From contig NZ_FSRM01000002.1 in assembly GCF_900141745.1 (NCBI RefSeq), positions 868,001 through 932,000 of the forward strand: DNA of 64,000 nt, given 5' to 3'. Within the stretch, counting starts at the first letter, position 1; every line of letters starts with the position of its first letter. Shown piece by piece: positions 1 through 64,000 of the stretch. The notes beneath the pieces were generated by a model. The model was given only the letters and a program-made list of their open reading frames with translations, did not search any database and was not told where the DNA came from. Made by a program: the position numbers and the translations under genes. Source of the stretch: Paraburkholderia phenazinium. Lineage in GTDB: Bacteria > Pseudomonadota > Gammaproteobacteria > Burkholderiales > Burkholderiaceae.

Positions 1-1
1 G

Positions 2-274
2 TTAACCTGGCGGCTACTGCACGCCATCGAGGCGGAAGCGCTCGCTGACCTTGGTTTCGCCGGCCGGCACGACGCGCTGATGCTTGGGTTGTTCCAGCGT
101 CCTTCTGCGCTTCCTTATCCGGAAACTGACGAGCCTGTGGATTTCGGCGCGTCGAACGCTTTGCCAGCCGTGTTCGCGTTTGCGGTATGTGTATATGAAG
201 AGGCCCATCGCAGGGCCGCGCAAGCGGCGCCCACTCGCGGCACGCCTCGCCGCGCGCGGGCGTGGGGTGGGTGA
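2..274 (+). CDS. C-terminal part of an unidentified protein, cut by the window edge
   Basis: An open frame runs in from the left edge and stops at the TGA at 272-274, giving about 90 residues. Third positions are mostly G or C, as in the real genes here. The visible part contains helix-like text (HAIEAEALADLGF, then RHDALMLGLFQRPSALPYPE) and ends in a basic tail rich in Arg and Ala. I do not recognise a family. It lies just upstream of, and on the same strand as, the recombinase-fold gene, about 108 bases away. The opposite strand is also open across this stretch but reads as a very Arg-rich shadow. Confidence 0.45.
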   Translation, partial: LTWRLLHAIEAEALADLGFAGRHDALMLGLFQRPSALPYPETDEPVDFGASNALPAVFAFAVCVYEEAHRRAAQAAPTRGTPRRARAWGG

Positions 275-382
275 GTCCCAAGGATCGGGTGGGTCTGCCC
301 TGGTTTGATCTGTTAGATAGGTTTGTTCTCGGTCTGGAGTAGACTGACCTACAATGATACGCAACTAACAGTAGATCATTTC

Positions 383-1444
383 ATGGCCGCTCCCCACTCG
401 CCCGGCTCCGCCGACCGAGACATCCCAGCTACCGATCTCTTCGACCAGGAACGCGAAGACTGGCGTCGCGATCCGCGCATCGCCTTCGACGCATGGCTCG
501 CCAAACAGCACTTTCGTCGATCTTCGGCCGAGGTGTACCAGGCACAGTGGGGACTCTTTCTTGACTGGCTAAAAGTTAGGCATGCCAATCTGATCACCGT
601 CGACGGAAAAACCATTGCCGACTTTGTTGCCGGACTGGCAATCCGAAAACCGCAGCGTGTACGGTATTTACGTTTGATCGAACGGGTGCTCGACCACGTT
701 CGTGAGATCGAATCCGCGTCAACGAACCCCGCGCGATTTATCGCGCAGGACGGCGAGGCCGCCTGGCGCAATGCACGCGACAACGAGCCCACGGGTTTTC
801 TCACTACCCACGAGCGAGCACTACTGATCGCACATCTGTTCTCGCCGGTGACCGACCTCACTGCGGCTCAGCGTTGGAGGGAACGTCGCGATCGGGCGTT
901 GATTGCTGTGTTCCTTGGTGGAGGATTGAAAACAGGTGAAGCTCGAACGCTTACGGTTAGTTGCGTTGTAGCGGGGTCGCCTTGGGTCATAGTCGAGTCA
1001 CCCAATCCAATGATGACCCGGCGCACACGGTTATCGCCATTTGCCATCGCTGCGCTCGACGCATGGCTCGCGGAGCGGCGCCTGTGTGAACTCGCCGGCA
1101 ATCTCGTATTTCCGGCGTCTCCTTCTGGACGGCCAATGCACAAGGCAACGATGCTGCGTTCTATCGATGCATTGATCGACGCTGCTGGCTTCGCCGAGTC
1201 GCGCGAATCGCGGGCAAGTCCGCAGACCTTACGCAATACCTTCGCCGCCGATCTGTTTGAGACGGGCGTCGCGCCGGATCTGGTGGGTGAGTGGCTAGGA
1301 TTCATGCAGCCGGTTTCTGCGGCTCGACTCCACCGGGCATGGAAGGCATGGTCGGATCAGCAGAAAATTCCGACCTGCGACGAGGCAGATTCCACCGGGC
1401 CCTCTGGAAGGACAAGTCCGCGTGGCGGGCCTTCGACTGGTTAA
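383..1444 (+). CDS. Tyrosine-recombinase-fold protein lacking catalytic residues
   Basis: A protein of 353 residues with the two-part layout of phage-integrase family recombinases: an N-terminal SAM-like DNA-binding part (about 30-125) and a C-terminal catalytic-fold part (about 135-325). The family landmarks can be aligned but are substituted. Lys183 sits at the first Arg (GLKTGEARTL), Gln281 at the His before the conserved Arg284 (SPQTLRNTF), Phe307 replaces the His of LGH, and His317 falls where the nucleophilic Tyr belongs. No Tyr occurs anywhere after residue 110, so strand cleavage by the usual mechanism looks impossible. The first ATG (383) is chosen over an upstream TTG at 323. The gene sits beside kfrA and the iteron origin, so a replicon-maintenance or DNA-binding role is more likely than prophage integration. 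Confidence 0.75.
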   Translation: MAAPHSPGSADRDIPATDLFDQEREDWRRDPRIAFDAWLAKQHFRRSSAEVYQAQWGLFLDWLKVRHANLITVDGKTIADFVAGLAIRKPQRVRYLRLIERVLDHVREIESASTNPARFIAQDGEAAWRNARDNEPTGFLTTHERALLIAHLFSPVTDLTAAQRWRERRDRALIAVFLGGGLKTGEARTLTVSCVVAGSPWVIVESPNPMMTRRTRLSPFAIAALDAWLAERRLCELAGNLVFPASPSGRPMHKATMLRSIDALIDAAGFAESRESRASPQTLRNTFAADLFETGVAPDLVGEWLGFMQPVSAARLHRAWKAWSDQQKIPTCDEADSTGPSGRTSPRGGPSTG

Positions 1445-1542
1445 CAGTGTGAAAATCAGCCCGGAAAGGCTCACCTTTCCGGTCCCGAATTACCTCACCT
1501 TTCGCCGGATGCCGAGATGACCACGAGGTGAAGTGAGTGTGG

Positions 1543-2748
1543 TTACGCTACGGAACTCACCGGCCTAACGGCCAAAAACCGCGTGACGGCCTCGAGCCGT
1601 GAATGTCCGAGCCCTGACGAGTGCTCACACTCGGGACACTGAAGTTCGAACCGGTGATCGACTTCAGAGAGCTCGGGTTCACCTTCCTCGCATTTTGGAC
1701 AACGCAACGGAAGCGTGACATGACCGTCGGCAACCGTGCCGATCGTCGCGAGGTCATCGGCACTCAAGCGGCCGGTATTGGCAAGCGTGCACAACAGGGC
1801 GGCGACTTCCGGATCTACGCCTTGCTGCGCGCGTAGCAGCGCAATTTCACCTGTTAGTGCATCGAGCTCGTCGGACTGTTCGCGCAGTTGAGCGTCCAGC
1901 CGGTCGCCTCGCGCTTTTGCCGCAGCGATTTGCTGAATGAACTCGAATTCTTTCCGGCTGGCATCGCGAACGCCGGACTGATAGGTCGCCGCCATGCTTC
2001 GTAACGAATCGAGCTCAACAAGCATGGGCTTGACGCGGCGCTCGGCCTCGGCCACGGCGTCCTTGATCTGTTGCGCGTAATGCTCGGTGCTTTGACGCAG
2101 TTCGTTATGCAATGTATCGATGCGGTCGCGCAGCGCGGCGTTGGTGGACTGCTCCGTTTCGAGACGTTTGCGGAGAGCCTCGTTTTCGGCGTCGAGACGC
2201 CGGACGCTTGCCTGCAAACTGTCCTGATGAACACTGCCGTGGGTATTGGCTGTGGCCAGCTCCGCTTCGAGCATCCGAACCCGTTCCCAGGCGGCATCAG
2301 CACGTGCGTCACTTCGACGAATCGCATCTTCCGATGCCTGCCGGCGAATCTCAGCTTCTCTCGTTTCGCGTTCCGCGGCGGCGATCTGTGCCTGGATGTC
2401 CTCGCGTTCGCCGTCGAGGGTCGAGCGCGCGTGTTCGATGGCTTCCTCGAATAACGCTCCGAGTAATTCACCCGCGCGATCTTCAAGTGCTTTCGGGATA
2501 GTTCCAGCACCGATTCGAACACGGGATGCACCGCGAATCCGTTCCCAGAAGCTATCAATGTCTTTGGGGATATCGCTGGCACTTCCGGTTTGGGTCAGAT
2601 CTCGGACCGCTGCCATGGACGGCCGAATGCCCAGATCAAAAAACAGACGCTTGCAGGCATGAAGCGATAATTCTTGCCGGCGTGCGCCGCTCTCACGCAT
2701 CGATTCCAGCTCCCGGCGGATCGCCTGACGCTCTTCGTCCAGATTCAT
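1543..2748 (-). CDS. kfrA: KfrA-like DNA-binding coiled-coil protein
   Basis: A protein of 401 residues. Residues 25-100 resemble the KfrA N-terminal DNA-binding domain (LSLHACKRLFFDLGIRPSMAAVRDL), and about 100-330 is a long Glu/Arg/Ala-rich segment with heptad character, a predicted coiled coil. The C-terminus carries two CxxC pairs (Cys350/353 and Cys371/374) spaced like a zinc ribbon. Plasmid KfrA proteins are autorepressors that bind an operator in their own promoter and can form filaments supporting plasmid stability. The gene borders the iteron origin and is transcribed away from it; a perfect palindrome lies in its promoter at 2794-2807. The zinc-ribbon tail is not something I associate with classical KfrA. 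Confidence 0.8.
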   Translation of the reverse strand: MNLDEERQAIRRELESMRESGARRQELSLHACKRLFFDLGIRPSMAAVRDLTQTGSASDIPKDIDSFWERIRGASRVRIGAGTIPKALEDRAGELLGALFEEAIEHARSTLDGEREDIQAQIAAAERETREAEIRRQASEDAIRRSDARADAAWERVRMLEAELATANTHGSVHQDSLQASVRRLDAENEALRKRLETEQSTNAALRDRIDTLHNELRQSTEHYAQQIKDAVAEAERRVKPMLVELDSLRSMAATYQSGVRDASRKEFEFIQQIAAAKARGDRLDAQLREQSDELDALTGEIALLRAQQGVDPEVAALLCTLANTGRLSADDLATIGTVADGHVTLPLRCPKCEEGEPELSEVDHRFELQCPECEHSSGLGHSRLEAVTRFLAVRPVSSVA

Positions 2749-2778
2749 TTACACCTCGAGGTTGCCCGATTTCGATAA

Positions 2779-2809
2779 ATCATAACAATTTACGTAGCAT
2801 TTGCTACAA
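2779..2809 (-). promoter_or_regulatory. Candidate kfrA promoter with operator palindrome
   Basis: On the minus strand a -35-like TTGTAG (2804-2809) and a -10-like TATGAT (2779-2784) are 19 bases apart. A perfect 6+2+6 palindrome, GTAGCA-TT-TGCTAC, occupies 2794-2807, covering the -35 edge and part of the spacer. It is 46 bases upstream of the kfrA start. KfrA proteins repress themselves, so this is the natural candidate operator; that link is inferred. Confidence 0.45.
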
Positions 2810-4784
2810 GTTTATCGGGGTGCGATGCATTCTTGCTGATCGGTGACTGATTTGGTGGAAGTGAACGCTGCGGTAGTTGCGTTGGGTGGAATTTCCGTGA
2901 AACAAAACTAAGAATAGCCAATAACCCATTGGATAGAAAAGAGTTTTTTACCTTTTCAGTCGTGCAGAGACTGTTTCACGAAGCGGAATGCGGGGCGGGT
3001 GTGGGATTCCGGTTTGTCCGAAGGACGCGCGGGGTGGAAATTCTTGAGAGTAATAAAAGTAAACACCCTTGAACCCTTATTAAAAACGTTAACGCCACGG
3101 CAGAGCCTTACCAGGCAAGGGTTTGCGGGCAGTCAGGTGAATCTTTACGGGAGACTGGGTGAGGAGTTGCGGGATGGGCGGGTGATGGGGTTCAGGGACC
3201 GGGGTGAGGACCTGCGGGACAGTGAGTGAGCGGCTTCAGGAGACGCTTACAAGACGGCATCTAATGATAGGTGAGGTTTTGCGGGACCTGGCGGGCCGTG
3301 CAGGCCCACTGGACGTAAAAATGATCTCACAGACTCGAGATCGGTGCGGTGAGCGCTTTCGGGAGGGCTTTTTGTCCCTCTTTTTGGCGCAGATTTGGGG
3401 TGTCGGAAGCCCTCGGTGAGACAACGCAGGAGAAAACGCGTACCCAAGGTGAGGCTTTTCGGGGAATCGCCCGCTTTTATGCCCGAATTTTGTGCACTGA
3501 TTACCCTAAGGTGAGGGTTTGCGGGAGCTACTCCATATTTTTAAGCCCTTGAGGTGCCGAAAGAACCAGGCGAGAGACTTCGAGGTGCCAAGGTGAGCCT
3601 ATACGGGAGGCTGCCAAGGGGAGCTAGATGATGATCGGAAAACTCACCGCCAAGCCATAAGGTGAGTGTTTTCGGGATTCATCCGGATGCGAAAAATCCC
3701 TCCAGGTGAGGTTTTTCGGGAGGAAGTTTGTGGTTACTTCTGTGGAAAAGCCTACACAGCTTGATTGGTGAAGAAGGATCGCACGGCCTTGGTTCGTCGA
3801 TGGTGAGGTTTTACGGGAGAGTGCTGCGATGCAGGAATCTGATAACGGTTGTTCGGACAGAACCGTTAAGGTGAGGTTTTGCGGGACCTGATTATTTCAA
3901 GCGTTACTCGACGTAGTTTCTGTAACTATATGAAAATGCTACATTTTTCCCCGATATCGAGGATGGGTGAGACTTTTCGGGAGCCTGAAACGGTGCTGGT
4001 GCATGCTAGCCCTCGAGCGGAAGGCAAAGTGTGATTAAGCTCAAAGGTGAGGATTTTCGGGAGTGCTTCGGTGGCCTGCTCGTATGTGATTTGCTGTGAG
4101 CCGAGTGTTTTCGCGGGTTCACGAGAGGTCTAAGGTGAGGGTTTTCGGGGGCGGTTGGAAAAGGATTACGTCCGCAGAGGGATCGCCGTTCTGTTCGTAA
4201 GAGCGGCGACCCCGTCTGCATCTGGCGGGATGGCGTTGGATGCTGCTTCGATCCGGCCAGCAGCGGGCTTCGGTGCGATCGAGCGTCCTTCCTGTCCTGC
4301 TTAAAGTGCCGGGGAGCGCGCCGTCTATGCAAGGCCGGATGGCGGCCTTGGCGCCGCTCTCAGGTCTTTCCGTGGACGGGCGCGTGCGGGAGTGCTTAAT
4401 ATGGCCGCCCGGTTATGGTGCGCTTGCCACGATGTGAGCACTTCACCCTCGACCCCTCTTCCGGCGGGATGAAAACCTGGGACCAGGCGACCCCCAGGAG
4501 TGCGAATCAAGTCGTGAATTTACGACTTTTTTTATGGTGAGCCGATACGGGAGCGAAACCCTCCCTTTCGCAACGCACCATGGAACAGGGGGTTTTTGCC
4601 TGGCCCGCGACGAGCAACGAACCCCGCGACCTGGCCTTAAACAGTAGAGGTGAGAGTTTTCAGGAGTGAATCGAGGTGAGTCGCGATCCGTAAACTCACT
4701 TCACCGGGAATGGTGAGATGGCCCCTATAGACGTGCTTCACCACAGCCGGTATGCTTCCGCCAAATCCCTCCTCGACCCGACGC
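2810..4784. other. Candidate replication origin of the secondary chromosome
   Basis: About 2 kb without a credible gene between kfrA and repA. The left part (2,880-3,080) is noticeably A+T-rich and could unwind easily. The remainder holds about 20 copies of an iteron (listed separately), and an inverted repeat AACGGTT/AACCGTT (3844-3850 and 3861-3867) lies directly before one of them. No clear run of DnaA boxes was found here. Several short open frames exist but none has a ribosome-binding site or recognisable content. Iterons next to a Rep_3 initiator are the standard arrangement for plasmid-like replicons, so this is the likely start of replication. Confidence 0.75.
3136..4665. repeat. Iteron array, about 20 direct repeats of 17 bp
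   Basis: The consensus is GGTGAGGNTTTNCGGGA, always in the same orientation. Good or moderate copies begin at 3136, 3158, 3203, 3270, 3348, 3448, 3510, 3592, 3661, 3705, 3802, 3870, 3966, 4046, 4134, 4536 and 4649. Weaker copies are at 3181, 3226, 3415 and 3569, and a partial one is near 4675. Spacing is irregular (about 20 to 100 bases), with a gap of nearly 400 bases between the copies at 4134 and 4536. The repeats are presumed RepA-binding sites; the copies closest to repA (4536, 4649) could also mediate autorepression. Confidence 0.88.
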
Positions 4785-6137
4785 ATGGCCACGACGAAGC
4801 GCGCGAAGAAGACTGATGTGGTGAGCCCGAGCTCAGCCGAATTGCGCAAAGCCGTCGAGGCGATCGCGATTCAGCCCAAGAGCGGGAAGATCACCCTCCT
4901 CACCCGAAAGCTGTTCAACGTTCTGCTTGCTGTCGCCCAGCAGGCAGACGAGTCCGGCGACACCTACCGCGCTTTGCTTTCGGACATTGTCGCCAACTCG
5001 GCATTCGACTCGAACGATACCGCGCTGGTCAAAGAACACCTGCGGCGGATGGTGTCGGTGCAGGTGGAATGGAGCACCGGCACGTCTAGCCAGAAGCCCG
5101 GCCGCAAATGGGGCATCTCGACGCTAATCGCAGACGCGGAAATTCTCGAGGATCCGACTACCCGGCGCGTATGGGTGGAATTCTCGTTCGCACCTAAGAT
5201 CAAGAAAAAGCTGCTCGACCCTGTCCAGTACGCGCGGTTGAGTCTGCAGTTCCAAAGCCAATTGCGAAGTAGCGCGGGCTTGGCGCTATATGAGATCTGC
5301 GTGCGCTATCTGACCAATCCGAGTCACCTCACGATGCGCGAGTCGTGGGAATGGTGGCGCCCAATTCTCTCCGGCACGCCCGACACCGAAGCGGGAGACG
5401 AGGCAAAGCGCGAGTACAAGTACTTCAAGCGCGACTACCTGCGGCCAGCTATTGCCGAAGTCAACGCGGTCACCAACATCTTTGTCGAGCTGATCGAACA
5501 TCGGGAAGGCCGTCGCGTCGCCGAGATCCAGTTCCGCGTGACGGAGCGTAAGCAGCCGATGCTGGCGCTCGACGAACATCCGAACGTCTTCGACAGCACG
5601 CTCGTCGACCGCATGGTCAAGATCGGAATTCCGCTCAAGGAAGCCCAGACGCTTTACGCGGATAGCGAGGAAAACCGGATTCGCGCCGCGTTGCAGATGA
5701 CGGAACAGCGCATGCGCAGTACCTCGCTGCCACCGGTACGCAGCGCGCCGGCGCTTTTCAAGGATGCATTGAAGAAAGGCTATGCGCCGCCAGTCGAATC
5801 ACTGGTGTCGGGCAGCGCCGGCAAGGCGGCGGTGGCAGCGCCGGCGGACGATCTCAAGGCGCGCCTGCTTGGCGAATACTCGGGTTATCGTCGCAAGGAA
5901 GCGCGGGCGCTCTACGATGAACAGGGTGAAAACGAGCGGGAAATTGCGCGCCGGTCGTTCGAGGACGACGAGTTGCCGGGTCTTGGTTCGCACATGCGCG
6001 ACGACTGGCGCCGTCGCGGACTCGACTCGAAGATTGTTGAAACCGCGTTCTTCGACTGGCTGGCCCGCAAGACCTGGGGTGAGCCAACCGATGGCGACCT
6101 GCTTGCTTTCACCTTGAGCCAGTCCCGCGCCGCGTGA
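4785..6137 (+). CDS. repA: Replication initiator RepA (Rep_3 superfamily)
   Basis: An initiator protein of 450 residues expected to bind the upstream iterons and open the origin. The first 260 residues match the Rep_3 (RepB/Pi-type) winged-helix pattern: ITLLTRKLFNVLLAVAQ near residue 36, LSLQFQSQLRSSAGLALYEICVRY in the middle, and a WWRPILSG...YKYFKRDYLRPAI segment. The C-terminal 180 residues are charged and less typical. The ATG at 4785 (MATTKRAKK) is preferred because the protein then begins with a basic stretch typical of this kind of protein. An in-frame ATG at 4752 would add 11 residues, and neither start has a good ribosome-binding site. It faces the convergent parB gene 55 bases beyond its stop. 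Confidence 0.9.
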   Translation: MATTKRAKKTDVVSPSSAELRKAVEAIAIQPKSGKITLLTRKLFNVLLAVAQQADESGDTYRALLSDIVANSAFDSNDTALVKEHLRRMVSVQVEWSTGTSSQKPGRKWGISTLIADAEILEDPTTRRVWVEFSFAPKIKKKLLDPVQYARLSLQFQSQLRSSAGLALYEICVRYLTNPSHLTMRESWEWWRPILSGTPDTEAGDEAKREYKYFKRDYLRPAIAEVNAVTNIFVELIEHREGRRVAEIQFRVTERKQPMLALDEHPNVFDSTLVDRMVKIGIPLKEAQTLYADSEENRIRAALQMTEQRMRSTSLPPVRSAPALFKDALKKGYAPPVESLVSGSAGKAAVAAPADDLKARLLGEYSGYRRKEARALYDEQGENEREIARRSFEDDELPGLGSHMRDDWRRRGLDSKIVETAFFDWLARKTWGEPTDGDLLAFTLSQSRAA

Positions 6138-6192
6138 AGCTTCCTAGCTGCTAATTGCCAGTGCGGCGTCGTTGCGACGCCGCACCAACAGG

Positions 6193-7254
6193 TTACTTCG
6201 GCAGCAACATCTGCTCGATCTGCCTGAGGATGTCGTCGCGCTTTTCCTTTGACAGACCCTTCAGTCGGAGTTCGATACGGTCGTCTCCATACGACTTCAG
6301 ATCTCCCACCGACACGCCATCCAGCTTGATCTCAAGACGCTGCGCGTAGCGTTGTCGTCCCGCCGGTTTGGTGTTTTCCTGCGCGCTGGCCCGCCCTTTA
6401 ACGATGTCGGCAACCTGGCGCGTGCTCAGATCATCAGAGAGGATCTTGTTGATCAGACGCAACGTGGCGTCCGAGCCGCGAGCGCCGTGGTATCGGCCAA
6501 CCTGATAGGCCATGTTCGACCCGAAGCGATCCGTTCTTGCGACCATCTCCTGCATCACTACCTCTGGCAACTTGGCAATGGACAAGGCCACTGCGACAGT
6601 CGACTCATCCAGTCCCAGATGCTCGGCCAGTTCCTTCTGACTCTGGAAGTACTTTTCGTCCAGAAAACGCTTCCAGACGACCGCGTTGTCGAACACTGTC
6701 TGCGAGTCGCGCTGAACGTTGAGATCGTAGCCGAGCTTGTAGCTCTCGAGACCGATCGGCAGATCGATGACGATTGCCTTCACCGACTCCTTGTTGGCTT
6801 CCTTGAGCGCACGCACCCGTCGTCCGCCATCGCTCACGAAATACGTGCCCGGGTTGTCGTAGTCGGGGATCACGTGGATCGCCTGCTGCTGGCCCTGCTT
6901 TGCCAGATTGACAGCCAACTCGGCGATCGATGTCTTCAGATAAAAGTGGCGCGGATTGAACGGACTGGGCTTGATCGCCTTCAACGCGATCTCAATCACC
7001 TGCCCGGGACGATATCCATTCTCGACGCGCCACGCACGGTACGCGGCAGATTCATTCAGCGTTTCCGCCAATTCGGCTTCGGTAGCGGGCGGTGCGGAGA
7101 CAGGCTGACTCGATCGGCCCGCGATGTTGCTCACCTTCGGAGCATTTTGCACCAGGCCATCAATGGCGTTGAGGCGGTCGAGGGCAGTCCGCTTCTCGCT
7201 GGTCGTCGTGTCCGGACGTGCTTGAAAGCCTTTGGCGAATTGGGAGGGTTTCAT
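6193..7254 (-). CDS. parB: Chromosome-partition protein ParB
   Basis: A centromere-binding protein of 353 residues. The N-terminal ParB/Spo0J nuclease-like domain carries the box DGGRRVRA (Gly143-Arg146) used for CTP binding and spreading. It is followed by a helix-turn-helix segment around 205-225 (QKELAEHLGLDESTVAVALSIAKLP) and a C-terminal dimerisation region. It lies 24 bases downstream of parA on the same strand. Its ribosome-binding site (AAGGA, on the minus strand) overlaps the end of a parS-like palindrome in that gap, which suggests autoregulation by ParB binding. It should load onto parS and stimulate ParA ATPase for segregation. Confidence 0.95.
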   Translation of the reverse strand: MKPSQFAKGFQARPDTTTSEKRTALDRLNAIDGLVQNAPKVSNIAGRSSQPVSAPPATEAELAETLNESAAYRAWRVENGYRPGQVIEIALKAIKPSPFNPRHFYLKTSIAELAVNLAKQGQQQAIHVIPDYDNPGTYFVSDGGRRVRALKEANKESVKAIVIDLPIGLESYKLGYDLNVQRDSQTVFDNAVVWKRFLDEKYFQSQKELAEHLGLDESTVAVALSIAKLPEVVMQEMVARTDRFGSNMAYQVGRYHGARGSDATLRLINKILSDDLSTRQVADIVKGRASAQENTKPAGRQRYAQRLEIKLDGVSVGDLKSYGDDRIELRLKGLSKEKRDDILRQIEQMLLPK

Positions 7255-7263
7255 TCAGTGTCC

Positions 7264-7277
7264 TTTATGCGCATAAA
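7264..7277. promoter_or_regulatory. parS-like site in the parA-parB gap
   Basis: A perfect 14-bp palindrome TTTATGCGCATAAA lying entirely inside the 24-bp gap between parA and parB. It resembles the chromosome-2 centromere sequence described for Burkholderia cenocepacia (from memory). Its end merges with the parB ribosome-binding site. Confidence 0.8.
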
Positions 7278-7278
7278 T

Positions 7279-7941
7279 TCAGGGGAGCAGGGCGGCGATC
7301 TCGTCGGCGAACGCACGTACTTCGGCGGCCGCGAGCTTGGCGCCGCGGTCATTCATCTGCAGCACAGTCTGCCCGAGCGCCATGGCCTGCTTATAGGCTT
7401 CGCGGGTAGGAATCTGGGTCTTGAGCAGCGGAAAACCTAGTTCTTCCAGCGCACGCTTGAGTTCGCGGGTCAGCATCCGCTTCTCTTCGGTCTTGTTGAG
7501 CAGAAAGACAGCGCGCAGGTCTTCGTTCATTGACTGGGCTTGCTGAATCAGCTTGACCAGTCCCACGCTCGACCAATAATCGGCCGGGGACGAAGAGGTC
7601 GGGATGATGGCTACGGTAGCGGCGAGCAGGACGACGCCGGAGACTTTCTCGGTGATGGATGGCGGGCAGTCTACGACGATGATGTCATAGTCGCCGACGA
7701 ACTTCTTGATCTCGCGGTGGATCTGGCCACCGAACTCGGAGAGATTGACGACCGGAAAAGGGATGCCCGATTCGCTGTCCGATGATGCGCTCGTCCAGTG
7801 GACCAGAGTGTTTTGCCCGTCAGCGTCGACGACGAGGACCCGCTTACCTTTCTCATGGAACGCAGCGCCGAGGTGCATCGCGATTGTGCTTTTCCCGACT
7901 CCACCCTTCTGTTGAGTTACCGCGATGATTTCTGCTGCCAA
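7279..7941 (-). CDS. parA: Partition ATPase ParA
   Basis: A ParA/MinD-type ATPase of 220 residues, short like type Ib partition ATPases and without an N-terminal operator-binding domain. The deviant Walker A box is KGGVGKST (12-19), followed by VDADGQ near 40 and the Walker B-like IIVVDCPPS. The likely start is a TTG at 7941, since no ATG precedes the Walker box; it has a ribosome-binding site AGAGG six bases upstream. The weak start codon may keep ParA low. It is the first gene of a parA-parB operon. Confidence 0.95.
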   Translation of the reverse strand: MAAEIIAVTQQKGGVGKSTIAMHLGAAFHEKGKRVLVVDADGQNTLVHWTSASSDSESGIPFPVVNLSEFGGQIHREIKKFVGDYDIIVVDCPPSITEKVSGVVLLAATVAIIPTSSSPADYWSSVGLVKLIQQAQSMNEDLRAVFLLNKTEEKRMLTRELKRALEELGFPLLKTQIPTREAYKQAMALGQTVLQMNDRGAKLAAAEVRAFADEIAALLP

Positions 7942-8043
7942 TCTTCACCTCTCTTTTTAGACGCTGATGGATTTTACCTTGATGAATTTGTATTTCAATC
8001 TGTTTTGTCGTTAACGTGCGACGCGTTAGCCATTCGGCCAAGG

Positions 8044-8057
8044 TTTATGCGCATAAA
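8044..8057. promoter_or_regulatory. parS-like site upstream of parA
   Basis: A second perfect copy of TTTATGCGCATAAA, with G on both sides, about 100 bases upstream of parA. Beyond the core, further symmetry is visible (GGCC on both flanks). Its position would allow both centromere function and control of the parAB promoter. Confidence 0.8.
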
Positions 8058-8360
8058 GAGGCCGGTTGGTTGGCGAGTGGGTGGTGGCAGCGAGTCGCAA
8101 CAGGAATAGGACGGATAGTTGCGAGGTCCGTTTGCGTGAATATGACGTTGTGCTGTGGCGGTTACGTGGCGGTGATTGGGGAAGTCGTGTGGGGCCGTGT
8201 CCTGACCCAGCCCGATCAATATCGGGAACGATTGGAGGCGCTGGCGAATGACTGCCTCCGCGCTCGGTGATATCTGGGAGCAGATTGCTATGACTTAGCG
8301 GCTGGCTTGGGCCTACTGCTCCTTGCCGGTGGGGAGGAGGTGATCGCGCAGGGCACGGAC

Positions 8361-8374
8361 CTTATGCGCATAAA
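8361..8374. promoter_or_regulatory. parS-like site, third copy
   Basis: CTTATGCGCATAAA, one mismatch from the core of the other two, followed by C. It lies in a gene-free stretch about 420 bases upstream of parA, which suggests a clustered centromere rather than a promoter element. Confidence 0.72.
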
Positions 8375-8792
8375 CGCGATCCACCGCAGCCGGCTACGAG
8401 AATCTGGGGGCTGCCGTCGCAGATGTACATCGCCCAGCGGACGTAAGGTGCTCCCTGCCTCGTTCGACCATTGCTCGGGCAGTACACCTCTCACTTTCAA
8501 TGTCACCGTCCCGGCTACGTAACATCGCGGCTTTACCACCCGCGAGCCCTTCCACGGGGCGCATTCCCGACACCTCACCCATAAGCGGCCCAGAGCCCAA
8601 CCAACATCGCACGACGGCCACTAAGCTAGCCACCAACATTTCGCAAAAAACCGTATAAACAAAACTTCGCGATTGAATCTACACCTACCCCGGCAGCCAA
8701 CCCCACCCATCCACAGCCTTAATTTCACCTCACAATCAACGCTAAAATCGCCACCGCTCTCCAGCCAGCCCGCATCCAACCAAAACACCACC
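8375..8792. other. Gene-free stretch
   Basis: Between the last parS-like site and the arsC-like gene I see only short open frames without ribosome-binding sites, and no clear repeat or RNA gene. The part from about 8,640 is richer in A and C than the surroundings and probably holds the promoter of the next gene. Confidence 0.4.
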
Positions 8793-9152
8793 ATGATCAC
8801 GATCTATCACAACCCCCGCTGCTCCAAGTCACGAGCTGCAGTCGACCTGATCACCAACAGCCTCAACGTCGCAAGCGAGCCCATAGAGATCGTGGAATAT
8901 CTGAAGCACCCGCTATCCTCCGCGCAACTGAAAACACTGAACGCAATGCTCGGTTGCCCCGTCCGCGAAATGCTGCGTAACTCCGAGAGCGTCTACGAAG
9001 AACTCGACCTTGACCGCACCGACCTCTCCGACGATCAGTTATACGAAGCGATTGAAAAACACCCCATCCTGATGCAGCGTCCCGTCGTCGTTCGCAATGG
9101 TCGAGCGATCATCGGACGGCCACCCGAGAACGTCGAACCGTTGTTCATCTGA
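8793..9152 (+). CDS. arsC: ArsC-family thiol reductase (arsenate reductase, glutaredoxin type)
   Basis: A protein of 119 residues with the thioredoxin-like ArsC fold. The single active cysteine is Cys10 in NPRCSKSR, and the C-terminal signature RPVVVRNGRAIIGRPPENV is typical of the family. In known members the cysteine attacks arsenate and glutaredoxin/glutathione resolves it. No arsenite pump or ArsR regulator is nearby, so a role in arsenic resistance is not supported by context; a YffB/Spx-like general reductase is an alternative. The ATG at 8793 is chosen because residues upstream of it read as low-complexity, non-family sequence. Confidence 0.85.
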   Translation: MITIYHNPRCSKSRAAVDLITNSLNVASEPIEIVEYLKHPLSSAQLKTLNAMLGCPVREMLRNSESVYEELDLDRTDLSDDQLYEAIEKHPILMQRPVVVRNGRAIIGRPPENVEPLFI

Positions 9153-9258
9153 ATCCCTCACTTACGCCCGGCTCCGCTACGCCGAACCGCTGACGCCCGC
9201 TACAATCGCCGTCATCCGCGCGTGGCCGCGGAGGCGTCAATCAACACAAAGGGACATC

Positions 9259-10635
9259 GTGCATTTACCGACAACACTCGCGCCGTGGTCGCCCCACGAC
9301 ACCCAACTGATCCTGTCGTGCGTACTAGGGCTTGCGCTGATCATCGTCTTTATCAGTGCGCTCAAACTGGCACCGTTCCTGTCGATACTGGTCGGCACGT
9401 TTGCTGCCGGGTTTGCCGCCGGCCTGCCGCTCGAAGCGGTGGCAGGTGCTTTCAGCAAGGGAGCGGGCGCGCTGCTTGGAGATGTGGGGATCATCATCGC
9501 GCTGGGGGCGATGCTCGGCGCGTTGATGGCCGAGTCCGGCGCAGCGGACCGGCTCGTCTCGACCATCCTCAAGCACTCCACGCCGCGCTCACTGCCGTGG
9601 ATGATGGCCCTGGTGGCGATCATCATCGGGATGCCGCTGTTTTTTGAAGTGGGACTGGTGATGATGGTGCCGATCATCTTCGTGATGGCGCGGCGCTCCC
9701 AGCAGCCGATCCTGCGCATCGCAATTCCCGCCCTCGCCGGCATGACCACGTTGCACGCGTTGCTGCCGCCGCACCCAGGTCCGTTGATCGCCGTCAGCGC
9801 CCTGCACGCGGATCTCGGCCTGACACTTGGGTTGGGTCTGATCGTCGCCATTCCGGCGGTGATTTTGGCCGGACCGCTCTACGGCATCTGGTTGTCCGGG
9901 CGAATGGACGTGGCCGAGCCGGAGGAAATGGGCAAACTGTTCTCCGCGCAGACCGATACGGCCGAACCGCCCAGCTTCGCCATTTCGCTGATCACGATCC
10001 TGTTGCCCGTCATTTTGATGTTAGGGCGCACCGTCGCGAAACTCGCGCTGCAACCGGAAACGTTCCTCTTTAACGCGCTTAATTTTCTTGGCGAGCCGCT
10101 AATTGCCCTCGGGCTCACGGTGCTGTTCGCCATCGTGGCGCTCGGCTGGTCGCGAGGCATGCCGCGCGACCGCGTGAGCGGCATCCTGCGCAAAAGCTTG
10201 CCGCCGATCGCGGCGCTGCTTCTGACCATCGGCGCAGGTGGAGGACTCAAGCAGGCGCTCGTGGTCGCGGGCATCAGCACGACTATCGGCAAGATCGCGG
10301 TCGGCGCGCACCTGCCTTTAATCCTGCTCGCCTGGCTGATCGCCGTCGCGTTGCGCCAGGCCACCGGCTCGGCCACCGTCGCCACGACGACGACGGCCGG
10401 TATCGTCGCGCCGGTCGTCATCGGCCTCAGCCCGACGCACAATTCGCTGCTGGCGCTCGCTATCGGCGCGGGTTCGGTGTTCTTCTGCCACGTGAACGAT
10501 GCAGGTTTCTGGATGGTGCGTGAATATTTCGGATTGAAACTCAAGCAGACCGTTTTCGTCTGGTCGATCCTGCAGACTATTGTGTCGGTGGTTGGACTCG
10601 CGCTGACGCTCTTGATGTGGAGTGTCCTGACCTAA
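9259..10635 (+). CDS. gntP: GntP-family gluconate/organic acid permease
   Basis: An integral membrane permease of 458 residues with about 12-14 hydrophobic segments. The GntP-family text includes LEAVAGAFSKGAGALLGDVGIIIALGAM (read in two parts), HALLPPHPGPL near the middle and ATGSATVATTTTAGIVAP late in the protein. Family members take up gluconate and similar sugar acids by proton symport. The start is a GTG at 9259 preceded by AAAGGGA. The in-frame sequence upstream is Arg-rich and unlike a permease N-terminus. No gluconokinase or regulator lies beside it, so the substrate remains open. Confidence 0.88.
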   Translation: MHLPTTLAPWSPHDTQLILSCVLGLALIIVFISALKLAPFLSILVGTFAAGFAAGLPLEAVAGAFSKGAGALLGDVGIIIALGAMLGALMAESGAADRLVSTILKHSTPRSLPWMMALVAIIIGMPLFFEVGLVMMVPIIFVMARRSQQPILRIAIPALAGMTTLHALLPPHPGPLIAVSALHADLGLTLGLGLIVAIPAVILAGPLYGIWLSGRMDVAEPEEMGKLFSAQTDTAEPPSFAISLITILLPVILMLGRTVAKLALQPETFLFNALNFLGEPLIALGLTVLFAIVALGWSRGMPRDRVSGILRKSLPPIAALLLTIGAGGGLKQALVVAGISTTIGKIAVGAHLPLILLAWLIAVALRQATGSATVATTTTAGIVAPVVIGLSPTHNSLLALAIGAGSVFFCHVNDAGFWMVREYFGLKLKQTVFVWSILQTIVSVVGLALTLLMWSVLT

Positions 10636-10792
10636 GCCGGATCGCTACCGCGTCCACACGCCGTGGCAGTACCTTGGTACCCGCCTGCCGCAGGATGGGC
10701 ACCTCGCCTGCCCTGCAGCAGCACCTACACTGTCTCGTATCGAAGGGCGCAGCGAACGCGCCTTTTTCTTTCTCTCAACGTGGGAGCATGCG

Positions 10793-11083
10793 ATGCTGGA
10801 ACTGAGACCGTCCTGTGAAGGATGTGGCAAGTCATTGCCGCCCAATGCGCCCGACGCGATGATCTGTAGTTACGAGTGCACCTTCTGCGAAAATTGCGCG
10901 CTAGGCACGCTCGACAACGTGTGTCCGAATTGCGGCGGCAATTTCCAGCCCCGGCCCATCCGTCCGCGCGCGATGCTCGCCAAAAATCCCGCAGGCGCGC
11001 AGCGGCATTCTGTACACATCAACGAAGCCGGCCACGCGGCCTTTCTCGAACGGTATCGCGCGATCCCGCCCGGCGAGCGCTAA
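10793..11083 (+). CDS. Small zinc-ribbon protein of the DUF1272 type
   Basis: A protein of 96 residues dominated by cysteine pairs: CEGCG, ICSYECTFCENC and VCPNCGG within the first 45 residues. The pattern matches DUF1272, a small protein family likely to bind zinc with no established function. The C-terminal half is basic with an HSVHINEAGH stretch. It is convergent with the anti-sigma/sigma pair, 25 bases from it, and probably independent of it. Confidence 0.8.
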   Translation: MLELRPSCEGCGKSLPPNAPDAMICSYECTFCENCALGTLDNVCPNCGGNFQPRPIRPRAMLAKNPAGAQRHSVHINEAGHAAFLERYRAIPPGER

Positions 11084-11108
11084 TCCGCTGTGGTCGCTTG
11101 CCGGCGCG

Positions 11109-11318
11109 TCAATCGTCAGAATGGACCTCGCCGGCTCCATCGAGCCCGCTTAACTCGCGCGACGCCGTCCGCAGCAAACTGATTTGTTTGCGGTAGTTGC
11201 GGCAGCCGCTGCAGATCGGAAGATGCAGGCCGACCGCGATCCACTCGCCGGCCTTCAATGGCCGATCGAGCGCGTCGGATAGCAGCCGCGTGATGTGCTT
11301 ACATTTCCCCATTCGCAT
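11109..11318 (-). CDS. Small zinc-finger anti-sigma factor (zf-HC2)
   Basis: A protein of 69 residues with the HxxxCxxC zinc motif of anti-sigma factors (His32, Cys36, Cys39 in LHLPICSGC) plus Cys6 near the start. There is no membrane segment, so it should act in the cytoplasm. It overlaps the end of the ECF sigma gene by 20 bases, implying translational coupling. The family sequesters its partner sigma factor and often releases it upon oxidative or metal stress. Confidence 0.85.
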   Translation of the reverse strand: MRMGKCKHITRLLSDALDRPLKAGEWIAVGLHLPICSGCRNYRKQISLLRTASRELSGLDGAGEVHSDD

Positions 11319-11907
11319 CTTCTCCGGAAAGGCCCTTTTCGGTCAGGCAGGTGCGCAGCCGTAGCCGTGCGCGATACATCAGGACGCTGCAGTGATTGGC
11401 GGTTATCTGCAATTCAGTACATGTCTCTTCAGTGTCCAGATCGAGGAATTCGCGCATCATGAACACACGGCCGATATGTTCCGGCAGATGATCGAGGCAC
11501 ATCTCGAAGAGCTGCCAGAATTGCTGCTGGCGTAGCGCGGTCTCGGGCGTCGGCCATAGACGCGGTTTGGCCTCTTTCGACCAGTGGCCGTTGTCCTTGA
11601 AAAGCTCGCGGTCGAGCAACGCTTCGTCGTCGAGTTCGGAGTCGAGCGCTGACAGGTTCACCGTGCGTTTGCGGGCGCGCAGGGTGTCGACCAGTTTGTG
11701 CCGCAAGATCCCGAACACCCACGTCTTGTGCTCCGATTGCGCGGCGAATCGATCCGCTTGCGACCACGCCGCGGCGAGCGCTTCCTGGACGGCGTCTTCG
11801 GCGGCGGCTGCATCGCGCAACTGCAGTCGGGCGAAGCGCAACAGATCGCGCCGCAGTTGCGTCAGATAAACCGGGTCGTCGAAACCCCGCTCCGCCGTTT
11901 GCCTCAT
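11299..11907 (-). CDS. ECF RNA polymerase sigma factor
   Basis: A sigma-70 family protein of 202 residues with region 2 (LRRDLLRFARLQLRD then AAEDAVQEALAAAW, and KTWVFGILRHKLVD) and region 4 (LPEHIGRVFMMREFLDLDTEETCTEL, read in parts). An acidic linker of about 50 residues separates them. The ATG at 11907 follows a GTGGGA ribosome-binding site; an in-frame TTG further up is less likely. It is co-transcribed with the overlapping anti-sigma gene. Targets cannot be read here, and the 670 bases upstream probably hold its autoregulated promoter. Confidence 0.9.
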   Translation of the reverse strand: MRQTAERGFDDPVYLTQLRRDLLRFARLQLRDAAAAEDAVQEALAAAWSQADRFAAQSEHKTWVFGILRHKLVDTLRARKRTVNLSALDSELDDEALLDRELFKDNGHWSKEAKPRLWPTPETALRQQQFWQLFEMCLDHLPEHIGRVFMMREFLDLDTEETCTELQITANHCSVLMYRARLRLRTCLTEKGLSGEDANGEM

Positions 11908-12575
11908 GCCCGGTCCCACCGCCGTACGGCGTCCGGGCAAGCGTCAACTGAATCCCCAATCGGGCCCGGCGCCGCTTTAACGCGTCTGTTCGGACGCGCT
12001 GCAAGATCGATGGTGTTCATGTGTGGATATTTGGGGTATCGAAGATGGGGCGTGGCGCTCATCTTCGCGCTCGCTCCTGCTGTAGCAGACGGAAGTTCAG
12101 CATGGATTTGCCTGCAGCGGCGACGTAAACACAGATAAGTCGGTAAAAGCGCGCGTTTATGACAGCGGTATCGGCAATATTGAATGTTTTCTCTTTGAAC
12201 GGGGCGCTCGAACATTTTCGCCGCGAGGCAACGATCCTCGCGCGGTCCGCCACCATTCAAATGTCCCGCGTCATTTGGGTGCATACGTGCTACAGTGGCT
12301 CAACCGCTTGTTGATCTCTCGCGCGCTTGCGCCGACCCCCTCACGTCTTCGCTTTATCGCGCTTCCCGGATCGATCAGGATCCCTCTTTAAGTCACTACG
12401 CGTGGCCGCTGCTCCAACGTAACGGAGGCGACCTTCGTTTGCGCGTATCGACATCCCTGCGCCAGTCGCAGAACCGTTTGCCGCAGAAACCGCAGTCGTG
12501 TGTTGTGAGTCGCGCAAAAGGCGGCGTCCATACCGCGATCGCCACCCGGCAAACCACTTACGGGAGACAACTACC
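11908..12575. other. Gene-free divergent region
   Basis: It separates the ECF sigma gene (minus) from the small unknown gene at 12576 (plus). Open frames in it lack ribosome-binding sites and family features. The segment 12,120-12,300 is locally A+T-richer and may carry the divergent promoters; I could not assign -35/-10 elements with confidence. Confidence 0.35.
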
Positions 12576-12860
12576 ATGAACAACATCATCAGAAGCTACC
12601 GCGGACTCGAGATTTATCCGTTGGTTTATCCGCATCAGCCTCGGGGAGCAAACGGCACGCGTCACTACGATGCGGGTTTCGATGCCGCGGTGAAGATCTG
12701 CCGGCGCGGCAAGGACGACACGATGACGACGAGCCGCGTATTTCGCGTGCCAAGCCGCTCGCCCTTCGGCACGACGGGCGATGCGCGGATGGCCTCGGCA
12801 AGTCACGCGGAACAGGTCATTGACGGCATGATTGCCGGCCAGTCGATCGTCGGGTTGTGA
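12576..12860 (+). CDS. Uncharacterised small basic protein
   Basis: A protein of 94 residues beginning MNNIIRSYRG, preceded by GGGAGA at good spacing. It is soluble, with no signal peptide or membrane segment, and contains RHYDAGFDAAVKICRRG and a Ser/Arg-rich middle. Coding third positions are normal for the genome. It overlaps the next gene by a GTGA junction, so the two are co-translated. I do not recognise a function. Confidence 0.65.
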   Translation: MNNIIRSYRGLEIYPLVYPHQPRGANGTRHYDAGFDAAVKICRRGKDDTMTTSRVFRVPSRSPFGTTGDARMASASHAEQVIDGMIAGQSIVGL

Positions 12861-13147
12861 ACGGCGTCCCGATGGCCTATTCCACTACCACCGCCCGGCG
12901 CCAGCCGCTACAAGACCAGCCGGATCGCCCTGGCCGGGAGAATTATCACGTTGCGGTATCGTCGCGCCGTACGTCGAGCGGGACTGTGCCGACGCTTAAG
13001 GTCACACGTTTGAGCGATGGGCGGGCGATCTACCCGTTCCAGGGGCATGCGGACATGCCGTTTTTCGAAGACGCACAAGCTGCGGAACTGTACGCGCAAA
13101 CGTACGGCTTGCAGCTTGTAGATGGGGATATCGCCGTACCGGAGTAA
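12857..13147 (+). CDS. Uncharacterised small protein, coupled to the preceding gene
   Basis: A protein of 96 residues from a GTG overlapping the upstream stop codon; an ATG at 12872 (MAYSTTTARR) is an alternative start. The text LKVTRLSDGRAIYPFQG followed by an acidic PFFEDAQAAELYAQTYG segment looks like a small alpha/beta domain. I recall similar small proteins in Burkholderia genomes but no function. The pair with the upstream gene suggests one two-protein unit. Confidence 0.6.
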   Translation: MNGVPMAYSTTTARRQPLQDQPDRPGRENYHVAVSSRRTSSGTVPTLKVTRLSDGRAIYPFQGHADMPFFEDAQAAELYAQTYGLQLVDGDIAVPE

Positions 13148-13320
13148 CCGCAGGCGAAAGAACAGACGCTATTCCGGCGTCTTGCGGGTTGTCGGCGTGA
13201 CCGGACGATAGCGCCATTTTTCCGCTCCGTCGCACTACCGCGCCACGCTCCGACAGCGGCCATTTGCCTTAATTCGTCTCAGACCGGAGACGTGCTTGAC
13301 TGCAAAGGCAAAACCTCCAC

Positions 13321-13381
13321 TTATCCACAAGGTTATTCAGCGAAATTGTGGATAACTTTGGAGGCCGCAGGGTTATCCACC
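13321..13381. other. Cluster of three DnaA boxes
   Basis: TTATCCACA at 13321-13329, its reverse complement TGTGGATAA at 13347-13355 and TTATCCACC at 13373-13381, all within 61 bases of gene-free DNA. The first two are perfect consensus boxes and the third differs at its last base. Centre-to-centre spacing is 26 bases in both intervals. It could be a DnaA-titrating or secondary origin element of this replicon. Confidence 0.7.
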
Positions 13382-13409
13382 GCAACCTCCCGCGAAGCGC
13401 CTTCACGCG

Positions 13410-14342
13410 TCACACGTGATGGTGTCCCGTCACGCGATCCCAGCCATGCCGCACCGCTGCCTTGAACCGTTCCCACGTATCGGTCGCGGCCGGTGACGTG
13501 GTTTCCCAGTGGCGCCGGGCTTCCGGCTCGACGTCGTCCCAGGGGCGGTCGCGAAAGCGCGCGTCATGGGCAATCGTCGCGCCGTAGCGATACGCGGGCA
13601 CGTAGTCTTCGTAGCGAGCTTCCTCGCTCGCGTACTGCTCGTCGTAATGATTGCGGAAGTCTTCTTCATACTCGAGAAACTCGTCCGGAATCGTCTCGCC
13701 TTCGATGGGTTCCGGGCGTCGCGCGGCGGGCGCCACATCGACCGGCGTGAACACGGCGCCAAACCCCGGCGCGCTGCCAGCGGCAATGGTGTTGAGCGTG
13801 GCCGCTTCGCTGAGTGGCCGCGCCGTCAAAGGCTCGTCGACTAGCGGGTCGGCAGGCACGGGCGGCACGCCTCGCCGTGGATCTCCCGGGGCGACGCTCG
13901 CAGAGGGCGGCGTATTGACGCCGCCTATGCCGAGTTCGTCGAGTACCGAGTTTTCCCGGCGGGCGGCCGGTTCGTCCCGTTCTGTGTCCCAGCCCGGTTG
14001 GCGTTCACCGATGTCGGTGGCGCCCAGCCGTGCCAGGGTGCTACTGGCGAGCTCCGCGTGCGACTCGCTGGCAGCGTTGACGCAAACCAGCACCGCACCG
14101 CGGCGCACGGCGTCGGTATATCGCTCTGCCTCCGGCGCGCGCGGCTCCTTGGCAAACAGGCTGGAGATGAAGCGCTCGATATTGGCCAGCACGCCGGCGT
14201 TTTCGACTGCGTCGGTCGCAGAGGGCACCGGGTTGGCCTGCAACTCGATGGCGTCATAGGCGAAACCCGTTTGCACGAGCGTGTCGCGCGCGCTCTCCGC
14301 CTGGGCGTAAGTGCCGAATAAACCAATCACGGTATGTCGCAT
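13410..14342 (-). CDS. Hypothetical acidic protein with a stress-protein-like N-terminal domain
   Basis: A protein of 310 residues. The N-terminal 110 residues (MRHTVIGLFGTYAQAESARDTL) look like the ferredoxin-like fold found in general stress protein/YflT-type domains. The middle is Pro/Ala-rich and low-complexity. The C-terminal 90 residues hold a Tyr/Glu/Asp-rich repeat-like segment and a helix (TWERFKAAVRHGWDRVTG) as in YsnF/AvaK-associated proteins. The ATG at 14342 has GGGAG upstream. There is no signal peptide. A role in stress or envelope protection is only suggested by resemblance. Confidence 0.7.
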   Translation of the reverse strand: MRHTVIGLFGTYAQAESARDTLVQTGFAYDAIELQANPVPSATDAVENAGVLANIERFISSLFAKEPRAPEAERYTDAVRRGAVLVCVNAASESHAELASSTLARLGATDIGERQPGWDTERDEPAARRENSVLDELGIGGVNTPPSASVAPGDPRRGVPPVPADPLVDEPLTARPLSEAATLNTIAAGSAPGFGAVFTPVDVAPAARRPEPIEGETIPDEFLEYEEDFRNHYDEQYASEEARYEDYVPAYRYGATIAHDARFRDRPWDDVEPEARRHWETTSPAATDTWERFKAAVRHGWDRVTGHHHV

Positions 14343-14611
14343 GGCTGTCTCCCTACGTTTTACTGACGGCCGCCGCGATAGCGCGGAGCCTTCTACTGGT
14401 CGAGACGCGCAACGATCGTGCCGGACCCTCACGCAGCGTCAGGCGGCGCGTCTGCACAGCCATGTGCCACGTGGGTTAGCGAGTTAGAGGCGGAGGCCGG
14501 CAGCCTGGCAAGGCGCTTCTTTTACAACAACTGGTAATTCGGGCCGTGCGTGCTGCGCTGCCGAAAATTCAAAGTCCCGCGTACCCAGCGTCGAAACCCG
14601 CCGTAACACGG

Positions 14612-16879
14612 TCAATTCGCGGAATGCGCACTGTTCTGTGCCAGATCGTGCTGGATATCCTGCAGCAGCTTGTCGAGGAGGGCGATATCGAACGGTTTGG
14701 ACAGTACCCGAACGTCGACATGTCGTGCGCGGTCGAGTTCTTCCGCATAACCGGTCACGAGAATGACTGGCAGGCGGGTTTCGAAGGCCTGAACCGCTTC
14801 GGCCAGGTCGATACCGTTTGTCGTACCGGGCATATGGATGTCGGAGATCACCAGGTCGAACGGCAGCGGATCGCCGGTGCGCTTCTGCCTGGCGTGCGCT
14901 TCGTCGAACAGGCGCAGCGCGGTATCCGCGTTGAACACGCAGGTGACCTGGTGGCCCATCATCTGCAGCAAGGCTTCGGTGCCGGCGGCGACCTCGTCGT
15001 TGTCTTCGACCAGCAGGATGCGCAAGCCTTGCGGCGTGCCCGTGTCTTCGACGTTCGGCTCGACGGGGCGTTCGACCTCCGGCAGCGCCGCGGCGCGCGG
15101 CAGGTACAGCCGCACCGAGGTGCCCGCGCCGATCGCGCTGTCGATCGCGGCGAGGCCGCCCGAGCGCTCGCAAAATGCGAACACCTGCGGCAAGCCCAAG
15201 CCGGTGCCCATGCCTTTCGGCTTGGTCGTGAAGAGCGGCTCAAAGGCCCGGGCGAGTACGTCCGGCGGCATGCCGACACCGGTATCCTCGAGCGAGAGTT
15301 GCACGAAATCGCCCGTCAGCGGAAAGCCGTCTTCATGACGGAAGGTAATGTTGGCTGCCCGGACGGTGAAGCGGCCGCCGTTGGGCATGGCGTCGCGCGC
15401 GTTGACGGCGAGATTGATCAGCGCCAGTTCGAGTTCTGCGACGTCCACGCGCATCGGCCAGACGTCGGTGCCGATGTCCATCACGAGCGAAACTTTTGCG
15501 CCCAGCGACGCGCGCAGCAATTCGCGACAGGCCGGCAGCCAGCGCTCGACGGCGAGCGTCTCGTTGCGCAACGGCTGCTTGCGCGCCACGCCGAGCAGCT
15601 GGCGCGTGAGCGACTGACCGCTCTTGAGCGCCCGCTCGATGGCGGAGAGCTCGCGATCGAGCCCCGGCGCGCCGCGCCGCCGCGCGATCTGCACATTCGC
15701 CGAGACGATCATCAGCAGGTTGTTGAAGTCGTGCGCGACGCTGCCCACCAGATTGCCGAGCGCTTCCATCTTGCGCGACTGCCGATAGGCGGATTCGATC
15801 GAGCGCCGCATCGAAGCCTCGGCCTGCCAGCGCTCCCACGCTTCCTCTTCCGCACCGAGACGCCGCAGCGACAACCAGATCACGCACCACAGCACGATGG
15901 ATGGCGTGAACATCGACAGGATCAGCACACTCAGATGGCGGTACCAGGCCGCCCAGATCGCCGACGTGCGGTAGCCGCACGACACGTAGACCGGATAGGC
16001 GCCGACGCGCCGGTACGCCACGATCAGGTTGTCGTTGGCGAACACCGAGTGCAGCCGGACCACGCCGGCGTGGCTGCCTTGAGCCAAGGCTTGGCTGAGC
16101 TGCGTGTGGGGCGTGATCATGGCCGGCTGGCCAGGCGCCGGCGGGTAATGGGCGAGAACCGAGCCGTCGGCGCGGGTCAGGCTCATGGTCATCGGCGTAT
16201 TGGTGCCGCCGAGCAGTTCCTGATAGAAGGCGATGAAGTAGCCCGGCCGTAAGGCGACCGAGACCACCCCGGCGAAGCCGCCGTCAGCGTTGCGCCGCGC
16301 GACGCCCGTGTTGAACACACTTTCGCCGGCAACCTGGCCGACCATATCCTTCGAGACGTGTTCGAGTACCTTGCCGTCGCGAATGCCGGTGAAGTCGTCG
16401 CGGTTAGCGATCGACACGGCTGGGGGCGGATTGAACCGGCTGCTCGCGAGGAGCGAGCCGTCCTCGCCGAAAATCGACACCGCTGCGACCTGGGGGTAAC
16501 CGCCGCCCATGGTGCGTAGCTTGTCATGGATCTGCGCTTCGTCCGCGCGAATACCGTTGTCGTCGAGGCCCTGCACCAGATCGACGACGCGCGCGTCGAG
16601 CGCTTCGTTCATGTCGAACACTTTCAGCGCGTGTTCTTCTCCGACGCGCACCGTGTGCACCGTCAGATCGGTGGCGTCGGCTTCGCGGGCGTGCAGATCG
16701 CTGACGGCCATGGCCGCTACGTAGACGCACGGTAGCACGATCGCCGCGATCAGCAGGGCGATCAGCGTCATGCGCCGGACGTGGAAATTCTGCTCCGGGA
16801 CGACCGGGAACAGCGCCTCGTCTTCGCGTTCAGCGGAGAGGCGACTCGCGTCGCGCGGGTCGGACCGGTCGGATGTCAT
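14612..16879 (-). CDS. Membrane-bound hybrid sensor histidine kinase with receiver domain
   Basis: A protein of 755 residues. One membrane segment lies at about 37-60 and another at about 315-338, flanking a periplasmic Cache-like sensor region of roughly 250 residues. The phosphoacceptor is His383 (VAHDFNNLL). The ATPase domain shows the N box with Asn493 and EDTGVGMP near 531-538, then GTGLGLP. The C-terminal receiver domain (620-745) has Glu625/Asp626, the phosphorylation site Asp680 (ISDIHMPG), Thr709 and Lys728. A separate output regulator is not adjacent; the CheY-like gene lies divergently 690 bases away. The signal is unknown. Confidence 0.92.
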   Translation of the reverse strand: MTSDRSDPRDASRLSAEREDEALFPVVPEQNFHVRRMTLIALLIAAIVLPCVYVAAMAVSDLHAREADATDLTVHTVRVGEEHALKVFDMNEALDARVVDLVQGLDDNGIRADEAQIHDKLRTMGGGYPQVAAVSIFGEDGSLLASSRFNPPPAVSIANRDDFTGIRDGKVLEHVSKDMVGQVAGESVFNTGVARRNADGGFAGVVSVALRPGYFIAFYQELLGGTNTPMTMSLTRADGSVLAHYPPAPGQPAMITPHTQLSQALAQGSHAGVVRLHSVFANDNLIVAYRRVGAYPVYVSCGYRTSAIWAAWYRHLSVLILSMFTPSIVLWCVIWLSLRRLGAEEEAWERWQAEASMRRSIESAYRQSRKMEALGNLVGSVAHDFNNLLMIVSANVQIARRRGAPGLDRELSAIERALKSGQSLTRQLLGVARKQPLRNETLAVERWLPACRELLRASLGAKVSLVMDIGTDVWPMRVDVAELELALINLAVNARDAMPNGGRFTVRAANITFRHEDGFPLTGDFVQLSLEDTGVGMPPDVLARAFEPLFTTKPKGMGTGLGLPQVFAFCERSGGLAAIDSAIGAGTSVRLYLPRAAALPEVERPVEPNVEDTGTPQGLRILLVEDNDEVAAGTEALLQMMGHQVTCVFNADTALRLFDEAHARQKRTGDPLPFDLVISDIHMPGTTNGIDLAEAVQAFETRLPVILVTGYAEELDRARHVDVRVLSKPFDIALLDKLLQDIQHDLAQNSAHSAN

Positions 16880-17566
16880 CTTTAATACCGCTACTGTCGT
16901 CTGGGACGGAAAACCTTACGCCTACCATCATACGAGAACCCGGAATTTGCCGGGAAGGATTGTCGAAACCGGTAACAATAGACCTCGGGAATGATGCGAA
17001 AGTTTTTTCTCCAAACAGCGAAGAATCCAGAAGCGCAAACGTACACAAAAGCATAAACGGGTCATAGCTTGCGTTTGAGGATATATAAAACCCACAAACT
17101 GTCATATGGCGAGTGATTTCTGTTCGTTAAATCCATATTGGCGAGTTGCCTTTTCGCTGGAATAATTTAAGAATCCTGCCACGATAAAAAGTGCGTCCGC
17201 CATGCTCGGACGTCTTTGCCGCGAGGGCCAGCCCGAGAACGCATTGCTAGCGTGACGGAGGGAGTTCGCGGAAACGCGCGCGACAGGCTGGGGTACGCCT
17301 TCATCCATTCGGCCGCGCAGAACCACCTTTGGGGTAGGCTCGAACATGCCGGTCATCGCTATCGTCCCGCGTGCGCACGCGCGCATCCGCATCGTTCCCA
17401 TCGCACGCGCAACTGCGTGTGCCGTCCCTTGCTGTTCGTCATTCACGCAATTGGTAGTCCCGCTCGCGTCGAGGCATGCTTCGGCCGGTCTGTGTCCGGG
17501 CCGCTAAAGAAACTTTGATCCAGGCCGTTAATCCGACCGAGCCCATTCCGTTTTCACCCTCCCGCC
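16880..17566. other. Divergent intergenic region
   Basis: About 690 bases between the hybrid kinase (minus) and the CheY-like gene (plus), clearly A+T-richer from 16,900 to 17,180. A TATAAA-like element is near 17,084. A minus-strand open frame at 17,102-17,446 has no family features and is rejected as a gene. The region should hold both promoters. Confidence 0.4.
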
Positions 17567-17935
17567 ATGTCATTGCCCATTGTGATCGCCGACGATTCGT
17601 TGCTTGCCCGCAAGGTGCTCACAAAGGCGCTGCCGCCGCAGTGGGATGTGGACGTCAGCTACGCATCCAATGGGCGCGAAGCGCTCTCGCTGTATCGCGA
17701 AGGCAAGGCGTCCGTGATGTTCCTCGACCTGACGATGCCGGACATGACCGGCTATCAGGTGTTGGAGGCGCTGCAGCATGAGGACCTGAACACGTTCGTG
17801 ATCGTCGTGTCGGCCGATGTGCAGCCGATGGCCCAGGCGCGCGTGCGCAGCCTGGGCGCCATTGCCTTCATCGCCAAGCCCGTCACTCCCGAGGCAGTAC
17901 TACCCATCCTCAAGGAGTACGGGTTGTATGAGTGA
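17567..17935 (+). CDS. Single-domain CheY-like response regulator
   Basis: A receiver domain of 122 residues without an output domain. The acidic pocket is Asp9/Asp10, the phosphorylation site is Asp54 (MFLDLTMPD), the switch residue Ser82 and the conserved lysine Lys104 (IAKPVTPE). It overlaps the CheC-like gene by eight bases (ATGAGTGA), so it should be translated with a phosphatase that can dephosphorylate it. It is likely a phosphorelay component for the operon's cyclase or for the neighbouring hybrid kinase rather than for the flagellar motor. Confidence 0.92.
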   Translation: MSLPIVIADDSLLARKVLTKALPPQWDVDVSYASNGREALSLYREGKASVMFLDLTMPDMTGYQVLEALQHEDLNTFVIVVSADVQPMAQARVRSLGAIAFIAKPVTPEAVLPILKEYGLYE

Positions 17936-18551
17936 GCCAGTCCTCAACGAAGATCGGCGCGACGCGCTGCAGGAGGTTGCGAACCTTGCGATGGGCCAGG
18001 CCGCGACGCGGCTCGCTCGCCTGCTCGATACGTTTATCGAGCTGTCCGTGCCGCGCGTGCAGGTGGTCGAGGTAAGCGACGCGGCTGCGGCGCTGCGCAA
18101 GATGACCGGCATTCAGGAGACCGTGAGCGCCGTGCGCCAGGGTTTCCGCTCCGACATCAAGGGCGAGGCCCTGGTCATTTGCCGCAGCGGCAGCATCGAC
18201 CAGCTGTGCGCGCTGGTGAACGACCCGTATCCGCGTTCGGCCTACGAGGCCGTCAGCCAGCAGGAAGTGATCTTCGACGTCGCCAATGTGCTGATCGGCG
18301 CTTGCGTCTCGTGCATCCTCGAGCAGCTTGGCCGCACGCCGGTATTTTCGGCGCCGGGTCTGCTCGGCGAGTCGATGTCGCTCGAGGACGTGTTTCAGCC
18401 CGGTTTGCTCGGCTGGGAAGTCGCGTTGCTGGTCGAAGTCAACTTCGCGCTCGAGGACCAGAGTTTCCGCGCCCACCTTGTCATGCTGATGGCCGAAGAG
18501 TCCATCGTGCACATGAATGACGCGCTCGACGCGTTGCTGTCCAGTCTATGA
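17928..18551 (+). CDS. CheC-family phosphatase
   Basis: A protein of 207 residues with both CheC-type active-site motifs: LQEVANLAMGQAATRLA (Glu16, Asn19) and IFDVANVLIGACVSCI (Asp117, Asn120). CheC/CheX/FliY proteins hydrolyse phospho-CheY. It starts at an ATG overlapping the CheY-like stop and ends in an ATGA overlap with the cyclase gene, so the three are tightly coupled. Asp in place of the second Glu may weaken that site. CheC is uncommon in beta-proteobacterial chemotaxis operons, and no other chemotaxis gene is present here. Confidence 0.82.
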   Translation: MSEPVLNEDRRDALQEVANLAMGQAATRLARLLDTFIELSVPRVQVVEVSDAAAALRKMTGIQETVSAVRQGFRSDIKGEALVICRSGSIDQLCALVNDPYPRSAYEAVSQQEVIFDVANVLIGACVSCILEQLGRTPVFSAPGLLGESMSLEDVFQPGLLGWEVALLVEVNFALEDQSFRAHLVMLMAEESIVHMNDALDALLSSL

Positions 18552-19483
18552 ATGTCTCCGCTTCGCTAAGCGATCTCGTTGTCGAACGCGTCGGTTTCGG
18601 AATTTTCGTGCTTGATCGCGATATGAACGTGCTGATGTGGAACCGTTTCATGCAGGATCACAGCGGTTTATCGGCCGAGAAGGTGGTCGGCAAGTCGATT
18701 TTCGCCAATTTTCCCGAATTGCCGCGCGTGTGGCTGACCCGCAAGCTGGAGAGCGTGTTCCAGCTCGGCAGCTTCGCGTTCAGTTCATGGGAGCAGCGGC
18801 CCTATCTGTTCAAGTTCGACCACGACCGGCCCATTACCGGCGGCGTCGATTTCATGCAGCAGGACTGCACCTTTATGCCGCTCACGCGCGACCGCGAGGT
18901 GGTGGCCGTGTGCGTGACCATCTCCGATGTAACGCACGTGAGCATCGTGCAGCGCGAGCGCGAAGAGGCGGTTGCCAAGCTGCAGGAGTACGCGGACCGC
19001 GACGGCCTGACCGGCATCGCGAACCGTCGCTATTTCGAAGCGCGCCTGCGCGACGAGTACACGCGCTGGCAGCGCTACGGCGGCGATATGTCGTTGCTGC
19101 TGTTCGATCTGGACCACTTCAAGAAGATCAACGACCAGTTCGGCCACGGTGTTGGCGACACGGTGCTGCGCGAGATGGCGCAACGGGTTGCGCAGGTGGT
19201 GCGAGTGCAGGATACGTTCGGCCGCTTCGGCGGCGAGGAATTCGCGTTGCTCCTGCCATGCACGCCGCTCGAAGACGCGATGCAGGTGGCCGAGAAAATC
19301 CGTCATACGATTGGCGACGAGCCGGTCGAGGTGCAGGGCGCCCAGGTACCGGTGACGGCGAGCGTCGGCGGTGCATCGGCGCGGGTCGGCGTGCCGAACT
19401 ATGACGTGCTGATCAACGAGGCCGACGCCGCGCTCTACAGCGCCAAGCGTCAGGGCCGCAACCGCTCGGTCGCCTTTATCTGA
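18548..19483 (+). CDS. Diguanylate cyclase with PAS domain
   Basis: A protein of 311 residues. Residues 5-130 form a PAS-like sensor (VVERVGFGIFVLDRDMNVLMWN, read in parts). A short coiled linker leads to a GGDEF domain with DGLTGIANRR near 152 and the active site GGEEF (228-232). An inhibitory site RxxD (Arg219-Asp222) precedes it by five residues, so product feedback by c-di-GMP is expected. There is no membrane segment. It is the last gene of the CheY-CheC operon, implying that the phosphorelay controls c-di-GMP synthesis. Confidence 0.93.
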   Translation: MNVSASLSDLVVERVGFGIFVLDRDMNVLMWNRFMQDHSGLSAEKVVGKSIFANFPELPRVWLTRKLESVFQLGSFAFSSWEQRPYLFKFDHDRPITGGVDFMQQDCTFMPLTRDREVVAVCVTISDVTHVSIVQREREEAVAKLQEYADRDGLTGIANRRYFEARLRDEYTRWQRYGGDMSLLLFDLDHFKKINDQFGHGVGDTVLREMAQRVAQVVRVQDTFGRFGGEEFALLLPCTPLEDAMQVAEKIRHTIGDEPVEVQGAQVPVTASVGGASARVGVPNYDVLINEADAALYSAKRQGRNRSVAFI

Positions 19484-19570
19484 CCGGTCTGGCGCCGCCT
19501 GCCGCCGCGCCGCCTTGTCATCCGCAAGATTGGCCGATTGCGCCCTCAAACTGCGCCGTCTCGCAAAGAT

Positions 19571-19579
19571 TGTTATACT
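19571..19579 (+). promoter_or_regulatory. Extended -10 promoter candidate for the hpnD operon
   Basis: TGTTATACT, an extended -10 (TGN followed by TATACT at 19574-19579), about 125 bases upstream of hpnD. No good -35 is visible at 17 bases, which fits the extended -10 type. Confidence 0.45.
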
Positions 19580-19703
19580 TTTCGCCGTTTCCGGTATCCC
19601 TTGCCGGTGTTATCGCGCGTGTCCGCGCGCGCGGCCTGCCCTCTGGGCGGGCACGCTTCCGATTTCTTGACCGCCTCCAGAGGGCCCCTCAGCGGAGATC
19701 GTC

Positions 19704-20552
19704 TTGGCTGTTTCCAATCTTGTCGTGGACGATACTGAAACCGACGCCGCTGCCGCCACGTCAGGCAGCTCGTTTTACCTCGCGATGCGCATCCTGCCAG
19801 CGGCGCAGCGCGACGCGATGTATCAGGTCTACGCTTTTTGCCGCGCTGTCGACGATATCGCCGATAGCGACCTGCCGCGCGCCGAGCGCTCGGCTGGACT
19901 CGAGCGCTGGCGCGCCGATATAGACGCGTGCTATGCCGGCGCGCCGCGCGCTTCGTTGCGCGCGTTGACGCGGCACATCCACACGTTTCACCTGCAACGC
20001 GAAGATTTCCACGCCATGATCGACGGTATGGCGATGGATGCCGCCGAAGATATCTGCGCGCCGGACGACGACACCCTCGACCTCTATTGCGACCGTGTCG
20101 CGAGCGCCGCGGGGCGTCTGTCGGTGAGGATCTTCGGGATGCAGGAAGAGCCCGGGCGCCAGCTGGCGCATCACCTGGGCCGGGCGCTGCAGCTGACCAA
20201 CATCCTGCGCGATATCGACGAAGACGCGGACATCAACCGCTGCTATCTGCCGCGCGAACTGCTCGCGCTCGAAGGTATCGCCACGACGACGCCCGCGATT
20301 ATTGCCGACGATCCGTCGCTGCCGCGCGTCTGCTGCAAGCTGGTGAAGCTCGCGCGCGAGCATTTCGCCCAGGCCGACGCGATCATGGACGCCTCGCCGC
20401 GCAATCACGTTCGCGCCCCGCGCATCATGTCCGGGGTCTATCGCTGTCTTCTCGATCGCACCGTTGAACGCGGCTTCGATCTGCCGCGCACCAAGGTCAG
20501 CAAGCCTAAGGCGCGTCTGTTGTGGATCGTCGCCCGGTACGCGTTTTTCTGA
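19704..20552 (+). CDS. hpnD: Presqualene diphosphate synthase HpnD
   Basis: A trans-isoprenyl diphosphate synthase of 282 residues that joins two farnesyl diphosphates into presqualene diphosphate, the first step toward squalene. Both aspartate-rich motifs are intact: DDIAD (50-54) and NILRDIDEDAD (166-176), with YLPRE after the second. The start appears to be TTG at 19704, preceded by GCGGAGA at ideal spacing; no ATG occurs before residue 28, well inside the fold. It overlaps hpnE by one base (TGATG). It is the first gene of hpnD-hpnE-shc-hpnG. Confidence 0.95.
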   Translation: MAVSNLVVDDTETDAAAATSGSSFYLAMRILPAAQRDAMYQVYAFCRAVDDIADSDLPRAERSAGLERWRADIDACYAGAPRASLRALTRHIHTFHLQREDFHAMIDGMAMDAAEDICAPDDDTLDLYCDRVASAAGRLSVRIFGMQEEPGRQLAHHLGRALQLTNILRDIDEDADINRCYLPRELLALEGIATTTPAIIADDPSLPRVCCKLVKLAREHFAQADAIMDASPRNHVRAPRIMSGVYRCLLDRTVERGFDLPRTKVSKPKARLLWIVARYAFF

Positions 20553-21829
20553 TGCCGAAACTCGTCCACGTGATCGGCGCGGGTCTCGCCGGTCTGGCCG
20601 CCGCCGTGCAATTGCAGCGGCGCGGCGCGCAGGTCGTGTTGTACGACGCGGCCGGGCAGGCGGGTGGACGCTGCCGCTCCTGGTACGATCGGACGCTCGG
20701 TGCGACCATCGACAGTGGCAATCATCTGGTGATGTCGGGCAACGACGCGACGCTGAATTACGTGCGTGCGATTGGCGCGTTCGACGAGCTGGTCGGGCCC
20801 ACTCAGCCCGAATATCCGTTCATGGACCTGGCGACACGGGCGCGCTGGACCGTGCGTCCGTCGGCTGGACTCTTGCCGTTGTGGGTCTTCGATCAGGCCG
20901 CGCGGGTGCCCAATACCCATCCGGGCGACTATCTGATGCTCGCGCCGCTGCTGTTGGCGAAGCCCGGCCGGACGATGGCGCAGACCATGCGCTGCGACGG
21001 GGTGCTTTGGGACCGCTTGCTGCGGCCGCTGCTCCGCTTGATGCTCAACCACGAGCCGCGCGAGGCGAGCGCCGAACTGGCCGCCGCGATGATTCGCGAG
21101 ACGCTTGCGGCTGGTGGTCAAGCGTGCCGGCCGCTGCTGGCGCGCAATGGCTTGAGCAGCGCCTTCGTCGATCCGGCGCTGCGTCTGTTGCAGCATGGCG
21201 GGGCGGCGATACGGCTTGGCGCGCAACTGAAGGAAATTGTGTTTGCGGACACGGGCCGGGTGAGCGCGCTGGAGTTTGCCGAAGGCGACGGCAATCAGCG
21301 CGTCGAACTCGACGATCAGGCGGCGGTGGTGCTGGCGGTGCCGCCGGATATCGCGCAGACGCTTGTGCCCGGTCTGCAGGCGCCGCGGCGCTTTAGCGCG
21401 ACGCTCAACGTGCACTTTGCCGTGGAACCGCCGTTCGGGGTGCCGCCGCTGATGGGGCTGCTCAACGGCACGGCCGAGTGGCTGTTCGCATTCGACGGGC
21501 GTCTTTCGGTGACGATTAGCGGTGCCGACCGCTTGCTCGACACCCCGCACGAAACGCTTGCGAAGACGGTCTGGGCCGAAGTCGCCCAGGCCGCGAGCCT
21601 GCCGCTCGAACCCATGCCGGCCTGGCAGGTCGTGTCTGAACGCCACGCGACCTTTGCCGCGCTACCGGGCGAAGAAATGCGCCGCCCCGGCACGCGCACC
21701 CGCTGGAAAAACCTGACGCTCGCGGGAGACTGGACGGCCACTGGCTTGCCCGCGACGATCGAAGGAGCGATCCGCTCCGGCCAGAAGGCCGCGGATACGC
21801 TGCTGAACGAACCGATGGAACGCAGATGA
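20552..21829 (+). CDS. hpnE: Hydroxysqualene dehydroxylase HpnE (FAD amine-oxidase fold)
   Basis: A flavoprotein of 425 residues with the N-terminal dinucleotide motif VIGAGLAGLAAA (8-19) and GGRC near 38-41 typical of amine oxidase/phytoene desaturase relatives. HpnE reduces hydroxysqualene, made by HpnC, to squalene. The C-terminal segment contains LTLAGDWTATGLPATIEGAI, the second FAD-contacting motif of the family. The ATG at 20552 overlaps the hpnD stop, and the gene ends in an ATGA overlap with shc. Confidence 0.94.
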   Translation: MPKLVHVIGAGLAGLAAAVQLQRRGAQVVLYDAAGQAGGRCRSWYDRTLGATIDSGNHLVMSGNDATLNYVRAIGAFDELVGPTQPEYPFMDLATRARWTVRPSAGLLPLWVFDQAARVPNTHPGDYLMLAPLLLAKPGRTMAQTMRCDGVLWDRLLRPLLRLMLNHEPREASAELAAAMIRETLAAGGQACRPLLARNGLSSAFVDPALRLLQHGGAAIRLGAQLKEIVFADTGRVSALEFAEGDGNQRVELDDQAAVVLAVPPDIAQTLVPGLQAPRRFSATLNVHFAVEPPFGVPPLMGLLNGTAEWLFAFDGRLSVTISGADRLLDTPHETLAKTVWAEVAQAASLPLEPMPAWQVVSERHATFAALPGEEMRRPGTRTRWKNLTLAGDWTATGLPATIEGAIRSGQKAADTLLNEPMERR

Positions 21830-23928
21830 ACGATTTTTCCCTTGCCCAGACGACGGGCGCCAATCAAGACGATTCAGCCGATTCTCCTGACGCAGTCGTC
21901 TCACCTGACGCGTCCGGGGTGGCCGCTGTTTCGCCCGCGAGCGAGCCCGACGCTGCTGCGGCTACCGCCACTGCAGGCGTTGGTGCCGCTACACAGTCCG
22001 CCACCACGCTGGACGCCGCCGTCACCCGCGCGACCGACGCGATTCTCGCGGCGCAGCGCCCCGATGGCCACTGGGTCTATGAACTCGAAGCCGACGCGAC
22101 GATTCCTGCCGAATATGTGCTGCTGACTCACTACCTTGGCGAAGAGCCGAACGTGGAACTCGAGCAGAAGATCGCGCGCTATCTGCGCCGCATCCAGTTG
22201 TCGAACGGTGGCTGGCCGCTCTTCACGGATGGCGCGCTCGACGTCAGCGCAAGCGTGAAGGCATACTTCGCGCTGAAGATGATTGGCGATCCTGAGGATG
22301 CCGATCATATGCGCCGCGCCCGCGAAGCGATTCTCTCGCACGGCGGCGCAGAAGCGTCCAACGTCTTCACGCGCGTCCTGCTCGCGCTGTTCGGCGTGGT
22401 CTCCTGGTATGCAGTGCCAATGATGCCGGTCGAGATAATGCTGTTGCCACAGTGGTTCCCGTTCCATCTGTCGAAGGTGTCGTACTGGGCGCGTACCGTG
22501 ATTGTGCCGCTGCTCGTGCTCAACGCGAAGCGCCCGGTGGCGCGCAACCCGCGCGGCGTGCGTATCGACGAACTGTTCCGCGGCGCGCCCGTCACAACCG
22601 GACTGTTGCCGCGTGCCCCGCATCAGCATCAGGGTTGGTTCACCTTCTTCCGCGGCGTCGATAACGTGCTTCGCCTGGTCGACGGCCTGTTTCCAAAGTA
22701 CACGCGCGAGCGTGCGGTCAAGGCGGCCGTTGCCTTTGTCGACGAGCGTCTGAATGGCGAGGACGGACTCGGCGCGATTTTCCCGGCGATGGCCAACTCC
22801 GTGATGATGTATGACGTGCTGGGCTATCCGGCCGATCATCCGAGCCGAGCGATTGCTCGCCAATCGCTCGACAAGCTTCTCGTCATCAAGGATGACGAAG
22901 CATATTGTCAGCCGTGTCTGTCGCCGGTGTGGGACACCTCGCTCGTGGCGCACGCGCTGCTCGAAACCGGCGAGCCGCGTGCCGAGCAGGCTGCCGAGCG
23001 CGGTCTGCAATGGCTGCGTCCGTTGCAGATTCTCGATGTGCGCGGCGACTGGATCTCGCGCCGCCCTGATGTGCGTCCCGGCGGCTGGGCGTTCCAGTAT
23101 GCAAACGCGTACTACCCGGACGTCGACGATACGGCCGTGGTGGTGATGGCCATGCAGCGCTCGGCGGCGCTCACGGAGTCGAACGTCGATGATGCGGCGA
23201 TTGCCCGCGCCCGCGAGTGGGTGGTCGGCATGCAGAGCAGCGACGGCGGCTGGGGCGCATTCGAGCCGGAAAACACGCAGTACTACCTGAACAACATTCC
23301 GTTCTCCGATCACGGCGCGCTGCTTGACCCGCCCACTGCGGACGTGTCGGGCCGTTGTCTGTCGATGCTCGCGCAACTGGGTGAACTGCCGGCCAACAGC
23401 GAGCCGGCTCGCCGCGCGTATGACTACATGCTCAAGGAACAGGAGTCGGACGGCAGCTGGTATGGCCGTTGGGGCATGAACTACATCTACGGTACGTGGA
23501 CGGCGCTCTGTTCGCTGAACGCCGCTGGTATGACGCATGACGACCCGCGCATGAAGCGCGCCGCGCAGTGGCTCGTGTCGATCCAGAACGACGACGGCGG
23601 CTGGGGCGAGGACGGCACCAGCTACAAGCTCGATTACCGCGGCTACGAGCGCGCGCCGAGCGTGCCGTCGCAGACCGCGTGGGGCGTGCTCGGGCTGATG
23701 GCGGCGGGGTGCGTCGAACATCCGGCGGTGGCGCGCGGCATCGAGTATCTGTTGCGCGAGCAGCGCGAACACGGTCTGTGGGATGAAGCCCGCTTTACCG
23801 CCACCGGTTTTCCGCGTGTGTTTTATCTGCGCTATCACGGCTATCGCAAGTTCTTCCCGCTCTGGGCACTGGCGCGTTACCGGCAACTGAAACGTGACGG
23901 GCTGACGCGCGTTACGGTCGGGATGTAG
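21826..23928 (+). CDS. shc: Squalene-hopene cyclase
   Basis: A monotopic membrane cyclase of 700 residues that converts squalene to hopene/hopanol. The acid motif DVDD is at 432-435. Several QW-type repeats are visible (for example QSSDGGWGAFEPENTQ, QESDGSWYGRWG and QNDDGGWGEDG), and the hydrophobic membrane-dipping region lies near 185-235. The first 62 residues form an Ala/Asp/Pro-rich extension not needed by the family core, which begins at LDAAVTRATDAIL. The ATG overlaps hpnE. The downstream hpnG follows after one base. Confidence 0.97.
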   Translation: MNDFSLAQTTGANQDDSADSPDAVVSPDASGVAAVSPASEPDAAAATATAGVGAATQSATTLDAAVTRATDAILAAQRPDGHWVYELEADATIPAEYVLLTHYLGEEPNVELEQKIARYLRRIQLSNGGWPLFTDGALDVSASVKAYFALKMIGDPEDADHMRRAREAILSHGGAEASNVFTRVLLALFGVVSWYAVPMMPVEIMLLPQWFPFHLSKVSYWARTVIVPLLVLNAKRPVARNPRGVRIDELFRGAPVTTGLLPRAPHQHQGWFTFFRGVDNVLRLVDGLFPKYTRERAVKAAVAFVDERLNGEDGLGAIFPAMANSVMMYDVLGYPADHPSRAIARQSLDKLLVIKDDEAYCQPCLSPVWDTSLVAHALLETGEPRAEQAAERGLQWLRPLQILDVRGDWISRRPDVRPGGWAFQYANAYYPDVDDTAVVVMAMQRSAALTESNVDDAAIARAREWVVGMQSSDGGWGAFEPENTQYYLNNIPFSDHGALLDPPTADVSGRCLSMLAQLGELPANSEPARRAYDYMLKEQESDGSWYGRWGMNYIYGTWTALCSLNAAGMTHDDPRMKRAAQWLVSIQNDDGGWGEDGTSYKLDYRGYERAPSVPSQTAWGVLGLMAAGCVEHPAVARGIEYLLREQREHGLWDEARFTATGFPRVFYLRYHGYRKFFPLWALARYRQLKRDGLTRVTVGM

Positions 23929-23929
23929 T

Positions 23930-24673
23930 GTGTCTACGTCTTCTGGTTCTAGTCAGTTGTTCCCTTCATCCAAGGCAGGCGGAAGCAGGCTGCCCGTGAT
24001 CGCGGTCACGGGCATGGCTTTCGAGGCGCGCATTGTGCGTGGCGAGGGCGTCGAGGTGGTGTACGCGGCGCGGGCCGATCTGCTCGAACGGGCGCTGCGC
24101 GCCGCGCTCGCGCGCGGCTGCTCGGGCATCATCAGCTTCGGTACGGCGGGCGGGCTCGCGCCGGATCTGGAACCGGGCGCGCTGATCGTGGCGGATGCCG
24201 TAGAAGGTCCGCACGGGCGTTTCCCCACCGATCCGCTCTGGTCCGGGCATCTGGCTGCCGCGCTGGCGGCTACGCCGCTTGGCGCGAGCCTGCGCCGTGG
24301 CCTGATGGCTGGCGTGACGGCGCCGCTCACGGGCGCCGACGACAAAGCCGCTTTGCATCGCTCCAGCGGCGCGCTCGCTGTAGATATGGAATCGCATATC
24401 GCGGGCGCCATCGCCGCGGCTCAGGGCCTTCCGTTCGCAGTCTGCCGGGCGATTGTCGATCCGGCGCGGCGCACGTTGCCTTCGGCAGCCACGGCCGGCT
24501 TACGCGACGACGGTAGCACGGCGATTGGGCCAATCCTGCGCGAACTGCTGAAGCAACCTTCCCAACTCGGGGCCCTTTTAAGGGTGGCGACCGACGCCCG
24601 TGCGGCCCGCACGGCGCTGGTTCAGGCGCGGCAGGCGCTAGGTGCGGCCGGAGCGTTGCAGCCGGGTGTGTGA
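23930..24673 (+). CDS. hpnG: Adenosylhopane nucleosidase/phosphorylase HpnG
   Basis: A protein of 247 residues with the nucleoside phosphorylase fold: IAVTGMAFEARI near 24, ISFGTAGGLAPDLEPGAL near 69, and VDMESHIAGAIAA near 151, where the Met-Glu pair contacts the ribose. HpnG removes adenine from adenosylhopane to give ribosylhopane. The start is a GTG at 23930 directly after the shc stop; the first 20 residues are Ser-rich and poorly conserved in character. It is the last gene of the hpnD operon. Its reaction partner HpnH is encoded at 30790-31941. Confidence 0.9.
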   Translation: MSTSSGSSQLFPSSKAGGSRLPVIAVTGMAFEARIVRGEGVEVVYAARADLLERALRAALARGCSGIISFGTAGGLAPDLEPGALIVADAVEGPHGRFPTDPLWSGHLAAALAATPLGASLRRGLMAGVTAPLTGADDKAALHRSSGALAVDMESHIAGAIAAAQGLPFAVCRAIVDPARRTLPSAATAGLRDDGSTAIGPILRELLKQPSQLGALLRVATDARAARTALVQARQALGAAGALQPGV

Positions 24674-24711
24674 AACGGGGCTAGATGTCTGTACCCTCTG
24701 CTGCGCGGCAT

Positions 24712-24756
24712 AAGGGAAAACCCTTAATTTTGGTATAATCTAGGTATTAACCCTAG
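24712..24756 (+). promoter_or_regulatory. Extended -10 promoter with flanking inverted repeats
   Basis: TGGTATAAT at 24731-24739 is an extended -10 with a perfect TATAAT. It is bracketed by two small inverted repeats: AAGGG-AAAA-CCCTT upstream (24712-24725) and CTAGG-TATTAAC-CCTAG downstream (24740-24756), the second over the expected start point. They could be operator sites. The thioesterase start is at 24805. Confidence 0.5.
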
Positions 24757-24804
24757 ATTCCGGCTGCGATGCCGGCCCGCATCACCTCACGAAGGGGATA
24801 CCAG

Positions 24805-25278
24805 ATGAATTTCCACACCAGAAAATGGGTCAAGCCCGAAGATCTGAATCCGAACGGCACGCTGTTCGGTGGCAGCCTGCTGCGCTGGATCGACGAAGAA
24901 GCGGCCATTTACGTCATTTGCCAGCTGGACAACCAGCGCGTGGTGACCAAGCTCATGTCGGAGATCAACTTTGTCAGCTCGGCGCGCCAGGGCGACATCA
25001 TCGAACTGGGCATTACCGCGACGCACTTTGGCCGGACTTCGATCACGCTGCGCGCTGAAGTCCGCAACAAGATCACCCGCAAGAGCATCCTGACGATCGA
25101 GAAGATCGTGTTTGTGAATCTCGGCGAAAACGGCGAGCCGGCTCCGCATGGCCGCACGCAGATTCGCTTCGCGGATGAGGCGTTTGAGCGCTATCGCTCG
25201 AGTTTGGCTCCGGCGGCCCAGCCGGCGGCGAGCGTCGAGGATGCGGCAGCCGGCGTCGAAACCGATACGATGCATTGA
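24805..25278 (+). CDS. Acyl-CoA thioesterase, YciA-like hotdog fold
   Basis: A protein of 157 residues with the hotdog thioesterase signature NPNGTLFGGSLLRWIDEEAA (14-33), where the central Asp is the expected catalytic residue, and a second strand set DIIELGITATHFGRTSIT. Such enzymes hydrolyse a broad range of acyl-CoAs in the cytosol. The ATG at 24805 has GAAGGGG upstream. The C-terminal 30 residues are Ala-rich and disordered. It has its own promoter and terminator, so it is not part of the hpn operon. Confidence 0.88.
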   Translation: MNFHTRKWVKPEDLNPNGTLFGGSLLRWIDEEAAIYVICQLDNQRVVTKLMSEINFVSSARQGDIIELGITATHFGRTSITLRAEVRNKITRKSILTIEKIVFVNLGENGEPAPHGRTQIRFADEAFERYRSSLAPAAQPAASVEDAAAGVETDTMH

Positions 25279-25326
25279 AGTGAGGCTGGGGCGTCTTCTT
25301 ACGCTCGTCACCAGAGGCGAAAAATG

Positions 25327-25365
25327 AAACAGCCCGACCGGCGTTGATAGCCGGTCGGGCTGTTT
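25327..25365 (+). terminator. Intrinsic terminator after the thioesterase gene
   Basis: A perfect 16-base stem (AAACAGCCCGACCGGC paired with GCCGGTCGGGCTGTTT) around a 7-base loop, followed by CGTTT. It may work for both strands, as mlaA converges from the right. Confidence 0.85.
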
Positions 25366-25427
25366 CGTTTAGCGCTGGCGAAAGGACGGCGACAAACTAC
25401 TTGCATTGCCCAGACGAATGCGACTAG

Positions 25428-26534
25428 TTACTGCCTCAGCGGAACCGGCGCGGCGGCGCCGGAAGCTGCTGCTGCGGCTGCCGCGCCAGATGCCGCCGGA
25501 GCCGTGGCGGCCTTCGCCGAGCTTGCGCCGACGGGAGCCGATGCGCCATTGGCGGGTGCGGCAGGTGCCGATGAATCACCTGGGTCAGTGTAATTCGGTG
25601 CCCCTGCGGGCGCTGCACCCGATGCGCCATTGGCGGGTGCGGCCGGTGCCGATGAATCACTTGGATCCGTGTAGTTCGGCAAGCCGGCGGGTTCCGTGCC
25701 CGAAGCACCATTAGCTGGAGCAGCCGGCGCCGACGAATCACCCGGGTCGGTGTAGTCCGGCAGACCAGCAGGCGCCGTCCCAGATGCTCCTGTTGCCGGC
25801 GCCGCGCCCCCACCGTCCGAGCCCGGATCACCATAGTTCGGCAGCGGAGCGGGCGTCGAACTCGAACCACGCAACAGCGACTGGCGCTGCTGCGTATACG
25901 CGTCGCGAACGAACGAATATTTATCGAGCGCGGCAGCCTGCAGCAGGTCCGACGCACCGAGCAGATCGGCGCGCGCGCTGATGAACTGCGCGATATACAT
26001 CGGATTCCGTACGGCCGGCTTCAGATAGTGGATCACGTTAAAGCGGAAGTCGACGATATAGCCCGTACTGTCACGCACTGAGCTCGGTCCGAACAACGGC
26101 AGCACCAGATACGGACCCGCAGGCACGCCCCAGCGGCCAAGCGTCAGTCCAAAGTCTTCATGATGCTTCGGCAACCCCGCCGGCGTGGCAAAGTCGAGCA
26201 GACCGCCGATCCCGAACGTCGAGTTCATCACGAAGCGCATGACATCTTCGGTCGCATCCGTGATTTTCAACTGCAGAAGGTTGTTGGCGGCATTGCCCAG
26301 GTCGCCGAGATTGGAAAAGAAGTTGCTGATCGCCTGACGGACCGGTTGCGGCGTGACCTTCTGATAGCCCTTCGCAACGGGCTGCGCGATGGTCCGGTCG
26401 AGCGCATCGTTGAACTTGAAAATCTGCCGGTTCATCGGTTCCAGCGGGTCGCCCGGCTTGCGGTCGGGACCCGTCGCGCACCCTGCAAGCGCACCTGCAA
26501 CGAGCAGGGTCAGGGCGGTGGTTCGCATCTTCAT
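25428..26534 (-). CDS. mlaA: MlaA/VacJ outer-membrane lipoprotein with a repetitive tail
   Basis: A protein of 368 residues. The signal peptide ends in a lipobox LAGC with Cys19 as the lipidated residue. Residues 25-225 are the MlaA domain ([18 protein letters not shown] near 29, [40 protein letters not shown]). MlaA removes phospholipids from the outer leaflet and passes them to MlaC-type proteins. The last 140 residues are a low-complexity Pro/Ala/Gly/Ser/Asp tail built of 27-residue repeats and longer than usual for the family. It overlaps hpnN by four bases (ATGA), placing it in a hopanoid-transport operon. Confidence 0.92.
25540..25782 (-). repeat. Three tandem 81-bp repeats inside mlaA
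   Basis: Units start at 25540, 25621 and 25702, with a decaying fourth at 25783. Each encodes a 27-residue unit around the core [19 protein letters not shown] and PAGLPN. The first two units are closest at DNA level, suggesting recent duplication; copy number may vary between strains. Confidence 0.88.
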
Positions 26535-29158
26535 TTGGTGATTCCTTGCTTTTCTTTCGATGCGCGACGCGCGCGCGGCTTACCCATCAGGACGGGCTGA
26601 AACACCACTGCGCCGATCAGTGTGCACAACAGCGATAGTGCGAGCAACCGCCCCATGCTCGACGTGCCCGGATGATGCGACAACCAGAGGCTCCCGAACG
26701 CCGTTGCGGTAGTCGCCGCGCTGAACATCACGGCGTGCGTGAGACTCGACTGCAGCAGACCCGTTTGTCCGTTGCGCCACGCCATGACGAAGTAGATCTT
26801 GAACGCGACGCCTACGCCGAGCATAAGCGGCAACGCGATGATGTTGGCGAAATTGAGTGGCATGCCGAACACAACGCACAATTCAAGCGTGACCAGCGCC
26901 GACACCAGCAGCGGAATCAGCGTGCGCAGCACGTCGCTGAGTCGCCGCAACGCGAGCCATAGCAGGATGGTGATAGTCACCAGCGCCCACGCGGCGGCTT
27001 CCAGGAACGCCTTGATGATTACGTCTGCGGAATGCAGGATCGAGATGGTCCCGCCGATCGCGTCCGGCTCCGTCGTCTTCACCGCATGGGCGAAGCGTCG
27101 CAGCATCGCATCGTCGCCTGGGTCTGCGCCTGGCGCGACCTTGGGAGCGATGTCGACCAGCGCGCGGCCGTCGGCCGCGACCCAGTCGCGCGAGATTTCG
27201 GGCGGCAAGGTGGCACGCGTGATTTCGCTCGGCTGCAGCAGTTCGGCGAGTTGCTGCAACGCGATCTTCAGCGTGCTGGACATCGCAGTTTCTGCGCGGT
27301 CGCGCGTGGCGGCATCTGCGGCGGCAAGCTTTTGCAGCGTCGTCGATAGATGCTGCGCCTCGGCCGCACCCGGACCGGGATGGTCCTCCGCGGCAAGCGA
27401 CAGCTGGTTGGCCGCTCGCTTCAAGGCGGCAACGCGCAACGCATCGCTCGACGGCGGCGCGGGCGTTTGCGTCAAGGCGGGCAAGAGCTGCTGCGCTGCG
27501 CTATTGATGAGCAGAAGCTTTTGGGACTGGTCGGTCGGAATGAAGGTGCTCAGTGTCGTGACAAGGCCCACCTCCGGCAGTGTCCTGAGATGCGCCGCGA
27601 TCTTGTCCGCGTCCGCGAGCGATGGCGTCAGCACGTGCACGTTGTTGACAGCGGCCTCGGGCGAATCCTTCAGCGAGAGCAGTGTCGCCATCGATTCCGT
27701 ATGCGGGTCTTTCAGATGCAGCGGGTTGAAGTCGAAGCGCAGATGAGTCAGCAACGGCATCGCACCGACGACAACCACGAGGGTGCCGATCAGGACGGGC
27801 TTGCGGTGACGGTCGAGGAAATCGTCGACGGGTGCCAGTTGCTTGAAACCTGGCGAAGCGACTTCACCAGGTGGATTGAAAATCTTCAGGAGTGCCGGAA
27901 ACAGCGTCATGTTGGTCCCATACGCGACGAACATGCCCACGCCGGCGATCTGCCCCAGCTCCGCCACGCCGCGGTAGGCGGTGGGCAGGAACGAGAAGAA
28001 CGCTTCGGCCACGGCGACCGCGGCGAGCGTCAACGGTACGCCGATGGTATGCGCGGTGTTGACGAGGGCGGCGGCCAACCGGTCATCGCGATGGCGCTCC
28101 TCGCGGTACTTCACGCCGAACTGGACCCCGAAGTCGATCCCAAGCCCGACGAACAACACCATGAACGCAACGGAAATCATGTTGAGCGCGCCGACCATCA
28201 TCAGGCCGAGCGCGGCGGTGATAGCAAGACCGACGAACAGCGTGATGAGCACGGCGACGATCATCCGGCCCGAGCGCAACGCGAGCCACAGGATCACGAG
28301 GACCACGACGAAAGTGATGATGCCGTTGAGCGCGGCGCCATCTTGCACTGAGGCCAATTCTTCGTCGGAGAGCGGTTGTTCGCCGGTCAGACGGATCGAC
28401 GCGCCATAGTGGGCGTTGAGATCGAGCGACGCGGCCGTGGCGCGGATGGCGGCGGAGGCGCGGGCGCCGGGTTCGAGCGCACCGTAGTTGACCACCGGCT
28501 GCACGGTGATGAAGGCGCGCGCCGGGTTCGTGCTGATGTCCTTGTCGACCAGCGCGCGCCACGAGAAGGCGGCGGGCTGACCGGCGAGCACACGGTCGAG
28601 CACGGTGGTGCTTTGCGAGAGCAGATGGCTCATATCGCTGAGCTTGACCTGGCCGAGCTGAAGCGGCAGCAGCAGGCTGGTGGTGAGGACCCCTGCAAGA
28701 CCGGTCAGACTGGGATCTTTGGCGAGCGCATTGACGAGGGGACGCGACTGAACGAGTTGTCCGGTGGTGGACTGGACCTGGTCGAGCGATAGAAACAGCA
28801 AGCCGTCGTGTTCGAAGAACGGACCGCCGGCCGGTTGCGTGACGGCGACGAATTCCTTGGGCTGCTTTTTCAGCGCGTCGGTGAGAGCGTTTGCCGCGGC
28901 ATCGGCGAATTCGGGGGCACGCGCTTCGACGACGACCAGCACGGTTTGGCCGCGTTGGGGGAAGGCGTTATCCATGGCGTCGTCGAGGGACGACCAGGCC
29001 TTGTTGGTTTCGACGAGACGGCTGATGTCGGTGTTGATCTTGAAGTGATGGACGACGTAATAGCTACTCAGGACCGCGAGGATGAGCGATATGAGGATGA
29101 CGCGCAGCGGGCGGCTGACCGACCAGGCGACGAGGCGGACGATAGATGACTTCAGCAT
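26531..29158 (-). CDS. hpnN: Hopanoid transporter HpnN (RND family)
   Basis: An RND-type inner-membrane transporter of 875 residues. One membrane segment is near the N-terminus (about 15-35), a large periplasmic loop follows, then a block of five membrane segments (about 275-430), a second loop and a final block (about 725-860), the usual duplicated MmpL-like architecture. It has [20 protein letters not shown] in the fourth segment region. HpnN moves hopanoids from the inner to the outer membrane in Rhodopseudomonas and related bacteria. It is followed by mlaA with a four-base overlap and is divergent from hpnM. Confidence 0.92.
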
Positions 29159-29209
29159 GTAGGCGAGTGGGGCCCTGTCACAGATGGCGTTTTTGGCATA
29201 AGGGCATAA

Positions 29210-29276
29210 GTATACCGACGTAGGGCCAATTGGCTCAGGTTGTGGGGCACGGACGAAGCAGCAAAATCGGTATACT
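29210..29276. promoter_or_regulatory. Divergent hpnN / hpnM promoters
   Basis: On the minus strand a TATACT (29210-29215) lies 52 bases upstream of hpnN. On the plus strand a TATACT (29271-29276) lies 60 bases upstream of hpnM. No consensus -35 is seen for either. The back-to-back layout suggests joint control of the transport genes. Confidence 0.45.
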
Positions 29277-29335
29277 GGCTTTCAGCGTGGCCCGGTGGGT
29301 CATCCAGTGGTCATATTTACTGTCCTGATGAGCTT

Positions 29336-29941
29336 ATGAAACGTTATCTGTCTGCTTTTCTGGCAGCGGCGGTGGTTTCCACCGCGGCTTTTGCGCAAAC
29401 CGCGCCTGATGCGGTGGTAAAGAATGCTGTTGAAGGCACGGTCAGCGCGATGAAGGCCGACCCGCAGGCGCGCGGCGGCGACATGGGCAAAATCACCCAG
29501 GTGGTGGTAACACATTTCGTGCCTGCAACGGACTTTCAGCGTACGACGCGGATTGCTGTGGGCAAGGCGTGGACGACGGCATCGCCGGAGCAGCAGAAGC
29601 AGTTATACGAGCAGTTTCAGACGTTGCTGGTGCGGACTTATGCTGCTTCGTTGGCGCAGTTAAGGGATCAGGATGTGACGTTCAAGTTCGCGCCTGCGAA
29701 TGTTGGCGCTGGCGGTAAGGATGCTGTTGTGCAGTCGCACGTGTTGAGCAATGGCGGGGATGATTCGGTTGGGTATCGGATGGAGAAGACCGATTCCGGT
29801 TGGAAGGTTTACGACATCGATATGATGGGGGCTTGGTTGATTCAGGTTTATCAGACGCAGTTTGCAGATCAGCTCGCTAAGGGTGGAGTTGACGGGCTTA
29901 TTAAATTTTTGACTGAGCATAATGCTCGGAGTGCGGGATAG
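29336..29941 (+). CDS. hpnM: MlaC-family periplasmic hopanoid/lipid carrier HpnM
   Basis: A protein of 201 residues with a cleavable signal peptide (about 1-20, ending AAFA before Gln). The mature part is a MlaC/Ttg2D domain: ITQVVVTHFVPATDFQRTTRIAVG near 52, SPEQQKQLYEQFQTLLVRTYAASL near 82, and GWKVYDIDMMGAWLIQVYQTQF near 155. These proteins ferry lipids across the periplasm. The start at 29336 puts the signal peptide first; upstream in-frame sequence is not leader-like. It is divergent from hpnN-mlaA, which together would give inner-membrane pump, carrier and outer-membrane lipoprotein. Confidence 0.9.
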   Translation: MKRYLSAFLAAAVVSTAAFAQTAPDAVVKNAVEGTVSAMKADPQARGGDMGKITQVVVTHFVPATDFQRTTRIAVGKAWTTASPEQQKQLYEQFQTLLVRTYAASLAQLRDQDVTFKFAPANVGAGGKDAVVQSHVLSNGGDDSVGYRMEKTDSGWKVYDIDMMGAWLIQVYQTQFADQLAKGGVDGLIKFLTEHNARSAG

Positions 29942-30675
29942 GGCTTTGGTTTTTTTGCCTGCGGTGCCTTGGTTTTTTGGTTTTACCGGGTGTTGGCCTT
30001 TCCTTGCTTTGTTATCGGTCTATTAGCTTCGCCCCTGTGCGGGGCGGCACTTACTTTCTTTGCCGCCGCAAAGAAAGTAAGCAAAGAAAGCGGGCTTGCA
30101 ACCGCCAGTCTGTAGGTGTCCACCACTGGCATGAAGCCGAAGTGGTCCGCGCACGCAATGTGCCCTCACGCCACCCCCGTTAGTGACAAGGCAGTCATCC
30201 GTTCCAGCGTCGCGCTACGCGCCCCGCCGTTGGACATAACGCCCTTCTCATGCTCTGTAGGGATGCTGACTATGTTGGGTGGACTTGTTTGGTGGGCTGA
30301 GAAGTTCCTTCACCTCGCGTCCGGGAGCGGCGGAATGTGCGGCGTTCTTTGCGTTCCAGCGACCCCCGCCTTCCTTTGCAAACCCATCCGCGACGCACGT
30401 AGTGCGGAGTGGGGTGGATGAGTGCTTTGTCACTAAGTGTGGTGGTGCGAGGGCACGGTGCGTGCGCGGACCGCTCCGGGTTAGCTTGAGTGGTGGACAC
30501 CTAAAGGCTGGCGGTTGGAAGCCCGCTTTCTTTGCTTACTTTCTTTGCGGCGGCAAAGAAAGTAAGTGCCGCCCCGCACAGGGGCATCGCTAATAGACCG
30601 ATAAGACAGCAAGGAAAGGCCAACACCCCAGTAAAACCAAAAAACCAAGGCGCCGCAGGCAAAAAAAGCCCCGCA
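29941..30675. repeat. Long imperfect inverted repeat, arms about 250 bp
   Basis: The left arm (about 29,941-30,200) and right arm (about 30,417-30,675) are reverse complements with high identity and small indels, around a centre of about 215 bases. Each arm itself contains a near-perfect hairpin: CTTACTTTCTTTGC paired with GCAAAGAAAGTAAG (30050-30081 and 30535-30566). The arms also share a segment next to GTGTCCACCACT and a CGCGCACGC-bearing block. No transposase is encoded; the small open frames inside (with TYFLCRRKESKQRK-like text) are translations of the repeat. It separates hpnM from hpnH. I recall this hairpin sequence recurring in Burkholderia genomes, which suggests a dispersed repeat family. 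Confidence 0.82.
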
Positions 30676-30759
30676 AAGAGCGACAAAAAAAGCAAAAAGC
30701 GCACCGTCAAAAACCCGATGCGCTTCAAGCAACAACTAAGCGGAAAACAGTAAAACCAA

Positions 30760-30785
30760 GCCCCGCGAAGGGCCCCAAAGCGGGC
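30760..30785 (-). terminator. Terminator-like hairpin after hpnH
   Basis: On the minus strand GCCCGC pairs with GCGGGGC, and the tail beyond is TTGGTTTTACTGTTTT. The stem is imperfect, so confidence is limited; its place just after the hpnH stop fits. Confidence 0.4.
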
Positions 30786-30789
30786 AGCT

Positions 30790-31941
30790 TTAATGAGCCG
30801 TAGCAGTCTGGACCTTCTTCCCCTTACCAGCGCGCCCAATCTCCTCAAGCTTAATCTCGACATGCCGCGAGAAAACAAACTCAGCAGGCCTTTGCTTATC
30901 CAGAGGAAGATCCTTGGCAAACGCGCCTGAAGTCTTAGGCCCGCGCAGCGAAACCCCAAGAGCCTTCAGCGGATGCGTAACCGTATCCATGACGGCGGTA
31001 GCCTCAAACCCACAGTGCACCATGCAGTCAGCACACTTCTCGTAGTTACCCGTACCGTACTTCTCCCACTCCGTCGTCTCCATCAGTTCCTTGAAGGTCT
31101 TCACATACCCTTCGCCGACCAGATAGCACGGCTTCTGCCAGCCAAACACCGTACGCGCCGGATTACCCCACGGCGTGCACTGATACGTCTGATTACCGGC
31201 CAGGAAATCGAGGAACATCGCCGACTGGCTAAACGACCAGTTCTTGCCGTTGTTGCCGCGCTTGAAAATCTCGCGGAACAGATGCTTCGTCTTGTCGCGG
31301 TTCAGGAAGTGCTGTTGGTCCGGCGCGCGTTCATACGCGTAGCCCGGCGAGACGGTGATGCCGTCCACGCCCATTTCCTTGACCGTATCGAAGAACTTGG
31401 CGACGCGCTCCGGCACAGCGTCGTTGAACAACGTGCAGTTGATGTTCACACGGAAACCGCGGCGCTTCGCTTCCTTGATCGCGGCCACTGCCTTGACGTA
31501 CACACCCTCTTGCGACACCGAGTGATCGTGCGCCTGCTCGTCGCCGTCCAGATGCACCGACCACACGAAGTATGGGTTCGGCTCGTAGTCGTCCATCTTC
31601 TTTTCCATCAGCAGCGCATTCGTGCAGAGATACACGAACTTCTTGCGCGCGATGATGCCCTTCACGATCTGCGGCATTTCCTTATGCAGGAGCGGCTCGC
31701 CGCCTGCGATGGAAACGACCGGTGCGCCACACTCGTCCACCGCGCCCAGACACTCTTCGAGCGACAGACGCTGGTTCAGAATAGGATCCGGATAGTCGAT
31801 CTTGCCGCAGCCATTGCAGGCAAGGTTGCAGCGGAACAGCGGCTCGAGCATCAGCGCCAGCGGATAGCGCTTATTGCGCGACAAATGCTGACGCATGATG
31901 TATGCGCCAACCCGGACTTTCTGGAGCAACGGAATAGACAA
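30790..31941 (-). CDS. hpnH: Adenosylhopane synthase HpnH (radical SAM)
   Basis: A radical SAM enzyme of 383 residues with the cluster motif CxxxCxxC (Cys38, Cys42, Cys45 in CNLACNGC). It joins the 5'-deoxyadenosyl radical to diploptene, making adenosylhopane for HpnG. A later cysteine set (CTPWGNPART, then CADCMVHC) may be structural or bind an extra cluster. The ATG at 31941 has a strong AAGGAGGA site. It follows ispH by 10 bases and so shares its transcript. The C-terminus is Lys-rich (GRAGKGKKVQ). Confidence 0.95.
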   Translation of the reverse strand: MSIPLLQKVRVGAYIMRQHLSRNKRYPLALMLEPLFRCNLACNGCGKIDYPDPILNQRLSLEECLGAVDECGAPVVSIAGGEPLLHKEMPQIVKGIIARKKFVYLCTNALLMEKKMDDYEPNPYFVWSVHLDGDEQAHDHSVSQEGVYVKAVAAIKEAKRRGFRVNINCTLFNDAVPERVAKFFDTVKEMGVDGITVSPGYAYERAPDQQHFLNRDKTKHLFREIFKRGNNGKNWSFSQSAMFLDFLAGNQTYQCTPWGNPARTVFGWQKPCYLVGEGYVKTFKELMETTEWEKYGTGNYEKCADCMVHCGFEATAVMDTVTHPLKALGVSLRGPKTSGAFAKDLPLDKQRPAEFVFSRHVEIKLEEIGRAGKGKKVQTATAH

Positions 31942-31951
31942 GGTGTCCTCC

Positions 31952-32896
31952 TTAAACTTCGCGTGCGGCGAGTGGTTGCGTCAACTTCGACGGCAACTTG
32001 AATTCAACTTTCTCTTCTCGGCCAGCCATCGTCGTAACGTCGACAGGCCCCAATGCGCGCAGCGCATCGATTACGTTTTCAACCATTTCCTCAGGCGCCG
32101 AAGCGCCCGCCGTGATGCCGACCGTCTGCACATTCGCAAACCACTCCGGCTTCACTTCCGAACCGTCCGCCACCAGATAGCTCGGTACGCCCGTCTCGCT
32201 GCCAATCTCGCGCAGCCGGTTCGAGTTCGAACTGTTCGTTGCGCCCACCACCAGCAATACATCAACCTGCGTGCTCAACTCGCGCACCGCCGCCTGGCGG
32301 TTTTGCGTCGCGTAGCAGATGTCCCGTGTATCCGGACCCACAATGTTCGTGAAGCGCCGCTGCAACGCGTCGATGATGCCGCGCGTGTCGTCCACCGACA
32401 ACGTCGTCTGCGTCACATACGCAAGCGGCGCGTCCTGCGGCAGATCCAGGTGCGCGACCTCGGCCTCGCTCTGCACCAGCAATACCTTGCCGGGGATCTG
32501 GCCAATCGTGCCTTCGACTTCCGGATGGCCCGCGTGGCCGATCAGGATCAGCGTGCGGCCGGCGCCCACGTATTGACGCCCCTGCACGTGCACCTTGGTG
32601 ACGAGCGGACAAGTGGCGTCGAGCACGTCGAGGCCGCGTTGCTCCGCGGCGCGCTCGACGGTCTGAGCCACGCCGTGCGCGCTAAAAATCGCCACGGCGC
32701 CTTCCGGCACCTCATCGAGCTCTTCGACGAACCGCGCCCCTTTCTGACGCAGGTTGTCGACCACGTGCCGATTATGGACGATTTCGTGACGCACATAGAC
32801 CGGTGCGCCGTGTTGCTGCAACGCGCGATCGACGATTTCGATCGCCCGGACCACCCCCGCACAAAAGCCACGGGGTTGAGCAAGGATGACTCGCAT
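31952..32896 (-). CDS. ispH: 4-Hydroxy-3-methylbut-2-enyl diphosphate reductase IspH
   Basis: The last enzyme of the MEP isoprenoid pathway, making IPP and DMAPP; 314 residues from the ATG at 32896 ([14 protein letters not shown]), which matches the usual family start. An ATG at 32965 would add 23 residues without family resemblance. The three cluster-binding cysteines are Cys12, Cys96 (DATCPLV) and Cys194 ([10 protein letters not shown]), and His41, His74 and His121 are in their usual contexts. It sits in one operon with hpnH, which would raise precursor supply for hopanoids. A housekeeping ispH copy elsewhere is likely but cannot be seen here. Confidence 0.93.
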
Positions 32897-33149
32897 AGGC
32901 TGCCGAACTCCGACTGACGCTGGTTTCGATGAAGTCGGTAAAAACGACTTTGTCGCCGCGACCATGATATTAATTGATGTCTTAAACCAGCGTTAAGCCG
33001 GTAGACGAAAACCAAACGCGCATTCTAACGCTATCGGGCTTGCTTTGCTCTGGCCAGGGCCGGGTCGACTGGGCTGTAAGCGCCGTGCCGCAAGATTTGC
33101 GCGCTGCAGTCCCAGTGCGGAACCCTTAAACTATGTGGCCCTGCGGTGC

Positions 33150-34058
33150 ATGCTTACAACCGCATTACCGAATGGATTCGAGGCTCGTTGCGTGGAAGCC
33201 GACCACTACGAAAACTTACCGATCGCCGGCGCATTGCTGCCGAAGAGGTTGCGGACCCCGGTCGGCGTGATCTATCAGGTTGCCCGTACGGCCGCTGACA
33301 TCGCCGAGGAAGGCGACTGGAGCGCCGCCGAGCGTCACACGCGCCTCGCTGACTTCCGGGCTGGTCTCGACGCCGTGGCAAGCGGCCGGATGGCGCCGGT
33401 GCATCCGCTGCTGTTCGGCAAGCTCGCTGGCGTGGTTGCACAGTATAAACTGCCGCTCGCACCGTTCTACGATCTCGTGGCAGCGCTCGACCAGGAGATC
33501 GACACCACCCGCTTCGCTGACCGGTCGGCTCTGCTCGACTATTGCCGCCGCTCCGCGCACCCGGTGGGGCATCTGATGCTGCATCTGTTCGGCGCTGCGA
33601 GCCCGGCGAATCTGGCCGACTCCGATACGATCTGCACGGCGCTCCATCTGATCAATTTCTGGCAGAACGTCGCGATCGACTTCAAGAATAGCCGCGTCTA
33701 CCTGCCGCAAAGCGACCTCGCGCGGTTCAATGTCAGCGAGTCGCAAATCGGCGGCGGCGTGGTCGACGATAGGTGGCGCGCGTTGATGGCTTATGAAGTG
33801 GCCTACGCCCGCGCAATGCTGGTCCGAGGCGCGCCGCTCGCGCTGCGCATTCCAGGGCGCGCGGGAATCGTTCTTTGCGGCATCGTCCATGGTGGCTTGC
33901 GCATTCTGGAGCGCATCGAGCGGGCGGGCTACGATGTGTTCCGCCATCGGCCAGCGCTCGATGGCTTCGACTGGTCTGTTGTCACGGCGCGCGCGCTCGC
34001 GATGTGGCTGTCCCGGCGCGTCAGCGTGCGCGCCACTTCGATTGAGGGCAACGCGTAA
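33150..34058 (+). CDS. hpnC: Hydroxysqualene synthase HpnC with altered aspartate motifs
   Basis: A protein of 302 residues related to squalene/phytoene synthases; HpnC converts presqualene diphosphate to hydroxysqualene. It begins with MLTTALPNGFEARCVEADHY and contains RRSAHPVGHLMLHLFG (133-148) and SRVYLP (181-186). The first aspartate-rich motif reads AADIAEEGD (48-56), with Ala49 where the first Asp of DDxxD is expected and Glu53 in place of the last Asp. The second reads NFWQNVAID (169-177), with Asn173 for the usual Asp. The substitutions are clear in the DNA. It overlaps hpnB (TAATG). Function may be altered or reduced. Confidence 0.88.
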   Translation: MLTTALPNGFEARCVEADHYENLPIAGALLPKRLRTPVGVIYQVARTAADIAEEGDWSAAERHTRLADFRAGLDAVASGRMAPVHPLLFGKLAGVVAQYKLPLAPFYDLVAALDQEIDTTRFADRSALLDYCRRSAHPVGHLMLHLFGAASPANLADSDTICTALHLINFWQNVAIDFKNSRVYLPQSDLARFNVSESQIGGGVVDDRWRALMAYEVAYARAMLVRGAPLALRIPGRAGIVLCGIVHGGLRILERIERAGYDVFRHRPALDGFDWSVVTARALAMWLSRRVSVRATSIEGNA

Positions 34059-35233
34059 TGCAGGTGGTTCTGTTCGTTCTGTCGTGTCTTTCGCTGTTGA
34101 TCTGGTGTGTGCTGCTGTTTTTCCGCGGCGGCTTCTGGCGCGCGCGTCCCGCCGCGCCGATCGCGACCGCGCCGCGCGACGCATGGCCGGCGGTAGCCGC
34201 CGTGGTACCGGCGCGCAATGAAGCCGATGTGATCGCGCAGGCGGTCGGTACGCTGCTCGCCCAGGAATACCCCGGTCCTTTCCATGTGATCGTAGTCGAC
34301 GACCACAGCACTGACGGCACCGCTGACGCCGCTCGCGCGGCCGCGCTGCAGTTGCAGTGCTCCGACCGCCTCACGGTGCTGACGGCCAAGCCTTTGCCGC
34401 CGGGTTGGTCCGGCAAGGTATGGGCGCAGTCGCAGGGTATCGAGGCGGTGCGCACGCTGGGCCTGCCTGCCGACTTCCTCCTGCTGACCGACGCCGATAT
34501 CGGCCACCCCACCGACGCCGTCACGCAACTCGTTGCGCGAGCCGATGCGGAGAAGCGCGACCTGGTCTCGCTGATGGTGCGGCTGCGTTGCGATTCGCTG
34601 TGGGAGAAGGCGCTAATCCCGGCCTTCGTGTTTTTCTTCGCCAAGCTGTATCCGTTCTCGTGGGTCAACAACCCGCGCAACAAGACCGCGGCGGCGGCCG
34701 GCGGCTGCATGCTGGTGCGGCGTACGGCGCTGGAAGAAGCGGGCGGTATCGAGTCGATCCGCGCCGAACTGATCGACGATTGCAGCCTTGCCGCGCGTAT
34801 CAAGCATCGCGGTGAGGGGCGTCATCCGATCCGGCTGGATGTGGCGGCGCGCAGCGTCTCGCTGCGTCCCTACGACAACTCGGGCGAGATCTGGAACATG
34901 ATTGCGCGCACGGCGTTCACGCAGTTGCGCTACTCGGGATGGTTGCTGGCAGGCACGCTGGCGGGCATGACGATCATCTACCTGATCCCGCCCATAGCAG
35001 CACTCGTGCTCGGGCCGTTGGACTGGCCTGCCTGGCTCGCCTGGGCGGCGATGTGCTGCGCGTATGCGCCGATGCTGCGCTACTACGGCCGCTCGCCGCT
35101 GTGGGCTCCGTTCTTGCCGCTGGTGGCGCTGTTCTATGTCGGCGCGACGTTTGCGTCGGCCGTGCGCTATTGGCGCGGAAAGGGCGGTCAGTGGAAGGCG
35201 CGTGTGCAGGCGCCGGTGCAACAGGACCGGTGA
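34058..35233 (+). CDS. hpnB: Hopanoid-associated glycosyltransferase HpnB
   Basis: A family 2 glycosyltransferase of 391 residues with one N-terminal membrane segment (about 3-24) and three C-terminal ones (about 300-370). The nucleotide-binding DDHS is near 88 (VIVVDDHSTDGT), the DxD-like LLLTDADIGHP near 148, and a later IDDCSLAARI supplies the catalytic acid region. HpnB is found with hopanoid genes and probably glycosylates a hopanoid, though its product is not firmly known. It is translationally coupled to hpnC. Confidence 0.9.
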   Translation: MQVVLFVLSCLSLLIWCVLLFFRGGFWRARPAAPIATAPRDAWPAVAAVVPARNEADVIAQAVGTLLAQEYPGPFHVIVVDDHSTDGTADAARAAALQLQCSDRLTVLTAKPLPPGWSGKVWAQSQGIEAVRTLGLPADFLLLTDADIGHPTDAVTQLVARADAEKRDLVSLMVRLRCDSLWEKALIPAFVFFFAKLYPFSWVNNPRNKTAAAAGGCMLVRRTALEEAGGIESIRAELIDDCSLAARIKHRGEGRHPIRLDVAARSVSLRPYDNSGEIWNMIARTAFTQLRYSGWLLAGTLAGMTIIYLIPPIAALVLGPLDWPAWLAWAAMCCAYAPMLRYYGRSPLWAPFLPLVALFYVGATFASAVRYWRGKGGQWKARVQAPVQQDR

Positions 35234-35321
35234 GCGCAGCAGCGGACTGGATGCTGCGCGGCGGTACCTGTTGGCTCACCGCCACGCCGCATCAAGGCAG
35301 GCGTCTCACGCCGCTGTCGCC

Positions 35322-35852
35322 TTACCGTTGCGTAAGCAGCGCGTACATCTGAATGACGTTAGCCGGCGAGAACGTGAACGGCACCCAGCCGTGGCCGGTA
35401 TGCCGCACGATCAGCAGGCGGTCACCGTTCGACTGTTTCTGTACCGCCATGACCGGGTTGCGGGTCGATGCGAAGCGCCAGCCGGCTGGCACGCCCATCG
35501 GCGGCTCGGGCGTCATCGAAGCGCGTGCATTCGCCAGCTCCTCGATCAGCTGACCCACCTGCTCGGGATGCAGCGAGACGGTCTTGCCGGCGATCGTCAT
35601 CGTGATGACGTTCTGAGCGGGACGGCCAATTGAAAGAGTGGGCTTCTCTTCAGCAGCTGCCTCTTGAGCTGACGCGTCTTCGCTTGCCGAAGCCGCTGTT
35701 GGTGCGACTTGCTCAGCCTGAGGCGCGGGCGCCTGGGACGCTGCGTTTGCTGCGGGTGTCTCGGGGATGTTCTGGGCCTGCGGGGCCACGACAGCCTGAA
35801 TGAGCTGAGCGACGCCCACTTCAAGCGCGCCGAGCTGTTCGTGAAGGTTCAT
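35322..35852 (-). CDS. Uncharacterised protein with a Pro/Ala/Gln-rich linker
   Basis: A protein of 176 residues. The N-terminal helix (MNLHEQLGALEVGVAQLIQAVV) is followed by about 50 residues rich in Ala, Pro, Gln and Glu. A compact C-terminal domain (about 75-176) includes VITMTIAGKTVSLHPEQVGQ (read in parts) and ends FTFSPANVIQMYALLTQR. It has no signal peptide. It converges with hpnB, stands alone, and lies beside hpnA only by position. I do not recognise a family. Confidence 0.72.
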   Translation of the reverse strand: MNLHEQLGALEVGVAQLIQAVVAPQAQNIPETPAANAASQAPAPQAEQVAPTAASASEDASAQEAAAEEKPTLSIGRPAQNVITMTIAGKTVSLHPEQVGQLIEELANARASMTPEPPMGVPAGWRFASTRNPVMAVQKQSNGDRLLIVRHTGHGWVPFTFSPANVIQMYALLTQR

Positions 35853-35954
35853 GCGAGGATTCTCTGGTAAGACTCGCGATTTTACCTGTTGCGCGCGGGC
35901 TTTAACCCGCCGCGGGTCGCGCGACGTTGTAACAAAGTGCGTGCGGGTCCGGCC

Positions 35955-36965
35955 TCACGCCTTCAGATACCCCGCCTGCCTGAACCACTCGAGCGCATCG
36001 GCCAGACCCTCGCGGTAAGGTCGTGCGCGATAACCGAGTTCGCGTTCCGCCTTCGCGGACGTGAAGTACATCTTGTTCTTCGACATCTTCAGACCGTCGA
36101 CGGTCACAAACGGTTCTCGCTTCGTGATTTTCGCCACCGCTTCGGCGCCCATCGCCAGCGGATAGAGCGGCCATCGCGGCAGGCTGATGGTCGGGGCTTT
36201 GCGTCCAGTGAGCGCGGCGATATCGGCGAGCATCGCCTGCAGTGGCAGGTTCTCGCCGCCGAGGATATAGCGCTCGCCAATCTTGCCGCGTTCGAGCGCG
36301 AGAAAGTGGCCGGCCGCGACGTCGTCGACGTGCACGAGGTTCAAGCCGGTGTCCACGAAAGCCGGAATCTTGCCGAGCGCCGCCTCGACGATGATGCGCC
36401 CGGTCGGCGTGGGTTTCACGTCGCGCGGGCCGATGGGCGTCGAAGGATTGACGATCACTGCGGGCAGGCCGTCTTCGGCAATCATCCGCTCGACCGCGCG
36501 CTCTGCCAGCACCTTGCTGCGCTTGTACACACCGATCGCCTGCTCGGCCTTGAGCGGCGAAGTCTCGTCGGCCGACTGGCCGGAGCTCGTGACCTTCAGC
36601 GTCGCCACGCTGCTGGTGTAGACGACGCGCTCGACGCCTTCCTTCAGCGCCGCACGCATGGTCGCCTCGGTGCCTTCCAGATTCGAGCGTTCGATCTCGC
36701 CCGGGTCCGGCGCCCACAAACGGTAGTCAGCCGCGACATGTAGCAGATAGCGCACGCCGCGCAGCGCGGCGCGCATCGACGCTTCGTCGCGCATGTCGCC
36801 CACGACGATTTCGGCATCGAGCGCTTCGACATTGCGGCGCGGACTGGTGGCGCGCACCAGCACGCGCACCCTGAAACCTTTCTGTTGCGCAATGCGCGCC
36901 ACCGCCGAGCCGACAAAGCCGGAAGCGCCGGTGACGAGTACGAGATCGCGATTCTGATCCATCAT
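35955..36965 (-). CDS. hpnA: Hopanoid-associated NAD-dependent sugar epimerase HpnA
   Basis: An extended short-chain dehydrogenase of 336 residues. The nucleotide motif is VTGASGFVGS (11-20) and the active-site pair is the Tyr and Lys of YKRSKVLAE near 155. Family members act on nucleotide sugars; HpnA is consistently linked to hopanoid loci and may prepare or modify the sugar head group. The start at 36965 (MMDQNRDLVLVTG) is chosen because upstream in-frame residues are not family-like; AGGGA precedes it. It is divergent from acyP. Confidence 0.9.
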   Translation of the reverse strand: MMDQNRDLVLVTGASGFVGSAVARIAQQKGFRVRVLVRATSPRRNVEALDAEIVVGDMRDEASMRAALRGVRYLLHVAADYRLWAPDPGEIERSNLEGTEATMRAALKEGVERVVYTSSVATLKVTSSGQSADETSPLKAEQAIGVYKRSKVLAERAVERMIAEDGLPAVIVNPSTPIGPRDVKPTPTGRIIVEAALGKIPAFVDTGLNLVHVDDVAAGHFLALERGKIGERYILGGENLPLQAMLADIAALTGRKAPTISLPRWPLYPLAMGAEAVAKITKREPFVTVDGLKMSKNKMYFTSAKAERELGYRARPYREGLADALEWFRQAGYLKA

Positions 36966-37120
36966 TCTTTTGCAATTCCCTGCGTGGCGGTCGTCGGATT
37001 GTACGTGGCGCGTGCAGAGCGTGTCGCATTGCGCTGACTTCTTACGGGTGATGCCGTGCAAGCAATCTCGCCACGAGACGACTAGAATGCCCGCTTGAAA
37101 GTTTGCTTTGAGAGGACGGC

Positions 37121-37417
37121 ATGACAGGCCCGGATCTGGATTCGCGGATCGAAACGTATTACGTGCAGGTGCGCGGCGTCGTGCAGGGCGTGGGTTTTCG
37201 CCACGCGACGGTACGCCAGGCGCACGCGCTCGGTATCAAAGGATGGGTGGCGAATCTCGACGATGGCTCGGTCGAAGCCATCTTGCAGGGAACGGCCAAT
37301 CAGGTCGACCGGATGCTCTCGTGGTTGCGCCATGGGCCGCCGGCCGCCCGCGTGAGCGAAGTGGCCGGCGAAGAGCGGTCAACGGAAAAGCGCTACGAGC
37401 GCTTCGAACAGCACTAG
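37121..37417 (+). CDS. acyP: Acylphosphatase
   Basis: A small enzyme of 98 residues that hydrolyses acyl phosphates. The signature VRGVVQGVGFRHATVRQA (17-34) contains the catalytic Arg27, and Asn45 (GWVANLDDGSVE) is the second catalytic residue. Length and motifs are ordinary. A GAGAGGA ribosome-binding site precedes the ATG. Confidence 0.95.
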   Translation: MTGPDLDSRIETYYVQVRGVVQGVGFRHATVRQAHALGIKGWVANLDDGSVEAILQGTANQVDRMLSWLRHGPPAARVSEVAGEERSTEKRYERFEQH

Positions 37418-37461
37418 GCTGAGCGGTCGCGGTTAAGGGTGGTTACCAGGCCACCCGTTTC

Positions 37462-38430
37462 TTACCGTGCGACCAGCAGGCTCTCGGCAAATCCCCACTC
37501 CCGCTCGACCCACTGATGACTGCACGCGAAACCGGCATCGTCGGCGATCGCGTGGACTTCCTCAGCGCGGTACTTGTGGCTGCTTTCGGTCCAGATGGTC
37601 TCGCCTTCTTCCAGCGTCACCGTCAGTTGCGCGGCCCGCACATGCGCAGTGACGGCGCGCCGTGCGCGCAGATGCATTTCGATGCTGCGCGCGTCGGGAT
37701 TGAAACGCGCCACGTGCTCGAACGCATCGAGCGGGAAGTCGCCGCCCAGTTCGCGGTTGATCCGCGCGAGCAGGTTCAGGTTAAACGACGCAGTGACGCC
37801 AATCGGATCGTCGTAGGCCGCGACCAGCACGGGGATCGGCTTCTCGAGATCGGTGCCGAGCAGCAACGCGTCGCCGGGAGCCAGCATGCTGCGGATCGAA
37901 CGCAGGAAGCGTGTTGCCGCGAGGCGGCTGAAATTGCCGATCGTGCTGCCGAGAAACAGCACAAGCAGCCGTTCGCCCGAAGCGCGCTTCTTGCTCACTT
38001 CTGCGAGGCCCGCCAGATAGTCGCGCTCGTAACCGACGATCGAAATGCGTTCGATGTCGCCCAGTTCGCGCCGACATAATTGCAACGCAGCGCGCGAAAT
38101 TTCAATCGGGAAGTACGAGGTGGGGCGCTTTTTACACAGCGCTTCCAGAATTCGGCGCGTTTTGCGGCCGCTGCCGCTGCCCAGTTCGGCGACGGTGACG
38201 TCGTGCGGAAGCTGCTCGACGATCTCCGCTGCGTGCTTTGCTAGCAGTCGTTCCTCGGCGCGCGTCACGCCATATTCGGGCAGCACGGTGATCACTTCGA
38301 ACAGCGCGGAGCCGACTTCGTCGTACAGGTACTTGGACGGCAACTCCTTTTGCGGCGCGTGTGTGAGGCCGGCGCGGACTTCATTGGCGAACTCGGGCGA
38401 GACTTCATGCGATAGGGCTGGCTGAGTCAT
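37462..38430 (-). CDS. egtD: L-histidine N-alpha-methyltransferase EgtD
   Basis: A SAM-dependent methyltransferase of 322 residues that trimethylates histidine to hercynine, the first step of ergothioneine synthesis. Landmarks are YLYDEVGSALFEVITVLPEY near 35, the SAM loop VAELGSGSGRKTR near 80, YFPIEIS near 103 and LFLGSTIGNF near 150. The C-terminus has WTESSHKYRAEEV. The ATG at 38430 follows TGGAGC. The usual partner egtB (sulfoxide synthase) is not next to it or anywhere in the window. Confidence 0.93.
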   Translation of the reverse strand: MTQPALSHEVSPEFANEVRAGLTHAPQKELPSKYLYDEVGSALFEVITVLPEYGVTRAEERLLAKHAAEIVEQLPHDVTVAELGSGSGRKTRRILEALCKKRPTSYFPIEISRAALQLCRRELGDIERISIVGYERDYLAGLAEVSKKRASGERLLVLFLGSTIGNFSRLAATRFLRSIRSMLAPGDALLLGTDLEKPIPVLVAAYDDPIGVTASFNLNLLARINRELGGDFPLDAFEHVARFNPDARSIEMHLRARRAVTAHVRAAQLTVTLEEGETIWTESSHKYRAEEVHAIADDAGFACSHQWVEREWGFAESLLVAR

Positions 38431-38931
38431 GCTTGCTCCAGTTTTCACGTTCTTCTGACGATTATCTGTCTGGGTAGAGTGTTCACGGGCGCGACACGGG
38501 AGGCGTCGCACGCGTCAGGAAGGAGCGGACCGTGGGTCCGCATGGACGGCGATTTAGCCGGGCTAGCCGGGGTGATCAAGCAAGAAGCGCGCTTGCACGC
38601 TGTTACGCGGCGGCGCGCCGTGTCATTGGCGCAATGGTGGATCGGCCTACGCGTGAAGTTATGTTCTAGTCCATCGCAGGCCATCGCGCACGAACTAATT
38701 ATGCGCGGAGGCGCCTGGTTTTGCTGGCAACGCGTCTGGCGTCCAGGAGGCCGGCTCGTGGCACGGGAATCATCAAATTGAAATGAAGCTTGCGTATCGG
38801 CGTGATGCGCGGAGTTGCGGTGCGTGCCAGCGCAGTTCGCACGACGCCGCCGGGAATTCCGTCCGATGAATGCCCGCGAGGCGGGAAGATTGGCATCGCG
38901 ACGAAACTGGCATCGCGTTTGGGTGTCAGCG
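38431..38931. other. Gene-free stretch upstream of egtD
   Basis: About 500 bases with no credible gene on either strand. Open frames are present only because of the high G+C. The part near 38,640-38,710 is less G+C-rich. I see no repeat or RNA gene. Confidence 0.35.
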
Positions 38932-39471
38932 TCAATGATGCGCGGCGGCGCGGTCCGGGTTGATGCGGGTCGGGCCCACTTCGGCTTCGATTGCTTCGCG
39001 TAGCGCAGGACGCCAGCCGAATTCAAACAGCGCTTCAGCTAGCACGAACAGCGGGCCGATCAGCAGGCCGATGACATCGTCGACGAAGGCCGGCTTACGA
39101 TGCTCATACGCTATGTGACCGACGAACTGAAACACCCAGCCGACGACGAATAGTCCTATACCGCTGGCCAACCAGGTGAGCGTGGATTGCGCGGCGAGCC
39201 ATTGACCACAGATGAGGCAGAGTGCCGAGAAGATCGCCATCATCACGCCCAGCGGCACATCGAGCACGAGGTAGTAGAGCGTGCCCCCTACCAGCATCAC
39301 CCACGCGGGCGAGAGCTGCACTGGCAGCGCGGCAAAGACCCACGCGGGGCGGCTCGACAACACTGCGAGCGCCAGCACGATCATCGGAATGCCGATGAAA
39401 TGCGTGGCGATGTTGCGCCGGTCGCGGTGGTAGGCGGCGTACTGGGTCAGTTGTTGGGTCAGCGTTCTCAT
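38932..39471 (-). CDS. DUF962/Mpo1-like membrane protein
   Basis: A protein of 179 residues with about four hydrophobic segments. The start MRTLTQQLTQYAAYHRDRRNIATHFIGIP carries the family's His-containing motif (HRDRRNIATHFIGIP), and later FVGHIAYEHRKPAF holds further His residues. Relatives include yeast Mpo1, an iron-dependent dioxygenase acting on 2-hydroxy fatty acids; whether bacterial members do the same is inferred. The ATG at 39471 gives the canonical N-terminus. It is divergent from the Crp/Fnr regulator, 104 bases away. Confidence 0.88.
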   Translation of the reverse strand: MRTLTQQLTQYAAYHRDRRNIATHFIGIPMIVLALAVLSSRPAWVFAALPVQLSPAWVMLVGGTLYYLVLDVPLGVMMAIFSALCLICGQWLAAQSTLTWLASGIGLFVVGWVFQFVGHIAYEHRKPAFVDDVIGLLIGPLFVLAEALFEFGWRPALREAIEAEVGPTRINPDRAAAHH

Positions 39472-39575
39472 GGGTGCCGTTCCTGGATCAAAGCCATCAT
39501 AATCGCGCTCAAGCGGTTCTGAAACCTTCGGGTAGCCGACAATCTCCGCACTCCAGTCCAGCACGGTGCCAGCCT

Positions 39576-40292
39576 ATGAGTTCGCCTTCGCCCCTGAATG
39601 ATCCGCTTGCGACGCTCGAACGTAGCGCGTGGTTCCGTGCCGCGCCCGAAGCGTTGCGCACACAACTGGTTCAGCTAGGTCGCGTTGAGCGTCTGCAGAC
39701 AGGCGAGCGGCTCTTCAGACGCGGGGATCCTGACGACGGCCTCTACTGCGTGCTGGATGGCCTCATGCGTATCAGCGCAGCGAGCTTTGCCGGTAAAGAA
39801 GCACTGCTTGCGGTGATCGAACCGGTCAACTGGTTTGGCGAGATCGCGTTGTTCGACGGCCGCGAACGCACGCATGATGCATACGCCGAGCGCGAGTCCG
39901 TGCTGTTTCATTTGCCGCGTGCGGAACTGGCTGGGCTGCTCGAATGTGCGCCACAGTACTGGCATTGCTTCGGTCTGCTGTTGACGCAAAAGCTGCGCCT
40001 CGCGTTCGACGCGATTGAAGAAGCGGCGCTGTTGCCGGCGGCGCAGCGCATCGCGCGTCGCTTGCTGCTGATGGCGGGTGGCTACGGCGAACCGGGTGTT
40101 TTGCGGCGTGTGCTGAAGGTGCCGCAAGAAGATCTCGCGATGATGCTGGCGTTGTCCCGCCAAACCATCAACCAGATTCTTAAGCAGTTCGAAGCACAGG
40201 GTGCACTGCAACTGCGGTATGCTGAAATAGAAATCGTCGACGTCAAGATACTCGCGGCGCTCGCCGATCCTCATGCGAATCAACGTTCGTAG
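39576..40292 (+). CDS. Crp/Fnr-family transcription regulator
   Basis: A regulator of 238 residues with a cyclic-nucleotide-binding-like beta barrel (about 30-130; FRRGDPDDGLYCVLDGLMRIS, then INWFGEIALFDG-type text) and a C-terminal winged helix with recognition segment LALSRQTINQILKQFEAQGAL (about 190-210). No Fnr-type N-terminal cysteine cluster is present. Ligand and targets are unknown; the divergent DUF962 gene is a natural candidate. Confidence 0.9.
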   Translation: MSSPSPLNDPLATLERSAWFRAAPEALRTQLVQLGRVERLQTGERLFRRGDPDDGLYCVLDGLMRISAASFAGKEALLAVIEPVNWFGEIALFDGRERTHDAYAERESVLFHLPRAELAGLLECAPQYWHCFGLLLTQKLRLAFDAIEEAALLPAAQRIARRLLLMAGGYGEPGVLRRVLKVPQEDLAMMLALSRQTINQILKQFEAQGALQLRYAEIEIVDVKILAALADPHANQRS

Positions 40293-40330
40293 ATTCAATC
40301 ATGTGCGATCGCCCTACGTAAAAGCAAAAA

Positions 40331-40352
40331 AGGCGAGTCCGTAGACTCGCCT
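40331..40352 (-). terminator. Intrinsic terminator for the downstream minus-strand gene
   Basis: AGGCGAGTC pairs with GACTCGCCT around a 4-base loop. On the minus strand the stem is followed by TTTTTTGCTTTT, so it ends the transcript of the secreted Lys/Ala-rich protein; it may also limit the Crp/Fnr transcript. Confidence 0.82.
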
Positions 40353-40419
40353 CCCCAACGGCATATTCGGCTTCGACTATAAGACCCCGGCGGCCGGATT
40401 ATGTCGGCGACCGATCACC

Positions 40420-40815
40420 CTAGTTGGTTTTGGTAGCGTCGGTCTTTGCGCCGTCTGCCTTCACCGGCGCAGTGCTGGCCTCCTTGCTGCTATCCCCTGC
40501 GGCCTTTGTTTTTTCGGCGTTGGCAACCGAGGCGTGCTTCTTCTTGCTGACCTGATGCGCCTTGGTCTTTTGCGTGTGAGTGGGCGCGATCTTTTTGGCG
40601 TGAAGCTTTGCTTCGGTCTTTTCGGTGGAAGCGCTGTCTTGCTTCTTCGAGACGTCGGTCTTCGCTGCGTCCTTAGACGCCGCGCCGCCAGCTTTGAGAT
40701 TTGCCTGGCCAGCCGCTTGAGTTTGTTGATCGCCTGACATCGCCGGTGCAGCGGTTTGTGCAAACGCCGTCGAAACGAGCAGGGTGGAAGCGAGAGCAGC
40801 AAGAATCATCTTCAT
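40420..40815 (-). CDS. Small secreted Lys/Ala/Thr-rich protein
   Basis: A protein of 131 residues. The first 19 residues are a clear Sec signal peptide (MKMILAALASTLLVSTAFA, cleavage before Gln20). The mature part is low-complexity, strongly basic and Lys/Ala/Thr/Ser-rich, with repeats of the KTEAK/KKxAP type and no cysteine. It has a GGAG ribosome-binding site and its own terminator, so it is a real single-gene unit. Function is unknown; it could bind nucleic acid or anionic surfaces in the periplasm. Confidence 0.75.
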   Translation of the reverse strand: MKMILAALASTLLVSTAFAQTAAPAMSGDQQTQAAGQANLKAGGAASKDAAKTDVSKKQDSASTEKTEAKLHAKKIAPTHTQKTKAHQVSKKKHASVANAEKTKAAGDSSKEASTAPVKADGAKTDATKTN

Positions 40816-41096
40816 GGATCAACTCCGTGTGTCGCGGCTGAAAAGGTTCAGCGCTGCCGGTTTAACGCTAGCCGGATCACAGGAGTTGACGCTGCTCTGG
40901 TGACAAAACGTAACGACGGAAACAATCGCTTCTCACGGACAATGCGTAAGCGTCGAAGCTCACGCATATGAAGATTTAAGTTTTCCTTAAGAAATGCGAG
41001 AGGCGAGTGTGCGTGCGATGTGAAGCACGCTCGTGAACATGACGCCGGAGCGTGGCAACACTTGATTAGATATGCTGATCGGTACCGGCGTGTTGC

Positions 41097-42266
41097 TCAG
41101 AACTTCTCTATGGCGTCGCGGTAGACTCCCGCGATTTGCGGCGCGATCACCGAGTGGTCGAAGTGCTTGCGAGCGTAGCGGCGGCATGCGTCGTGACTTG
41201 GGGTGAGGCGTACGCCGAGTAGCGCATCGGCGATACCGCCGCCAAGCGCCATGTGGTCTCCGGACTGCACCACCAGATCGTCCGATAGTGGCGCCACGGC
41301 GTTCGCAGCGCCGCCTTCGGAGGTCACCAGAACCGGTGTGCCAGTCGCCAGCGATTCAATGGCCGTCAGCCCGCAGTCTCTCATGTTGACGGTCGGCACA
41401 ACCGTGAGGTCTGCCGCGCGGTAATACTCGGGCAAGACGTCATCCGATACGAAGCCGGCGAGCCGAACATGTTCCTCAAGACCGCGCGCGATGATGCGCC
41501 CGTAAAGCCGGTTTTGCTCGGGACCCATGCCAGCCATCACCAGAAGTACCTCGGGCACGCTCCTCTTGACGATAAAGATCGCGTCGACCAGCTCGTCGAG
41601 GCCGATGCCCGGGACCAACGGCCGCGCGCACAGCAGAATCGGCCGATCGTTCGGCAGACCGAGGCGCTTACGCGCCTGCCTTTTGGTGAAACGTAACGCA
41701 AAGCGCGAGGTGTCGACGCATCCTGGCACCACGCTAATCGCTTCTTCCGGCACCTGGTAGCGCCTGTGCAGGACGTCACTGGACTCCTGCGACAGCACGA
41801 TATGGCGAGTAGCGCCGCCGTACACCATGCGCTCGAGGCCGTAGCGTATCGGCCCTAACAACGCGGCCCCGCGTTCGGTCCTATGTTCGTCGACCCAGGA
41901 GCCGTGAAAATGCACGACACGCGGTATCTTGCCGAATTTGCCCAGGGTCGGCGCAGCCTGTGACGCAAAGTGCAACGCAACCACGTCAGGTTGACGCACC
42001 GGTTCAAGCGCGCCTTTAGGAGGGGCGCGGCGTAAAAGTTTGGCTAGGCTCGCCTGCGCGTTCGCGAAGGTCTGCACGATGGCGTTCGATGGCGCGGTTG
42101 AAACGGGCAGCGGTGGGAGCACCGGCGACTCAGCGCTCGGGTCGTGTACGTTGACGCCATGACTGGGCAGTGCTGCGGCCAGGGTCTGGAGCATCCGGTC
42201 GAGACCATCGGCCCTGGCCGACGGACGGTGCATGCCAATCTGCAGGGAATCAATCGGTTCGCTCAT
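41097..42266 (-). CDS. Glycosyltransferase family 4 (GT-B)
   Basis: A protein of 389 residues with the GT-B fold. The acceptor half includes IPRVVHFHGSWVDEHRTERG, and the donor half has PGIGLDELVDAI, a linker LLVMAGMGPEQNRLYGRI and the ExFGxxx-like MRDCGLTAIESLATGTPVLVT, where the usual EGFG is replaced by MRDCG. Start MSEPIDSL at 42266. No other polysaccharide genes are nearby, so the product (exopolysaccharide or lipid glycosylation) is open. Confidence 0.87.
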   Translation of the reverse strand: MSEPIDSLQIGMHRPSARADGLDRMLQTLAAALPSHGVNVHDPSAESPVLPPLPVSTAPSNAIVQTFANAQASLAKLLRRAPPKGALEPVRQPDVVALHFASQAAPTLGKFGKIPRVVHFHGSWVDEHRTERGAALLGPIRYGLERMVYGGATRHIVLSQESSDVLHRRYQVPEEAISVVPGCVDTSRFALRFTKRQARKRLGLPNDRPILLCARPLVPGIGLDELVDAIFIVKRSVPEVLLVMAGMGPEQNRLYGRIIARGLEEHVRLAGFVSDDVLPEYYRAADLTVVPTVNMRDCGLTAIESLATGTPVLVTSEGGAANAVAPLSDDLVVQSGDHMALGGGIADALLGVRLTPSHDACRRYARKHFDHSVIAPQIAGVYRDAIEKF

Positions 42267-42635
42267 GATGGCGCTCGCGCTAACGATTGCGCGACTGCAG
42301 CGCAAATGTTTTCCGGTACGAGACACGTACGCTTCTGGAACGAACGGACACCGGTGCCGCATTTCCGGCTACCCCGATTGCCTACCTGCCCGACGTCCAC
42401 GAGGAACTGCGGATCTTTCCAATTCATGACTGCCCCTGCGGCTTGTTTGGTGCGGCGCGCCCGGTTCAGGCAGCGCTAAGTCTTTGTGCGTGCACGGTAC
42501 GTCTGCAAATCGCGTATTTCTGTGTGCTAGCGCACCCAACGCCTGGCAGGAGGCTAAGGTTTTTACAAATTGTTACGATGTCGATCGTCTTGTCGGCGCT
42601 TTTGGCCTGACATGGCCGGTTTCGCCAGAAATCCG
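42267..42635. other. Gene-free stretch
   Basis: About 370 bases between the glycosyltransferase start and the small protein gene. The short plus-strand frames do not look coding. Part of it should contain the glycosyltransferase promoter; the segment near 42,500-42,590 is relatively A+T-rich. Confidence 0.35.
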
Positions 42636-42896
42636 TCAATTGAATGGATTGTCGGTGACGGCGGGTTTTGCGTCCGGTTCGTCCTTGATCCGCTCAGGTA
42701 AATGAGCTTGGGCCTGCAATGTTTCGACAACCCGATCCAGCGCCTGCTTCAAGGCAAGCGCAGCCTGCAGACCGCGTTGGTCTTTGGTCAACTCGAGCGT
42801 ACCGCTCAGCGTGACACGCGTCGTACCGTTGCTGACGGTCAGCGCGTCGCCCTCAATGTTGAGTACGTCGTTGTCGTTCGCGAATGCGTTAAACAC
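42636..42896 (-). CDS. Small unknown protein coupled to the secreted nuclease
   Basis: A protein of 86 residues from a GTG at 42896 with a strong AGGAGG ribosome-binding site. It overlaps the end of the nuclease gene by eight bases. Predicted content is a beta-rich half (VLNIEGDALTVSNGTTRVTLSGTLEL, read in parts) followed by a helix (ALALKQALDRVVETLQAQ) and an acidic tail. No signal peptide is seen, so it should be cytoplasmic. The coupling raises the possibility that it protects the cell from the nuclease, but I do not recognise a family. Confidence 0.65.
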   Translation of the reverse strand: MFNAFANDNDVLNIEGDALTVSNGTTRVTLSGTLELTKDQRGLQAALALKQALDRVVETLQAQAHLPERIKDEPDAKPAVTDNPFN

Positions 42897-43641
42897 CTTT
42901 GAGTCCTCCTGGCCGTTGATCCTTCAGTGACTCGGGAATGCCCGGAAAGCGGATCCCGCTCATCGTTTCGAGTTCGTGCACGGTTTTGATGTCGTAGCGA
43001 TTCGTCGAGATGTTGTCGACCACCACCGCGAATGCCATCTGCCTCGACGGCACATACACGACCTTGAACAACTGCGTCGGCACGAAGACTCTCGTGGGTC
43101 CGATGGTCTGCAATTGCTGGCCATTGAACATCGGGCCGGTCACGACATAGGTGTCGTCGTAGCGGAAGGCGATCCCGCGTACCGAGGTTTCGATGCGCGC
43201 CCACAAACGCTGATTGTTCTCGCGATTCTGCGGTACGACATTCGCCAACGTAAACGACTGTGCCATCGCCTGCGGATTCCAACGGTTCCCGGCGGGACTC
43301 ATGTGACCACGGTCATAGCCACTGTGCCTGTAATCGTCGAGGGTCGCGCCCTCACCATCCGGCAGACGTGCGTCCGCAAAAAACTTGTTGGTGCGCACCA
43401 TGTCCTGCGCGGCATCCATATGCGCACGGGTCAGATGTTCTGCAGACCAAAGCGGTCCATGCGTGATGCCCGAATGCAAGACCGCGAAGTCGGAGTAACA
43501 GAGCATGCGCGTCTTCGGTGCCATCCTCGCATTGGCCAGTACGGGCCATTGCGCGTTGGGCGTGAAGTCGGTGCAGGAGGAGGGTGCAGCAATCGCGTGA
43601 GCCGCGACGGCGAACAACAGAGAGGCAAACCACTTCTTCAT
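42889..43641 (-). CDS. Secreted DNA/RNA non-specific endonuclease (NUC1 family)
   Basis: A protein of 250 residues with a Sec signal peptide (1-19, cleavage near AAP). The catalytic DRGH motif (110-113, SGYDRGHMSPAGNR) contains His113, and the metal-binding Asn lies in VVPQNRENNQRLW (136-148). Such beta-beta-alpha metal enzymes cut DNA and RNA in the periplasm or outside the cell. The start at 43641 gives the signal peptide; the longer frame adds 25 Arg-rich residues. It is translationally coupled to the downstream small protein. Confidence 0.92.
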   Translation of the reverse strand: MKKWFASLLFAVAAHAIAAPSSCTDFTPNAQWPVLANARMAPKTRMLCYSDFAVLHSGITHGPLWSAEHLTRAHMDAAQDMVRTNKFFADARLPDGEGATLDDYRHSGYDRGHMSPAGNRWNPQAMAQSFTLANVVPQNRENNQRLWARIETSVRGIAFRYDDTYVVTGPMFNGQQLQTIGPTRVFVPTQLFKVVYVPSRQMAFAVVVDNISTNRYDIKTVHELETMSGIRFPGIPESLKDQRPGGLKGV

Positions 43642-43786
43642 GGGTGAGGTATAGGACGAACGAGGGGGCAAAAGTATAGCGTCGTGCGTGAGGTTCGCGC
43701 GAGCAAACCGACGCATCGACGCGTGGGATCAGAAGTGACGCGAAGCAACAGAAACAACAACCCGGCCGCTCAACCCAAACTCAGCC

Positions 43787-44146
43787 CTAGCTATCGAACA
43801 CCCTATGTTCCGCGCGCGTGGGCTGACGATCGACAGCTTGCAGACGCCAGTAACCATTAGTGGGCGCACGCGCCGGCACACACGTCCACGCGGCCGACCC
43901 CTGCGCCGAGCTGACGCGTTGCTTGCGGTCCACGTGCAGTCCGCGCAGCGTGCAAAGCGGTGCGTCGGTGCTGGGCGCGCAGAGTGTCGTGACGCCGTCG
44001 GCGTCGCGCAGTTCGCCCCAAGGGGGCAGATCGATCCCTTGATGCGCTTCTCTCGACCACCGGCGCTCATCGGTGTCGAGCCATAGCACAGCGTAATCGT
44101 GACTGACGGTGGGATCGGAACCGTTGATGAGAATGGTCAGGCGCAT
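43787..44146 (-). CDS. Uncharacterised small protein
   Basis: A protein of 119 residues starting MRLTILINGSDPTVSHDYAVLW and rich in Asp, Arg and Trp, with three cysteines. There is no signal peptide or membrane segment. Codon use fits the genome, but the start lacks a clear ribosome-binding site. I do not recognise it; a small beta-rich domain is likely. Confidence 0.5.
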   Translation of the reverse strand: MRLTILINGSDPTVSHDYAVLWLDTDERRWSREAHQGIDLPPWGELRDADGVTTLCAPSTDAPLCTLRGLHVDRKQRVSSAQGSAAWTCVPARAPTNGYWRLQAVDRQPTRAEHRVFDS

Positions 44147-44377
44147 GGCAGTTCCGTTTACAGAGTGCGAAGTATCGCCTTAACAGTCTAGACCGGACTT
44201 CGCGTTATGCAAGGCAAACGGCTATCGGCGGCATTGAAAAACACAATTGGGGAACGTCTTGTCCAGCTTCTAGATTTAAAGACACCGTGCAGTCATGCGC
44301 GTCTGCCCGGGAGGTGACCGGACGATCGCTCGTCCACCGTCGCGCACCCCACATTACAGGTTTGTATGGAGGCTCAG

Positions 44378-44800
44378 ATGTCGCAACTCAAGGGTTCGAA
44401 GACCGAGGAGAACTTGAAGGCAGCATTCGCCGGCGAATCGCAGGCGAACCGTCGTTATCTGTATTTCGCAGCAAAGGCCGACGTCGAAGGCCAGAATGAT
44501 GTCGCGGCGCTATTTCGCTCTACCGCCGAAGGCGAGACCGGTCATGCGCACGGGCACCTCGAATATCTCGAAGCGGTAGGCGACCCAGCCACGGGACTAC
44601 CGTTCGGCTCGTCGCGGCAAAATTTGCAAGCGGCCATTGCCGGTGAAACGCACGAATATACCGACATGTATCCGGGCATGGCGAAGTCGGCACGCGAAGA
44701 AGGCTTCGACGAAATCGCCAACTGGTTCGAAACGCTCGCAAAGGCCGAGCGCAGTCACGCGAACCGTTATTCGAAAGCGCTCGAAGCACTGGTTGACTGA
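44378..44800 (+). CDS. Rubrerythrin (diiron domain only)
   Basis: A ferritin-like diiron protein of 140 residues. Expected iron ligands are Glu20, Glu53 and His56 (EGETGH), Glu90 (IAGETHEY) with Glu93, and Glu124/His127 (AERSH). It lacks the C-terminal rubredoxin domain of classical rubrerythrin, so its electron donor must be another protein. Rubrerythrins reduce hydrogen peroxide. The ATG at 44378 has GGAGG at ideal spacing. A terminator follows, then the Fe-S protein and DUF3501 genes on the same strand. Confidence 0.93.
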   Translation: MSQLKGSKTEENLKAAFAGESQANRRYLYFAAKADVEGQNDVAALFRSTAEGETGHAHGHLEYLEAVGDPATGLPFGSSRQNLQAAIAGETHEYTDMYPGMAKSAREEGFDEIANWFETLAKAERSHANRYSKALEALVD

Positions 44801-44861
44801 TACGGCGCGCTACGACAGCCCGGCACGCATCGGCGCGAGCGCCGGCCCTGGTTAGACAGGC

Positions 44862-44897
44862 AACGAAAGCCTGCGGCACGGTCCGCAGGCTTTCGTT
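44862..44897 (+). terminator. Intrinsic terminator after rubrerythrin
   Basis: A 15-base perfect stem (AACGAAAGCCTGCGG paired with CCGCAGGCTTTCGTT) with a 6-base loop. Only CTT follows, so some read-through into the Fe-S protein gene is possible. Confidence 0.8.
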
Positions 44898-44977
44898 CTT
44901 ATGGGCGCGCCGCATGGTGCGGTGCACCGTCGGCTACCAAACATAAAAGCAAACCCGCATTCAAGGAGTTCGACTCC

Positions 44978-46315
44978 ATGCCCCACAAAGAAGGCAGCCT
45001 CGAGGCGCCCACCCGGCATCCGCTCGACTGGCTTTCGGAGGCGTTCTACGATCAGGACGCGCTTGACCAGGAACTGGCGCGCGTCTTCGATATCTGCGCG
45101 GGGTGCCGCCGCTGCGTCTCGTTGTGCGGTGCGTTTCCAGCGCTGTTCGATCTGGTCGACGCCACCGACACCGGCGAAATACACGAAGTCGATAAAGCCG
45201 AGTTCGGCAAAGTGGTCGATCAGTGCTATCTCTGCGACCTGTGCTACATGACGAAGTGTCCGTACGTGCCGCCGCATCCGTGGAACGTCGATTTTCCGCA
45301 CCTGATGCTGCGCGCCAAGGCGATCGACTACAAAAGCGGCGACGTCAAGCTGCGCGACAAGTTTCTCTCGAATACCGACGCGCTCGGCCACCTCGCAGGC
45401 ATTCCGGTGGTGACCCAAACGATCAACGCAGTCAATCACACCGCTGCAGCGCGCGGGATGATGGAGAGCGCGCTTGGTGTGGACAAGAACGCCTGGTTAC
45501 CGAATTTCGCTCCGCGCAAATTCCGCAGTGCCGCAAAGAAGTCTCGCACCGCTGCCGTGCGCGATGGCGAGCGCACGCCCGGCAAAGTGGCGATTTACGC
45601 GACCTGTTACGTGAATTTCAACGAACCGGGGATCGGTCACGATCTGCTCGCCGTGCTCGCGCACAATGAAATTCCTTACGAACTGGTGAAGAGCGAAGCG
45701 TGCTGCGGCATGCCGTTGCTCGAACAGGGCAATCTGCAGGGCGTCGCCGATAAAAAGGCCAAGAACATTCCTGTGCTCGCGAAATACGCTCGCGAGGGCT
45801 ACGCGATCATCGGCGCGATTCCGAGCTGCGTGCTGATGTACAAGCACGAACTGCCCTTGATGTTCCCCGACGACGCCGATGTCCGCGCCGTCAGCGAGGC
45901 CTTCTGGGATCCGTTCGAATATTTCGTGTCGCGTCATCGCGATGGACTCCTGAAGACCGACTTCAAGAACCCCCTCGGAAAAGTGGCGTATCACGTGCCG
46001 TGTCATGCGCGGGTGCAGAACATCGGCCGCAAAACGTCCGAGACGCTGGCGCTGGTCCCCGATACGCAGGTCACCGTAGTCGAGCGCTGTTCCGGACATG
46101 CCGGCACGTTCGGCGTGAAGAAGGAGTTCCACCGCACGGCGATGCAGATCGGCACGCCGGTTTTCAAGGCGATGGCGCAGCCGCACCCCGATTACATTTC
46201 ATCGGATTGCCAGCTGGCCGGCCATCATATCGAACAGGGGCTCGACGAAAGCGGCTTGTCGAAAGGACAGCTTGCGCATCCGCTGACGTTGCTGCGCAAG
46301 GCGTATGGCCTCTGA
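44978..46315 (+). CDS. Fe-S oxidoreductase of the GlpC/heterodisulfide-reductase type
   Basis: A protein of 445 residues. The N-terminal ferredoxin-like part has two [4Fe-4S] sets: Cys40, 43, 46, 50 (CAGCRRCVSLC) and Cys83, 86, 89, 94 (CYLCDLCYMTKC). The C-terminal part carries CCG-type domains: a clear CCGMP near 248 and a degenerate RCSGHAG near 370, the latter having one Cys where two are usual. Such proteins pass electrons between quinones or flavoproteins and a partner. With rubrerythrin and DUF3501 it forms a recurring group, so it may be the electron donor to rubrerythrin (inferred). Confidence 0.88.
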   Translation: MPHKEGSLEAPTRHPLDWLSEAFYDQDALDQELARVFDICAGCRRCVSLCGAFPALFDLVDATDTGEIHEVDKAEFGKVVDQCYLCDLCYMTKCPYVPPHPWNVDFPHLMLRAKAIDYKSGDVKLRDKFLSNTDALGHLAGIPVVTQTINAVNHTAAARGMMESALGVDKNAWLPNFAPRKFRSAAKKSRTAAVRDGERTPGKVAIYATCYVNFNEPGIGHDLLAVLAHNEIPYELVKSEACCGMPLLEQGNLQGVADKKAKNIPVLAKYAREGYAIIGAIPSCVLMYKHELPLMFPDDADVRAVSEAFWDPFEYFVSRHRDGLLKTDFKNPLGKVAYHVPCHARVQNIGRKTSETLALVPDTQVTVVERCSGHAGTFGVKKEFHRTAMQIGTPVFKAMAQPHPDYISSDCQLAGHHIEQGLDESGLSKGQLAHPLTLLRKAYGL

Positions 46316-46345
46316 TAACCCCTCACTGACTGGAAGGACACCGAG

Positions 46346-46927
46346 ATGAGCATCGCCCGTAACTCGCTGCTGTCGCTCGAAAACTATTCGAAGTCGCGTA
46401 TCGCGATGCGCGCCAAGGTGATCGAGCACAAGAAAGACCGTACGGTCGCGCTCGGCAACCACGTCACGTTCCTGTTCGAAGACGAAACCACGATCCGTTA
46501 TCAGATTCAGGAGATGCTCCATATCGAGAAAATTTTCGACGAGGACGGCATTCAGGGCGAACTGAACGCCTATTTGCCGCTGGTGCCGGACGGCAGCAAT
46601 CTGAAGGCGACAATGCAGATCGAATACGAGAACGAGATCGAGCGGCAGGCGGCGCTGGCGCGGCTGATTGGGATTGAGGACCGCGTGTTCCTGCAGGTGG
46701 AGGGCGAGCCGCCGGTCTATGCGATCGCCGACGAGGACCTGGAGCGCGAAAACGAGCAGAAGACCTCGGCCGTGCATTTCGTCCGCTTCGAACTGACGCC
46801 CGCGATGAAAGCGAAGCTACGCGACGGCGCGGCGCTGCAGATCGGCTGCGATCATCCGAATTATCCGGTGCCGACCGAGGCTATCGAGCCGAAGGTGCGG
46901 GCAGCGTTGATGAAGGATCTTGCGTGA
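46346..46927 (+). CDS. DUF3501 protein
   Basis: A soluble protein of 193 residues starting MSIARNSLLSLENYSKSRIAMR and containing HVTFLFEDETTIRYQIQEMLHIE (read in parts), the hallmark of DUF3501. No cofactor motif is evident. It follows the Fe-S protein gene by 30 bases and is surely co-transcribed. Function is not established; its constant association with rubrerythrin and this Fe-S protein points to peroxide or iron stress. Confidence 0.9.
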   Translation: MSIARNSLLSLENYSKSRIAMRAKVIEHKKDRTVALGNHVTFLFEDETTIRYQIQEMLHIEKIFDEDGIQGELNAYLPLVPDGSNLKATMQIEYENEIERQAALARLIGIEDRVFLQVEGEPPVYAIADEDLERENEQKTSAVHFVRFELTPAMKAKLRDGAALQIGCDHPNYPVPTEAIEPKVRAALMKDLA

Positions 46928-47046
46928 GGTGCCCGGCGCAGACCCTAGGGGTTTATCCCTTGCGCAAATAAGTGCGTGCCAACCTTACTGGGCAAGCTCG
47001 GCCATGTAGGATAGCGGCGTCAATACGACGATCGCGGAGGCGCGTC

Positions 47047-47709
47047 ATGCTACGTCGATGGATGCAACCCGCCGTCGTGGCGGCGTCGCTCGGCACGCTT
47101 GCCGTTGCCAGTTGCGCCGCTGACAGCGCGCCGCTTCAGCCCCCAATCGTCTATGTGGCTGACTTCGATCTCGACGTCGCCAACGTCAAGCCGGACAGCG
47201 GCCCTGGCAGCCGACTGCGGCGCTTTGGCAGTGCGTTGCCGAGCGGTCCCCTACGCTCGTCGAAAGATCCGCAAACCCATGCCAAAGAGATCGTCGCCGA
47301 AATGGCGGAGAACCTCACGGATGATCTGAACAAAGCCGGGATCGACGCGCGCCGGATGTCACCCGGCGCGGCGTTGCCGGCTACGGGCTGGCAAGTGCGC
47401 GGCGTGTTTCTGAGCGTCGACGACGGTAACCGCTTGCGTCGCGCGATGGTAGGTTTCGGTGCGGGCCAGACTGACTTTCAGGTGGCCGTTTCGCTCGACG
47501 ATCTGTCGACGCCCACTCTCCCACCGCTCTACGAGAGCACCGAACAAGGCTCGAGCAAAGATAAACCCGGCGCCGTCATCAAGCTCAATCCGTACGTGAT
47601 TGCCGCGAAGTTCGTGATGGCCGGCCAGGACGAGAAATCCACGATCAAAAATACCGCACAGCAGATTTCGGACTCGGTGGTGGAGAAGTTGAAGGCCAAA
47701 GCGCAGTAA
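47047..47709 (+). CDS. Putative lipoprotein of the DUF4410 type
   Basis: A protein of 220 residues. The N-terminal signal ends in a lipobox-like VASC (LGTLAVASC), so outer-membrane or periplasmic anchoring is expected. The mature part begins with PPIVYVADFDLDVANV and ends with a helix, matching the DUF4410 layout. The start at 47047 is the first ATG before the signal sequence. Function is unknown. Confidence 0.78.
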   Translation: MLRRWMQPAVVAASLGTLAVASCAADSAPLQPPIVYVADFDLDVANVKPDSGPGSRLRRFGSALPSGPLRSSKDPQTHAKEIVAEMAENLTDDLNKAGIDARRMSPGAALPATGWQVRGVFLSVDDGNRLRRAMVGFGAGQTDFQVAVSLDDLSTPTLPPLYESTEQGSSKDKPGAVIKLNPYVIAAKFVMAGQDEKSTIKNTAQQISDSVVEKLKAKAQ

Positions 47710-47834
47710 GGGCGGAACGGGGTGTCGCGAAGGCACGCGGCTGCAGCCTCCGAGGTGAGTGCCTACTTACGTCAGACGGGCCGCTCGACGGTCCCACCAC
47801 CAGCACTGGCAGGACCGCCGCACACCTTTGCCAA

Positions 47835-49532
47835 TCAGGCTAGATTCAGCGTCCTCGTCATATCGCCCAGCGGCGCCAAGCCGTTTTGCGCGAACGCACG
47901 ATCGCGCGCCACCACCCCGTCGAGCGGCCTCAGTCCGTGCACCCGCGTGATGAAGCGCAGGATCGAATTGGTGTCATAGACGGTGTGATCCACATAGCCC
48001 TTCTTTGCGAGCGGCGAGACGACCAGCGCCGGAATCCGTGAGCCCGGACCCCAGCGGTCGCCCTTCGGCGGCGACACCGGATCCCACCAGCCGCCGTTTT
48101 CGTCGACGGTGACGATCACCACCATGTTGTCCCACTGCGGGCTGCGCTGCAGATGGTCGATCACCGTGGCGATATGGCGGTCGCCCGATTCGACGTCCGC
48201 ATAGCCCGCGTGCATGTTCAGATTGCCTTGCGGCTTATAGAACGTGACGGCCGGCAAACGCCCCGCGTCGATATCGGCGAGCAGGCGATTGGTCGACGCG
48301 TCGTCGCCCACGCCCGCGTCGCGCAGATGCTGGCGGCGCGCCTCGGTTCCTGGCGCGTAGCTGACGAAGTAGTTGAACGGTTGATGGTGATACTGAAAGT
48401 CGGGCACATCGCCGGTATCGTGATGATCCATCGCGTACTGCCAGGCGCCCGCGTACCACGCCCAGTCGACGCCCTTATCCGACAGACGATCGCCAATCGT
48501 CGCGTAGTTCTGCGGCGGCAGCACGCGCGGATTGGACAGATCGGCCATCGACTTGTCGCCGCCCGGCGCGGGCGGCACAAAGCTCGGCTGATACGGCGGC
48601 GCCATCGTGTTGACAGCGTAACCATCGGGCGTGAACAGGCCGTCGTTGACGAACTTCGGCGGCCCATCGAGCGCGGAAGCAGGCGAGTGCGCCGCCACCT
48701 TGAGCGCTGTGCCGGCCGGATCATCCCCTTCGACCACCGAGACAAACTGCTTCGCCGCGCTGTTATGCACATCCGGCACGAGCGGCGCCTGGGCGGAAAT
48801 CAGGAAGATGTGGTTCAGCCACGAGCCGCCGAAGGCCGCCATAAAGAAGTTGTCGCACAGCGTGTACTGCTGCGCGAGATTCCAGATCCGCAACGTTTCG
48901 GCGGAACTGCGGTAATGCCCCATCACCAGACCGCCCGAGTCAGCCCAGGCGACGAACTGGTTGTTGCGCCCGGCGTTGATCTGCATCTGGTTCTGATAAA
49001 AGCGGTGCCACAGGTCGCGCGTGATCACGCCGTTTGGCAAAGGCGCGCCCTGTGCATCGGTGATGCGGAATGGCTTGTTGTTCAGACCGGCGATGTCATG
49101 CTCGCCAATCATGTAGCGCTTGCCGTCCACCTCCTGCGCTTGCGGCACGAGGCCGCCCCAGATTTTCGGCAGTTGCGGCAACGGCGTCTTGCCGTCGCGA
49201 TCGAGTTGCACGTAGCGCTCGGCCGGTACGGCATCGAGCGGATGCTGCACGCCCGGGAAATTGCCATACAGATTGGCGAAGCTGCGGTTCTCGGCGTAAA
49301 TCACCACGATCTGCTTTACCTGATCGTGCAACGCGGCGTCGAGCCGCAGGTCGGCGGCACTGCGCGGGGTGGCGGCTGCCTGCTCTTCCGTGGTGCAGCC
49401 GGCGAGGGCGAGTCCCAGCCCCACCGCCGCGATGCCGGTGAGGACCCGGCGCCGCTCGGGGTTGTCAGGGCTGTCGTCGCCGGCAAACTCCGCGTTCGCA
49501 TGCGGCAGGGGCAAATCGTCTTTTTCGTTCAT
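47835..49532 (-). CDS. acpA: Acid phosphatase / phospholipase C superfamily (AcpA-like)
   Basis: A protein of 565 residues in the phosphoesterase family that includes AcpA and phosphatidylcholine-specific phospholipase C. The N-terminus has an RRR motif (27-29) followed by a hydrophobic stretch and lipobox LAGC (Cys46), suggesting Tat export and lipid anchoring. Metal-site text includes IVVIYAENRSFANLYGNFPG near 75 and VIVTVDENGGWWDPVSPP late in the protein. Substrates would be periplasmic phosphomonoesters or phospholipids. It is divergent from the IclR gene at 49772. Confidence 0.9.
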   Translation of the reverse strand: MNEKDDLPLPHANAEFAGDDSPDNPERRRVLTGIAAVGLGLALAGCTTEEQAAATPRSAADLRLDAALHDQVKQIVVIYAENRSFANLYGNFPGVQHPLDAVPAERYVQLDRDGKTPLPQLPKIWGGLVPQAQEVDGKRYMIGEHDIAGLNNKPFRITDAQGAPLPNGVITRDLWHRFYQNQMQINAGRNNQFVAWADSGGLVMGHYRSSAETLRIWNLAQQYTLCDNFFMAAFGGSWLNHIFLISAQAPLVPDVHNSAAKQFVSVVEGDDPAGTALKVAAHSPASALDGPPKFVNDGLFTPDGYAVNTMAPPYQPSFVPPAPGGDKSMADLSNPRVLPPQNYATIGDRLSDKGVDWAWYAGAWQYAMDHHDTGDVPDFQYHHQPFNYFVSYAPGTEARRQHLRDAGVGDDASTNRLLADIDAGRLPAVTFYKPQGNLNMHAGYADVESGDRHIATVIDHLQRSPQWDNMVVIVTVDENGGWWDPVSPPKGDRWGPGSRIPALVVSPLAKKGYVDHTVYDTNSILRFITRVHGLRPLDGVVARDRAFAQNGLAPLGDMTRTLNLA

Positions 49533-49771
49533 TGGTATGGCTCCTCAGGTCTGGTTCGCTCTCGCGTGCCGTTCGCACACGTCGACGATCCGCAATGATC
49601 GCTCGCGACGTCGTCATTTTGTGTGTCAAACGAAAGACACGGCTGCAGATAGCGGTTCGACTTCGGCGACATCGTACGATGCCAGAATTCGCTTCATCCG
49701 GCCAAATTCGCCCGTGACGCTTCGCGCTATCATGCTGTCCTATAGACGATCAGCACGAACCACAGCCGGAC

Positions 49772-50728
49772 ATGGCAAAAGAAAACATGACAGGAGCGGG
49801 ACGCAAACAGGCCAGGCCGCGCAGCGATGCGCCAGCCCCGCACGAAGAGGCCGCAGCACCCGTCGACCTGACCGACACCGCCGACGACGAGAGCGCCGGC
49901 GGCTCGACCTACCTCGTCCCGGGTCTGGAGCGCGGGTTGCGCATTCTTGCGGAGTTCAGCGCGCGTGAACCGGTGCTGGGTGCGCCGGAGTTATCGAAGC
50001 GCATCGGCATTCCGCGTACCACCACCTTTCGTTTGCTGCAGACGCTGGAAGCGCTTGGGTTTCTCGAACGCGTGAACGGCGACCGTCATTTCCGGCTGAG
50101 CGTGGCGGTGTTGCGGCTGGGCTTCGAATATCTGAGTTCGCTCGAACTGACGGACGTGGGTACGCCGCTGCTCGAGCGCTTGCGTGACGCGACGGGACTC
50201 AGCGCGCATCTTCTGATCCGCGATCAGCGCGACGTGGTATTCGTTGCGAAAGCCCAGGCGCACGATCCGATGTTCAGCTCGGTCAAGGTGCATGTCGGCA
50301 CACGTCTGCCGGCGCATGCGACTGTGCATGGCCAGGTGTTGATGGGCGATCTTAGTTACGACGAACTGCGCCAGCTTTATCCGGAGCCGCAACTCGAGCG
50401 TTTTACCGATCGCACGCCGGCCACTGTGGAAGAACTCAACGAGCGGGTGCGCGAAAGCGCGGCGCAGGGCTATGCGGTGAGCGAAGCTTCGTTCGAGCGA
50501 GGCATTTCGGTGGTGACGGCGCCGGTGCGCGACCAGACTGGCCGCATCGTGGCGGCCTTGACGGTGACGGTGCCGCGCTCGGATATTGGTGACGCCAGCG
50601 AACGCGAACCGTTGATCGCAGCGGTGTGCAACGCGGCTGTTGAGTTGTCGACACGCCTCAATTACCGTCCGCCCGCAGACGATCCGACCGCGGTAGAGGC
50701 ACGCCGCAGGACTATCGCGGCTAGCTAG
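49772..50728 (+). CDS. IclR-family transcription regulator (first paralogue)
   Basis: A regulator of 318 residues. After a disordered, Ala/Asp-rich N-terminus of about 45 residues comes a winged helix (LSKRIGIPRTTTFRLLQTLEALGFLE, read in parts) and the IclR effector domain to residue 300. It closely resembles the regulator at 56545: long stretches such as FEYLSSLELTD and VFVAKAQ are identical. It lies beside the porin and the aromatic operon, which it may control together with or in place of its paralogue. Confidence 0.92.
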   Translation: MAKENMTGAGRKQARPRSDAPAPHEEAAAPVDLTDTADDESAGGSTYLVPGLERGLRILAEFSAREPVLGAPELSKRIGIPRTTTFRLLQTLEALGFLERVNGDRHFRLSVAVLRLGFEYLSSLELTDVGTPLLERLRDATGLSAHLLIRDQRDVVFVAKAQAHDPMFSSVKVHVGTRLPAHATVHGQVLMGDLSYDELRQLYPEPQLERFTDRTPATVEELNERVRESAAQGYAVSEASFERGISVVTAPVRDQTGRIVAALTVTVPRSDIGDASEREPLIAAVCNAAVELSTRLNYRPPADDPTAVEARRRTIAAS

Positions 50729-50886
50729 GCCAACCGGGCGAACCGGGCAAGCGACGCCGCAAAGCGATGTGGCCGGCTGCAGGGCAACCGGCCGCTTACT
50801 CAACTCTCTAAAGAAAACGCCCGGCCGCCCCAGATTTTCTCGACCACATCGGCGGACCTGCCACGTAGTGACAAATCCGGTAGCAC

Positions 50887-51960
50887 TCAGAACGAGTGGT
50901 GAATGCCCGTCAGAAACACCGTCTGATTACGGCTATCCGAGACGCCTGCCGTGAAGAACGCCGCATCCGTATTCGACCCCGCACGCTCATACAGCGCATT
51001 CACATAAATCTGCGTCGACTTCGACAGCGCATAGATATCGCCGATCTCAAACTGCGTCCAGCGATGACCATCGAAGCTCGTCGTCGCCGCGCCACCCGCT
51101 ACGCTGTTAAACGGCGTGAACTGATAGTTCGCGCCCGCATCGTAGCTCTGATACGTGCTCGAGTAGCCGGGCGATTCCAGCTTCACACGCGTGTACAGAC
51201 CATGCACCAGCAGGTTGCCGAACTGGTAGGACGCACCTGCACCCATGTTCTCGACATTGTCGGCCGTGTATGCCGTGGCCGCGACACCCTGGAAGTTCGT
51301 GATGCCGGTCGTGACGATCGACGGCGTGCGGTCATGTTCATTCGAGTAAACCGCGCCGGCATTGAACGGCCCGTTTTTGTAGCTGGCCTCGAAGCTCAAG
51401 GTGCGACCGGTCGCGAAGTTCGTCGTATTGCCCAGCCCCATCATCGCGCCGACCGTGAAGCCGGCAAAGCTGGTTGAGCGGAACTTCACCGAGTTGTTGA
51501 ACGGCACGACACTCGTATCTGCCAGCTCATCGATATTGCCCGGGTGGAATGCATACCAGCTCGCGGCGAGATAACCCGTGCTCAACGGACCCAGCACATC
51601 GAAGTTAAACGGCGTTTGGTGACCGAGCGTCAGCGTTCCGATCTGATCGGAACTCAAACCGACATACGCCTGACGATTCCACAATGTTCCGGGCGAAGCC
51701 ATTGTCCCAGTCGTCGTATAGAAGCCATTTTCCAACTGGAAGATGGCGTGCAGACCGCCACCCAGATCCTCTACTCCCCTCAGACCCCAACGGTCAGGCT
51801 GCATGTTGCCCTGCTCTGCGATCCATTTCGAACTTCCGCCGGCATTGCTGATGTACGCGACTCCGGCATCGAGACTACCGTAAAGCGTGACACTGCTTTG
51901 TGCCCACGCCCCTGTCGTGGCGCACATCGCTGTGAGTGCGACTGCAATGATTCTTTTCAC
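50887..51960 (-). CDS. Outer-membrane porin (Burkholderia general porin type)
   Basis: A porin of 357 residues with a signal peptide (1-20, ending GAWA before Gln). The mature start QSSVTLYGSLDAGVAYISN and the final residue Phe (TGIHHSF) are typical of 16-stranded trimeric porins. The start is a GTG at 51960 preceded by AGGAGA. It is divergent from the ferredoxin gene of the aromatic operon, 437 bases away, and could admit the operon's substrate. Confidence 0.93.
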   Translation of the reverse strand: MKRIIAVALTAMCATTGAWAQSSVTLYGSLDAGVAYISNAGGSSKWIAEQGNMQPDRWGLRGVEDLGGGLHAIFQLENGFYTTTGTMASPGTLWNRQAYVGLSSDQIGTLTLGHQTPFNFDVLGPLSTGYLAASWYAFHPGNIDELADTSVVPFNNSVKFRSTSFAGFTVGAMMGLGNTTNFATGRTLSFEASYKNGPFNAGAVYSNEHDRTPSIVTTGITNFQGVAATAYTADNVENMGAGASYQFGNLLVHGLYTRVKLESPGYSSTYQSYDAGANYQFTPFNSVAGGAATTSFDGHRWTQFEIGDIYALSKSTQIYVNALYERAGSNTDAAFFTAGVSDSRNQTVFLTGIHHSF

Positions 51961-52107
51961 CGTTGGTTCTCCTAATCGTGTGACGAATGGCTGGATCCCA
52001 TTCCGCCGTCCGTAGTGCATTGAGTGAGGGAGCGTTGGTCCTGGTTTATGCGCCAAAACTCTGCTTTTTATTTGTTCCACCTATGGGCATGTGTATCGCC
52101 TATGGAA

Positions 52108-52133
52108 AGTATAGGGTCTCCAGAAGTGGTCAA
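52108..52133 (-). promoter_or_regulatory. Candidate porin promoter
   Basis: On the minus strand TTGACC (52128-52133) and TATACT (52108-52113) are 14 bases apart, shorter than the usual 17. This could reflect activator dependence, or the true -35 may lie slightly upstream. Confidence 0.4.
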
Positions 52134-52330
52134 AATAAATTTTCGAGCCCCGAGGAAACCCGAATGCCGCGGGAGGGACGGTTTCGGTCGTGAACAAAAA
52201 AGCCTTACGGAATAGGCACGTAGGCCGACGTTCGTGGTCAGGTGAGGAAGGGAACGGTGTCTTTCCTCCGCCACATCAGTGTTTTCCCCTAACGCCGCAG
52301 ATTTTTATTTTTTCTCGCTTAGACGGCTCC

Positions 52331-52372
52331 TATAATTGTCCATACACGAACTGATGTTCCTTGTATGGAACA
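52331..52372 (+). promoter_or_regulatory. Promoter and operator-like palindromes before the aromatic operon
   Basis: TATAAT (52331-52336) has no good -35, as in activator-dependent promoters. Just downstream is TGTTCC-TTGTAT-GGAACA (52355-52372), and overlapping it a wider inverted repeat TCCATAC (52339-52345) / GTATGGA (52363-52369). IclR proteins bind short palindromes of this kind. The ferredoxin start is at 52398. Confidence 0.55.
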
Positions 52373-52397
52373 TTCGGGATTCAGGAGAAGGTAGCAC

Positions 52398-52712
52398 ATG
52401 ACTGAAGAATGGCGTTGCGCCGGACATGCCGGCGACCTGTCCGAAGACGCGCCGCTCGAGTACAAGCTCGAAGGCACGGAGATCGGCATCTACAAGGTGG
52501 GCGATGCGCTGTACGCGCTGGAAAACGTCTGTCCCCACGCGTACGCGTTGCTGACGCAGGGATTTGTCGACGGCGATACCGTCGAATGCCCGTTGCACGA
52601 AGCCGTGTTCCATATCCCGACTGGCAAGTGCTTGAAAGAGCCGGGCGGCCGCGACCTGAAGGTGTATGCGGTTCGTCTCGCCGGTGAAGAAATCCAGATC
52701 AAGGTGGAATGA
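52398..52712 (+). CDS. Rieske [2Fe-2S] ferredoxin component
   Basis: A ferredoxin of 104 residues that carries electrons to the ring-hydroxylating oxygenase. The Rieske motif is CxH (Cys45, His47) and CxxH (Cys64, His67) in the contexts VCPHAYALLTQG and ECPLHEAVF. Length is typical of BphF/NdoA-like ferredoxins. A GGAGAAGG site precedes the ATG. It is the first gene of the operon; the reductase for it is probably encoded by the last visible gene (63206). Confidence 0.94.
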   Translation: MTEEWRCAGHAGDLSEDAPLEYKLEGTEIGIYKVGDALYALENVCPHAYALLTQGFVDGDTVECPLHEAVFHIPTGKCLKEPGGRDLKVYAVRLAGEEIQIKVE

Positions 52713-52713
52713 C

Positions 52714-53025
52714 ATGCGAGAGCAAGCCGTGAAATTCAATCCCTCCCTGAAGCCGTGGCTCGCGCCGCAGCCGAACAACGTGGCAGGCAAAGGCGTCATC
52801 GAAAAGCCGGGCGAGGCGCAAAACCTCGTGTGGCAAACCCGCAAGGCCGAACCGACGCAATACGAGAACGACTTCGGCGATGCGCTCGAGAAGGTGTTCG
52901 ATGCGGGTGCGGTGGAGTTGCAGGACGTTGTCGACGGCTTGAACCGCATCGGCTTCCGGACCCCGGAAGGCGCGGCGTGGACCGCCGAACGCCTGACCGC
53001 CGAATTCCGCCTGCTCGCCGAATAG
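52714..53025 (+). CDS. Small protein with a recombinase-like helix-turn-helix
   Basis: A protein of 103 residues beginning one base after the ferredoxin stop. The C-terminal half (about 60-103; DVVDGLNRIGFRTPEGAAWTAERL, read in parts) resembles the small helix-turn-helix of resolvase-type recombinases, and the N-terminal half is extended and Pro-rich. There is no catalytic recombinase domain. I recall similar proteins next to Rieske oxygenase genes. It could be a local regulator or an oxygenase accessory factor; function is unknown. Confidence 0.75.
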   Translation: MREQAVKFNPSLKPWLAPQPNNVAGKGVIEKPGEAQNLVWQTRKAEPTQYENDFGDALEKVFDAGAVELQDVVDGLNRIGFRTPEGAAWTAERLTAEFRLLAE

Positions 53026-53084
53026 GCGCGTACCCAGACAACCTTGCGAAACCGTCGCACCGCCTACGCATCTGGAGTCTTTTC

Positions 53085-54185
53085 ATGACGTCCCCCACAC
53101 CCCATCCCACCACGGACCACGGCACGGCCGATCCGCTTCAGGCTTACCTCGACCTCGGTCTGCGCAATTACTGGTATCCGGTCGCCCCGAGCTGGCAAGT
53201 CGGCAATGCGCCCATCGGCCTGACGCGCCTCGGCGATCAGATCGTCCTGTGGCGCGATCAGGAAGGCCGTGTCCATGCACTCGAAGACCGCTGCCCGCAT
53301 CGCGGTGCGCGTCTATCGTTGGGCTGGAATCTTGGTGGCAGCGTCGCGTGCTGGTACCACGGCATTGAAATCGACGGCGGCGGCACGGTTACCAAAGTCC
53401 CGGCCGTGTCGAACTGCCCGCTCGAAGGCCAGAAGTGCGTGAAGTCGTATCCCGTGCAAGAACATGCGGGGGCTATCTTCCTGTGGTTCGGCGACGACGC
53501 TCACAAGGAACCCGCGCCACTCGTTTTGCCGGAAGAACTGGTGAACGAGGAGTACGCGAGCTTTCTGTGCATGTCGAACTGGAAGTGCAATTACCAGTAC
53601 GCGATTGACAACGTGATGGATCCGATGCACGGCGCCTATCTGCATGCGACCTCGCACTCGATGGCCGAAGGCGACAAGCAGGCCGACATGCGCGTGCGCA
53701 AGACCGATACCGGTTTGATGTTCGAAAAGGTCGGCCAGCGCGACGTCAATTTCGACTGGGTGGAGCTCGGCGAAACCGGTTGCCTGTGGATGCGCCTCGC
53801 GATTCCCTACAGGAAGAAGTTTGGCCCGGGCGGCAACTTTGGGATCATCGGCTTTGCCGTTCCCGTCGATGAGAGCAACTGCCAGGTTTACTTCTGGCGC
53901 ACGCGCAAGGTATCGGGATGGCAGCGCGACGCATGGCGTTTCATGTACCGCAACCGCCTCGAAGGTCTCCATTGGGACGTGCTGGAGCAGGACCGCTATG
54001 TCCTCGAAAGCATGGCGCCGGATGCACGCAAACACGAATTCCTTTATCAGCATGACGTCGGCATGACGCGCGTGCGTCGTATGTTGCGGCAGCGCGCGCA
54101 GCAGGATTTCGATGCACTCGCCGCGCACCGTGCGCAAGCGGCCACTGCCACGACGGGTACAGCAGCAGGGCATAGCCATGCATAA
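53085..54185 (+). CDS. Rieske aromatic ring-hydroxylating oxygenase, alpha subunit
   Basis: An oxygenase of 366 residues. The Rieske centre is Cys70/His72 (CPHRGA) and Cys89/His92 (CWYHG). The mononuclear iron site follows in IDNVMDPMHGAYLH, with bridging Asp175, His182 and His187. No separate beta subunit is encoded, so it is likely a homotrimeric, phthalate/vanillate-oxygenase-like type (hydroxylase or demethylase). Substrate unknown. The ATG at 53085 has GGAGTC upstream. It overlaps the next SDR gene by eight bases. Confidence 0.93.
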   Translation: MTSPTPHPTTDHGTADPLQAYLDLGLRNYWYPVAPSWQVGNAPIGLTRLGDQIVLWRDQEGRVHALEDRCPHRGARLSLGWNLGGSVACWYHGIEIDGGGTVTKVPAVSNCPLEGQKCVKSYPVQEHAGAIFLWFGDDAHKEPAPLVLPEELVNEEYASFLCMSNWKCNYQYAIDNVMDPMHGAYLHATSHSMAEGDKQADMRVRKTDTGLMFEKVGQRDVNFDWVELGETGCLWMRLAIPYRKKFGPGGNFGIIGFAVPVDESNCQVYFWRTRKVSGWQRDAWRFMYRNRLEGLHWDVLEQDRYVLESMAPDARKHEFLYQHDVGMTRVRRMLRQRAQQDFDALAAHRAQAATATTGTAAGHSHA

Positions 54186-54951
54186 CGCCAACGCTGCGCC
54201 CGCGGCACTCACCGGCCGGCGCGTGATCGTCACGGGCGGCGCGCGCGGTCTTGGCGCGGCGTTTGTGCGCTCGCTGGTGCAGGCCGGCGCGCAAATCGTG
54301 TTCGGCGATGTTTTGCACGACGAAGGTCGTGCGCTCGCCGAGACGCTGCAAAGCGAAGGTCACGGGGCGCAATTCCTGCCACTGGACCTCGCCGATCCAT
54401 CGAACATCCAGAGCTTCGTCGTCCAGGCGGTGAAGCAGCTCGGAGGCCTCGATGCGCTCATCAACAACGCGGCAATCACCAACTCCGGCGGCAAGCTGGC
54501 CGGCGAACTGGCGGTCGATACGTGGGATGCGGTGATGAACGTCAACGTGCGCGGCACGTGGCTAATGAGTACCGCGGCGCTGCCGCATCTGCGCGACTCG
54601 GGCCGCGGCAGCATCGTCAATATCGCTTCGGATACGGCGCTGTGGGGCGCGCCGAAACTGCTGGCTTATGTCGCCAGTAAAGGCGCCGTGATCGCGATGA
54701 CGCGTTCGCTGGCGCGTGAATTCGGCGCCGACGGCGTCACGGTCAACGCGATCGCACCGGGGCTGACCGAAGTCGAGGCCACCGCCTACGTGCCGGCCGA
54801 ACGTCACGAGTATTACCTGAAAGGCCGTGCGCTGACCCGCGCCCAGGTTCCCGACGATGTGACGGGGCCGGTCCTGTTCCTGTTGTCCGATGCCGCACGC
54901 TTCGTGACCGGCCAGTTGCTGCCGGTGAACGGCGGCTTTGTGATGAATTGA
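54178..54951 (+). CDS. Short-chain dehydrogenase (probable diol dehydrogenase)
   Basis: A classical SDR of 257 residues with TGGARGLG (19-26), NNAA near 95, catalytic Ser in IASDTALWG and the Tyr/Lys pair in YVASK near 160, all intact. In the operon it could rearomatise a cis-dihydrodiol made by the oxygenase or oxidise an alcohol side chain. The ATG at 54178 overlaps the oxygenase stop by eight bases. Confidence 0.92.
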   Translation: MHNANAAPAALTGRRVIVTGGARGLGAAFVRSLVQAGAQIVFGDVLHDEGRALAETLQSEGHGAQFLPLDLADPSNIQSFVVQAVKQLGGLDALINNAAITNSGGKLAGELAVDTWDAVMNVNVRGTWLMSTAALPHLRDSGRGSIVNIASDTALWGAPKLLAYVASKGAVIAMTRSLAREFGADGVTVNAIAPGLTEVEATAYVPAERHEYYLKGRALTRAQVPDDVTGPVLFLLSDAARFVTGQLLPVNGGFVMN

Positions 54952-54978
54952 TCTTGTCTTGACCGAAAGGAGAAAGAG

Positions 54979-55506
54979 ATGGCGGACACCGATTTCGAAC
55001 GTAAGTCGTGGGATCAACCCGCGGAAGCCAGTTTTGCGCAATGGATGGACACACGCGTTGCACGTCTTGAAACCCGTCGCTACGACTGGGACGCGCTGAA
55101 GTTTCAGGCCGATTACGACCCGAAGTATCGCCGGGCGCAAATGCGCTATGTCGGCACGGGCGGCACGGGTGTCGCGAAGGATGTCAACACGGTGCCTGCA
55201 GGCGGCTTCACGTTCTCGACCATGGTGATCCCGGCCGGCAATATCGGGCCGAGCCATATTCATATGGATGTCGAAGAAATTTTCTTCGTGCTGCGCGGCA
55301 AGATGAAAGTGATCTGCGAACGCGACGGCGAGACCTGGGAATCGGTGCTCGGCGAGCGCGACCTGATTTCGGTGCCACCGGGCGTGTATCGCACGGAAGT
55401 GAATATCGGCGAAGAGGATGCGCTGATGTGCGTGATGCTCGGTTCTCCGAAGCCGATCACGCCGACTTATCCGCCGGATTCGCCGCTTGCCAAGCTGAAG
55501 CGATAG
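54979..55506 (+). CDS. Cupin-domain protein
   Basis: A protein of 175 residues with a single cupin barrel. The first metal motif is GPSHIHMDVEEIFFVLRG (about 92-109), giving two His and a Glu; the second is weaker (near SVPPGVYRTE), where the usual His is not evident. It may be a dioxygenase, isomerase or binding protein of the pathway. A strong AAAGGAG site precedes the ATG. Confidence 0.85.
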   Translation: MADTDFERKSWDQPAEASFAQWMDTRVARLETRRYDWDALKFQADYDPKYRRAQMRYVGTGGTGVAKDVNTVPAGGFTFSTMVIPAGNIGPSHIHMDVEEIFFVLRGKMKVICERDGETWESVLGERDLISVPPGVYRTEVNIGEEDALMCVMLGSPKPITPTYPPDSPLAKLKR

Positions 55507-55643
55507 GCGACAAGCACTTGGGTGCGAAGCGCAGGGTGGTTGCCCGTTCGACGCTTTGCACTAGCCATACCCACGCGACAACCCTGTGCACCGCACCGTC
55601 GCCGCACTGACGTCACCTTACTTTGCACTTGCAGATAGAAACC

Positions 55644-56543
55644 ATGTCCGCTGTCCCGTCTGTTACTGCCGATCTCGCCGCCTCGCTGGAAGCGCGTCTT
55701 GCGCGCTTTCCGCTGCAGCAGGCCGTTACCGCGGCGACGCAGACGGTGGGTTATCGCGAAGCGCGAGAGCTGGCTTCTGTGCGCGACGAGGCGTTGCCGC
55801 TCGTGCTGCTGCACGGCATTGGCTCGGGAGCAGCGTCGTGGGTGCAGCAGTTTGAAGCGCTCGGTGCGACGCGGAAGGTGCTTGCCTGGGATGCGCCGGG
55901 ATACGGCGTATCGACACCGGTCGTCCCAGCTTCGCCCCAAGCGGCGGACTACGCCGACGTTCTGCGCGGCTGGCTCGACGCGCTCGGCATCGCGCGTTGC
56001 GTGCTGGTAGGGCATTCGCTGGGCGCGATCGTCGCTGGCGCATTTGCTGCTGCAAATCCGCAGCGTGTCGCAGGCCTTTTGCTGCTGTCGCCTGCTGGCG
56101 GTTACGGCGCGGCCACAACAGACGTACGCGAAACAAAACGCGACCAGCGTCTTGCGATGCTCGCCGAACTCGGCCCCGTAGGTCTTGCCGAAAAGCGCAG
56201 TACAAACATGGTGTCTGCACACGCCGACGAGACAGCCCGTGCGTGGGTACGCTGGAACATGGCGCGCATCGTGCCGCAAGGCTACGCGCAAGCCACACAT
56301 CTGCTCGCCAACGCCGATCTTGCCGCCGACCTCTCGCGCTTCCACGGACTGGTCAACATTGCTGTAGGCGCCGAAGACACCATCACGCCGCCGTCCGCAT
56401 GCGAACGGCTGGCCCTCGCGGCTCGTACGTCCTTGCAGATCGTGCTGCGCGCCGGTCACGCCGGATATATCGAAGCCGCTGACGCGTACACCGCGATCAT
56501 CGACACGTTCTGCCGCGCGAGCGCGGCACCACGGAGCCACTGA
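55644..56543 (+). CDS. Alpha/beta hydrolase (candidate meta-cleavage product hydrolase)
   Basis: A hydrolase of 299 residues with oxyanion-hole text VLLHGIGSG near 54, nucleophile Ser125 in GHSLGA, acid Asp in GAEDTITPP and His in RAGHAGY near 273. Such enzymes split C-C bonds of meta-cleavage products or hydrolyse esters. The ATG at 55644 is the first good start. It precedes the IclR gene by one base, so it is in the same operon. Confidence 0.88.
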   Translation: MSAVPSVTADLAASLEARLARFPLQQAVTAATQTVGYREARELASVRDEALPLVLLHGIGSGAASWVQQFEALGATRKVLAWDAPGYGVSTPVVPASPQAADYADVLRGWLDALGIARCVLVGHSLGAIVAGAFAAANPQRVAGLLLLSPAGGYGAATTDVRETKRDQRLAMLAELGPVGLAEKRSTNMVSAHADETARAWVRWNMARIVPQGYAQATHLLANADLAADLSRFHGLVNIAVGAEDTITPPSACERLALAARTSLQIVLRAGHAGYIEAADAYTAIIDTFCRASAAPRSH

Positions 56544-56544
56544 A

Positions 56545-57417
56545 ATGACGCCCGACACGATCAACGCCGAGCGCGCAACAGACGACGACAACGCCGAACC
56601 CGGCTACAAAGTGCCCGGTCTCGAACGCGGTCTGAAGATTCTGACTGAGTTCTCGCCACGCGAGCCGGTATTGGGCGCACCGGAATTATCCCGGCGCCTG
56701 AAGATTCCCCGCACGACGGTCTTCCGTCTGCTGCAGACGCTCGAATCGCTCGGCTTTCTCGAGCGAGCCGATAAGGACCGCAACTATCGCCTGGGCGTTG
56801 CGGTGCTGCGCCTCGGCTTCGAATATCTGAGCTCGCTCGAACTGACGGATCTCGGCTTGCCGATCATCGAGGCCTTGCGCAACGACACCGGTCTGACAAG
56901 CCACATCCTGATCCGCGACGGACGCGACGTGGTGTTCGTCGCCAAGGCGCAAAGTCACACGCCGATTTTCAGTTCGGTGAAGGTCAACGTCGGCACACGC
57001 CTGCCCGCACATGCGACGACGCACGGCCAGGTGCTGATGGGCGATCTGACGCTCAACGACTTACGCGCGCTGTACCCCGAGCCGAAGTTGCATCGCTTTA
57101 CCAAACTCACACCTGAAACGGTCGAAGAGTTGTACGAACGAATTCGCGATGACGCGCAGCGCGGTTTCGCGATCAGCGAATCGTCGTTCGAACGCGGCAT
57201 TTCGGTCGTGACGGCGCCGGTGCGTAACGACACGGGCCGCATCGTTGCAGTGATCACCACGACGATTCCGCGGCCGGAGATCGATGCAGCGCTGCTCGAC
57301 AGCGGTCTGATCGACAAGGTGCGCGGCGCGGCTGACGAACTCTCGCAACGCCTGAACTACCGTCCCAAGAACGGGCCGGCCGCGGGCAGCAAGTACATGA
57401 AGGCATTGGGGCTCTAA
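56545..57417 (+). CDS. IclR-family transcription regulator (second paralogue)
   Basis: A regulator of 290 residues with winged helix (LSRRLKIPRTTVFRLLQTLESLGFLE, read in parts) and effector domain. It is highly similar to the protein at 49772 but lacks most of the N-terminal extension. It is embedded in the operon, one base after the hydrolase and overlapping the next SDR by TAATG, implying autoregulated control of the pathway, perhaps through the palindrome at 52355-52372. Confidence 0.93.
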   Translation: MTPDTINAERATDDDNAEPGYKVPGLERGLKILTEFSPREPVLGAPELSRRLKIPRTTVFRLLQTLESLGFLERADKDRNYRLGVAVLRLGFEYLSSLELTDLGLPIIEALRNDTGLTSHILIRDGRDVVFVAKAQSHTPIFSSVKVNVGTRLPAHATTHGQVLMGDLTLNDLRALYPEPKLHRFTKLTPETVEELYERIRDDAQRGFAISESSFERGISVVTAPVRNDTGRIVAVITTTIPRPEIDAALLDSGLIDKVRGAADELSQRLNYRPKNGPAAGSKYMKALGL

Positions 57418-58223
57418 TGATCCAGATCGATTTGACCGGTCAGGTAGCGGTGGTGACGGGCGGCTCGTCCGGCATCGGCCTCGCGACCGCCGAACTGTTT
57501 TTGCGTGCGGGTGCATCGGTCGCCATCTGCGGACGCGACGCCGAACGCCTGGCGCATGCGGAGACGGCGCTGAAGACGCAATTCCCGTCCGCGCAACTGC
57601 TCGCCACACGCTGCGATGTGCTCGACGCAGAGGAAGTCAAAGGCTTCGCGCAAGACGTGCAGCGCCGCTTCGGTCGCACTGACATGCTGGTGAACAACGC
57701 TGGCCAAGGCCGCGTTTCGACTTTCGCCGACACCACCGACGACGCCTGGCGCGAAGAACTCGACCTGAAGTATTTCAGCGTGATCCGCCCGACTCGCGCG
57801 TTTCTGCCAATGCTGCGCGACGCGGCGGGCATGGGCAACGCGTCGATCGTCTGCGTGAATTCGCTGCTCGCGCTGCAGCCGGAGCCGCATATGGTGGCGA
57901 CTTCCTCGGCACGCGCGGGTTTGCTGAGTCTCATCAAGTCACTAGCGGTAGAACTCGCGCCGCAGCGTATTCGCGTGAATTCGATTCTGATCGGCATCGT
58001 CGAATCGGGCCAATGGCGCCGCCGCTTCGAGACGCAAGCCGCGCCGGGCCAGAGTTGGGAAGACTGGACGGCAGAACTCGCACGCAAGAAGAACATTCCG
58101 CTTGGCCGCTTCGGCCGTCCCGAAGAGGCCGCACAGGCACTCTTTTATCTGGCTACTAATCTGTCGTCCTACACGACAGGCAGTCATATCGATGTCTCTG
58201 GAGGCAATGCACGACATGTCTAA
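57417..58223 (+). CDS. SDR-fold protein lacking the catalytic Tyr and Lys
   Basis: A protein of 268 residues with the SDR cofactor motif TGGSSGIG (14-21) and NNAG (93-96). The active-site Ser149 is present, but 13 residues on, where Tyr should be, is Thr162, and four further on Arg166 replaces Lys (ATSSARAG). Typical oxidoreduction is therefore doubtful. The C-terminus keeps the SDR ending ([13 protein letters not shown]). It overlaps the IclR gene at its start and the TPP enzyme gene at its end. Confidence 0.88.
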   Translation: MIQIDLTGQVAVVTGGSSGIGLATAELFLRAGASVAICGRDAERLAHAETALKTQFPSAQLLATRCDVLDAEEVKGFAQDVQRRFGRTDMLVNNAGQGRVSTFADTTDDAWREELDLKYFSVIRPTRAFLPMLRDAAGMGNASIVCVNSLLALQPEPHMVATSSARAGLLSLIKSLAVELAPQRIRVNSILIGIVESGQWRRRFETQAAPGQSWEDWTAELARKKNIPLGRFGRPEEAAQALFYLATNLSSYTTGSHIDVSGGNARHV

Positions 58224-59874
58224 TAAAACCACCGTCGGCGAGCTGATTGCCGCCTTTCTCGAGCAATGCGGCGTTCGCACGACGTTCGGCGTGATTTCGA
58301 TCCACAACATGCCGATCCTCGACGCGATCAACAACCGCGGCAAGATCCGTTATGTCGGTGCACGCGGCGAAGCCGGTGCGGTCAACATGGCCGATGGTCT
58401 GGCACGTGTGTCCGGTGGCCTTGGCGTCGCGTTCACCAGCACGGGTACTGCAGCCGGCAACGCAGCAGGCGCGATGGTCGAAGCGCTGACCGCTGGCACG
58501 TCGCTGCTGCATATCACTGGCCAGATCGAAACCGAATACCTCGACAAGGACCTCGCGTATATCCACGAAGCGCCGGACCAGTTGTCGATGTTGTCGTCGA
58601 TCTCGAAGGCCGCCTACCGCGTCCGCACTGCCGAGACTGCACTCCCGACGATCCGCGAAGCGGTGCGGGTCGCGCAGACCGCGCCGAGCGGCCCGGTGAG
58701 TGTCGAGATTCCGATTGACATTCAGGCGGCAGAAATCGAATGGCCCGCTGACCTCAGCGCGCCGCACGTGACGACGCTCACGCACGACAGCAAGCGCGTC
58801 GTGCAACTCGCCGATGCGCTGGCCAAGGCCGCGCGTCCGCTGCTGTGGCTTGGCGGCGGCACGCGTCACGCGCGGACGGCGGTTGAGCGCCTGGTGGCGC
58901 TGGGCTTTGGCGTCGTGACCAGCGTGCAGGGCCGCGGCATCCTGCCGGAAGATCATCCGGCGACGCTCGGTGCGTTCAACGTGCACGCGTCGGTGGAGAG
59001 CTTCTACAAGACTTGCGATGCGGTCCTCGTGGTCGGTTCGCGTCTGCGTGGCAATGAAACGTTGAAGTACAAGCTTGCGCTGCCGCAACCGCTGTACCGC
59101 ATCGATGCGGACGCACTCGCCGACAACCGCGGCTATCGCAACGATCTGTTTGTGCATGGCGACTCCGCTGCGGTTCTGGAAGAACTCGCGACGCTGCTCG
59201 AAGGCCGTCTCAAGGTGGATCCGAAGTTCGCTGCCGATCTGGCCGCTGCCCGGGAGATCGCCGTAGCGGATGTAGGCAAGGGTCTCGGACCGTACAAGCG
59301 CCTCGTCGATGCACTGCAACGTTCGGTGGGCACGGACTATAACTGGGTGCGCGATGTGACGATCTCGAACAGCACGTGGGGTAACCGCCTGCTGCAGATT
59401 TTCACGCCGCGTGCGGGGGTGCACGCCTTGGGCGGTGGTATCGGTCAAGGGATGCAGATGGCAATCGGTGCGGCGCTGGCGGGAACAGCGGCGAAGACGG
59501 TGTGCCTCGTCGGCGACGGTGGCCTGATGGTGAACGTCGGTGAACTGGCGACGGCCGTGCAGGAAAACGCCAACGTCATGATCGTACTGATGAACGACCA
59601 ATGCTATGGCGTGATCCGCAACATCCAGGACGCGCAGTATGGCGGCCGCCGCTGCTTCGTCGATCTGCATCAACCGGACTTCGCGCAGTTTTGCGAGAGC
59701 CTGAAGCTCACCCATTACCGCATCAAGTCGCTCGACGACGCGGACGAGATTATCCGCGAAGGTCTGGCGAAGACGGGCCCGGTGCTGGTTGAAGTGGACA
59801 TGCTGTCGGTCGGCTCGTTTGCCACCGCGTTTGCTGGGCCGCCGGTCAAGAAGCAGGAGCCAGAACATGCATGA
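58216..59874 (+). CDS. Thiamine-diphosphate-dependent enzyme (2-oxo acid decarboxylase/synthase family)
   Basis: An enzyme of 552 residues with the three TPP-family domains. The catalytic Glu52 is in [13 protein letters not shown], and the cofactor motif begins GDG at 433-435 and ends at Asn460 (LMNDQ). Relatives include benzoylformate decarboxylase and acetolactate synthase; here a 2-oxo acid decarboxylase feeding the aldehyde dehydrogenase is most plausible. The ATG at 58216 has GGAGG upstream at longish spacing; ATGs at 58192 and 58207 are alternatives. It overlaps the next gene by eight bases. Confidence 0.9.
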
Positions 59875-60697
59875 TCTTCGCCACGCGGGACATCATGCGC
59901 CCGTCGACGTTGCGATGATCGGCTTCGGGGCGATCGGCCAGGCGGTGTATCGCTCCGTTGTAGCGGATCCGCAAGTGCGCGTGTCGCATGTGATCGTGCC
60001 CGAGCGGCATGCGGCGTCGGTGCGAGAGGTGGTGGGCGCGTCGGTAGATGTGGTGTCGTCGGTGGCTGCGCTGAGCAGCCGCCCGCAGTTCGCGCTGGAA
60101 TGCGCGGGCCACAGTGCGTTGGTCGACCACGTTGTTCCGTTGTTGAAAGCGGGCACCGATTGCGCGGTGGCTTCTATCGGAGCTCTCTCGGACGTGCTGC
60201 TGCTCGACGCTCTCTCGGCTGCTGCGGATGAAGGCGATGCCACGCTGACGCTGTTGTCCGGCGCCATTGGCGGCGTAGACGCTTTGGCCGCGGCGAAACT
60301 GGGTGGCCTCGACGAAGTGCTGTACACGGGTCGCAAGCCGCCGCAGGGCTGGCTCGGCACACCCGCCGAAGAGATATGCGATCTGCAGAGCCTGACGGAA
60401 GAGCGGATCATTTTCGAAGGTAGCGCCCGTGAAGCGGCGCGGCTTTATCCGAGGAATGCCAACGTGGCGGCGACGATTGCGCTGGCAGGTCTCGGCCTCG
60501 ATCAGACCATTGTGCGTCTGATCGCAGACCCCGCTGTGACGCGCAACGTGCACCGCATCCTGGCGCGCGGCGCATTCGGCGAGATGTCGCTCGAAATGTG
60601 CGGCAAGCCGTTGCCGGACAACCCCAAGACGTCCGCGCTGACCGCGTTCAGCGCGATCCGTGCCCTGCGCAATCGCGCGGCGCGTTGCGTGATTTGA
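59867..60697 (+). CDS. Aspartate-dehydrogenase-like NAD(P)-dependent enzyme
   Basis: A protein of 276 residues with the nucleotide motif [10 protein letters not shown] (19-28) and the family middle text [22 protein letters not shown] (read in parts), then [19 protein letters not shown]-aspartate dehydrogenases interconvert aspartate and oxaloacetate plus ammonia, usually for NAD synthesis. No nadA or nadC is nearby; between a TPP enzyme and an aldehyde dehydrogenase it may deaminate the pathway's amino substrate instead (inferred). It overlaps the TPP gene (ATGCATGA). Confidence 0.88.
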
Positions 60698-60715
60698 TGA
60701 GAAGTAACTGAGCGG

Positions 60716-62230
60716 ATGACCGACATGACTCACTTCGATACCAGCCTCGTGCCCACCGGCGATATTTTCATCGGCGGCGAATGGCGGCAAGGGCGTGGCA
60801 ACCCGTACAAAAGCCTGTATCCGGCAGATCAGTCGGTCAACATGGAAATCTCGACGGCCAGCGCCGACGATGCGCGCGATGCGGTCGAAGCCGCGGACAT
60901 TGCATGGCGCAAAGCGGATTGGGCCGGTCTGAAGCCGCATCAGCGTGCCCTGGTTCTGTACCGTATCGCCGATCTGATCATGGCGCGTCACGAAGCACTG
61001 GCGCATCTGCAGCGGCGCGATAACGGCAAGCCGATCGGCGAAACACGCGTACTGGTGGCGAGCGCTGCCAACACGTTCCGCTATTTCGCCGCGTGCCTCG
61101 AAACGCTTGAGGAAGAGCTCACGCCGTCGCGTGGCGACTACATGACCATGAGCGTGTACGAGCCGATTGGCGTGATCGCGGCTATCACGCCGTGGAACTC
61201 GCCGATCGCATCGGATGCGCAAAAGCTTGCTCCTGCGCTTGCGGGTGGCAACGCGGTGGTGTTGAAGCCCGCTGAAGTGACGCCGCTGGTCTCGCTCGCG
61301 TTGGCGCGCATCTGCGAAGAAGCGGGCGTACCGAAGGGCGTATTGAGCGTGTTGCCCGGTAAAGGTTCGGTAATCGGCGATGTGCTGGTGCGTCATCCGC
61401 TCGTGAAGAAAGTGTCGTTCACTGGCGGGACCGAAGTGGGTCGTGGCATCGCGCGCATCGCCGCGGACAAGCTGATGCCGGTGTCGCTGGAACTGGGTGG
61501 CAAGTCGCCAACCATCGTCTTCGAAGACGCGGATATCGATCACGCGGTGAACGGCGTGCTGTACGGCATTTTCAGTTCGTCGGGCGAGGCATGCATCGCG
61601 GGCTCGCGTTTGTTCGTGCATCGCCCGATCTACGACACGTTCATGAAGCGCCTGGCGGAAGGCGCACGCAGGTTGCGCGTGGGCGACCCTTCGAGCCCGG
61701 AAACACAGATGGGCCCGTTGATTACGCCAGCGCATCGCGAATCGGTGGAGCGTTATGTCGCTTTGGGCCTGGAAGAAGGTGGACGCCTGTTGTGCGGTGG
61801 CGAGCGTCCCGTCGGCGACGGACGCGAACAAGGCAACTTCTATCAGCCCACGATTCTCGAAGGCCTGTCGAACAGCGCCCGTATCTGCCAGGAAGAAATT
61901 TTCGGACCGGTGCTGGTCGCCATGCCATTCGATGACGAAGCCTCGCTAATCAAGCAGGCCAACGATAGCGTGTTTGGCCTCGCTGCCGGCATCTGGACGC
62001 GCGACTACAAACGCGCCTGGCGCGTGGCCCGCGCGCTCGAAGCGGGCACCGTGTGGATCAACACCTACAAGCTGTTCTCGATCTCGACGCCGTTCTCCGG
62101 CTGGAAAGAGAGCGGGATGGGTCGCGAGAAAGGGCGTCTCGGCATTCGCGAGTACATGCAGCAAAAGAGCCTGTACTGGGGCTTGAACGACGCACCTTTG
62201 GCCTGGGCCAATGCGCCCCAGACGAATTGA
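60716..62230 (+). CDS. Aldehyde dehydrogenase
   Basis: A NAD(P)-dependent aldehyde dehydrogenase of 504 residues. Asn161 (TPWNSP), Glu259 (LELGGKSP) and the nucleophile Cys293 (SGEACIAGSR) are in place. The common Gln/Asn before Cys is replaced by Glu-Ala, which occurs in some subfamilies. It should oxidise the aldehyde produced by the TPP enzyme or after ring cleavage. It starts 18 bases after the previous gene. Confidence 0.94.
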   Translation: MTDMTHFDTSLVPTGDIFIGGEWRQGRGNPYKSLYPADQSVNMEISTASADDARDAVEAADIAWRKADWAGLKPHQRALVLYRIADLIMARHEALAHLQRRDNGKPIGETRVLVASAANTFRYFAACLETLEEELTPSRGDYMTMSVYEPIGVIAAITPWNSPIASDAQKLAPALAGGNAVVLKPAEVTPLVSLALARICEEAGVPKGVLSVLPGKGSVIGDVLVRHPLVKKVSFTGGTEVGRGIARIAADKLMPVSLELGGKSPTIVFEDADIDHAVNGVLYGIFSSSGEACIAGSRLFVHRPIYDTFMKRLAEGARRLRVGDPSSPETQMGPLITPAHRESVERYVALGLEEGGRLLCGGERPVGDGREQGNFYQPTILEGLSNSARICQEEIFGPVLVAMPFDDEASLIKQANDSVFGLAAGIWTRDYKRAWRVARALEAGTVWINTYKLFSISTPFSGWKESGMGREKGRLGIREYMQQKSLYWGLNDAPLAWANAPQTN

Positions 62231-62247
62231 GGAACAAGAGGCACGAC

Positions 62248-63213
62248 ATGACGATTCTCGGCATTGAACAGATTACCTACGGTGTGACGGACCTCGAAAC
62301 CTGCCGGCGCTTTTTTGCCGACTGGGGTTTGAAAGAGACTGCGCACGACGAAACCCGCGCCCGCTTCGAATCGCTGAACGGCTGCACGATTCTGGCCGTG
62401 GATTCGAACGATCCGTCGCTGCCGCCCGCTTTCGAAGAAGGTTCGACGCTGCGTGAGGTGACGTGGGGTGTAGCGACGCGCGCCGAACTCGACGCGTTGC
62501 GCGGCCGCTTTGCAGGTCAGCCTGGACACTTCGAAAACGACGACGCGGTGGGTTGCATCGACCCGAACGGCATGGCGATTCGTGTGGAAGTCACCCGCAA
62601 GCGCGACGTCGAAACGCATGGCTCACCTTCAAACGTGTGGGGCCAGACGTTACGCGTGAATCAACCGTCGCCGATCTATGAGCGAGCTGAACCGGTGGAA
62701 GTGGGGCATGTGGTGTTCTTCACCAACAACCTTGCCGAAACGGAGAAGTTCTATCAGGAACTGCTCGGCTTCGAGATGTCAGACCGTTACCCGGGACGTG
62801 GCGCGTTTCTGCGCTGCGCGCCGCATGGCGGACATCATGACCTGTTCCTGCTGGCGTTGCCGAACGGCAAACGTGGCCTGAATCACGTGGCCTTCACCGT
62901 GCGCGATATTCACGAAGTGTTCGGCGGCGGCATGCATATCAGCCGCTGCGGCTGGGACACGCAACTTGGGCCGGGGCGCCATCCGGTGTCGTCTGCTTAC
63001 TTCTGGTATTTCCAGAATCCGGCTGGCGCGCTCATCGAGTACTACGCGGATGAGGACCAACTGACGCCCGAGTGGCAACCGCGCGATTTCGAGCCGGGGC
63101 CGACCGTGTTCGCCGAATGGGCGATCGATGGCGGCATCGACGGCAACACGCGTCGTCAGAAGAATGCGAAAGCGCCGGAGGGCAAGTTCATGACGAAGCG
63201 CAAACATGACTGA
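62248..63213 (+). CDS. Extradiol ring-cleavage dioxygenase (VOC superfamily, two domains)
   Basis: A type I extradiol dioxygenase of 321 residues with tandem VOC domains. Iron ligands are in the second domain: His154 (VEVGHVVFF), His213 (LNHVAFTV) and Glu264 (ALIEYYAD). It should open a catecholic ring next to the diol (meta-cleavage). Length and ligand spacing match catechol 2,3-dioxygenase/BphC-like enzymes. It overlaps the reductase gene by eight bases. Confidence 0.9.
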   Translation: MTILGIEQITYGVTDLETCRRFFADWGLKETAHDETRARFESLNGCTILAVDSNDPSLPPAFEEGSTLREVTWGVATRAELDALRGRFAGQPGHFENDDAVGCIDPNGMAIRVEVTRKRDVETHGSPSNVWGQTLRVNQPSPIYERAEPVEVGHVVFFTNNLAETEKFYQELLGFEMSDRYPGRGAFLRCAPHGGHHDLFLLALPNGKRGLNHVAFTVRDIHEVFGGGMHISRCGWDTQLGPGRHPVSSAYFWYFQNPAGALIEYYADEDQLTPEWQPRDFEPGPTVFAEWAIDGGIDGNTRRQKNAKAPEGKFMTKRKHD

Positions 63214-64000
63214 CGCCGCTGCATCAAGCGCACACGCGAGCCTGGAGGCACCACGCACGATCGTCGTGATCGGCGGTGGCCAGGCGGCCGGATGGGTCGT
63301 GAAGACCTTGCGCAAGGAGGGTTTCGACGGTCGCCTCGTGATGATCGCTGATGAGATCCACTTGCCGTATGAGCGTCCACCGCTGTCGAAGGCGGTGCTG
63401 GCGGGGGAAGCGGATATCGACACCGTGCGCCTCGTCAAGCCGGACGACTTCGACGCCCTGAACATCGAAGCGTGGCAGCCGGATACGGCTACGTCGATTG
63501 ATCGTGAGCAGCGCATCGTGCGTACGCTGTCGGGCCGCGAGGTGCAATACGATCGCTTGGTGATTGCCACGGGTGGGGCCGCGCGACGCTTGCCCGATGC
63601 GCTGGTGAAGACTTTCAACATCGCTTACCTGCGCACGCTCGATGAAGCGGTCGCCCTCGGCGAACGGTTGCGCGCGAGCCAGCACGTGCTGGTGATTGGC
63701 GGCGGCTGGATTGGGCTGGAAGTGGCGGCAACTGCACGCAAGCTTGGTGTTGCGGCAACTGTCGTCGAAGGTGCGCCGCGCCTGTGCGCCCGCTCGGTGC
63801 CGCCGGCTATTTCCGATTTCCTGGCTGAACTGCATCGGGCCAATGGCGTGGACGTGCGCCTCGATTCAGGCCTTGTATCGCTCGACGATCACCCCGACAA
63901 CCCCCACGGCGTGCGTGCCACACTGGCCGACGGCACAACGCTTGATGCCGATTTCGCCGTCGCGGGTATCGGTCTCACGCCGCATACGGCGCTCGCACAA
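63206..64000 (+). CDS. FAD-dependent ferredoxin reductase, cut by the window end
   Basis: The frame opens at the ATG at 63206, inside the dioxygenase stop region, and stays open to the last base, giving 265 residues of an expected ~410. FAD motif VIGGGQAAG (21-29), YERPPLSKAVL near 60, ATGG near 115 and a second dinucleotide motif VIGGGWIGLE near 163 are those of BphA4/rubredoxin-reductase-type enzymes. It would pass electrons from NAD(P)H to the Rieske ferredoxin at 52398, completing the oxygenase. Confidence 0.92.
   Translation, partial: MTDAAASSAHASLEAPRTIVVIGGGQAAGWVVKTLRKEGFDGRLVMIADEIHLPYERPPLSKAVLAGEADIDTVRLVKPDDFDALNIEAWQPDTATSIDREQRIVRTLSGREVQYDRLVIATGGAARRLPDALVKTFNIAYLRTLDEAVALGERLRASQHVLVIGGGWIGLEVAATARKLGVAATVVEGAPRLCARSVPPAISDFLAELHRANGVDVRLDSGLVSLDDHPDNPHGVRATLADGTTLDADFAVAGIGLTPHTALAQ

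Follow-up and report, generated by a model that had tools for sequence, protein, structure and literature searches.

A conserved Rieske oxygenase operon of Paraburkholderia phenazinium as a candidate for kynurenic acid degradation

Kynurenic acid (4-hydroxyquinoline-2-carboxylate) is a tryptophan product with effects on the brain and the immune system of humans, and Delftia acidovorans is a classical user of the bacterial route for its degradation. In Pseudomonas this route starts with 7,8-dihydroxylation, followed by dehydrogenation and extradiol cleavage (EC 1.14.99.2, 1.3.1.18 and 1.13.11.10); these reactions and most of the intermediates belong to its classical description, and the enzymes are known as activities in extracts. 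Among the papers listed by searches of an open-access library, none names genes of kynurenate breakdown. Meta-cleavage operons of the hca/mhp and bph types are a second point of comparison: they combine a Rieske system, a diol dehydrogenase, a type I extradiol dioxygenase and an alpha/beta hydrolase, all of which are also present in the operon described here. The latter differs from them in that a hydratase, an aldolase and an acylating acetaldehyde dehydrogenase are missing, and a TPP enzyme, an aldehyde dehydrogenase, a cupin and an aspartate dehydrogenase are found in their stead. Effects of kynurenate reported in PMC11585892 include immunomodulatory and possibly neuroprotective ones. For its bacterial breakdown, passages in PMC11354673 and PMC5610271 cite work of 1961 and 1963, the second of these papers referring, for Pseudomonas fluorescens, to Taniuchi and Hayaishi (1963), whose title describes the conversion of kynurenate to 7,8-dihydroxykynurenate.

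The operon lies at the end of a 64,000-nucleotide stretch of the P. phenazinium genome (the window) and has one enzyme for each of the starting steps of the Pseudomonas route. Judging by the gene families, both for the substrate and for every reaction, we propose with a probability of about 0.6 that it degrades kynurenic acid. If so, orphan activities of the 1960s would gain sequences and metagenomes could be read for kynurenate loss.

Organization of the operon

The initial annotation described one aromatic catabolic operon encoding a Rieske system, a dehydrogenase, an extradiol dioxygenase, a hydrolase, a cupin, a TPP enzyme, an aldehyde dehydrogenase and an aspartate-dehydrogenase-like enzyme, with an IclR regulator and a divergent porin. 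All of these are found where it had placed them, with Pfam or NCBIfam matches and with the operon genes on a single strand, and the description as one aromatic catabolic operon is right. The extent given, 52398–64000, does contain the operon but is drawn too narrowly, as the porin, a second IclR gene, a small HTH_62 protein and an MFS transporter also belong to the conserved unit. The operon comprises 13 genes at 52398–64000 and the MFS gene just beyond the window end, about 14 genes, with intergenic gaps of −8 to +137 bp; start codons were chosen by us among the candidates, and the Pfam matches of the operon parts exceed the curated cut-offs. The features are as follows.

49772–50728, + strand: IclR-family regulator 1 (Pfam IclR_C, HTH_IclR)
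50887–52080, − strand: divergent outer-membrane porin (Pfam Porin_4)
52355–52372, no strand: palindrome TGTTCC-N6-GGAACA lying 25 bp ahead of the start codon of the ferredoxin, a probable regulator-binding operator
52398–52712, + strand: Rieske ferredoxin (Pfam Rieske, 67.6 bits)
52714–53025, + strand: small HTH_62 protein of 103 aa, absent from the initial annotation (Pfam HTH_62, 91.5 bits)
53085–54185, + strand: single-subunit Rieske non-haem iron oxygenase, proposed kynurenate 7,8-dioxygenase (Pfam Rieske, VanA_C)
54178–54951, + strand: classical SDR, proposed cis-dihydrodiol dehydrogenase (Pfam adh_short)
54979–55506, + strand: cupin, proposed to open the dihydroxypyridine ring as a dioxygenase (Pfam Cupin_2)
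55644–56543, + strand: alpha/beta hydrolase, proposed N-acyl-aminofumarate amide hydrolase (Pfam Abhydrolase_6)
56545–57417, + strand: IclR-family regulator 2, within the operon (Pfam IclR_C)
57417–58223, + strand: SDR without YxxxK, proposed to reduce a C=C bond in the ring-cleavage product (NCBIfam PRK07062, 473.6 bits, cut-off 266)
58216–59874, + strand: TPP enzyme, proposed 2-oxo-acid decarboxylase (NCBIfam PRK07064, 957.4 bits, cut-off 495)
59867–60697, + strand: aspartate dehydrogenase, proposed to convert iminosuccinate to L-aspartate (NCBIfam equivalog, 536.6 bits, above its cut-off of 479)
60716–62230, + strand: aldehyde dehydrogenase, proposed to oxidize the formylethyl side chain (Pfam Aldedh, 570 bits)
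62248–63213, + strand: type I extradiol dioxygenase of VOC fold, proposed 7,8-dihydroxykynurenate 8,8a-dioxygenase (Pfam Glyoxalase)
63206–64000 (to 64462 in the genome), + strand: ferredoxin-NAD reductase (Pfam Pyr_redox_2, Reductase_C)
64487–65890 in the genome, past the window end: MFS transporter (Pfam MFS_1)

None of the pathways that had been set aside earlier (benzoate, phthalate, biphenyl, phenylacetate, indoleacetate, mandelate) emerges from our analysis either, as not one of the Rieske components, the extradiol enzyme and the hydrolase matches a substrate-defined NCBIfam model above its cut-off. The accompanying statement that no pathway can be named is not sustained, since the enzymes encoded fit the classical route by which bacteria degrade kynurenic acid, a quinoline-2-carboxylate.

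Active-site signatures

The oxygenase contains the CxH...CxxH Rieske motif and the Asp/2-His/Asp mononuclear iron site, formed by C70, H72, C89 and H92 and by D179, H182, H187 and D303, respectively, residues that are conserved in 77 or 78 of the 78 aligned sequences (its own included); its ferredoxin and reductase partners are both present. Domain make-up and iron ligands are shared with the single-subunit VanA_C-type oxygenases acting on dicamba and carbazole and with that of 2-oxoquinoline 8-monooxygenase, all distant in sequence; dicamba O-demethylase is the best PDB match (91 bits). O-demethylation by an enzyme of this type was considered and rejected, as it would leave the diol dehydrogenase and the extradiol enzyme without a role. 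The nearest NCBIfam ferredoxin model is that of the Burkholderia anthranilate dioxygenase AndA, at 83 bits below its cut-off of 150, and the reductase is nearest to HcaD (369.5 vs. 450) and second nearest to the AndA reductase (343 vs. 650), both below cut-off; AndA differs from the operon, whose oxygenase is of the single-subunit VanA_C type. Systems for benzoate, phthalate, biphenyl, phenylpropionate or anthranilate were likewise rejected, the matching models lying below cut-off.

What sets the operon oxygenase apart from other VanA_C-type enzymes is the HTH_62 protein encoded nearby in 15 of 15 sampled genomes. The 15 strongest HTH_62 matches among 398 genomes fall in exactly the 15 oxygenase-bearing genomes, less than 3 kb from the oxygenase gene, and this co-occurrence identifies the small protein as the predicted partner of this oxygenase family.

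The two SDR proteins differ in their catalytic motif. The first (54178–54951) carries YxxxK, in the form Y[VTA]ASK, in all 80 aligned sequences; the second (57417–58223) has TSSAR or TSAAR instead (81 of 81 aligned) and is therefore filed as an SDR-fold protein only, an absence that, we propose, would suit C=C reduction. In the extradiol enzyme the 2-His-1-Glu iron ligands H154, H213 and E264 are conserved in 79 of 79 aligned sequences, and in the hydrolase S125, D245 and H272 in 81 of 81. The cupin, whose profile matches are oxalate decarboxylase-like cupins and the quercetinase QueD, has invariant H93, H95 and E99 (12 of 12). The fourth ligand of the canonical 3-His-1-Glu cupin site, the His of motif 2, is lacking; at the position presumed from the motif spacing to correspond to it stands Arg138, found in 41 of 41 sequences of this cupin type, and three two-domain alpha-proteobacterial cupins have a His there. 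The aspartate dehydrogenase belongs to the same family as the stand-alone L-aspartate dehydrogenases of NadX type and differs from them in sitting inside a catabolic operon. It was unproductive as a marker for the cluster: of 20 aspartate dehydrogenase loci fetched, five carry the cluster (L165, L166, L170, L172 and L173) and the other 15 are not part of one.

A proposed route from kynurenate to aspartate

The operon brings together the gene types that ring dihydroxylation, dehydrogenation of the diol, extradiol cleavage, decarboxylation of a 2-oxo acid and oxidation of an aldehyde call for. Kynurenate as substrate is favoured in that neither the hydratase nor the aldolase of the usual meta pathway is found among the operon genes, which instead include an aldehyde dehydrogenase and a TPP enzyme of the 2-oxo-acid decarboxylase type. 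In the classical scheme, to which steps 1–6 of our route correspond, the ferredoxin, oxygenase and reductase would add O2 to C7–C8 of kynurenate (step 1), the canonical SDR would yield 7,8-dihydroxykynurenate (step 2), and the extradiol enzyme would cut C8–C8a, the product being a 4,6-dihydroxypicolinate whose side chain is a 3-carboxy-3-oxopropenyl group (step 3). The SDR without YxxxK would then reduce the side-chain double bond (step 4), the TPP enzyme would remove CO2 from the 2-oxo acid and leave a formylethyl group (step 5), and the aldehyde dehydrogenase would oxidize it to carboxyethyl (step 6). Steps 7–9 are newly proposed here: the cupin would insert O2 and break the pyridine ring at C4–C5, a reaction for which we know of no precedent; the alpha/beta hydrolase would split the resulting amide into 2-oxoglutarate and iminosuccinate (aminofumarate); and the aspartate dehydrogenase would convert iminosuccinate to L-aspartate, or hydrolysis may give oxaloacetate and ammonia. 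The formulae balance arithmetically along the series C10H7NO3, C10H7NO5, C10H7NO7, C10H9NO7, C9H9NO5, C9H9NO6, C9H9NO8 and C5H6O5 plus C4H5NO4. Each catalytic gene receives one role, used once, and none is spare. The aspartate dehydrogenase in particular is explained by the kynurenate skeleton, because the ring nitrogen sits on a carboxyl-bearing carbon beside CH and C=O, that is N1–C2(COOH)–C3–C4(=O). The route would also provide a first functional guess for PRK07062 and PRK07064, which bear general names only, and for Pfam HTH_62.

The pyridine ring might still be opened elsewhere with kynurenate as substrate, the cupin breaking C5–C6 or acting as a hydrolase or isomerase, so that nitrogen would leave at the level of alanine instead of aspartate. 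This variant, which we hold to be rather unlikely, is favoured by the catalytic diversity of the cupin's nearest solved relatives and by a passage in PMC11354673 according to which pseudomonads metabolize kynurenate to glutamate and alanine. It is opposed by the aspartate dehydrogenase present in 78 of 80 related loci (all except L090 and L104), an aspartate-level product requiring C4–C5 cleavage.

Conservation, other substrates and the promoter region

All nine catalytic genes, counted at set bit thresholds, are present in 74 of the 80 related genome loci, more than chance would give; the cupin is found in 79, the SDR without YxxxK in all 80. Records of Klebsiella pneumoniae and of Acinetobacter baumannii contain the cluster too, and the matches listed include a Pseudomonas aeruginosa relative of the variant oxygenase; if the kynurenate reading is true, Klebsiella, Acinetobacter and Pseudomonas carriers would be sinks for a host signalling metabolite. 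Catalytic genes stand in other orders in the Klebsiella, Acinetobacter and Streptomyces loci, and a Novosphingobium stretch is without the first SDR and the ferredoxin. Delftia acidovorans is absent from the names among the matches listed, which are partly named. Among the flanking ORFs covered, which include a minority of the unlabelled ones, no kynurenine-pathway gene was recognized beside the cluster. Tryptophan dioxygenase is present in 27 of 32 oxygenase-bearing genomes vs. 171 of 267 others in the family of genome G196, a weak association (one-sided Fisher p = 0.014, uncorrected for descent); in the 19 of these 27 genomes for which both places are listed, it lies on a different contig from the oxygenase or more than 1 Mb away. 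These observations count against the kynurenate reading, as do the Arg in the cupin site, the two loci without aspartate dehydrogenase, the rarity and sequence affinity of the molybdenum hydroxylase and the best NCBIfam model of the flavoprotein described below, and the loci that lack the palindrome.

Other entry enzymes accompany the cluster in some loci. A flavoprotein family, absent from the window's operon, occurs in 10 of 80 loci and, in variants, stands beside the Rieske module or in its place; its nearest solved relative is 6-hydroxynicotinate 3-monooxygenase (NicC; 291 bits vs. 175 for the best salicylate hydroxylase), and its best NCBIfam model, 3-hydroxybenzoate 6-monooxygenase, stays below cut-off (254 vs. 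459). In the 29.6-kb stretch read from Vibrio nigripulchritudo, a flavoprotein monooxygenase of this family and a TRAP transporter are encoded beside lower-pathway genes, and Rieske genes are absent. Molybdenum hydroxylase genes lie near the cluster in Caballeronia NK8 and Cupriavidus respiraculi; they are rare (1 of 80 loci at threshold, within limited flanks) and score higher with 4-hydroxybenzoyl-CoA reductase than with quinoline 2-oxidoreductase (438 vs. 268 bits). RidA, of the imine/enamine deaminase family, is found in 12 of 80 loci. Its occurrence, like that of the flavoprotein, the Vibrio gene set and the nearby molybdenum hydroxylase genes, speaks for the kynurenate reading, and so does the arrangement of the palindrome in Caballeronia M1242 described below. 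The flavoprotein (xanthurenate?) and molybdenum hydroxylase (quinaldate?) variants point to an N-heteroaromatic acid. A broader model is put forward tentatively, at somewhat less than even odds: a core pathway from extradiol cleavage to aspartate, with cupin-catalyzed pyridine opening to N-(2-oxoglutaryl)aminofumarate, would be fed by three exchangeable entry modules (Rieske/kynurenate, flavoprotein/xanthurenate, molybdenum hydroxylase/quinaldate), the HTH_62 protein would be a required partner of the oxygenase, and the whole would form the genetic basis of complete aerobic kynurenate catabolism.

The same exchangeable modules, together with a second oxygenase subfamily at 51–56% identity, suggest several substrates, and a sulfatase adjoins the flavoprotein in two loci (L122 and L124; one in L127 was not borne out). 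The true substrate could accordingly be a close relative such as quinaldate, a kynurenate with further substituents, an alkaloid or some other carboxylate of a fused pyridine or pyridone, kynurenate being incidental. We judge this unlikely, as the aspartate dehydrogenase and the decarboxylase–dehydrogenase pair fit the kynurenate skeleton with no extra step, and the broad conservation may indicate a common natural compound. Less probable still is meta-cleavage of a non-nitrogenous aromatic acid, in which the alpha/beta hydrolase would hydrolyse a C–C bond after the extradiol cut, the 2-oxo acid would then be decarboxylated and oxidized, and the aspartate dehydrogenase would do no more than balance nitrogen or NAD: the ferredoxin and reductase do resemble cinnamate/phenylpropionate and anthranilate systems, the hydrolase weakly matches the BphD model (52.5 vs. 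462 bits), and two oxygenase records among the matches listed, in P. aeruginosa and Pigmentiphaga, are named 3-phenylpropionate dioxygenase at source, but all resembling models are below cut-off, hydratase and aldolase are absent from the operon genes, and the highly conserved cupin, SDR without YxxxK and aspartate dehydrogenase would be left without a clear role.

For kynurenate, import by the porin, matched in 67 of 80 related loci, and by the MFS protein may be envisaged. The two IclR proteins are paralogues (70.6% identical); regulator 1, whose nearest model (PcaR/PcaU/PobR) is below cut-off, stands beyond the divergent porin, and an IclR gene is likewise found there in the majority of the drawn Burkholderiaceae loci related to this one. 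One or both may control the promoter through the palindrome. Its exact sequence occurs once genome-wide, against 0 for the reversed control (in the window, 1 observed vs. 0.02 expected), and GTTCC-N6-GGAAC recurs upstream of the ferredoxin, with variable centre position, in 54 of 57 loci, L044, L090 and L104 being the exceptions. Of 22 further loci, most of them more distant, 20 lack it, among them those of Klebsiella, Acinetobacter, Novosphingobium, Paracoccus, Nitratireductor, Pseudosulfitobacter, Vibrio, Streptomyces, Pandoraea, Herbaspirillum and Cupriavidus and pNK84. A sigma-70 scan of the promoter region found no promoter; a TATAAT at 52331–52336 was spotted by eye. In Caballeronia M1242 the palindrome precedes the transporter–oxygenase genes, the porin and the lower-pathway genes.

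Organization and conservation of the operon

Analysis of the window, which covers bases 868001–932000 of the second of two contigs of an 8.3-Mb genome, bears out the tightly packed aromatic catabolic operon of the initial annotation: thirteen genes follow each other on the + strand from 52398. The accompanying gene list also stands, save that it overlooked a 103-aa gene carrying an HTH_62 domain. The features referred to below are:

52355–52372: palindrome GTTCC-N6-GGAAC, 25 bp 5' of the ferredoxin start, probable operator
52714–53025, + strand: HTH_62 protein, 103 aa, Pfam HTH_62 (PF20552), recombinase-like helix-turn-helix domain
54178–54951, + strand: first SDR, classical
57417–58223, + strand: second SDR, lacking YxxxK
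to 64462 in the genome, + strand: ferredoxin reductase, last of the thirteen genes, cut at the window end
64487–65890: MFS transporter directly after the reductase; the closest model in NCBIfam is aromatic acid/H+ symport, whose cut-off is not reached

The intergenic gaps are, in order, 1, 59, -8, 27, 137, 1, -1, -8, -8, 18, 17, -8 and 24 bp. A gap of 317 bp sets off the divergent porin, beyond which lies a second IclR gene whose product is 70.6% identical to the IclR within the operon. The closest named relatives of the window are Paraburkholderia; the closest locus comes from a MAG, with a TPP enzyme 98% identical.

Related loci were collected by alignment of the TPP enzyme, the best 80 of at least 574 confirmed being retained, and the presence of each gene was scored by its own bit threshold; because these loci were picked by similarity and are mostly from Burkholderiales, they give no measure of spread. 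All nine catalytic genes occur together in 74 of these best 80 loci. Taken singly, the hydrolase and the second SDR are found in 80, the first SDR and the cupin in 79, the aspartate dehydrogenase, the aldehyde dehydrogenase and the extradiol enzyme in 78, the oxygenase in 77 and the HTH_62 protein in 76, several absences corresponding to loci truncated at contig ends (e.g. L041, L070, L088 and L089). The operon is a conserved unit. Plasmid-collection records reveal a colinear gene set on pNK83 and pNK84 of Caballeronia NK8, a reordered one in Klebsiella pneumoniae and Acinetobacter baumannii, and a reordered one with a two-domain cupin in Paracoccus, Nitratireductor and Pseudosulfitobacter; an ORF search of the Streptomyces chartreusis record found a further reordered set, and the Novosphingobium stretch has neither the first SDR nor the ferredoxin.

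In an even sample of 398 genomes from the phylum of the window, the oxygenase is present in 15, its own genome included (E <= 1e-60), and it is present in 32 of 299 genomes from the family of the sampled genome G196; the oxygenase of G196 shares 94% identity with a Comamonas protein. Seven genomes of that family have an oxygenase match with one internal stop, and in genome G1114 the match is split in two and contains stops; these may reflect gene decay, errors of assembly or the ends of the matches. The 15 strongest HTH_62 matches in the 398-genome sample (40–107 bits) fall in exactly the 15 oxygenase-bearing genomes, in each of them at most 3 kb from the oxygenase. Matches also occur in 14 further genomes, where all are weak, none exceeding 31.4 bits; seven of them pass the family cut-off, and 13 of the 14 lie in frames of at least 225 aa. 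One related locus, L102, has the oxygenase and an HTH_62 match below threshold. The HTH_62 protein is a possible partner of the oxygenase, as small subunit, assembly factor or regulator.

Catalytic residues and a proposed kynurenate route

Residues were counted in aligned relatives, the protein from the window included. The oxygenase retains its Rieske ligands and its mononuclear iron site in every row but one, which is gapped. Likewise retained are two His and one Glu of the extradiol enzyme (79/79), Ser, Asp and His of the hydrolase (81/81) and the catalytic YxxxK of the first SDR (80/80). Since TSSAR or TSAAR replaces YxxxK in all 81 sequences of the second SDR, this protein probably does not act as an ordinary alcohol dehydrogenase; it can reasonably be taken for a C=C bond reductase, a role needing no Tyr acid. 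The TPP enzyme and the second SDR belong to PRK07064 (957 bits, cut-off 495) and PRK07062 (474 bits, cut-off 266), NCBIfam families bearing general names only. The aspartate dehydrogenase scores above its NCBIfam equivalog cut-off, and no substrate-defined model reaches its cut-off for the oxygenase system, the extradiol enzyme or the hydrolase.

A Rieske system with a diol dehydrogenase and an extradiol dioxygenase makes a catechol and then opens it. The enzymes that usually follow extradiol cleavage are a hydratase and an aldolase; neither is among the operon genes, which instead encode a TPP decarboxylase and an aldehyde dehydrogenase, together able to shorten a 2-oxo acid to the carboxylic acid with one carbon fewer, as well as the likely C=C reductase, the cupin, the hydrolase and the aspartate dehydrogenase. 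To our knowledge, kynurenic acid is the one aromatic known to use all these enzyme types, and we favor its catabolism as the function of the operon with a probability of roughly 0.6. Dihydroxylation at C7–C8 would be followed by cleavage at C8–C8a to a dihydroxypicolinate bearing a 3-carboxy-3-oxopropenyl side chain, which reduction, decarboxylation and oxidation would turn into a carboxyethyl compound. The atoms N1-C2(COOH)-C3-C4 of the remaining pyridone can be regarded as a disguised aminofumarate; the cupin, acting as a dioxygenase at C4–C5, would yield an amide of 2-oxoglutarate with aminofumarate, and hydrolysis of the amide would release 2-oxoglutarate and iminosuccinate, the presumed substrate for the aspartate dehydrogenase. 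By arithmetic, the formulae balance at each step. The cupin enzyme Dke1 breaks beta-diketones analogously to the proposed C4–C5 cleavage, and the intermediates between 7,8-dihydroxykynurenate and the carboxyethyl compound are those of classical work and pathway databases. Counting against the kynurenate reading are the Arg at the canonical fourth-ligand place in cupins of the operon type and the two of the 80 loci in which the aspartate dehydrogenase was not found.

A paper by Taniuchi and Hayaishi (1963), cited for Pseudomonas fluorescens by PMC5610271, names in its title the enzymatic conversion of kynurenate to 7,8-dihydroxykynurenate, and a statement in PMC11354673 has pseudomonads converting kynurenate to glutamate, alanine and organic acids. 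Among the open-access papers listed, no title or abstract opening names genes for kynurenate breakdown. The component enzymes are of known kinds; we know of no precedent for their combination or for the proposed last ring opening.

Linkage to the formation of kynurenine likewise speaks against this reading: no genes for it were recognised among the labelled genes and the minority of unlabelled ORFs covered in the flanks. Within the family of G196, tryptophan dioxygenase is present in 27/32 oxygenase-bearing vs 171/267 other genomes, a weak association (p = 0.014, uncorrected for descent); in the 19 of these 27 genomes for which both places are listed, the two genes lie on different contigs or more than 1 Mb apart.

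Adjoining genes and variant loci

Genes adjoining the cluster in other genomes hint at an N-heterocyclic substrate, namely those of a molybdenum hydroxylase, a flavoprotein monooxygenase and RidA. On pNK84, a second set of ferredoxin, HTH_62, oxygenase, TPP and extradiol genes adjoins the full cluster and is followed by three molybdenum hydroxylase genes; the second ferredoxin, oxygenase, TPP and extradiol copies are 96.6–100% identical to the first, and this five-gene duplication (L013 14326–23557) is recent. Cupriavidus respiraculi has a related hydroxylase (65, 62 and 78% identical to that of pNK84) and the flavoprotein (69% identical), both in the 11 kb past the transporter gene of its cluster. 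The hydroxylase is rare (1 of the best 80 loci at threshold); no match at 1e-100 was found in the genomes of loci L100 and L102, and that of L090 has a 40% match. A molybdenum enzyme 4-hydroxylates quinaldate to kynurenate. In sequence the large subunit resembles 4-hydroxybenzoyl-CoA reductase more closely than quinoline 2-oxidoreductase, so the hydroxylase is context and not proof.

The flavoprotein monooxygenase adjoins the cluster in 10 of the best 80 loci, Pandoraea and Herbaspirillum included, and also in Caballeronia M1242, Nitratireductor and some other genomes read. Of the solved proteins, 6-hydroxynicotinate 3-monooxygenase is closest to it (291 bits), followed by tropone 2-monooxygenase (256), a vanillate hydroxylase (202) and, at 175 bits, salicylate hydroxylase; among NCBIfam models, 3-hydroxybenzoate 6-monooxygenase is top with 254 bits, below its cut-off of 459. 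In Vibrio nigripulchritudo it is accompanied by a TRAP transporter and the genes of the lower pathway, in a 29.6-kb stretch where the oxygenase, the ferredoxin, the HTH_62 gene and the first SDR were not found; in that record the gene (L023 19199–20331) spans two reading frames. By hydroxylating beside an existing hydroxyl, the flavoprotein could allow xanthurenate (8-hydroxykynurenate) to join the route at the same catechol. A sulfatase (PF00884) lies between the flavoprotein/TRAP genes and the oxygenase genes of two loci whose proteins best match alpha-proteobacterial versions (L122 6434–7996 and L124 6583–8244), a position that suggests a sulfated hydroxy-aromatic substrate.

RidA, whose family hydrolyses imines and enamines, is present in 12 of the best 80 loci. 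In L096 (15037–19308) it accompanies a variant oxygenase (51–56% identical), a reductase of VanB type and a protein of 111 aa that matches no Pfam family; in this locus the Rieske ferredoxin and the usual reductase were not found; Pandoraea, Herbaspirillum and Comamonas-like loci are similar. In a Pseudomonas aeruginosa record (P0201), named 3-phenylpropionate dioxygenase at source, oxygenase and RidA appear as a single 432-aa reading frame. In alpha-proteobacterial clusters (L020 22314–24627, L021, L017) the gene following that of the reductase encodes a flavodoxin domain, and these stretches showed no Rieske ferredoxin gene; flavodoxin may feed the Rieske oxygenase there.

A predicted operator

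The palindrome 5' of the ferredoxin, a predicted operator which one of the IclR proteins may bind, recurs with a varying centre in 54 of the 57 loci having a ferredoxin ORF. In a set of 22 loci, most of which are more distant, it is absent from 20. Within the window it occurs once vs 0.02 expected, and its longer form has one place genome-wide (reversed control 0). Caballeronia M1242 (L019) has three palindromes, at 11919, 18614 and 18832, placed in the interval between the flavoprotein gene and the transporter-oxygenase genes, before the porin and before the lower-pathway genes; one regulon of upper, porin and lower genes is thereby suggested.
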